Notes under the pieces: generated by a model | Told to the model about the DNA's origin: nothing | Database searches by the model: none | The model's input: only the letters and a program-made list of their open reading frames with translations | In this document: positions 1 through 24,907 of the stretch, in pieces | Numbering within the stretch: the stretch's first letter is position 1 | Layout of the letters: every line of letters starts with the position of its first letter | IMG/VR virus record: IMGVR_UViG_3300025889_018152 | Span: 1 to 24,907 of that record | Direction: 5' to 3' (one strand) | Source of the DNA: a virus | DNA length: 24,907 nucleotides | Program-made: the position numbers and the translations under genes

Positions 1-1083
1 GGCCATTCAGAGACAAAAATTAATATTACAACCAAATGGGATGGCGCCCCTGCTATTTTTTGTGGCATTAATCCGGAGAATGATAAATTTTTTGTTGGAA
101 CAAAAGGCGTTTTTGCTAAGAATGCAAAGTTAAATTATACAGAAGAAGATATTGATAATAATCACCCCTCAGAGGGACTTAACAAAAAATTAAAGACTGC
201 ACTTCGTTATCTTCCAAAATTAAATATACAAGGAATTATTCAGGGCGACATGATGTTCACTCCTGAAGATTTGTTTGAGAAAACAATCGATGGGCAAGAT
301 TATATCATGTTTCAACCAAACACGATAACATATGCAGTTCCAAAAGAAACCGCGCTTGCAAAAATGATTATCGCTGCAAAGATAGGAGTTGTTTTTCATA
401 CTTCTTATACAGGAAGAACAATGGAAGATATGAAAGCATCTTTTAATGTTGATATTGGGAAATTATCTTTGACAAAGGATGTTTGGTTTAGAGACGCATC
501 TTTTGTTGACGCTTCTGGTACTGCTACATTTACCGCGCAAGAAACAAGATCGATGAATCGTGCGCTATCATTGATTAATCGAATATTCCAATCTATTGAT
601 CCAAAATTTTTGAATTCTATTCATGTTCGCGAAGCACTTTTAGTTGACATAAAGGCATTTAACAATAAAAAGGTTCGAGAAGGACAAGAGATTAGAGATA
701 CTTCCGCACACACAATTCAATTGATTAAATTTTTAGAAGATAAATATAATGTGAAGATTCTTGAAGCAAAAAAGCAAGACACAAAACAAAAGCGAATTGC
801 AGAAAAGAATGACGTTATTGGGATGTTAAGAAGAAATGTATCAAATCTTAAATTGATTTTTGATTTGATGAATCTGATTATAGAAGCCAAGTTAATGGTT
901 GTGAGAAAATTGGAAACAGTTAAGTCAATAGGAACATTCCTAAAGACAGATGACGGCTTTAAAGCAACCACACCTGAGGGGTTTGTAGCTGTTGACAAAC
1001 TAGCAGGAAATGCTGTAAAATTAATAAATAGATTAGAGTTTAGTCAAAATAATTTCAACGCAGCCAAAAACTGGGACAAATGA
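1..1083 (+). CDS. ATP-dependent ligase-like nucleotidyltransferase, 5'-truncated by window edge
   Basis: The reading frame is open from the first base, so the 5' end of the gene lies outside the window; an internal ATG at 250 is not the start. The upstream part encodes T-K-W-D-G-A-P-A (lysine codon at 34-36), which matches motif I (KxDG) of the covalent nucleotidyltransferase superfamily of DNA and RNA ligases and capping enzymes, where the lysine takes the AMP or GMP. Further on, GTKG and I-Q-G-D-M-M-F (about 229-258) sit where motifs Ia and III (usually G-E) would be. The C-terminal half is helical and lysine-rich. I recall an uncharacterised phage family of this type (possibly DUF6267), but that label is from memory. 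RNA ligase is the likeliest activity; DNA ligase or a degenerate relative is possible. The next gene overlaps its stop as ATGA. Confidence 0.65.
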   Translation, partial: GHSETKINITTKWDGAPAIFCGINPENDKFFVGTKGVFAKNAKLNYTEEDIDNNHPSEGLNKKLKTALRYLPKLNIQGIIQGDMMFTPEDLFEKTIDGQDYIMFQPNTITYAVPKETALAKMIIAAKIGVVFHTSYTGRTMEDMKASFNVDIGKLSLTKDVWFRDASFVDASGTATFTAQETRSMNRALSLINRIFQSIDPKFLNSIHVREALLVDIKAFNNKKVREGQEIRDTSAHTIQLIKFLEDKYNVKILEAKKQDTKQKRIAEKNDVIGMLRRNVSNLKLIFDLMNLIIEAKLMVVRKLETVKSIGTFLKTDDGFKATTPEGFVAVDKLAGNAVKLINRLEFSQNNFNAAKNWDK

Positions 1084-1232
1084 AGTCTTTAAAACAATTC
1101 AAAGATAAGAATATACATAAAGATGTTCTCGGTCAAAACGATAATCGAGAATGGAAACCATTGCAAGATGGAACGGATGAACTTGTGAAGAAGTATCTGG
1201 AACAAACACCAGAGGCAAAGATCGAAAAATAA
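1080..1232 (+). CDS. 50-aa conserved-looking small phage protein
   Basis: A 50-codon frame starts at the ATGA overlap with the stop of the preceding gene, which suggests translational coupling, and ends at TAA 1230-1232. The product begins MKSLKQFKDKN and is charged throughout, with no membrane segment. The first seven residues resemble the MKTFNQF-type leaders of proteins encoded further right (11439, 15558), but the glutamate expected at a cleavage site is missing (the tenth residue is lysine), so I do not count it as a capsid-targeting leader. The frame fills nearly all the space between two real genes, which supports it being coding. Function unknown. Confidence 0.55.
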   Translation: MKSLKQFKDKNIHKDVLGQNDNREWKPLQDGTDELVKKYLEQTPEAKIEK

Positions 1233-1248
1233 TTATTAGAGGTTTATT

Positions 1249-2109
1249 ATGAGAGATGTGATTGTTGGTTGTATAACCAACTATAATTTTGATCAAATTC
1301 GCCCTTGGGTAAATTCTCTTGACAAAAGTGGATTTACCGGTCTTAAAGTCATGCTCTGCTATAACATAGGGTATGATGTGGTTTCTGAGTTAACAAACAG
1401 AAACTATTCAATTTTAGCTTTTGGAAAAGATGATGAGAAAAAATCATTATTCTATTCTAATGATCCCTTTAATATTTGCTTGGAAAGATTTTTTCATTTG
1501 TGGTTTTTTCTTTCTAAAATGAAGGAGAAAGAAGAATATCGCTATTTAATTTCAACAGATGTTAAAGACGTTATCTTTCAAAGAAATCCATCAGAGTGGT
1601 TGGAAAATAATTTAGGTGATAAATTAATTAATGTTTCTTCAGAATCCATTCGTTATTGTGATGAAGAATGGGGTAACAATAATCTGAAGGAATCTTTTGG
1701 ACCAATTATTCACGATAAATTTAAAAATAATATTATCTATAATGCAGGAACCGTATCTGGAAAATTTGATTCTCTTATTGATTTATTTCTTAACATATAT
1801 CTTTCGTGTGGAGGATCACCCAAATTCGTCAAAGGGGGTGGCGGTCCAGATCAAGCCGCTTTGAATGTTTTGTTAAACACAGATGTTTATAAGAGAATCA
1901 CGCGATTTACAAATTCAGAAGAAGGATGGGCAGCACAATTAGGCACTACTGGCCAACAAATTTCTTGGAAATATTCTGATAAATTAATTGAACCAGCACC
2001 AATTATCAAGGACAATTTAGTTTGTACGAGCAAAGGAGAACCTTTTTATATTGTGCATCAATATGATAGAAATTTAGAGTGGAAAAAAATTATAGAGGAG
2101 ATATATTAA
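1249..2109 (+). CDS. GT-A-like glycosyltransferase (putative)
   Basis: A 286-aa protein starting at an ATG with AGAGG about 7 bases upstream. The N-terminus has a hydrophobic beta strand (VIVGCITN) as in GT-A folds. Residues 101-110 read ISTDVKDVIF, a DxxD motif like the acidic metal/nucleotide-sugar site of GT-A enzymes. Later come YNAGTVSG (164-171), GGPDQAALN (198-206) and IVHQYDR (268-274), an order (N-x-G, DQ, HQ-x-D-R) seen in several glycosyltransferase families that act on surface glycans. No membrane segment is present, so it is probably cytoplasmic. It is the first gene of the ten-gene cassette, and the methyltransferase gene starts one base after its stop. The family and donor sugar cannot be assigned by eye. 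Confidence 0.6.
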   Translation: MRDVIVGCITNYNFDQIRPWVNSLDKSGFTGLKVMLCYNIGYDVVSELTNRNYSILAFGKDDEKKSLFYSNDPFNICLERFFHLWFFLSKMKEKEEYRYLISTDVKDVIFQRNPSEWLENNLGDKLINVSSESIRYCDEEWGNNNLKESFGPIIHDKFKNNIIYNAGTVSGKFDSLIDLFLNIYLSCGGSPKFVKGGGGPDQAALNVLLNTDVYKRITRFTNSEEGWAAQLGTTGQQISWKYSDKLIEPAPIIKDNLVCTSKGEPFYIVHQYDRNLEWKKIIEEIY

Positions 2110-2110
2110 A

Positions 2111-2659
2111 ATGATAATAGGACCAGATCAAAATGGACACATATGTTCTGCACAGGGTATGATACCGGTGATTAAATCATTGGGGGAAAATCTCAGATGT
2201 ATTGAAATAGGTATTTCTTCTGGTAGAAATGCTGCGTATTTTCTACAAGAATGTGTAAATATTGATAAGATTATTGGAGTAGATCCTTATCTCCCATTCC
2301 AAGACTGGGATATTTTTGTAACACAAGAGTTGCAAGATAAAATTTATAAAATGATGGAAGAATTTATACAACCATATCAAGATAGATTTGAGCTTATCAA
2401 AAATAAAAGTGATCAAGCAGCATATCTTTTTGAAGATGAGGCATTTGATTACGTTTTTGTTGATGGTGATCATTCGTATGAAGTGACTAAAAAGGATTGT
2501 CAACTTTATTATAGCAAAGTTAAGCCAGGAAAAATATTTGGTGGACATGATTGGCAACTTAGATCTGTGCAAAATGCAGTATTTGAATTTAGAATAGAGA
2601 GGGGTATTGACAATCCTATCTTGTTTGAAAACAATAGTGTTTGGTATTGGTATAAATGA
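2111..2659 (+). CDS. Class I SAM-dependent methyltransferase (Methyltransf_24-like)
   Basis: A 182-aa protein with the Rossmann-type SAM site EIGISSGRNA (32-41, motif I), the acidic end of beta2 at GVDPY (56-60) and the post-motif region DYVFVDGDHSYE (113-124) typical of Methyltransf_24 proteins, followed by PGKIFGGHDW (139-148). These proteins are often found in polysaccharide and O-antigen clusters and methylate sugars or small metabolites. The length is close to a minimal methyltransferase domain with no extra module. It starts one base after the preceding stop and overlaps the next gene as ATGA. In this cassette it probably methylates the glycan or its precursor; the acceptor is unknown. 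Confidence 0.8.
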   Translation: MIIGPDQNGHICSAQGMIPVIKSLGENLRCIEIGISSGRNAAYFLQECVNIDKIIGVDPYLPFQDWDIFVTQELQDKIYKMMEEFIQPYQDRFELIKNKSDQAAYLFEDEAFDYVFVDGDHSYEVTKKDCQLYYSKVKPGKIFGGHDWQLRSVQNAVFEFRIERGIDNPILFENNSVWYWYK

Positions 2660-3420
2660 AAATAGCTCTTCTTTTTTTTGGACAATTAAGGTTTATTGAT
2701 AACCCTTATACTGTAGAAAGTCATCATCAGGCTATCATTAATAGATTTGATACTGATATTTTTGCACACACTTGGTGGTCAGAAAAAGAAACTGAATATT
2801 CTGCATCAGTTCATGTTGCAGGTGATAAGCCAAAAGTCGATTCACAGGCTTTGAATAAATTTCGACAAAAATACAAAATAACTCGGTTACAAACTGAGGA
2901 ATCTAAATTCTTTGAGGAAGAAGCAAAGGAATTTTTAGATAAATCTATTAAGCACAATTGGCCAGATATTTTCACTCCAGGATGGTTCCTGAAGGAAAGG
3001 GCTTTCAATAATCTACTCTCACATCTTTATTCTATAGAGCAAGTGGGAAAATTATTGGATCGACATATTCAAGAAACGGGAACAAATTATGATCTTGTTA
3101 TTCTTTCTAGGCCTGATGTTTGTATCTGGGAATATCCTATTCTAGAGAAGTTGGAAAAAAATAATTTTTATCTTTCAAATCATCACGGTAGATTTCCAGA
3201 TTTACAATTTATTTTTCATCCTAATTTTAGACAGTGGTTAAATGTGTATACACATACGATAACTATATCAACAAAAGAATTGTATTCGTTGTGGGAACCT
3301 TGTGCAGAGGCTCTTAAATTTTCTTCTTATAGAACTCGTTACGATACAAGATACTTAAAACCCACAAGACTACCAGTTAGAATCGTGAGAGGAGATGATT
3401 GTAAAGGACCTCAATGGTAA
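2656..3420 (+). CDS. Uncharacterised protein of the N-terminal 'FxGQxRF' type, possibly glycosyltransferase-like
   Basis: A 254-aa protein that starts with a beta strand followed by FFGQLRF, then a region with FDTDIFAHTWW (about 31-41). This 'GQ-x-R ... D-x-F-x-H-x-W' pattern recurs in unassigned proteins of phages, giant viruses and bacterial glycan loci. It also has LVILSRPDV (about 149-157), which could be a GT-A-like acidic site. I do not recognise a characterised family. The gene overlaps its upstream neighbour by 4 bases (ATGA) and the kinase gene downstream by 7 bases, so it belongs to the same translationally coupled unit. Role in glycan synthesis is inferred from context only. Confidence 0.55.
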   Translation: MKIALLFFGQLRFIDNPYTVESHHQAIINRFDTDIFAHTWWSEKETEYSASVHVAGDKPKVDSQALNKFRQKYKITRLQTEESKFFEEEAKEFLDKSIKHNWPDIFTPGWFLKERAFNNLLSHLYSIEQVGKLLDRHIQETGTNYDLVILSRPDVCIWEYPILEKLEKNNFYLSNHHGRFPDLQFIFHPNFRQWLNVYTHTITISTKELYSLWEPCAEALKFSSYRTRYDTRYLKPTRLPVRIVRGDDCKGPQW

Positions 3421-4154
3421 AAATCCTACAAGAGTTTAGTGGTCATTCAGGAAGCAAAACATTTCTACAACAAGAAAACAATAAAGTTTTTGTCAGAAAA
3501 TATTTTAATATTGAACGAAATATAGAAAGGTATCAAACCTTATCTAAATTAATACCTGTTCCTAAAATATACCATATTGATGAGCAATATTATGATATGG
3601 AATATATTCAAAATGTTGATATTAAAAATTATTTGATAAGAGGAAACATAAATGTTCTAATCGACTTTCTTTTGAAAGTAATATCTGTATTTGCAAATAA
3701 ATCTAAGGATAAAGATTATACTGAAATTTACAATAAGAAATTAAATAATATTGAATGGAATAAAATCTCCTTTAGCAAAGAGCAATTAATTAATAAATTG
3801 CCAAAAATATTACCTAGTTCAGATTATCATGGTGATTTTACATTAGATAATGTTCTCTTCGACTTAAAAAATAAAAGTTTTATATTGATTGATCCCTTAA
3901 CGACCGAATATGATTCTTTTGTTTTTGATTTAGCAAAATTGAATCAAGATTTGACTTGTGAATGGTTTGTTAGGAAGGAAGAATATATTTTTGCCAGTAA
4001 ATTGCAAAAAATATACGAGACTATTGAAAAAAAATATGATATAGTGAATAATAAATATTTGACTATCTTAATGTTATTAAGGGTCTTGCCCTATTGTAAG
4101 ACCGATTTTGACAAAACATTTATTTTAACAAAAGTGAATAAATTATGGACATAA
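3414..4154 (+). CDS. APH/choline-kinase-fold small-molecule kinase
   Basis: A 246-aa protein with the catalytic signature YHGDFTLDNVLFD (H139, D141, N146; the HxDxxxxN loop of aminoglycoside/choline kinases) followed by ILIDPL (D160, equivalent to the DFG/metal aspartate). MEYIQ (62-66) fits the hinge, and V-R-K at 27-29 may supply the N-lobe lysine. The protein probably phosphorylates a hydroxyl on a sugar or amino alcohol with ATP in the cytoplasm. It overlaps the downstream nucleotidyltransferase gene by 10 bases, which fits a kinase-then-nucleotidyl-activation sequence. Antibiotic resistance is an unlikely role in this context. A second kinase of the same fold is fused to a nucleotidyltransferase at 5623. 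Confidence 0.72.
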   Translation: MVKILQEFSGHSGSKTFLQQENNKVFVRKYFNIERNIERYQTLSKLIPVPKIYHIDEQYYDMEYIQNVDIKNYLIRGNINVLIDFLLKVISVFANKSKDKDYTEIYNKKLNNIEWNKISFSKEQLINKLPKILPSSDYHGDFTLDNVLFDLKNKSFILIDPLTTEYDSFVFDLAKLNQDLTCEWFVRKEEYIFASKLQKIYETIEKKYDIVNNKYLTILMLLRVLPYCKTDFDKTFILTKVNKLWT

Positions 4155-5170
4155 TAATGCCTTGTGCTGGGAGATCTAGTAGATTTCCTAATATGCGACC
4201 AAAATATTTACTCACAGACTTTTCTGGGAAATTAATGATACAGAGGTCTGTTGAGAAGTACGTTGAAAATAATCAAGTGCATATAATTATATTGAGAGAA
4301 CACATAAGAGATTATGATGCATTTAATATACTGAGTGATGCCTTTAAGGGTAAAGTCAATATAATTATATTAGAGAATCCCACAAATGGTCCGGCTGAAA
4401 CTGTATTTCAAGCACTAAAAGAACTAGACATAGAGAATGATTTTATAGTAAAAGATTGTGATAGTTTTTTTGATTTTGAAATTGAAAATGGAAATATTGT
4501 TTACACTTCAAGACTCTCTAAAAATCCTAGCTTAAAAAACGTTTGCCAATTAGGTTATGTGATTTGTAACGATCAAAATATAATATCCAATTTGGTCGAA
4601 AAGAAAATTGTTTCTGATAATTTTTGTGTGGGTGGTTATCAATTCAAATCAAAAAAAAGATTTATAGAAGTTTTTGAGAAATTGGGTGTTAATCATTCAG
4701 AATTATATATTTCAAACATAATTGATTATATGATAATGAATGGAGATGTTTTTGTTCAGCGTGAAGTCTATAATTACGTTAATGTTGGAACTGCTGATGC
4801 TTGGTTCGAGTTTAACAATAAGCCAACCTTTTTTTGTGATATAGATGGTGTTATTATAAAAAATAAATCGGCTTATGGTAAAAATAAGTATCATACAAAT
4901 TATGAGCCTTTGCAGAAAAATTTAGATACTCTGAAGAATAAATTGAGAAATGGTTCTACAATAATATTTGTTACTGCAAGAAATAAAGCGTTTTATGATG
5001 TAACAAGAAAAATGTTGGACGAACTTGGTTTTGAGGGATGTGATTTAATCATGGGATTAAATCATTCAAAACGTTATATAATAAATGATTTTGACTTCTC
5101 AAATCCATATCCAAGTTGTGTAGCTGTTAATTTAAAAAGAAATGGTGAAAATTTAAATGAATATATCTAA
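4145..5170 (+). CDS. Bifunctional sugar-phosphate nucleotidyltransferase / HAD-like phosphatase
   Basis: A 341-aa two-domain protein. Residues 1 to about 225 form an NTP_transferase domain: PCAGRSSRFP (6-15) and K20 match the G-x-G-x-R...K nucleotide site, VKDCDSFF (102-109) gives the metal aspartates, and NVGTADAW (213-220) resembles the usual end of this domain. Residues from about 228 are a small HAD domain: CDIDGV (D232, D234; DxDG motif I), FVTAR (275-279; motif II Thr) and IINDFD (312-317; acidic motif IV). The HAD part is short and lacks an obvious cap. The protein presumably activates a phosphorylated sugar or alcohol with CTP or another NTP. Nucleotidyltransferase-HAD fusions occur in capsule loci. 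It overlaps both neighbours (10 and 14 bases). Confidence 0.72.
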   Translation: MDIIMPCAGRSSRFPNMRPKYLLTDFSGKLMIQRSVEKYVENNQVHIIILREHIRDYDAFNILSDAFKGKVNIIILENPTNGPAETVFQALKELDIENDFIVKDCDSFFDFEIENGNIVYTSRLSKNPSLKNVCQLGYVICNDQNIISNLVEKKIVSDNFCVGGYQFKSKKRFIEVFEKLGVNHSELYISNIIDYMIMNGDVFVQREVYNYVNVGTADAWFEFNNKPTFFCDIDGVIIKNKSAYGKNKYHTNYEPLQKNLDTLKNKLRNGSTIIFVTARNKAFYDVTRKMLDELGFEGCDLIMGLNHSKRYIINDFDFSNPYPSCVAVNLKRNGENLNEYI

Positions 5171-5636
5171 TTTTATAGAGACTTATGATAAGGATAATGT
5201 CAAATTAGTAAATAAACCTTGGGGTTATGAAAAGTGGATTACTCCAGGTAAACCCAATCATGATTACGCATTAAAGGAAATATTCTTTAAGGCTGGTAAT
5301 AGAACCAGCTTACAGGTTCATGAATTCAAGAGTGAAACAAATTATGTTTTAAGCGGAAAAGGAATCTTACTCTACCACAGAGAAAAATTTGATTTTTTTA
5401 GATTTCATGCTGGGGAATATTCCAAAGATGATATTAATAAAATTATTTCTGAGTTAGAAACAATAGATTTGGTTCCTGGTGTTATCTGTCATGTTTGGGC
5501 AGGTTGTATACATAGAGTTGTATCTGAGATTGATTTAACTTTTATTGAAGCTAGTACAACTGAATTAGATGATGTTTATAGATTACATGATGATATGAAT
5601 AGAACCCACGGTTTGATAAAAAATGAACATGTCTGA
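5157..5636 (+). CDS. Mannose-6-phosphate isomerase type II-like cupin
   Basis: A 159-aa single-domain cupin. It has the KPWGYE opening (20-25) of type II phosphomannose isomerase domains, the metal-binding cupin motif SLQVHEFKSETNYVLSG (Q53, H55, E60), then PGVICHVWAGCIHRV (second cupin motif, H119) and the conserved tail EASTTELDDVYRL...NR. The usual second motif has one histidine at this place and it is present, so the metal site appears complete. Likely a sugar-phosphate isomerase or a relative acting on a phosphorylated ketose. It overlaps the upstream gene by 14 bases and the downstream gene by 14 bases. An epimerase or non-isomerase cupin cannot be excluded. Confidence 0.7.
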   Translation: MNISNFIETYDKDNVKLVNKPWGYEKWITPGKPNHDYALKEIFFKAGNRTSLQVHEFKSETNYVLSGKGILLYHREKFDFFRFHAGEYSKDDINKIISELETIDLVPGVICHVWAGCIHRVVSEIDLTFIEASTTELDDVYRLHDDMNRTHGLIKNEHV

Positions 5637-7179
5637 TTTTTCCGTTTGCATATTAACCGCTGGATTAGGATCTCGTATGGGTCCTTTTTCTACAATAATT
5701 AATAAAGCTCTATTACCCTATCAAAATAAAGCCCTCATCACACATATTATTGAAAAATTTGGTTCTGAAAGAAATTATGTTATAGCCGTTGGTTATAAAA
5801 AGGAACAGATCATCGATTATGTAAATTTGGCTCATCCTGAGTTAAAGGTATCTTTTGTTGAAATCAAGAATTTTGATTCACCTCAGGCTGGTCCAGCACA
5901 AAGTCTTTTTTCATGTAAAGAATATCTCAAAGAACGATTTTATTTTGTTTCTTGTGACACTCTATTCAATGATTTTAAGATTGATGAAAACACCGATCAA
6001 AATTGGATAGGAGTAGCACCTAGACCATCAGATCAGAGTTACAAATACTGTAATGTTAGAACGGAAAATAATAAAGTTCTAGAAATAAAAGATAAAGAGT
6101 ATTGTGATGACTCTTTTCAAAGTTTTATTGGATTAATGCATATTAAAGATACGGAAATATTCTTTGATAATATGTCCAAGACTATTTCAAATAAAACAGA
6201 AATTTCTCAGGGATTCAAAGAAAACTTAGACTTATATGCCTACAATTACTCATGGAAAGATTTTGGAACATACGATCTCTATAAGCATGAAGTATCAAAG
6301 GTAGAAGAATTTGATTTTTGTAAAACTGATGAATTTTTTTATGATGTAGACAATAGAATTATAAAATTTCATAAAGATACATCGGTGTCTTATGACAAAT
6401 ATGTGAGAACTCTTTTTAACAAAAAAGTTTTCCCAAAAGACTTTGGCCACATTAATAATTTTCATTACTACACCAAATTGCAGGGTAAAACTCTGTACGA
6501 AAAGAATGATATAAAATTATTTGATAATTTTTTGCATTGGTTGAAAGATCAAGTTTGGTTTCCAGTTATAGAAACAAACTTTAAAGAGAAGTGTTTTGAT
6601 TTTTATTATCGCAAAACGGTTAATAGATTGGAACAATTTTATGAGAAATACTCAACCTTTTCTGATTTCGAAATAGTTAACAACAAAAAAGTCATACCAC
6701 TACAATCAAGTTTGAGAAAAATAGATTGGGATTATGTCTGTGATGGTATACCATCATTTATTCACGGTGACTTACAGTTTGATAATGTGCTATCTAATAA
6801 TGACACGTTTACTTTGTTAGATTGGCGTCAAAAATTTTCAAATAGTTATTTTGGTGACTTGTATTATGATTTAGGTAAAATGTATGGTGGTATGTTATTG
6901 AATTACAATTCCATCAAAAAAGGAAAATTAATAGCTAAAAAACTAGAGAATGGAGAATTGATCGTAGAGTTAGATCATTTAAGGCAACCAAAAGAATATA
7001 TTGACTTTTTTCACAATTATGTTAAAATTGAAGGATACGATCTTAAAAAGGTAGAGCTATTAGTTCCAATTATCTATGCAAACATGAGCCCTTTGCATAC
7101 TGCTCCCTTTGATAAAATCCTTTATGCCTTGGCACAATATTACTTCACTTTATGGTTTGAAAAATATGAAGATAAATGA
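5623..7179 (+). CDS. Bifunctional nucleotidyltransferase / APH-type kinase (LicC-LicA-like arrangement)
   Basis: A 518-aa fusion. Residues 1 to about 235 are an NTP_transferase domain: TAGLGSRMGPFS (12-23), K28, and FVSCDTLF (108-115) with the metal aspartate D112. Residues from about 250 form an APH/choline kinase domain: FIHGDLQFDNVL (379-390; H381, D383, N388) and LLDWRQKF (398-405; D400). So one chain could phosphorylate a small molecule and then activate it with a nucleotide, as LicA and LicC do for phosphocholine. A second ATG at 5629 would shorten the protein by only two residues. It overlaps the cupin gene by 14 bases and the AroE-like gene by 14 bases. The substrate is unknown; choline is one possibility, a sugar another. 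Confidence 0.75.
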   Translation: MNMSDFSVCILTAGLGSRMGPFSTIINKALLPYQNKALITHIIEKFGSERNYVIAVGYKKEQIIDYVNLAHPELKVSFVEIKNFDSPQAGPAQSLFSCKEYLKERFYFVSCDTLFNDFKIDENTDQNWIGVAPRPSDQSYKYCNVRTENNKVLEIKDKEYCDDSFQSFIGLMHIKDTEIFFDNMSKTISNKTEISQGFKENLDLYAYNYSWKDFGTYDLYKHEVSKVEEFDFCKTDEFFYDVDNRIIKFHKDTSVSYDKYVRTLFNKKVFPKDFGHINNFHYYTKLQGKTLYEKNDIKLFDNFLHWLKDQVWFPVIETNFKEKCFDFYYRKTVNRLEQFYEKYSTFSDFEIVNNKKVIPLQSSLRKIDWDYVCDGIPSFIHGDLQFDNVLSNNDTFTLLDWRQKFSNSYFGDLYYDLGKMYGGMLLNYNSIKKGKLIAKKLENGELIVELDHLRQPKEYIDFFHNYVKIEGYDLKKVELLVPIIYANMSPLHTAPFDKILYALAQYYFTLWFEKYEDK

Positions 7180-7900
7180 TGTATTGCAAAATAAAACAAC
7201 AAAATATGTTGCCATGTCTATTTCAAAGTATCCTGGAACATTCGGTGTTAAAGTACACAATGCAATGATAAAGTATAAGAATATTGATGCTGAATATTTT
7301 GCTTGCACTACTGACAATTTAAAAGAAACACTCGATACCGTAAGAAAAAATGAAGATATTTTGGGTTGCGGTATTTCTATGCCATACAAGATTGAAGTGA
7401 TAAGCTATTTGGATGAAATATCAGAAGATGCTAAAAAAATAGGATCTGTTAATACGGTATTGAATAATAAAGGAAAACTTTTTGGGTTGAACACCGACAT
7501 TTTCGGTGTTGATTGGGCATTAAATTTTGCAAAGGGAAGAATTGCATTACTCGGTGATGGTGGTATGAGTAAGGTATTTCAATATAGACTCAAAAATAAA
7601 AACTACAGTCTAATCACTAGGCATAATTGGATCATATTGAATCGAGAAAAATTTGATACTATAATTAATGCTACACCAATAGGAATGCTTACGGGTGAAA
7701 GCCCAGTTTCAAACTATGAGCATGAAGTTGCTATAGATTCTGTTGTTAAAATGACAACATTCGTCAAAAAAAGTAAAAATTCCATTAATGGAATTGATAT
7801 GTCATTGAGACAAGCAGCGCAACAATTTTCACTTTATTTTGGCGTTTTACCCGATATTGATGTTATGAAAGATGCAGTGAGAGATATGTATGATAACTAA
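7166..7900 (+). CDS. Shikimate dehydrogenase (AroE)-like NAD(P)-dependent oxidoreductase
   Basis: A 244-aa protein. I chose ATG 7166 over the in-frame ATG at 7109 because the latter lies deep in the preceding gene, whereas 7166 gives the 14-base overlap seen elsewhere in the cassette. Family signatures run in the right order: GCGISMPYK (67-75, catalytic K75), IGSVNTVL...GLNTDIFG (92-114, catalytic D111), the dinucleotide loop LLGDGGMSK (128-136), NATPIGM (168-174) and QAAQQFSLYFG (206-216). The Lys-Asp dyad is intact. Cellular AroE is about 270 aa, so this is slightly short. In a phage glycan cassette it more likely reduces a keto-cyclitol, keto-sugar or quinate-like intermediate than serves aromatic amino acid synthesis. 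Cofactor preference cannot be read safely. Confidence 0.82.
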   Translation: MKINDVLQNKTTKYVAMSISKYPGTFGVKVHNAMIKYKNIDAEYFACTTDNLKETLDTVRKNEDILGCGISMPYKIEVISYLDEISEDAKKIGSVNTVLNNKGKLFGLNTDIFGVDWALNFAKGRIALLGDGGMSKVFQYRLKNKNYSLITRHNWIILNREKFDTIINATPIGMLTGESPVSNYEHEVAIDSVVKMTTFVKKSKNSINGIDMSLRQAAQQFSLYFGVLPDIDVMKDAVRDMYDN

Positions 7901-8345
7901 CTTTGTTTTGGATGTTGATGGTGTCATGACAGACGGTAAGATTTATATTACCGAAAAGGGTAAAACCATGAAAGTTTATGGTGCGCATGATCATGATGGT
8001 TTAAAAATGTTAAAGAATAAGATTCATGTTGAATTTGTTACCGCAGATTCTGATGGTGCATTTTTAGCAGAAAAAAGACTTGTTGAACATATGAAGTTTA
8101 AACTAACTGTAGTTCAAGAGGGAAAACGATTGGAGTGGCTAAGAAATAATTTTGATATGACTAAGTTGGCTTATATGGGAGATGGTATTCATGACGCTGA
8201 AATATTTCCTTATGTGGCTGTCTCATTCGCTCCAGCTAATGCCAGAATCGAAGCTAAAAGTGCCGCGACTTATGTAACTCCAAGCAAAAGTTCAGAAGGT
8301 GCAGTCTTGGATGCATGTTTATTTTTACTAGGTGAAAGAATATGA
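7890..8345 (+). CDS. KdsC-like HAD phosphatase
   Basis: A 151-aa protein with LDVDGVMTDGKIYI (7-20; D8 and D10 are the nucleophile and acid/base of HAD motif I), FVTADSDG (49-56, motif II Thr) and AYMGDGIHDAEIF (motif IV, G-D-G-x-x-D). This is the C0-type fold of KDO-8-phosphate phosphatase and of the C-terminal domain of some CMP-sialate synthetases. It is a little shorter than KdsC (about 170-190 aa). No nucleotidyltransferase is fused to it. It overlaps the AroE-like gene by 11 bases and the aldolase-like gene as ATGA. A role in dephosphorylating a keto-deoxy sugar acid phosphate or similar sugar phosphate is the natural reading. Confidence 0.8.
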   Translation: MITNFVLDVDGVMTDGKIYITEKGKTMKVYGAHDHDGLKMLKNKIHVEFVTADSDGAFLAEKRLVEHMKFKLTVVQEGKRLEWLRNNFDMTKLAYMGDGIHDAEIFPYVAVSFAPANARIEAKSAATYVTPSKSSEGAVLDACLFLLGERI

Positions 8346-9331
8346 TAAAGTCTAAATTGGGTTTTGGTCCAATGAGCCCTGAAATCATTGATTCTATAAT
8401 GGAATATTCATTACAGAGAGATGTGCAATTGATGATAATTGCAAGTAGAAATCAAGTCGATACAGAAAAGGTGGGTGGAGGTTATGTCTGCTCAACCGAA
8501 AACTTTTTTAATTTGATCGATAAGCAAGATAGAAAAAATGTTTTAATTTGTAGAGATCATTGCGGTCCATATTTTAGTGACTCTGAAAAAAATCTATCCT
8601 TAAAAATGGCTGTTGAGGAAACCAAAAAAACTATAGCCAAAGATATAGAGATGGGTTTTGATCTAATTCATATTGATACGAGTCACTGCGGAGGAGAAGA
8701 ATATACGGTAGCCGAAGAACTTTTCGAATACTGTAATAAGTTGAATCAAAATATTAAATTTGAGTTTGGCTCGGAAGAAAATATTGGTGTTTCGGCAAGC
8801 GTAGATAAGTATCAAAAGGATGTAAAATTTGCTAGTTCTTTTTCTAAGGGTGTCGAATTCGTCGTCGGTCAAACAGGCAGTTTAGTTTATGAAGATAAAC
8901 AAGTTGGTAACTTTGACAGTGAAGTCACCAAAAAGTTGGTTTCGGTAGCAAAAGAACTTGGGGTAAAGTTTAAGGAACATAACGCTGATTATTTGAATGA
9001 TGAGCAAATAAAACTTAGAAAAGAGTGTGGTGTTGACGCTATGAATATAGCCCCTGAATTTGGGGTTATTCAAACTAAATTACTCTATGAACTGACTAAA
9101 AACACCACAGAATGGAATAATTTTTCTGAGAAGGTTATTAATAGTAAAAAGTGGCAGAAGTGGATACCCAAAGAAGCTGATAATCTACAAAAAGTCTTTG
9201 TCTCCGGGCATTATAATTTCAATAGTGATGAATATAGGAAAATTTTTGATATACTTGATTATGATAGATTTCTATCTGATCTAAAGGTAATTCTCTTCAG
9301 CAGATTTGATCAGTATGTTAATAATACATGA
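8342..9331 (+). CDS. GatZ/KbaZ-like (tagatose-bisphosphate aldolase, non-catalytic subunit type) protein
   Basis: A 329-aa TIM-barrel-like protein. Seen features: LICRDHCGP (about 69-77), IHIDTSHCG (about 102-110), FEFGSEENIG (about 140-149), VVGQTGSLVY, then KEHNADYL and MNIAPEFGVIQT. The RDH-x-GP and 'KEHN-x-D-YL...APEFGV' patterns are those of the GatZ/KbaZ family, relatives of class II aldolases. Those proteins are described as stabilising or chaperone subunits of the catalytic partner GatY/KbaY; no GatY homologue is present here, so the phage protein may itself be an enzyme such as an aldolase. It is the last gene of the cassette, and the late promoter lies just downstream. Confidence 0.7.
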   Translation: MIKSKLGFGPMSPEIIDSIMEYSLQRDVQLMIIASRNQVDTEKVGGGYVCSTENFFNLIDKQDRKNVLICRDHCGPYFSDSEKNLSLKMAVEETKKTIAKDIEMGFDLIHIDTSHCGGEEYTVAEELFEYCNKLNQNIKFEFGSEENIGVSASVDKYQKDVKFASSFSKGVEFVVGQTGSLVYEDKQVGNFDSEVTKKLVSVAKELGVKFKEHNADYLNDEQIKLRKECGVDAMNIAPEFGVIQTKLLYELTKNTTEWNNFSEKVINSKKWQKWIPKEADNLQKVFVSGHYNFNSDEYRKIFDILDYDRFLSDLKVILFSRFDQYVNNT

Positions 9332-9343
9332 GAATTAAAAATA

Positions 9344-9351
9344 TATAAATA
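9344..9351 (+). promoter_or_regulatory. T4-type late promoter (TATAAATA)
   Basis: An exact match to the T4 late promoter -10 element in the 51-base gap before the gene at 9383; AGAGG at 9372-9376 is the ribosome binding site. The start of transcription would be expected roughly 10-15 bases downstream of the element. It is one of only two intergenic copies I found, and it marks the boundary between the AT-rich cassette and the block of putative internal head proteins, which fits late expression of virion cargo. Confidence 0.8.
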
Positions 9352-9382
9352 GTTAGTAATCAATAAGCTATAGAGGCTTTGA

Positions 9383-11437
9383 ATGAAGTTGTCAATCAGA
9401 AATTTTAATGATTTCTCTCAATTGCATGAGAGCCAGAAAAATAAGTCAGTTGTCTTCAGTTTCGGCAGATTTCAGCCTCCTACCATAGGTCATAAATTAC
9501 TAGTTGATAAAGTGATCAGCCTAGCTAAACAGCACAAGGCTGATCATGTCATTTATGCCTCTAGAACACAAGATAAAAAGTCAAATCCTCTCGATGTGAA
9601 CACTAAGGTAAAATATCTTAGAAAGATGTTTCCTAAAGTAAACTTCGAAGCGGCAAATGATAACGTCAGAACCTTCATAGAAGCACTCAAATCACTTCAC
9701 AAAAACGGCTATAAACACGTTTATATGGTCGCAGGTTCTGATCGTCTAGCAGACTATCAAAGACTTTTCGACAAATATAACGGCGGTGAAGACTTTGATT
9801 TTCAAACACTAAAAGCGGTTTCCGCTGGTGAAAGAGATCCTGATGCAGAAGGTGCTTCTGGAATGTCAGGTACCAAAATGCGTCAAGCCGCCTTAGACAA
9901 TGATTTTGCTTCTTTTCGTAGAGGTATTCCAAGCACACTCTCAGATGCTGACGCAAAAAAAATGATGCGAGAAATAAAGAGAATTAGAACCATAAAAGAA
10001 TTTTTCCAGTTTGAGGAATTGTTATCCGAAGGCGTCAACGACAAAGCTACCTTCAAAGCAGTATTTCTAGCTGGAGGTCCAGGATCTGGTAAAGATTATG
10101 TTTTAAGAAAAACACTAGAAGGGCATGGGCTTGTCGAGATAAACAGTGATAATGCATTTGAATATCTTTTAGATAAGTACAATCTTGATAAGAAAATGCC
10201 TGAAGGTGAAGAGGAGCAACGAAACGCCATACGAGCAAGAGCAAAATCTATCAAGGAACTAAAAGAAAGACTCGCCATACAAGGAAGAAACGGACTCATA
10301 ATTAACGGCACCGGTGAAGATGCTGAAAAAATTGCATCCCTCAAACTTAAATTAGAAGGTCTAGGTTACGACACTCAAATGTTATTTGTTCACACAAAAA
10401 ATGAAGTGTCACAACAGCGAAATATCGAACGTGGTGAAGCTGGTGGTAGAACTGTTCCTGAAGATATACGACAAGAAAAATGGGATAATGCTCAAACCAA
10501 TAGAAAAAATTTTAAAGACATGTTTGAAGATGGATATGCAGAGTTTGACAATTCAGAAGATTTAAGAAACGCCGATTCAGAAGTAATTCAGGCAAAAGAA
10601 GCTCAACTACTCGATCTCTTCAAAAGATTCAGAAAATTTACAGAAACGGCTCCTACTTCCGATGAAGCTAGTTTGTGGATCAAAGATCAAAAAATAATTA
10701 ATAAAAGTTTAGCTGATAATCCACCTCCACAAAGTGAACCTGAACAACCAAATCAGGATGTTCAACCCCAAATGCCTCAAGCACAACAACCACAAGCGCA
10801 AGATGCCCCAACATCACAACAAGATATTGCAGCGGCTGGTCAAAGTCTAATGCAACAGGCTGCAAAAATGGGGCTAACTTATTACGGTTTTGGTAGATTT
10901 GGTAAAAATGGACAAACTACACATAAAGAACAGGATGGAAAATTAATACCATTTAAGCCTGTCAATGAAGAATTTAAATCATTTAAGACACCAAAAGAAA
11001 TTGCAAAGAAGCATGATAAGCCTATCTCATTTATCATGACTCAGTTAAAAATGGGAATAAAAGTAGAGAAAGAACACACTAAGGAACCCGAGGTGGCTCG
11101 TAAAATAGCACTTCAACATCTAGATGAGTTACCTGATTATTATACTAGATTAAAAAAGATAGAAAAACCACTTAAAGAGAATTATGAATTTTCAGGAAAT
11201 GATGCGAGAACTATTCTAACATTAGGAAAAACATATGAATCATATGATTCTCCTTCTATTGAAGCACCTTCTGTCTTTGGGTATTCTAAAGATGATTGGA
11301 AAAAAGGTAAGACTTCAGTCACTGAATTAACCGGTGATACGGAATTAGCCACAACGACTTTTCAAAAAGATGATGAACGTAAAAAGAACGGATTAGAACC
11401 GTTTTCCACATTCAAATCAAAAAATGTAGCAGGTTAA
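9383..11437 (+). CDS. NMNAT-like adenylyltransferase / P-loop kinase fusion with capsid-targeting-like leader
   Basis: A 684-aa multidomain protein. (1) Leader MKLSIRNFNDFSQLHE, ending in an L-x-E prohead-protease-type site before S17. (2) Residues about 22-185: HIGH-superfamily nucleotidyltransferase with GRFQPPTIGH (28-37) and MSGTKMR (161-167, the ISSTxxR equivalent), as in NMN adenylyltransferases or cytidylyltransferases. (3) FFQFEELLSE|G (207-217): a second leader-like segment with an L-x-E site. (4) Residues about 225-420: P-loop kinase with GGPGSGKD (231-238), similar to zeta-toxin/polynucleotide-kinase types. (5) Q/P-rich linker (about 446-480). (6) About 535-595: a small helical domain (GIKVEKEHTKEP...ALQHL) like phage DUF5661. 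First gene after the late promoter, start supported by AGAGG. Activities are inferred from motifs; substrate choice (NMN, nicotinate nucleotide or CTP) is open. Confidence 0.75.
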   Translation: MKLSIRNFNDFSQLHESQKNKSVVFSFGRFQPPTIGHKLLVDKVISLAKQHKADHVIYASRTQDKKSNPLDVNTKVKYLRKMFPKVNFEAANDNVRTFIEALKSLHKNGYKHVYMVAGSDRLADYQRLFDKYNGGEDFDFQTLKAVSAGERDPDAEGASGMSGTKMRQAALDNDFASFRRGIPSTLSDADAKKMMREIKRIRTIKEFFQFEELLSEGVNDKATFKAVFLAGGPGSGKDYVLRKTLEGHGLVEINSDNAFEYLLDKYNLDKKMPEGEEEQRNAIRARAKSIKELKERLAIQGRNGLIINGTGEDAEKIASLKLKLEGLGYDTQMLFVHTKNEVSQQRNIERGEAGGRTVPEDIRQEKWDNAQTNRKNFKDMFEDGYAEFDNSEDLRNADSEVIQAKEAQLLDLFKRFRKFTETAPTSDEASLWIKDQKIINKSLADNPPPQSEPEQPNQDVQPQMPQAQQPQAQDAPTSQQDIAAAGQSLMQQAAKMGLTYYGFGRFGKNGQTTHKEQDGKLIPFKPVNEEFKSFKTPKEIAKKHDKPISFIMTQLKMGIKVEKEHTKEPEVARKIALQHLDELPDYYTRLKKIEKPLKENYEFSGNDARTILTLGKTYESYDSPSIEAPSVFGYSKDDWKKGKTSVTELTGDTELATTTFQKDDERKKNGLEPFSTFKSKNVAG

Positions 11438-11438
11438 A

Positions 11439-11747
11439 ATGAAAACTTTCAATCAATTCATGACAGAAGCAAAAACAGCAGCGTGGCAACGAAAAGACGG
11501 TCAAGATCCTGAAGGTGGTTTAAATCGCAAAGGTATCGCATCTTATCGTAGAGAAAATCCTGGATCCAAACTTTCCATGGCAGTTACGACAAAGCCATCG
11601 AAACTGAAGAAAGGATCAAAGGCTTGGAATAGAAGAAAGTCTTTTTGTGCTAGAATGGCTGGCATGAAGCGCAGGCTCACATCAGCCAAAACAGCTAATG
11701 ATCCAGATTCTCGTATTAATAAATCGTTACGAAAGTGGAATTGTTAA
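11439..11747 (+). CDS. Small basic putative internal head protein with T4-like capsid-targeting leader
   Basis: A 102-aa, strongly basic protein that starts one base after the preceding stop. Its first ten residues MKTFNQFMTE, followed by A, align without gaps with the T4 internal protein leader MKTYQEFIAE|A (identical at M, K, T, F7, E and the following A). In T4 this leader directs IPI-IPIII into the prohead core and is cut off by the gp21 protease. The rest is Lys/Arg-rich (GLNRKGIASYRREN, KLKKGSKAWNRRKS, MKRRL), fitting a DNA-associated packaged protein. It contains two cysteines (70 and 102). I recall a phage family of this type (possibly DUF6321), from memory. The packaging role is inferred from the leader and composition. 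Confidence 0.7.
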   Translation: MKTFNQFMTEAKTAAWQRKDGQDPEGGLNRKGIASYRRENPGSKLSMAVTTKPSKLKKGSKAWNRRKSFCARMAGMKRRLTSAKTANDPDSRINKSLRKWNC

Positions 11748-11758
11748 GGATAAAATAA

Positions 11759-12013
11759 ATGAATGATGATATTAGAGATGGTTTTGTGCAGGTTTATTCG
11801 GAAGAACAGACTGAATTGGGGTGGTTTCGAAATTCACTCAAGTCAGTTTTGAAGGTTAAGTCAGGCAAAAAATGGAAACTTCATATAATGGATCGTCCAA
11901 TTCAAGAGATGAAAGTGGGGGAATATTATCATATTCCCAGAAATACATACTATAGATTAATAAAAGGACAAGGTAATCTAACTTTAAAGGTAAAAGAGGA
12001 AGAAAAAAAATGA
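11759..12013 (+). CDS. Small cupin-like beta protein, function unknown
   Basis: An 84-aa protein. The segment MKVGEYYHIPRNTYYRLIKG followed by QGNLTLKVKE (about 50-80) reads like the second half of a cupin barrel ('G-x-x-x-H-I-P-x-x-T-x-H-R'), with one candidate metal-binding histidine (H58) and tyrosines at later positions, so a metal site is doubtful. A ribosome-binding stretch AAGGAT lies upstream of the start. The stop overlaps the following 804-aa gene as ATGA. Related short proteins are frequent in marine T4-like phages, but I know of no function. Confidence 0.6.
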   Translation: MNDDIRDGFVQVYSEEQTELGWFRNSLKSVLKVKSGKKWKLHIMDRPIQEMKVGEYYHIPRNTYYRLIKGQGNLTLKVKEEEKK

Positions 12014-14424
12014 TCAACGATAAGTTAACATCATCTCTTGCTGAAGCCTATAAGAAAATGAAACAAGAAGAATTGAAAGGTGATCAGCACAAGATTGACG
12101 CAAATAAAAATGGTGAGATTGATGCTCATGATTTTAAATTGCTTCGTGCAAAAAATGAAGAGAAAGAAGGTTGGGATTCTAAAAAGCATGCCGTGAGCGA
12201 GCAAGAAGAGCCCAGACGAATTCCCGAGAAAGACAAAAAAGAGCCCTTGATGCCTAAAAAACCAGCCACTCTAGGCGGTGAGTTAGCCATGAAGGCTGTG
12301 CAAAGAATAATTTCAAAGCACAAGACTAACGAAGAAAATGAACCAAGAAGAATACCCGAAAAAGATAAGAATCAAACTTTAGTGTCCAAAAATCCATCTA
12401 CTCTGGGTGCTGAATTGGCAATGAAAGATGTAGAAAAAATGGTTGCTAAAAATAAGACAGCAAATGAAGAGCCTGTAAATGAACTCGGTCCAGAAACACT
12501 CATAAGCTATGCAATGAAGGCTAAGGGGCAAGAAAGACCAGGAATAGTAAATCCAAGAAGAGATGCAATGGTTGATCTTGCTGTAAAGAAAGCATCAGCA
12601 TCAGCAAAACCTATCAATAATTCTTATGTTCCTGAAGAAAAGGAAGATGCTCCATTTGCTGGTCCATATGTTGCAACGCCAAAAAAACAGAAAGGGCAAA
12701 AGAGCGATCCTTCAATGTCAAGAGCTAGAGATTTAGCAAGAAAGGCTATGCAAAATCTTGCACAAAAGAAAAAAGATCAAAAGGTTGCAGAAGAATTTGT
12801 TCTAGAAGGAAAGATGGGGCAACTTCATGCTGATATTGGTGACCATTTAGACAAGCATATCAAAGATTATAACGCTGGCAATCTCGGGCACGATTCTTTC
12901 GGTGAAAAGGTTGTTGCTGCCCACAAAAAGATAGCTGAATTACATGGAATTTCTCCAAATGCAGCAAAGAATCATGTCAATGATTATGTTGATCAGCACA
13001 TGAAAGAAGAAGTTAAAGAACCCACTGGTGATCTAAAAGACGCCTGTTGGAAAGGATATACTGCTGTCGGGCTCAAGAAGAAAGGTGGCAGAATGGTTCC
13101 AAATTGTGTTCCAAAGAATGAAGAAGTTGAGAATATTGATGAACGCAATATGGAAAATAAAAAGAAAAAGAATGAGTACGTTGCATCTATAATTCAGAAA
13201 AAATTACATCCTTCTGTTTTACCCTCATTAGCTTATGGTAGAAGAGAGTTAAAGAAAGAAGAAGTTGAACTAAACGAAGGCAATGATGACGTTGGTGAAA
13301 TGATCAAAGATAAACTAAAGATCATAATCAATCGTGCAAAAGAAATGCATGATGGTATTGGTCCTAACACCGACATGCCTGAATGGGTAAAGTCTAAGAT
13401 TACTCTTGCACAAGATTATGTTTCTACTGCATGCGATTATTCTTGTGGTAGTGAACAGCTTGGAGAAGAATTAGAACTAAATGAAATTAGCAAATCTACA
13501 TTAGGTTCTTACATAAAGAAGGCTTCTCATGACGTAGCAACAAAGTCTGCTCTTACCAGGGCCTTCAAAGATAAGAGTGAAAAAGAAAAAGAGAAAGAAA
13601 ATTTTGTGCAAGCAAGAAAGGATGATGAAAAATCAAACAGGATGTTTGATAAAAGTTGGAAACGTCGTCAAGGAATAGCCAAAGCTGCTGATCGTCTAGC
13701 AAAAGAAGAATTTACTCAAATAGATGAAGTCGGCTATCAACCTGCCACAGGAGATGCTGCTGCATCTTCAGCGGGGGGTAGAGTGAGGCCTGTCACCACC
13801 ATCGACACCTCTTCAAGTCCTAAACCGGATCATCCTGGAACTGCGGCTGACAAAATTCAAGCACAAAATATTGCTAAAGCACGAGAACCTGAAGCATACG
13901 CTAGGGCTGAAAAGGCCATGAATAGACCTTTAACTCCTCGTGATATAGGAAACACTCCTGAAGGGAGAGCGGGTGGAAGAGGTTCCGCTGATGTGGTTAG
14001 GGCAGGAAAAGAAATGCAAGCTGATATTAAAAAGTTAAACCAAGAAGAATTTGAAATAACTGAAGATATGGAAACACCAGATATTAAAGTGCGTAAAACA
14101 TACACAGACGCTTATGCTGATCATTATAAGAGAGCCCTAAAACTAAACCCAAAAGGCGCATCAAAGAGGGCTGAAGCTATGGCATATGATACAGTAAAGA
14201 TGAAGCATGGTGATGATGCACATGACGCACTTAAAGCCTATCATGAAAAAAATCAAAATGAATCGTATGAACAGATTGATGAAGAACTTTCTTCTCGTGC
14301 AAAGTTGGTAAAAGAACTATACAACAAAGCAAAAGAAGCAAAAAAGAGCAAGAAAGATTCATTTGATCCTGAACCAGAAATGGAAATAATGCCATCACCA
14401 AGATACTCACAACCAAAGAGATAA
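12010..14424 (+). CDS. 804-aa polyprotein-like putative head-core protein with repeated L/I-x-E sites
   Basis: A long, highly charged, Lys/Glu-rich and Ala-rich protein with no transmembrane segment. Leader: MINDKLTSSLAE|AYKKM, a protease-like LAE|A site at 10-13. Residues 30-41 (DANKNGEIDAHD) form an EF-hand-like calcium loop. Two tandem copies of about 44 aa follow (67-110 and 111-152, both starting EPRRIPEKDK). Candidate sites of the form acidic-x-[V/L/I]-x-E lie at 264-266, 376-378, 421-423, 490-492, 571-573, 683-685 and 756-758, separating segments such as DACWKGYTAVGLKKKGG...PNCVP (345-367), SKSTLGSYIKKASHD (494-508) and LSSRAKLVKELYNKAKEA (760-777) that I recognise as recurrent in marine phages. 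The gene overlaps upstream as ATGA, and the nucleotidase gene starts one base after its stop. Core scaffold or polyprotein of internal proteins is the inferred role. Confidence 0.65.
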   Translation: MINDKLTSSLAEAYKKMKQEELKGDQHKIDANKNGEIDAHDFKLLRAKNEEKEGWDSKKHAVSEQEEPRRIPEKDKKEPLMPKKPATLGGELAMKAVQRIISKHKTNEENEPRRIPEKDKNQTLVSKNPSTLGAELAMKDVEKMVAKNKTANEEPVNELGPETLISYAMKAKGQERPGIVNPRRDAMVDLAVKKASASAKPINNSYVPEEKEDAPFAGPYVATPKKQKGQKSDPSMSRARDLARKAMQNLAQKKKDQKVAEEFVLEGKMGQLHADIGDHLDKHIKDYNAGNLGHDSFGEKVVAAHKKIAELHGISPNAAKNHVNDYVDQHMKEEVKEPTGDLKDACWKGYTAVGLKKKGGRMVPNCVPKNEEVENIDERNMENKKKKNEYVASIIQKKLHPSVLPSLAYGRRELKKEEVELNEGNDDVGEMIKDKLKIIINRAKEMHDGIGPNTDMPEWVKSKITLAQDYVSTACDYSCGSEQLGEELELNEISKSTLGSYIKKASHDVATKSALTRAFKDKSEKEKEKENFVQARKDDEKSNRMFDKSWKRRQGIAKAADRLAKEEFTQIDEVGYQPATGDAAASSAGGRVRPVTTIDTSSSPKPDHPGTAADKIQAQNIAKAREPEAYARAEKAMNRPLTPRDIGNTPEGRAGGRGSADVVRAGKEMQADIKKLNQEEFEITEDMETPDIKVRKTYTDAYADHYKRALKLNPKGASKRAEAMAYDTVKMKHGDDAHDALKAYHEKNQNESYEQIDEELSSRAKLVKELYNKAKEAKKSKKDSFDPEPEMEIMPSPRYSQPKR
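12208..12465 (+). repeat. In-frame tandem duplication, 132-base period
   Basis: Two adjacent units (12208-12339 and 12340 to about 12465) encode matching protein blocks that both start EPRRIPEKDK and continue with P-x-T-L-G-x-E-L-A-M-K. The DNA has diverged at many third positions while the protein is kept, so the duplication is old or under purifying selection. Each unit carries one amphipathic helix (ELAMKAVQRIISKHK / ELAMKDVEKMVAKNK). Confidence 0.8.
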
Positions 14425-14425
14425 C

Positions 14426-14977
14426 ATGTTTACACAAGATAAAGTAACTATAGCAATCGCTGAGGCATACAAAAATATGCTTCAGCGCAAAGTCGGGCAT
14501 ATTTTTTGCGACATGGATGGTGTATTAGTCGATTTTATGGGTGGAGCTAAAAAAGTTTTAGGATATAATTTTGATGATCCAGATCTAGAAAAGGTGCAAT
14601 CCAAGGACAAGATTGCTAAAACAGAAGGATTTTGGGAAAATTTAGATGCTCGCCGCGATGGTATGAGGCTTTGGAGTTTCATAAATAAGTATGAGCCAAG
14701 AATACTTACTGCATATCCATCATGGGATGAGGACGGTAAGCATGGCAAAAAGATTTGGGTCAAAAAGCATCTTCGTTTACCCGAAGGTCGTTTTTTTGCC
14801 GTTAGAAGACAAGATAAACAAGATTATGCGAAAGACGAAGTGACTGGATTGCCGAATATATTAATAGACGATTACGCTAAGAATATAACGGAATTTGAAA
14901 AAGCTGGTGGAATAGGCATCCGATATGTTGATAGTACACAAACAATTTCTGAACTTAAAAAACTAGGATTTAGATAA
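14426..14977 (+). CDS. HAD-type 5'-nucleotidase-like phosphatase with capsid-targeting-like leader
   Basis: A 183-aa protein. The leader MFTQDKVTIAIAE|AYKNM ends in I-A-E|A, identical to the last residues of the T4 internal protein leader (FIAE|A), and it parallels the start of the preceding protein (DKxTxx[L/I]AEAYKxM). The rest is a HAD phosphatase: IFCDMDGVLVDF (26-37; D29, D31), ILTAYPSWDEDG (motif II region), and NILIDDYAKNITEFEKAGG (acidic motif IV), the pattern of 5'(3')-deoxyribonucleotidases and related phage HAD proteins. It may dephosphorylate (deoxy)nucleotides or an oligonucleotide/sugar phosphate end. It starts one base after the 804-aa gene. If the leader works, the enzyme would be carried in the virion. 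Confidence 0.72.
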   Translation: MFTQDKVTIAIAEAYKNMLQRKVGHIFCDMDGVLVDFMGGAKKVLGYNFDDPDLEKVQSKDKIAKTEGFWENLDARRDGMRLWSFINKYEPRILTAYPSWDEDGKHGKKIWVKKHLRLPEGRFFAVRRQDKQDYAKDEVTGLPNILIDDYAKNITEFEKAGGIGIRYVDSTQTISELKKLGFR

Positions 14978-14989
14978 GGAGAAAGCAAA

Positions 14990-15544
14990 ATGTCTTTATG
15001 GAAATCAGAAGATGCCGCTTCCAATGCACCAGTTTACACTGTCGCTTCTGGATATGGCATTTCAGTAAATGGCGTTACACTTTATGAAAATGATGACCTC
15101 TCATCTTATGGTGGAACCGGGGTCTATGGTGTAGATACAACAGAAGCCGGAATTACAACCGGTGATGGAAAAAAAGTTGCTCACGCTGGTTGGAATATGG
15201 CTAGAAGAGGGACTGGTCCCGTAGTTAGTATTTCAGCCAACACCGGCGCATACAGTAACAACAAAAATGTTTATTTGACTTTTAGTGGTGGTGGCACAGG
15301 AAATGTCGCAGCAAACGCTCAAGTGTTTGTAAACGCAGAATCAAATGCCATTCTCTACATTACTGTGCATGAACCTGGTTCATATACAACCACACCAACT
15401 GCTGCGGCAATTACGGGTGGTGACGGTGCTGCCACATTTACTATAACCATGGGTGGTAGAGCTAATCGCGTATCATATGAAACCCTTGTCGCTATGGGTT
15501 CAATGACTGGTGATAGCGATGATACTTACTTCCCAAATAGTTAA
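14990..15544 (+). CDS. Putative virion structural protein
   Basis: A 184-aa, Gly/Ala/Thr/Ser-rich, low-charge protein predicted to be mostly beta. It has MSLWKSEDAASNAP at the start, VYGVDTTEAGIT and KVAHAGWNMARRG in the middle, and GGRANRVSYETLVAMGSMTGDSDD near the end. These blocks recall small structural proteins of marine T4-like phages that I cannot name more precisely. The central part (about 72-150), with PVVSISANTGAYSNN and AAAITGGDGAATFTI, looks like an inserted beta-rich surface domain. A strong ribosome binding site, AAGGAGA at 14976-14982, precedes the start, in keeping with high expression. Confidence 0.6.
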   Translation: MSLWKSEDAASNAPVYTVASGYGISVNGVTLYENDDLSSYGGTGVYGVDTTEAGITTGDGKKVAHAGWNMARRGTGPVVSISANTGAYSNNKNVYLTFSGGGTGNVAANAQVFVNAESNAILYITVHEPGSYTTTPTAAAITGGDGAATFTITMGGRANRVSYETLVAMGSMTGDSDDTYFPNS

Positions 15545-15557
15545 TTGGAATTAAACA

Positions 15558-16052
15558 ATGAAAAAATTTACTGATTTTTTAATTGAAAACTTAGACGTTG
15601 AAACCGGGCAAGCCATGAATGCTCATGAAATAGATTCACATACTTCAAATGGTAGTGGTCTAGAAAACGAGAAAATTCGCGCTGAAATTAATCGAAAACT
15701 TTCCATTATTTTAGATAGAAATAATAGAAGTGTTCCTAACAATAACATTCAGGCTCCCGAGATAGGATTTGAAAGAATTAGAAAGGTATTAAATACTCAC
15801 GGTATAGATTTACCAGCAATTCTTGATCTAGATCAAGAAGAGGGAGAAGAGGTTTTTCAAATTAATCAGTTTGGAACTCCATATGGTCCTCTTCCCTCTG
15901 GAGCTTATGGAGAATTGAGACCTAATTATTATCTCTACGTTTATTATTTTCTAAATGATGACGGTTATTATGACTTTTTTGCTGAAATAGTTGATCAAGA
16001 AGATTTAGAAGACTATACAAGCATAGAGGGAGATGAGTCCGAAGAAGAGTAA
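15558..16052 (+). CDS. Acidic conserved phage protein with capsid-targeting-like leader
   Basis: A 164-aa protein. The first ten residues MKKFTDFLIE are followed by N: same length as the T4 leader MKTYQEFIAE and ending in L-I-E, a prohead-protease-type site. The middle (about 35-90) is polar and helical; the segment about 110-150 is aromatic (LYVYYFLNDDGYYDFFAEIVDQ) and beta-like; the tail (152-164) is very acidic (EGDESEEE). No catalytic motif is seen. A weak ribosome site precedes it. I place it in the putative internal-protein group because of the leader, although acidic proteins are less usual there than basic ones. Confidence 0.55.
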   Translation: MKKFTDFLIENLDVETGQAMNAHEIDSHTSNGSGLENEKIRAEINRKLSIILDRNNRSVPNNNIQAPEIGFERIRKVLNTHGIDLPAILDLDQEEGEEVFQINQFGTPYGPLPSGAYGELRPNYYLYVYYFLNDDGYYDFFAEIVDQEDLEDYTSIEGDESEEE

Positions 16053-16055
16053 TGG

Positions 16056-16454
16056 ATGAGTGATTCTTTTGATAATTTAAATAATGACAATTTTTTATTG
16101 TACGCTATAAAGGCATATGATAAACCAAATTGCGTTATGAGTGAATTTGAAGAAGATATAAAAAGATTCGATTATTTAAAACGTCTATTTTTTAGATATA
16201 AGGAATATGGAGACATAAAGGAAAGATTGATAATTAACCATATTATCATTCTTTCCAATGTCTTTGGTCCTGAGGCTGCAGTGCGAATGTTGTTCTTTAA
16301 AACAGAAGAGCACTATTATTCTATAATCAAAACTATTTTAATTTTCTTAAACATTATGCCAAAGATTATAAGGGGTATAGACGGAAGAAATATTCATTCT
16401 AGTGAAATTCTCTTAGATAATTTTATAGTAGACGTTTTAAGGAACACAAAATGA
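16056..16454 (+). CDS. Conserved phage hypothetical protein (helical)
   Basis: A 132-aa helical protein with NDNFLLYAIKAYDKPNC near the start, FDYLKRLFFRYKEYGDIKERLIINHIIILSNVFG in the middle and ILIFLNIMPKII near the end. I recognise this set of blocks as recurring in marine T4-like phages, always without a known function. The hydrophobic helices contain charged residues and look amphipathic rather than membrane-spanning. It starts three bases after the preceding stop and overlaps the next gene as ATGA. Confidence 0.6.
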   Translation: MSDSFDNLNNDNFLLYAIKAYDKPNCVMSEFEEDIKRFDYLKRLFFRYKEYGDIKERLIINHIIILSNVFGPEAAVRMLFFKTEEHYYSIIKTILIFLNIMPKIIRGIDGRNIHSSEILLDNFIVDVLRNTK

Positions 16455-16771
16455 GTATAAAAGAAGAAAATTCTGTAGGTGGCGGCAGCGTAGCTGGGCT
16501 TGGTGTGGGTCCTCAGGGAGAACCTGGCATTTCTGGACCTATGCTTAGAAGAAAAAAATTTGCTGGGAATGAAGTTTTCACTATAGATTCCGATAGATTT
16601 AATCGTTGTAGAATGGGAAAGTGTAGATATCATAAATATGAAATGTATGTGGGCAATGACGATATTGGAAATCAAATAAGAGAATACGGAATTACTAATC
16701 CCAAAAAAGCCATAGTTGTAGAAGATGAAAAAACTGGTGCTATGATGTTTCTTCGATATGGAAAAGGATAA
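16451..16771 (+). CDS. Small phage protein with short collagen-like stretch
   Basis: A 106-aa protein. It has a glycine-rich N-terminal third (NSVGGGSVAGLGVG) and then four Gly-x-y triplets, GPQ GEP GIS GPM (about 20-31). The C-terminal part (about 33-106) is mixed alpha/beta with KFAGNEVFTIDSDRFNRCRMGKCRYHKYEMYVG; two cysteines and a histidine (C53, C58, H61 approximately) could be a partial metal site but no complete one is visible. Similar proteins occur in marine phages without known function. It overlaps its upstream neighbour as ATGA. Confidence 0.58.
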   Translation: MSIKEENSVGGGSVAGLGVGPQGEPGISGPMLRRKKFAGNEVFTIDSDRFNRCRMGKCRYHKYEMYVGNDDIGNQIREYGITNPKKAIVVEDEKTGAMMFLRYGKG

Positions 16772-16774
16772 TCA

Positions 16775-17299
16775 ATGGAAACTTTTTTAGAAAAAGCTAA
16801 AAATGTTTTAATTACAGTAGCGCCAACCATCGCTTCTGCTATAGGAACACCTATGGCAGGAATTGCAACTAAAGCTGTCATAGACGCTCTAGGTCTAAAA
16901 AAAGACGCTGATCAAACCGAAATAGAAAACTCCATTTTTGCTGCGGGCCCGGAACAGCTTTTACAATTAAAGCAGGCAGATCAAGAATTTAAAATCCAAA
17001 TGAAGCAACTTGATATTGATCTTGTTAAGATAGTTGCAGACGACAAAGATTCTGCCAGAAAAAGAGAAATAGAAACCAAGGACGTTACAACCAAAGTATT
17101 AGCTTATTTGATATGTATTTTATATGTCGGCGTTCAATTATTTCTTTTAACGCATGTCATAGATGACAGTATGAGGGAAATGGTAATGAGGGCATTGGGC
17201 ACCCTCGATGCCATATTAGGATTAGTATTTTCTTATTATTTTGGTTCATCAGTCGGTGATGTGAAGAGTCGTCTGACTGACCAAGATAAGAGAGAATAG
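16775..17299 (+). CDS. Holin of the 3-TM (gene-transfer-agent type) family
   Basis: A 174-aa membrane protein. There is a hydrophobic N-terminal segment (about 10-35), a long charged middle (45-95) ending in ADDKDSARKREIETKD (88-103, the D-x-x-S-A-R-x-R-E signature I associate with the '3TMs, for gene-transfer release' holin family), then two strong membrane segments at about 107-128 and 137-157. The family makes pores in the inner membrane to let the endolysin out. No endolysin is encoded in this window. The next gene (coiled coil plus one membrane anchor) begins 3 bases after its stop, which makes a small lysis-like module. Confidence 0.75.
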   Translation: METFLEKAKNVLITVAPTIASAIGTPMAGIATKAVIDALGLKKDADQTEIENSIFAAGPEQLLQLKQADQEFKIQMKQLDIDLVKIVADDKDSARKREIETKDVTTKVLAYLICILYVGVQLFLLTHVIDDSMREMVMRALGTLDAILGLVFSYYFGSSVGDVKSRLTDQDKRE

Positions 17300-17302
17300 A
17301 GT

Positions 17303-17644
17303 GTGGCAACATCAGAACAACTCCATAATCAAATAACAGAAATAAAATATAAAGTTATGACGTTGGAAAAAGAAGTTGATAAATTAAATAATGTAATGGA
17401 AGAATTATTGACAAGTAGAAAAGACATTTATCAACTTTTTGAAGGTAGAAGATTAGAATTGACTAGAGAAATAAAAGAGATTTATGCTAAGATAAATCAA
17501 ATTGATAGTGGTGATTTTGAAGAAATGAAAGAAACTGTTGATCAGATGAGAAATTTAAAATGGATGTTTTACGGTATCATTTTTATTCTCGGTTGGCTAT
17601 TTTCTAACATGGAACTATCGTCCTTTTTAAGTCTATTTCATTGA
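17303..17644 (+). CDS. Coiled-coil protein with C-terminal membrane anchor (possible lysis accessory)
   Basis: A 113-aa protein starting with GTG at 17303, three bases after the holin stop. Residues about 5-82 are a long heptad-rich charged coiled coil (ITEIKYKVMTLEKEVDKLNNVMEELL ... EIKEIYAKINQIDSG) followed by one membrane segment (about 85-103: LKWMFYGIIFILGWLFSNM) and a short tail, so it is tail-anchored. There is no N-terminal signal or lipobox, so it is not a normal Rz/Rz1 spanin. An antiholin, holin partner or inverted spanin-like protein is possible; function is inferred only from its position. Its stop codon overlaps the start of the inverted repeat at 17642. Confidence 0.55.
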   Translation: MATSEQLHNQITEIKYKVMTLEKEVDKLNNVMEELLTSRKDIYQLFEGRRLELTREIKEIYAKINQIDSGDFEEMKETVDQMRNLKWMFYGIIFILGWLFSNMELSSFLSLFH

Positions 17645-17669
17645 CATTCTACTGCTTTGCCAGTAGAAT
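17641..17669 (+). promoter_or_regulatory. Near-consensus sigma70-type promoter for the primase-thyX-nrd block
   Basis: TTGACA at 17641-17646 (exact -35 consensus), a 17-base spacer, then TAGAAT at 17664-17669 (one mismatch to TATAAT). Transcription would begin near 17676, which is the A of the primase ATG, and there is no recognisable ribosome binding site between the -10 and the ATG, so the message would be leaderless or nearly so. The site lies in the intergenic gap, as expected for an early/middle promoter. It coincides with a perfect inverted repeat. Confidence 0.55.
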
Positions 17670-17673
17670 GTCA
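17642..17673. repeat. 13-bp perfect inverted repeat (6-base loop) over the promoter
   Basis: TGACATTCTACTG (17642-17654) and CAGTAGAATGTCA (17661-17673) are perfect reverse complements around CTTTGC. There is no T-run after the right arm (the sequence continues TAATGAG), so it does not look like a Rho-independent terminator. As DNA, it covers the -35 and -10 boxes and could be an operator; as RNA from read-through transcription it would be a stable hairpin ending 2 bases before the primase ATG. Because of the symmetry, the reverse strand also carries ATGACA-17-TAGAAT. Confidence 0.8.
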
Positions 17674-17675
17674 TA

Positions 17676-18698
17676 ATGAGTTTATTCCTTGATCTAAAAT
17701 ACATTAATTTAATCTCACCGAGATTCGAGTCTTTCGTAAAGAAAAAGGACTTTCTTTACGCATGCCGATGCCCGATTTGTGGCGATTCACGAAAAAATAA
17801 ATCCAAGATGCGCGGATATATTTTCCGTAAAGGAAATGGCTTATATTATAAGTGTCACAATTGTGGAATTGGATTATCTGCTGGAAATCTTATTCGTCAA
17901 CTTGATGAGGGAATGCATAAGAAATATATTCTCGAAAGATATTCACAAGGTGAAGGTGGAAACAGCAATTTCAAAGAACCAGAATTCAAATTCAAGTCTG
18001 TGCGATTTGGTAATGTAGAAGAGAAACAATATGAAAATGCAGTCAGTGTTTCCGATTTACCTGCCGAACATTACTGTGTTCAGTACCTAAATAATAGAAA
18101 AATACCAAAAGAATTTTATTCTGATATTTTCTTCACGCAAAAATTCAAATCATTTGTTGAAGAAATATATCCTGAAAATGATGCAAATCTTTATGAAGAA
18201 TCGAGGGTTGTTGTTCTTTATAAAAATCAATTCAATGTTGTTGAAGGGTTGTCCGCAAGAAGTTTAGGTGATGCGAGCAAACTGAGATACATAAAGTTAA
18301 ATTTCTCAGGGCAAGATAAAATTTATTATGGTAAAAATAGAGTCGATACTTCAAAACCGGTTCGTATTGTAGAAGGTGCATTTGATTCAATGTTCTTACA
18401 TAATTGTTTAGCAAGTGGTGATTCGGCTCTAACTTCTGTTGCTGAAGATGTTTCTGCAAAAGAAAAGATATTGATTTATGATAATGAACCACGAAATTCT
18501 CAAATAGTTCAATTAATCGAAAAAGCTATAAACAAAGGCTACACTGTCGTGATCTGGCCAGATTTCATAGTCGGTAAAGATATTAATGAAATGTTACTAA
18601 ATGGGTTTAATATTGAACTGATAGAGAATATAATTCGAGAAAATGCCTGTAGTGGGCTGAAAGCGAAGTTAAAATTTACAGCATGGAGAAAATGTTAA
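17676..18698 (+). CDS. DNA primase, T4 gp61-like
   Basis: A 340-aa protein with an N-terminal zinc ribbon (C32-P-I-C35 and C60-H-N-C63, with an extra C30) followed by a TOPRIM catalytic core: IVEGAFDSMF (231-240, E233), ILIYDNEPRNSQ (265-276, D269) and VGKDINEML (299-307, D302). This is the architecture of phage T4 gp61-type primases, which make RNA primers for lagging-strand synthesis with the replicative helicase (gp41, not in this window). No recognisable Shine-Dalgarno precedes the ATG at 17676 (the inverted repeat does), so translation initiation is unusual or leaderless. ThyX starts one base after its stop. Confidence 0.85.
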   Translation: MSLFLDLKYINLISPRFESFVKKKDFLYACRCPICGDSRKNKSKMRGYIFRKGNGLYYKCHNCGIGLSAGNLIRQLDEGMHKKYILERYSQGEGGNSNFKEPEFKFKSVRFGNVEEKQYENAVSVSDLPAEHYCVQYLNNRKIPKEFYSDIFFTQKFKSFVEEIYPENDANLYEESRVVVLYKNQFNVVEGLSARSLGDASKLRYIKLNFSGQDKIYYGKNRVDTSKPVRIVEGAFDSMFLHNCLASGDSALTSVAEDVSAKEKILIYDNEPRNSQIVQLIEKAINKGYTVVIWPDFIVGKDINEMLLNGFNIELIENIIRENACSGLKAKLKFTAWRKC

Positions 18699-18699
18699 T

Positions 18700-19392
18700 A
18701 TGACTGATAAATCGATAAAGTTGATAAGTTATACTCAACCCACACAAGAATTTTTAGAACAAAGTGATATTCAAAATGATAACACTATTCAAGCACTGAT
18801 TGCTTATTGTGCAAGGGTTTCAAATCCATCTAACCAAAACAATACTCAAACATCAGCTAAACTCATCAATTATCTTATTGAAAATAAGCATTGGTCACCC
18901 TTTGAGCTTGCTTCAGCTTGTATTGAGATAAATACTACTAGAGACATTGCAAGACAAATTCTTCGGCATAGGTCTTTCTCTTTTCAAGAATTCAGTCAAC
19001 GTTACGCAGATCCGACACAACATCTTACATTTGTTCATCGTGAAGCAAGGATGCAGGATTTAAAAAATCGACAGAATTCACTAGAAACTTTAGACTATGA
19101 ATTAAAGACTAATTGGGATCAATGGCAAGAAGAAGTTATTCAAATCACCAAAAAGGCTTACGAATGGGCTATAGAAAATGGTATTGCAAAAGAAGTTGCT
19201 CGTTCGGTCTTACCAGAAGGATTAACTTCGTCTAGAATGTATGTGAGTGGAACAATTAGATCATGGATTCATTATATTGAAGTTCGCACACATGAATCTA
19301 CTCAAAAAGAACATCGTATTATTGCTGAAGATTGTGCAAAAGAACTTTTGCAGATAATACCCAACATTTTTACCTTTGTTTTTCGAAAATAA
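18700..19392 (+). CDS. thyX: Flavin-dependent thymidylate synthase ThyX
   Basis: A 230-aa protein with RHRSFSFQEFSQRY at 89-102, which matches the ThyX signature RHRxxSxxxxSxR. It converts dUMP to dTMP with methylene-tetrahydrofolate and FAD/NADPH, as a homotetramer. HWSPFE (64-69) and the RSVLPEGL...MYVSGTIRSWIHYIEVRT stretch later in the chain are also family features; the latter holds the residues that bind the substrate phosphate. The gene starts one base after the primase stop with no clear ribosome binding site, so it probably relies on coupling. It supplies dTTP together with the RNR genes just downstream. Confidence 0.93.
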   Translation: MTDKSIKLISYTQPTQEFLEQSDIQNDNTIQALIAYCARVSNPSNQNNTQTSAKLINYLIENKHWSPFELASACIEINTTRDIARQILRHRSFSFQEFSQRYADPTQHLTFVHREARMQDLKNRQNSLETLDYELKTNWDQWQEEVIQITKKAYEWAIENGIAKEVARSVLPEGLTSSRMYVSGTIRSWIHYIEVRTHESTQKEHRIIAEDCAKELLQIIPNIFTFVFRK

Positions 19393-19406
19393 TAAGAGAA
19401 AAAAAT

Positions 19407-21209
19407 ATGACAACAAATAAAAAGGACTACCTCGGAATTCAAATTGATTACTCTCGCGATAAACTTTTTGATGAGTTGGGATTGAAGCGATTGCGTGAGT
19501 CTTATATGAAGGAAGATGAAACATCACCACAAGAGAGATTCGCACATGTTTCAAAAGCATTTTCTACTAACGCTGAACACGCTCAAAGACTTTATGACTA
19601 TAGTAGTCGTCATTGGTTGTCTTACTCTACTCCTATCCTTTCATTTGGCCGTAGTGCTCGCGGCTTACCTATATCATGCTTTCTCCCGTATCTTCACGAT
19701 TCAGCGGAAGGGTTAGTTGATTGTCTCTCTGAAGTAAACTGGTTATCAATGCTCGGTGGTGGTATTGGTATTGGTGTTGGCATTCGTTCCTCTGATGAAA
19801 AATCTACTGGTGTCATGCCACATCTTAAGATTTATGATGCATCATCTCTCGCATATCGCCAAGGCAAAACCAGACGAGGTTCTTATGCTGCATATTTGGA
19901 TATTTCTCATCCCGATATTGTCATGTTTATGGACATGAGAAAACCCACAGGTGATCCGAACATGCGCGCTCTCAATCTTCATCATGGGATTAATATCACT
20001 GATGATTTTATGCATCTGATAGAGAAGTGTATGCTCGATCCAGAAGCGGATGATTCTTGGAATTTAGTTGACCCACACTCACATGAGGTGCGAGAAACCG
20101 TATCTGCAAAAGAGCTATGGCAAAAGATTCTTGAAACTAGAATGTTGACTGGTGAGCCCTATATTCATTTCATCGACACATCAAACAAGCATTTACCCGA
20201 GTGGCAAAAGAAACTTGGATTGAAGGTGCGTCAATCAAATCTATGTTCTGAAATTGTTTTGCCAACAGATGAAAAGCGAACCGCTGTCTGCTGCCTCTCA
20301 TCATTGAATTTAGAATATTATGATGAATGGAAAGACAATGAATTATTTTTGCGTGATATTGCTGAGATGTTAGATAACGTTCTAGAATATTTTATCAATA
20401 ATGCGCCAAACACCATTAAGCGAGCCAAATATTCAGCACTAAGAGAAAGAAGTATTGGTGTTGGTGCTCTAGGTTTTCATGCATACCTTCAGAAGAAGTC
20501 TATACCTTGGGAAACTGCTATGGCTGTAGGCTCTAACAAGAAGATGTTCAAGCACATTCATGATGGATTGATGAAAGCTAATTTTGAATTGGGTTCACAG
20601 AGGGGTGAAGCACCAGACGCAAAGGGAACAGGAAGAAGATTTTCACATATGTTGGCTGTAGCTCCCAATGCTTCCAGTTCAATTATTATGGGAAACACTT
20701 CTCCTTCAGTAGAACCTTATCGTGCAAATGCATTTAGGCAAGATACTCTTTCTGGTGCATCATTCTACAAGAATAAGTATCTCGATAAACTAATTCATAA
20801 GTATTGTAAAGCTGATGAAAAGATGAACTATGAGGATGTTTGGTCGTCAATTATTGCTACTGATGGTTCTGTACAACATCTAGACTTTCTAACTGATTGG
20901 GAAAAAGATGTATTTAAAACATCTATGGAAATTGATCAGAGATGGGTTGTTCAACATGCTGCTGATAGACAAGAATATATCGATCAAGCGCAATCAATTA
21001 ATTTATTTTTCAGACCAAATATAAATATTAAATATCTTCATGCAGTTCATTTTCAAGCATGGAAGTCTGGATTAAAGACTTTATACTATTGTCGTTCCGA
21101 AAAGATTGGAAAAGCAGACAAAGTAGCAAAGAGAATTGAACGACAGATCATCGAAGAGATAGATATTAAACAATTAGCAGAGGGCGATGAATGCCTAGCG
21201 TGTCAATGA
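19407..21209 (+). CDS. nrdA: Ribonucleoside-diphosphate reductase alpha subunit, class Ia, without ATP-cone
   Basis: The start at 19407 has AAGAGA (19394-19399) upstream; an in-frame ATG at 19332 lies inside thyX and is unlikely. The 600-aa product is clearly shorter than E. coli NrdA (about 760) or T4 NrdA (about 750) because it begins directly with the catalytic region: there is no ATP-cone, so no overall ATP/dATP on-off switch. Catalytic features are intact: redox C91 (PISCFLPY), N278-L-C280-S-E282 of the radical site, C295/C296 (AVCCLSS, one of them the redox partner), Y560-Y561 (TLYY, radical path) and the C-terminal C596-x-x-C599. It reduces NDPs to dNDPs with NrdB. The nrdB gene is separated from it by about 2 kb. 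Confidence 0.94.
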   Translation: MTTNKKDYLGIQIDYSRDKLFDELGLKRLRESYMKEDETSPQERFAHVSKAFSTNAEHAQRLYDYSSRHWLSYSTPILSFGRSARGLPISCFLPYLHDSAEGLVDCLSEVNWLSMLGGGIGIGVGIRSSDEKSTGVMPHLKIYDASSLAYRQGKTRRGSYAAYLDISHPDIVMFMDMRKPTGDPNMRALNLHHGINITDDFMHLIEKCMLDPEADDSWNLVDPHSHEVRETVSAKELWQKILETRMLTGEPYIHFIDTSNKHLPEWQKKLGLKVRQSNLCSEIVLPTDEKRTAVCCLSSLNLEYYDEWKDNELFLRDIAEMLDNVLEYFINNAPNTIKRAKYSALRERSIGVGALGFHAYLQKKSIPWETAMAVGSNKKMFKHIHDGLMKANFELGSQRGEAPDAKGTGRRFSHMLAVAPNASSSIIMGNTSPSVEPYRANAFRQDTLSGASFYKNKYLDKLIHKYCKADEKMNYEDVWSSIIATDGSVQHLDFLTDWEKDVFKTSMEIDQRWVVQHAADRQEYIDQAQSINLFFRPNINIKYLHAVHFQAWKSGLKTLYYCRSEKIGKADKVAKRIERQIIEEIDIKQLAEGDECLACQ

Positions 21210-21213
21210 GAAT

Positions 21214-21981
21214 ATGGCAACAATAGCAGAAAATTTAGCAACATTTGCTGGATCTATAAAAAAAATTGTATTCGGCACGGGTAATACAACTATTAGTTTT
21301 TCAGAAACCACTAAATTTAGTGGTTTAAGTGATATTGCCGCGGCCAATATTAAGACAACCAATATTAAATCTAGTGATGAAGCGACTTCAATTGTTATAG
21401 AAGAATCAACAGGAAATGTTAGTATTGGAACATCATATTCAAATAGTAAATTGCACATTATTCCGGGAAGCCTTACGCTTCAAGGAAACGAAACTGATTC
21501 TTGGATAAATTTTGTTGAAACTGGTTGGCCTGACAGATTCGGTATTGGTTGTGATTTTACTGGAGTCGGTAGTTTAAATAGATTTTATATTTCTGCAAAT
21601 GGTGCCAACGGCAGCCCAACAGTAGATGATGCTCAATTGATAATTAATCAAGAAGGTCTTTTAAAATTCAATTCTGGGTATGGTTCAACACAAAATGTTT
21701 ATGGGGTTAGGGCTTGGGCAAATTTCAACGGTAGTTCCATGGCCATAATCAATAGTCGGGGAGTGTCATCCATCACTGATGTGGGCACTGGACGCTATAG
21801 AATAAATCTTTCTATAACTTTACCTGACAGCAATGCTTGTTTTTTAGCAATCTCTGAAAGAAATTCTACCGGATTAAATATACAAACAGCCATTACGACA
21901 ACTTCGTTTGACATTAGGACTTGGGATGCCACTCAAACTTTGATTGATGGATTTAAAATATGTACTACAGTTATTCGTTAG
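21214..21981 (+). CDS. Tail fibre-like protein
   Basis: A 255-aa, beta-rich, low-charge protein. The first 90 residues hold the repeating 'K-x-x-N-I-K-x-x...G-N-V-S-I-G-T...S-K-L-H-I' type sequence found in fibre shafts and before chaperone-type tips. The C-terminal third, YGVRAWANFNGSSMAIINSRGVSSITDVGTGRYRINLS..., is a domain I recognise from the ends of tail fibre or tailspike proteins of marine and other phages. There is no S74 peptidase motif. It starts 4 bases after the nrdA stop with only a weak ribosome site, and two small genes after it look like assembly partners. Probable receptor-binding or decoration fibre. Confidence 0.68.
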   Translation: MATIAENLATFAGSIKKIVFGTGNTTISFSETTKFSGLSDIAAANIKTTNIKSSDEATSIVIEESTGNVSIGTSYSNSKLHIIPGSLTLQGNETDSWINFVETGWPDRFGIGCDFTGVGSLNRFYISANGANGSPTVDDAQLIINQEGLLKFNSGYGSTQNVYGVRAWANFNGSSMAIINSRGVSSITDVGTGRYRINLSITLPDSNACFLAISERNSTGLNIQTAITTTSFDIRTWDATQTLIDGFKICTTVIR

Positions 21982-21993
21982 GAAACAAAAAGA

Positions 21994-22257
21994 ATGCAAG
22001 TAATAATATATCCAGATGATGATACAATTTGTGTGGTAATTCCAGCCTCAGATAATATAATTGTTGATGATGTAGCTAAGAGAGATGTGCCGATTGGTGT
22101 TCCTTATTTAATAATAGACTCATCTGAATTACCATCCGATAGATATTTTCGTGATGCTTGGGAGGCAGATTTTACCAACCCAGATGGCTATGGGATTGGA
22201 GTAGAGGCGTGGGAAAACTTAAAAAGATTAGAGGATTTATCTGATGATCAAAATTAA
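21994..22257 (+). CDS. Small fibre-associated protein (probable tail fibre assembly partner)
   Basis: An 87-aa acidic protein with VAKRDVPIGVPYLIIDSSELPSDRYFRDAWEADF in the centre. 'VP-x-G-x-P-Y-x-I-x-D-x-S-x-x-P-x-D-R-x-F-R-x-A-W' is a pattern I know from small proteins next to phage tail fibre genes. AGGAAAC upstream is the ribosome site. It overlaps the next gene by 14 bases. Role as a fibre assembly factor or tip protein is inferred from position. Confidence 0.55.
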   Translation: MQVIIYPDDDTICVVIPASDNIIVDDVAKRDVPIGVPYLIIDSSELPSDRYFRDAWEADFTNPDGYGIGVEAWENLKRLEDLSDDQN

Positions 22258-22495
22258 TATGCAAAAAGCCATAAAGATAAAACAGGAAATAATACGAAAA
22301 GAACGAGAAAAATTATTTCAAGAATTAGATTATGAATTTATGCGATCATTAGAAAAAAACGATAAAAATAAACAATCAGAAATAATACAAAAAAAAGAAT
22401 TATTGAGAGACTCTACCATTCACCCATCAATAATTAACGCAAAAACTCCAGAAGAGCTAAAGGAAGCAAATCCTCTTATAGACATTATAAAATAG
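22244..22495 (+). CDS. Small coiled-coil tail fibre assembly-like protein
   Basis: An 83-aa, highly charged helical protein (MQKAIKIKQEIIRKEREKL... FMRSLEKNDKNKQSEIIQKKELLRD), then a short tail with the recurrent phage block INAKTPEELKEANP. The pattern 'x-F-M-R-x-L-E...I-x-x-K-K-x-x-L-R-D' and 'T-P-E-E-L-K' is shared by small proteins that follow fibre genes in many phages; they are thought to be assembly chaperones. It overlaps the preceding gene by 14 bases. Confidence 0.55.
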   Translation: MIKINMQKAIKIKQEIIRKEREKLFQELDYEFMRSLEKNDKNKQSEIIQKKELLRDSTIHPSIINAKTPEELKEANPLIDIIK

Positions 22496-22510
22496 GAAAA
22501 ATATATTGTT

Positions 22511-23200
22511 ATGATTGATGTATTGTTTAAAAAAATTTACTCTGAAGTAATTAATCCGGAACCAACAAAATCTTTTTTCATAAAGAATTTGTTTCAGGAT
22601 ATTTGGATAGATTGGTCTGTCTTAGAAAATAAACTAAATGATTTTTATCATCTCGATCCTAGTAGAGTAGAGCTGATAAACAGAAAGAGGGATAAGTATT
22701 ATCCTTCTCAAAATAATACAGTATGGGCAAATTCACCCAAAGTTGATTTAGAAGAAATATTCGATGCTTTTGAAAAGGGGCATAGTTTAATTCTTTTGAA
22801 TGCAAATAGAATGCATCCGAGTGTGAATGAAATATGTAAAGTATTGGAATCTATAGTAAAGAAGTCCGCGGTAGATGTTCACATTTATTGTGGTAATAAA
22901 AAGAGTAAATCTTTCTATCCACATTGTGATATGGCTGATAATTTTATCATACAACAAACTGGTAAATCATATTGGAAAGTTTACAAAGAATATTCGATGA
23001 ATGTAGAGAAATGTAATATAATTAAAGATGAAAAAGAATTATCATTAGACTATGAGTGTGTTTTGGAACCTGGTGATTTAATTTATATACCAAAATCACG
23101 ATTTCATCTTGCGCAACCTCTAGAAAAAAGATTATCATTAAGTTTTGCAATATCACACGACACAAAACCAATAAACAGAAAGTGGTACAAATTCAAATGA
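22511..23200 (+). CDS. JmjC/cupin-type 2-oxoglutarate Fe(II) oxygenase (putative protein hydroxylase)
   Basis: A 229-aa protein with SFYPHCDMADNFIIQQTGKS (134-153: the H138-x-D140 iron dyad, then the beta strand and lysine expected in JmjC/Cupin_4 proteins) and LEPGDLIYIPKSRFHLAQPL (185-204, with distal H199). The order H-x-D ... PGD-x-x-Y-I-P-x-x-x-x-H is that of the ribosomal oxygenase and JmjC-hydroxylase families, which hydroxylate proteins using 2-oxoglutarate and oxygen. The iron triad is complete. It overlaps nrdB as ATGA and is presumably co-translated with it. A role in modifying a fibre or host protein is a guess from context. Confidence 0.72.
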   Translation: MIDVLFKKIYSEVINPEPTKSFFIKNLFQDIWIDWSVLENKLNDFYHLDPSRVELINRKRDKYYPSQNNTVWANSPKVDLEEIFDAFEKGHSLILLNANRMHPSVNEICKVLESIVKKSAVDVHIYCGNKKSKSFYPHCDMADNFIIQQTGKSYWKVYKEYSMNVEKCNIIKDEKELSLDYECVLEPGDLIYIPKSRFHLAQPLEKRLSLSFAISHDTKPINRKWYKFK

Positions 23201-24183
23201 AAAAACCAGAATTAAAGCTAACAGACGAAAGAAATTACTTCAAGCCATTCACATATCCTTGGGCATATGATGCGTGGTTCAAGCATGAGCAATCCCATTG
23301 GATTCACAGTGAAGTTCCTATGATTGAAGATGTGAAAGATTGGAAGAAAAAGTTGACAAAAGAAGAGAAGACTTTTCTAACAAATATTTTTCGTTTTTTT
23401 ACGCAAGGTGATATTGATGTTGCTGGTGGTTACGTCAACAATTATCTTCCATATTTTCCACAACCAGAAGTTCGTATGATGCTTTGTGGGTTTGCTGCTC
23501 GCGAGGCACTGCACGTTGCTGCATATTCTCATTTGATTGAAACACTCGGTATGCCTGAATCTACATATAATGAATTCATGCAGTATGAAGAGATGAAAGC
23601 TAAACACGATTTCTTTACTAAGTTAGCCGGTCAAGATGCAAACACAATTGCACAACAGATCGCTGCATTTTCTGCATTCACTGAAGGTATGCAGTTGTTC
23701 TCATCATTCATCATGCTACTCAACTTTCCTCGTCATGGAAAGATGAAGGGTATGGGGCAGATCATTACATGGTCGATTGTCGATGAAACTATTCACGCAG
23801 AATCTATGATTAAACTATTCAGAACATTTGTTGAAGAGAATCGAGATATTTGGAATGATAAACTTAAGTCAGAAATTTATAAGATTGCAGAAAAGATGGT
23901 TGAATTGGAAGACAGATTCATTGAGCTTGCATTTTCACTTGGTGATATGGAAAATCTCACTGCTGCTGATCTCAAGCATTATATTCGCTATATTGCTGAT
24001 CGTCGATTGATTTCTCTCGGGCTCAAGGGTATCTTTAAGGTAAAAAAGAATCCATTGCCTTGGGTAGAAACAATGATAAACAGCCCAATTCACACAAACT
24101 TCTTTGAGAACCGCGCTACCGATTATGCCAAGGGTGCTCTAACCGGTTCATGGGGTGATGTTTGGGCAGCGGATGCTGCCTAG
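23197..24183 (+). CDS. nrdB: Ribonucleoside-diphosphate reductase beta subunit
   Basis: The start at 23197 forms an ATGA overlap with the upstream stop; an ATG at 23182 is less likely. A 328-aa protein whose di-iron and radical residues can be laid on E. coli NrdB with identical spacing: D72 (D84), E103 and H106 (E115, H118), tyrosyl radical Y110 (Y122), E163 (E204), E197 and H200 (E238, H241). Motifs seen: AAREALHVAAY, FTEGMQLFSSF, IVDETIHAESM. It supplies the radical to NrdA. The C-terminus ends ...GSWGDVWAADAA without an obvious extra tail. Two GC-rich inverted repeats lie at and just after its 3' end. Confidence 0.94.
   Translation: MKKPELKLTDERNYFKPFTYPWAYDAWFKHEQSHWIHSEVPMIEDVKDWKKKLTKEEKTFLTNIFRFFTQGDIDVAGGYVNNYLPYFPQPEVRMMLCGFAAREALHVAAYSHLIETLGMPESTYNEFMQYEEMKAKHDFFTKLAGQDANTIAQQIAAFSAFTEGMQLFSSFIMLLNFPRHGKMKGMGQIITWSIVDETIHAESMIKLFRTFVEENRDIWNDKLKSEIYKIAEKMVELEDRFIELAFSLGDMENLTAADLKHYIRYIADRRLISLGLKGIFKVKKNPLPWVETMINSPIHTNFFENRATDYAKGALTGSWGDVWAADAA
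24165..24180. repeat. Short GC-rich hairpin at nrdB 3' end
   Basis: GGCAGC and GCTGCC are perfect complements around GGAT, directly before the nrdB stop (24181-24183). No T-run follows, so it is probably not an intrinsic terminator; stabilising or processing of the mRNA end is possible. The short stem could also be coincidental coding sequence (A-A-D-A-A). Confidence 0.45.
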
Positions 24184-24185
24184 TC

Positions 24186-24656
24186 GTGATAGTTGTTAAA
24201 GACGACGTTTTACCACAATCGATGATTTCGTCGATTGTGGATTACTATATCAAGAATCCGGATAGATTGCTTGGTAATTGGTACACTGAAATGTTTGATT
24301 GGCAACAAGAATTGGTGAATCAAGCAAAATCTTTTTTCGATTTGTCAGAAATGATTGGGTTTGAGTCCTGGGGGCACATTCATAGCAGACCGGACTGGCA
24401 TGTTGATAGAGATGAGTTAGCTTTTAAGAATGGATTAGAGGAAAGACCAATATGTAGTATTGTGTTTTATCCTTTGATTAAAATAATCTCGGGTGGAGAA
24501 TTTGTCACGGGAACTGAGTCTATTCAACCAAGAACGAACAGAGCTATTTTCTTTTCTTCAGGAACGATTCATTCTGTTCAACCATGGAGGGGAGATAGAA
24601 TTTCAGTTGCATTAAACCCGTGGGGATTTCTCCCATATACTTACCGATATAAATAA
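24186..24656 (+). CDS. 2OG-Fe(II) oxygenase (prolyl-4-hydroxylase-like)
   Basis: A 156-aa protein if it starts at GTG 24186, two bases after the nrdB stop; the in-frame ATG at 24222 (M13) is an alternative and the ATG at 24162 lies inside nrdB. The catalytic core is intact: W-H72-V-D74 (HxD dyad), FVTG, then G-T-I-H129-S-V-Q-P-W (distal His) and R138 in GDRISVALNPWGF (2OG-binding Arg). It is of the P4Hc/2OG-FeII_Oxy type that hydroxylates proteins or small molecules. A 10-bp inverted repeat (24213-24240) includes the ATG at 24222. Its last codons and stop overlap the late promoter of the next gene. Confidence 0.72.
   Translation: MIVVKDDVLPQSMISSIVDYYIKNPDRLLGNWYTEMFDWQQELVNQAKSFFDLSEMIGFESWGHIHSRPDWHVDRDELAFKNGLEERPICSIVFYPLIKIISGGEFVTGTESIQPRTNRAIFFSSGTIHSVQPWRGDRISVALNPWGFLPYTYRYK
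24213..24240. repeat. 10-bp perfect inverted repeat within the start region of the oxygenase gene
   Basis: CCACAATCGA (24213-24222) and TCGATTGTGG (24231-24240) are exact reverse complements with an 8-base loop TGATTTCG. The ATG at 24222 falls at the top of the left arm. It could mask translation from that ATG, be a processing site in the nrdB message or be an operator. No T-run follows. Confidence 0.65.
24648..24655 (+). promoter_or_regulatory. T4-type late promoter (TATAAATA)
   Basis: An exact match to the T4 late -10 element, overlapping the final codons (Y-K-stop) of the oxygenase gene and lying 18 bases before the ATG at 24674. AAGGGAG (24661-24667) is the ribosome binding site. Transcription would begin close to the ribosome site, giving a very short leader, as is known for some T4 late genes. 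Confidence 0.75.
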
Positions 24657-24673
24657 TGTGAAGGGAGTCACGA

Positions 24674-24907
24674 ATGGCACAATATAGAACAGATACAAAA
24701 AAATTAGACGCTGCATTACAGACTAGATTTGAAACTTTCGTATTGTCTGACAGATTCACTGCATCAGGAAATGCTACTGATGCATTTGGTCGTCTTAGAG
24801 TCTCTAATCCTCTCACCATCTTCGATTCGGCTCATCGTTATGAGGAAAATATAAAGTGGGTTTCTAAAACAAACGGTGTTGGAGCCAATACAGATTATAA
24901 AATAAAT
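24674..24907 (+). CDS. Putative virion structural protein, 3'-truncated by window edge
   Basis: The 78 visible codons start MAQYRTDTKKLDAALQTRFE and include TASGNATDAFGRLRVSNPLTIFDSAHRYEENIKW. The 'F-G-R-L-R-V-S-N-P-x-T-x-F-D-S' pattern occurs in proteins of marine T4-like phages that are annotated as virion or tail-related, and the placement just after a late promoter with a strong ribosome site (AAGGGAG) fits a structural gene. The gene continues beyond the window, so length and further domains are unknown. Confidence 0.6.
   Translation, partial: MAQYRTDTKKLDAALQTRFETFVLSDRFTASGNATDAFGRLRVSNPLTIFDSAHRYEENIKWVSKTNGVGANTDYKIN

Follow-up and report, generated by a model that had tools for sequence, protein, structure and literature searches.

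The block of five genes beginning at position 9383 most likely encodes cargo for the head of a T4-type phage of the Kyanoviridae/HTVC008M-like kind, with cleavage, packaging and injection being inferred for this phage. The analysed DNA, referred to as the window, is a 24.9-kb fragment with approximately 37 genes from a marine T4-like virus related to the SAR11 phage HTVC008M; a megablast search of the window against phages gave no match. Several enzymes and small basic proteins carry T4-like signals for head loading and trimming, and they probably form an enzyme kit which, by inference, would be injected with the DNA. The support for packaged cargo was strong for the families of the proteins starting at 9383, 11439 and 15558, good for 12010 and moderate for 14426. 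The initial annotation, which had described these five ORFs with their T4-type capsid-targeting leaders as possible packaged enzyme cargo, held for the starts and leaders of all five ORFs and for the adenylyltransferase, kinase and nucleotidase domain calls. The cargo reading itself was found to be well supported, unevenly per gene, and the claimed leader removal and injection with the DNA were not shown and remain inferences.

All features described here lie on the + strand. The criterion for capsid-targeting sequence (CTS) cargo was an N-terminal propeptide of 10–19 residues ending in a hydrophobic-x-E site, and it was met by five proteins with propeptides of 10, 10, 12, 13 and 16 residues. 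The leaders, with a slash at the predicted cut, are MKLSIRNFNDFSQLHE/S (16 aa, 9383–9430; predicted from the sequence and from orthologue leaders), MKTFNQFMTE/A (11439–11468), MINDKLTSSLAE/A (12010–12045), MFTQDKVTIAIAE/A (14426–14464) and MKKFTDFLIE/N (15558–15587). Counting of bare [LIM]-x-E motifs per protein was rejected as evidence because the block proteins were not enriched compared with composition shuffles. A loose leader ([LIV]xE near the N-terminus) was present in 21.5% of the ordinary ORFs of related loci (472/2194), and three of the five leaders would therefore not stand out by themselves. According to shuffles, about 0.2–0.3% of N-termini are expected to show the strict ten-residue pattern, with hydrophobic residues at 4, 7 and 8 and E at 10, so its two occurrences among the window genes, 11439 and 15558, are improbable by chance.

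The support for the leaders is comparative and does not rest on the rarity of the bare motif. In the block families, strict leaders were observed in 86 of 448 sequences vs 1.2 expected from shuffles, and were common to unrelated domains of the block. The proportion of ORFs with E at residue 10 in related loci was 32% in the block and 9.5% elsewhere. Among the 123 block ORFs with this residue, position 4 was F/Y in 103, position 7 was F/Y in 95 and position 8 was L/I/V/M/F in 111, with residues 3, 5, 6 and 9 varying. This conservation matches the mutagenesis of T4 IPIII, where residues 4 and 7 were assigned to targeting and residues 8 and 10 to processing (PMC9026906). The 4/7/8/10 rule was met exactly by 11439 and 15558, and by the 9383 family in relatives. 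Longer leaders, outside the ten-residue register, occur in 12010, in 14426 and in the 9383 protein of the window itself, and in the near relatives L267 and L268 two leaders have V at P3. A position test of the ORF preceding DUF7207 resulted in a strict leader in 2/11, with too few clean cases since other genes intervene. The leader comparison in related phages, proposed earlier as a check, has been done and favours the CTS reading by the conservation at 4/7/8/10.

The first gene (9383–11437) encodes a 684-aa precursor with an adenylyltransferase (residues ~17–206), a P-loop kinase (~217–440), an AxKMGLxYYGFGRxG module and DUF5661 (537–595). The orthologues start with MKKFSAFLNE/A (the S-SM1 cytidylyltransferase T4-GC190), MKRYTNFLSE/A, MKNLFQFLAE/A and MKFSEFLRE/A; as counter-evidence, the HTVC008M-type NTases start with MKTLKELLRKK, without the terminal E. 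T4-GC190 has been detected in S-SM1 virions by mass spectrometry (PMC3037559). Virion presence is published for this orthologue only, no report of its leader removal was seen, and no proteomics of the present phage or HTVC008M was found in the literature searched. Cleavage, ejection and the packaging of the other members are inferred.

A second predicted site of the first protein, FEELLSE/GVND, lies between the two enzyme domains, with the P1 Glu at residue 216 (codon 10028–10030) within the low-confidence linker 203–217 of the structure model. Where the kinase domain begins, P1 was E in 50 and P3 was L/I in 49 of 51 sequences, and P2 was free; the entropies of P4, P3, P2 and P1 were 3.29, 0.67, 3.26 and 0.14 bits, respectively. 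The same site was N-terminal in 39 sequences, behind a leader of 8–17 aa, and internal to fusions in 12, as it is in the window. Such conservation looks protease-like. The top structural match of the first protein by Foldseek was 6gye, which covered both domains without the relative orientation being reproduced. Sequence searches of the PDB returned nothing for the NTase alignment and, with the kinase, only adenylate/UMP-CMP kinases and zeta toxin. The domain order is the same as in NadR (NMN adenylyltransferase followed by ribosylnicotinamide kinase), by which the criterion of this comparison was met. The phage protein differs from NadR in its predicted interdomain cut site, its substrate is unknown, and other phages encode the two domains in separate genes.

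A T4-type late promoter, TATAAATA (9344–9351), was found in the 51-bp gap (9332–9382) that precedes the first ORF, 39 bp upstream of it, and the same box precedes the orthologous gene at a similar distance in three related loci (L062, L083 and L106). The box occurs 3 times in the window vs 3.4 expected by chance, and none was seen before the other four leader genes. The proposal of a late-promoter-driven block held partly, for the first gene only.

The second gene (11439–11747) encodes a basic DUF6321 protein with a predicted mature form of 92 aa, a net charge of +19 and a pI of 11.3; its leader meets all four critical T4 positions. Leader-type sites of DUF6321 were present in phages with a gp21-type protease (S77) and lacking in 6/6 complete phages without S77. 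This co-occurrence is confounded with phage lineage. A search for a gp21-type protease gene, suggested in the initial annotation, found none in the window fragment; HTVC008M has gp21, as do the seven further Kyanoviridae records that were checked, all of them complete or near-complete (six by search, S-SM1 by annotation). In HTVC008M gp23, the sequence FLGE/IANV occupies the place where T4 gp23 is cut.

The 804-aa protein (12010–14424), a predicted polyprotein, is composed of short modules (EF-hand-like, QLHADIG, CWKGY, SKSTLGSYIKKAS and others). Its leader corresponds to MIRDRLTQAVAE/A in a near relative and to MTRYTKTMAE/A in the HTVC008M counterpart. The predicted P1 Glu codons are at 12805–12807 (FVLE/GKMGQLHAD, a weaker site; L267 LQE/GKMAQLHAD), 13141–13143 (EEVENIDE/RNM), 13276–13278 (EEVELNE/GNDDVGEM, conserved in L267), 13483–13485 (EELELNE/ISKSTLGSYIKK; L267 VENIDE/LSKSTLGSYINK), 13726–13728 (EEFTQIDE/VGY; L267 DQLQE/VGY), 14062–14064 (EEFEITE/DMETPDIKV; L267 REISE/, L268 NELSE/) and 14281–14283 (ESYEQIDE/ELSSRAK; L267 EQISE/). 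Six linkers of the EE-x(1-3)-[LI]-x-E type were counted vs 0.34 expected, and 0/1000 shuffles reached six. In L267 the modules follow one another in a different order, with P3 and P1 retained and P2 altered. With its mosaic of shuffled modules and the EE-x-x-[LI]-x-E linkers between them, the protein reads as a polyprotein, an aspect that was overlooked in the initial annotation together with these linkers and the residue-216 site. E-rich linkers were also frequent in ORFs outside the module list, at a ratio of 3.8 over shuffles. The AlphaFold model (mean pLDDT 51, more than half of the residues below 50) is mostly of low confidence and therefore provides no test of whether the sites are placed in linkers. 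A search with the polyprotein alignment for more near relatives returned the L267 contig again and module matches only.

The HAD 5'-3' deoxyribonucleotidase (14426–14977) has a leader which is kept as AVAE/A in L267 and L268 and is different or absent in distant relatives; the nucleotidases of several relatives have none. The last gene (15558–16052) encodes an acidic 164-aa protein of unknown function, with the leaders MKKFTEFLIE/S and MKKFTEFLVE/S in L267 and L268, respectively. Counterpart-like small proteins of other phages start with MKTFKQYMKE/A and MKKFADYLTE/E. A tblastn search of the 15558 protein against phages gave no match, and its near relatives come from IMG/VR only.

In the proposed mechanism, each precursor would be made late with a short N-terminal capsid-targeting sequence. 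In the canonical ten-residue leader, residues 4 and 7 would attach to the scaffold core, and the gp21-type S77 prohead protease would recognise residues 8 and 10 (P3 and P1). This protease would cut after [L/I/M]-x-E inside the prohead and remove the leader; it would also cut the first protein between adenylyltransferase and kinase, and the 804-aa protein at its EE-x-x-[LI]-x-E linkers, six to seven in number. The NadR-like adenylyltransferase, the P-loop kinase, the nucleotidase and small, often basic domains would thereby be freed, stay with the DNA and be ejected into the next cell, the ejection being inferred by analogy with T4. Early nucleotide/NAD supply or host takeover is a possible, inferred role of the cargo.

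The block resembles T4 IPI–IPIII in its short leaders, whose residues 4 and 7 are hydrophobic/aromatic, with residue 8 hydrophobic and E at 10, in late expression, in a gp21-type protease (here in relatives) and in some cargo being small and basic. In contrast to these proteins, its cargo includes identifiable enzymes and long proteins of several modules in which internal sites recur; its mature proteins have no family match to them, and the 15558 protein is acidic. As proposed for the block, T4 Alt, a packaged, gp21-processed and injected ADP-ribosyltransferase, is head enzyme cargo cut by gp21; the enzymes of the block belong instead to adenylyltransferase, kinase and nucleotidase families. 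The polyvalent proteins of phages and conjugative elements (PMC5512222) are likewise multidomain, with shuffled domains, and are probably packaged and injected. They often embed peptidase domains, though not all described ones do; Pfam and PHROGs scans of the 684- and 804-aa proteins detected no peptidase domain. The release sites of both would fit a prohead protease acting in trans.

The most likely alternative, which we still consider unlikely, is that the block products belong to the virion or act as late enzymes, with LxE segments that are never cut and serve as flexible or helical linkers or N-terminal helices, for example in scaffold or partner binding. It is supported by the lack of cleavage data, by the wide spread of E-rich linkers in these phages and by the unenriched bare motif. 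However, an invariant P1/P3 beside a free P2, seen at the homologous position of 8–17-residue leaders and of fusions, is poorly explained by linker composition, and the absence of the DUF6321 site from the six complete S77-less phages also speaks against it. Much less likely, the proteins are ordinary unpackaged late or middle auxiliary metabolic enzymes of NAD or nucleotide salvage with an incidental leader likeness. The NadR-like fold, kinase and nucleotidase are typical of auxiliary enzymes and phage NAD salvage is known (PMC9503650), but S-SM1 virions contain the orthologue, the strict leader recurs on unrelated domains of the block, and a late promoter was found where an early or middle one is expected. 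Tail, neck or baseplate-associated proteins are the least likely reading: the block precedes DUF7207 and an S-layer-like gene, and in HTVC008M lies upstream of a tail assembly chaperone, but gp21 acts in the prohead, no tail part is known to us that consists of an enzyme domain with a removable leader, and podophage DUF6321 adjoins capsid or scaffold genes.

Within the cargo reading, a bolder version can be neither favoured nor disfavoured at present: the prohead protease may be a general polyprotein-processing enzyme of marine T4-like phages, with long late precursors built of interchangeable cassettes entering the prohead on one leader and being diced into many small packaged proteins. Each cassette would follow an [LI]-x-E linker and could be an enzyme or an EF-hand-like, DUF6321, CWKGY, WF or DUF5824 module, and the gain or loss of cassettes would alter the injected kit without new packaging signals. 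Nothing relevant on cyanophage polyproteins cut by the prohead protease was found in the literature searched.

Knowledge of T4 internal proteins comes chiefly from coliphages, and the majority of these proteins lack a known function. Here, the T4 head-loading signal is carried by identifiable enzymes of phages that infect SAR11-type and picocyanobacterial hosts, groups that rank among the sea's most abundant. The finding supplies testable cargo identities and mature ends, explains the cytidylyltransferase in cyanophage virions and suggests what many "hypothetical structural" mosaic proteins may do. Head cargo can be searched for in sequences by the leader rule 4/7/8/10 and the [LI]-x-E linker. 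The literature searched contained no papers naming DUF6321, DUF5824, DUF6267 or DUF5661, and DUF5872 was named only in an algal virus paper. The set of five proved too small, as the leader-bearing set in relatives extends to DUF6267, adenylate-kinase-like and other HAD proteins.

Capsid-targeting leaders had been proposed for five proteins in the initial annotation, and this claim held, all five being present in the window. In the block, the gene set around the proposed head-cargo genes, [LIM]xE was not above the level of the proteins' own shuffles, and the bare motif carries no weight as evidence. As a loose leader-like site was also detected in 21.5% of ordinary ORFs, relatives were used as the test: loci were gathered for the adenylyltransferase/cytidylyltransferase (NTase), DUF6321, kinase and nucleotidase, and ORFs were called on each. 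The strict ten-residue pattern was found in 86 of 448 block-family ORFs, where shuffling predicts 1.2. Among the 2194 other ORFs it occurred in 79 vs 4.0 expected; many of the 79 were block-type genes not caught by the family patterns. When block ORFs were chosen by E at residue 10, without selecting on residues 4, 7 and 8, these were F/Y (103/123), F/Y (95/123) and L/I/V/M/F (111/123), respectively, while residues 3, 5, 6 and 9 varied. In the T4 internal protein IPIII, mutagenesis identified residues 4 and 7 as important in targeting, and residues 8 and 10 as important in processing (PMC9026906). The leader was shared among unrelated domains: NTase, DUF6267, kinases, HAD phosphatases, DUF6321, CWKGY, WF and DUF5824 modules.

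A second kinase family (IIMIGGPGSGKSTYSE), encoded directly upstream of the first kinase gene, carried its own ten-residue leader, e.g. MKSFKQYFFE↓A (↓, predicted cut), and is another candidate cargo enzyme (related loci L195 821-1393, L201 433-1008, L208 926-1489 and similar). HAD-type proteins (DIDDTLFHT; L019 17-637, L051 3827-4435, L113 2442-3068) also had leaders of ten residues, for example MLKFTEYLKE↓E or MKSFLQYLEE↓S.

The 684-residue protein starting at 9383 has the NadR domain order, and its top structural match was NadR 6gye; the single domains matched NadD and nucleotide kinases. The kinase is fused downstream of the NTase through FEELLSE↓GVNDKATFKAVFLAGGPGSGK, and residues 203-217 of the AlphaFold model are a linker of low confidence, flanked by two domains modelled with higher confidence. 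In Pelagibacter phage HTVC008M the kinase is a separate gene, MIPFILKE↓GLYDPGIFKAFFLAGGPGSGK. Among 51 kinase-boundary sequences, P1 was E in 50 and P3 was L/I in 49, with P2 (3.26 bits) and P4-P8 (about 3 bits) free; 39 sites lay in N-terminal leaders of 8–17 residues and 12 were internal. This conservation is protease-like, as inferred from sequence; no cleavage has been shown. The catalytic signatures PPTIGH and SGTKMR, GGPGSGKD, and CDMDGVL were intact by eye. NAD or nucleotide supply at entry is plausible, the function being untested. HTVC008M-type NTases (L041, L046, L048, L053, L001) start with MKTLKELLRK or MKKFNELLRS, which are leader-like without the final Glu; such leaders are possibly unprocessed or processed differently.

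The 804-residue mosaic protein (12010) contained six EE-x(1-3)-[LI]-x-E type linkers vs 0.34 expected. Its modules were present in the near relative L267, with others inserted or lost, and the shared junctions were LNE/IDE, IDE/LQE, ITE/ISE and IDE/ISE; thus P3 and P1 were kept while P2 changed. Counterparts in other phages begin with MTRYTKTMAE↓A, MSNYRKTMTE↓A and similar. The predicted fragments have 45–254 residues, several with pI above 9.

For the nucleotidase (14426), AVAE↓A was retained in the near relatives L267 and L268. In other relatives the leader ends in E but differs in sequence (MKLYKDYYRE↓A, MKNYKGFYKE↓A), and several have no leader, so the support here is moderate. In near relatives, the 164-residue protein (15558) still begins with MKKFTEFL[IV]E↓S, and small proteins of other phages start with similar leaders.

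DUF6321 (11439) occurred in three forms: standalone and leaderless (MAKTAAWQRKEGK), after a ten-residue leader (MKTFNQFMTE↓AKTAAWQRK in the window; MLSFSEFIVE↓A and MITLKEFIVE↓V elsewhere), and within long proteins after EEVELDE↓ or EEQIDE↓. The gp21-type S77 protease was absent from six complete genomes with leaderless DUF6321 and was found in all three searched genomes where DUF6321 follows an E-ending linker (WH25-B, ACG-2014f, S-P4), as well as in each Kyanoviridae record searched. No S77 was found in some IMG/VR contigs carrying these E-ending sites, though these were mostly short fragments. The co-occurrence is confounded by lineage. In podophages without S77 (L180, L181, L183), leaderless DUF6321 genes are adjacent or close to major capsid or scaffold genes, suggesting that DUF6321 has a role in the virion that does not depend on the leader.

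The prohead protease gp21 is present in HTVC008M and, by annotation, in S-SM1. HTVC008M gp23 has FLGE↓IANV at the position matching the T4 gp23 cut site. TATAAATA, a putative late-promoter sequence, was located 39 bp upstream of 9383; L062, L083 and L106 have it with comparable spacing, and it lies upstream of 45/96 DUF6267 genes vs 193/2560 other ORFs.

A putative citidylyltransferase, T4-GC190, was detected in S-SM1 virions (Sullivan et al. 2010, PMC3037559). Its gene, SSM1_190, is an orthologue of the window NTase and encodes the N-terminus MKKFSAFLNE↓AERSF. Packaging of one member of the family is in this way supported directly by experiment; we found no report that the leader is removed in that virion. 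The proposal of packaged cargo is probably right, with cleavage, head location and ejection not yet shown. The wider result is a modular, polyprotein-like cargo system that is compatible with processing by the prohead protease, in which these three steps are inferred.

The window is the whole IMG/VR record (24,907 bases), which is a fragment. At the nucleotide level, no relative was found in the phage collection; by proteins and gene order, the nearest annotated relative was HTVC008M (Kyanoviridae, T4-like). The order of gp127-gp140 there is broadly that of the window: DUF6267, kinase, cytidyltransferase, small basic protein, mosaic protein, deoxyribonucleotidase, S-layer-like protein, small MKSFKDF-starting protein and DUF7207. 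In the window, DUF6267 and the NTase gene are held apart by a nucleotide-sugar/glycosyl-type block (about 1249-9331), whose genes resemble those for glycosyltransferases, methyltransferases, sugar nucleotidyltransferases, KdsC and related proteins; in HTVC008M the two are near each other. In L070, L188 and L033, other sugar-type clusters lie upstream of the NTase gene. The DUF6267 ORF (1-1083) is truncated by the left contig end; the N-terminal end, where many relatives have a leader, is not visible, and the ATG at 250 is not the true start. The small protein at 16775-17299, kept in L267 and L268, is hydrophobic over a long segment close to the C-terminus and is possibly holin-like.
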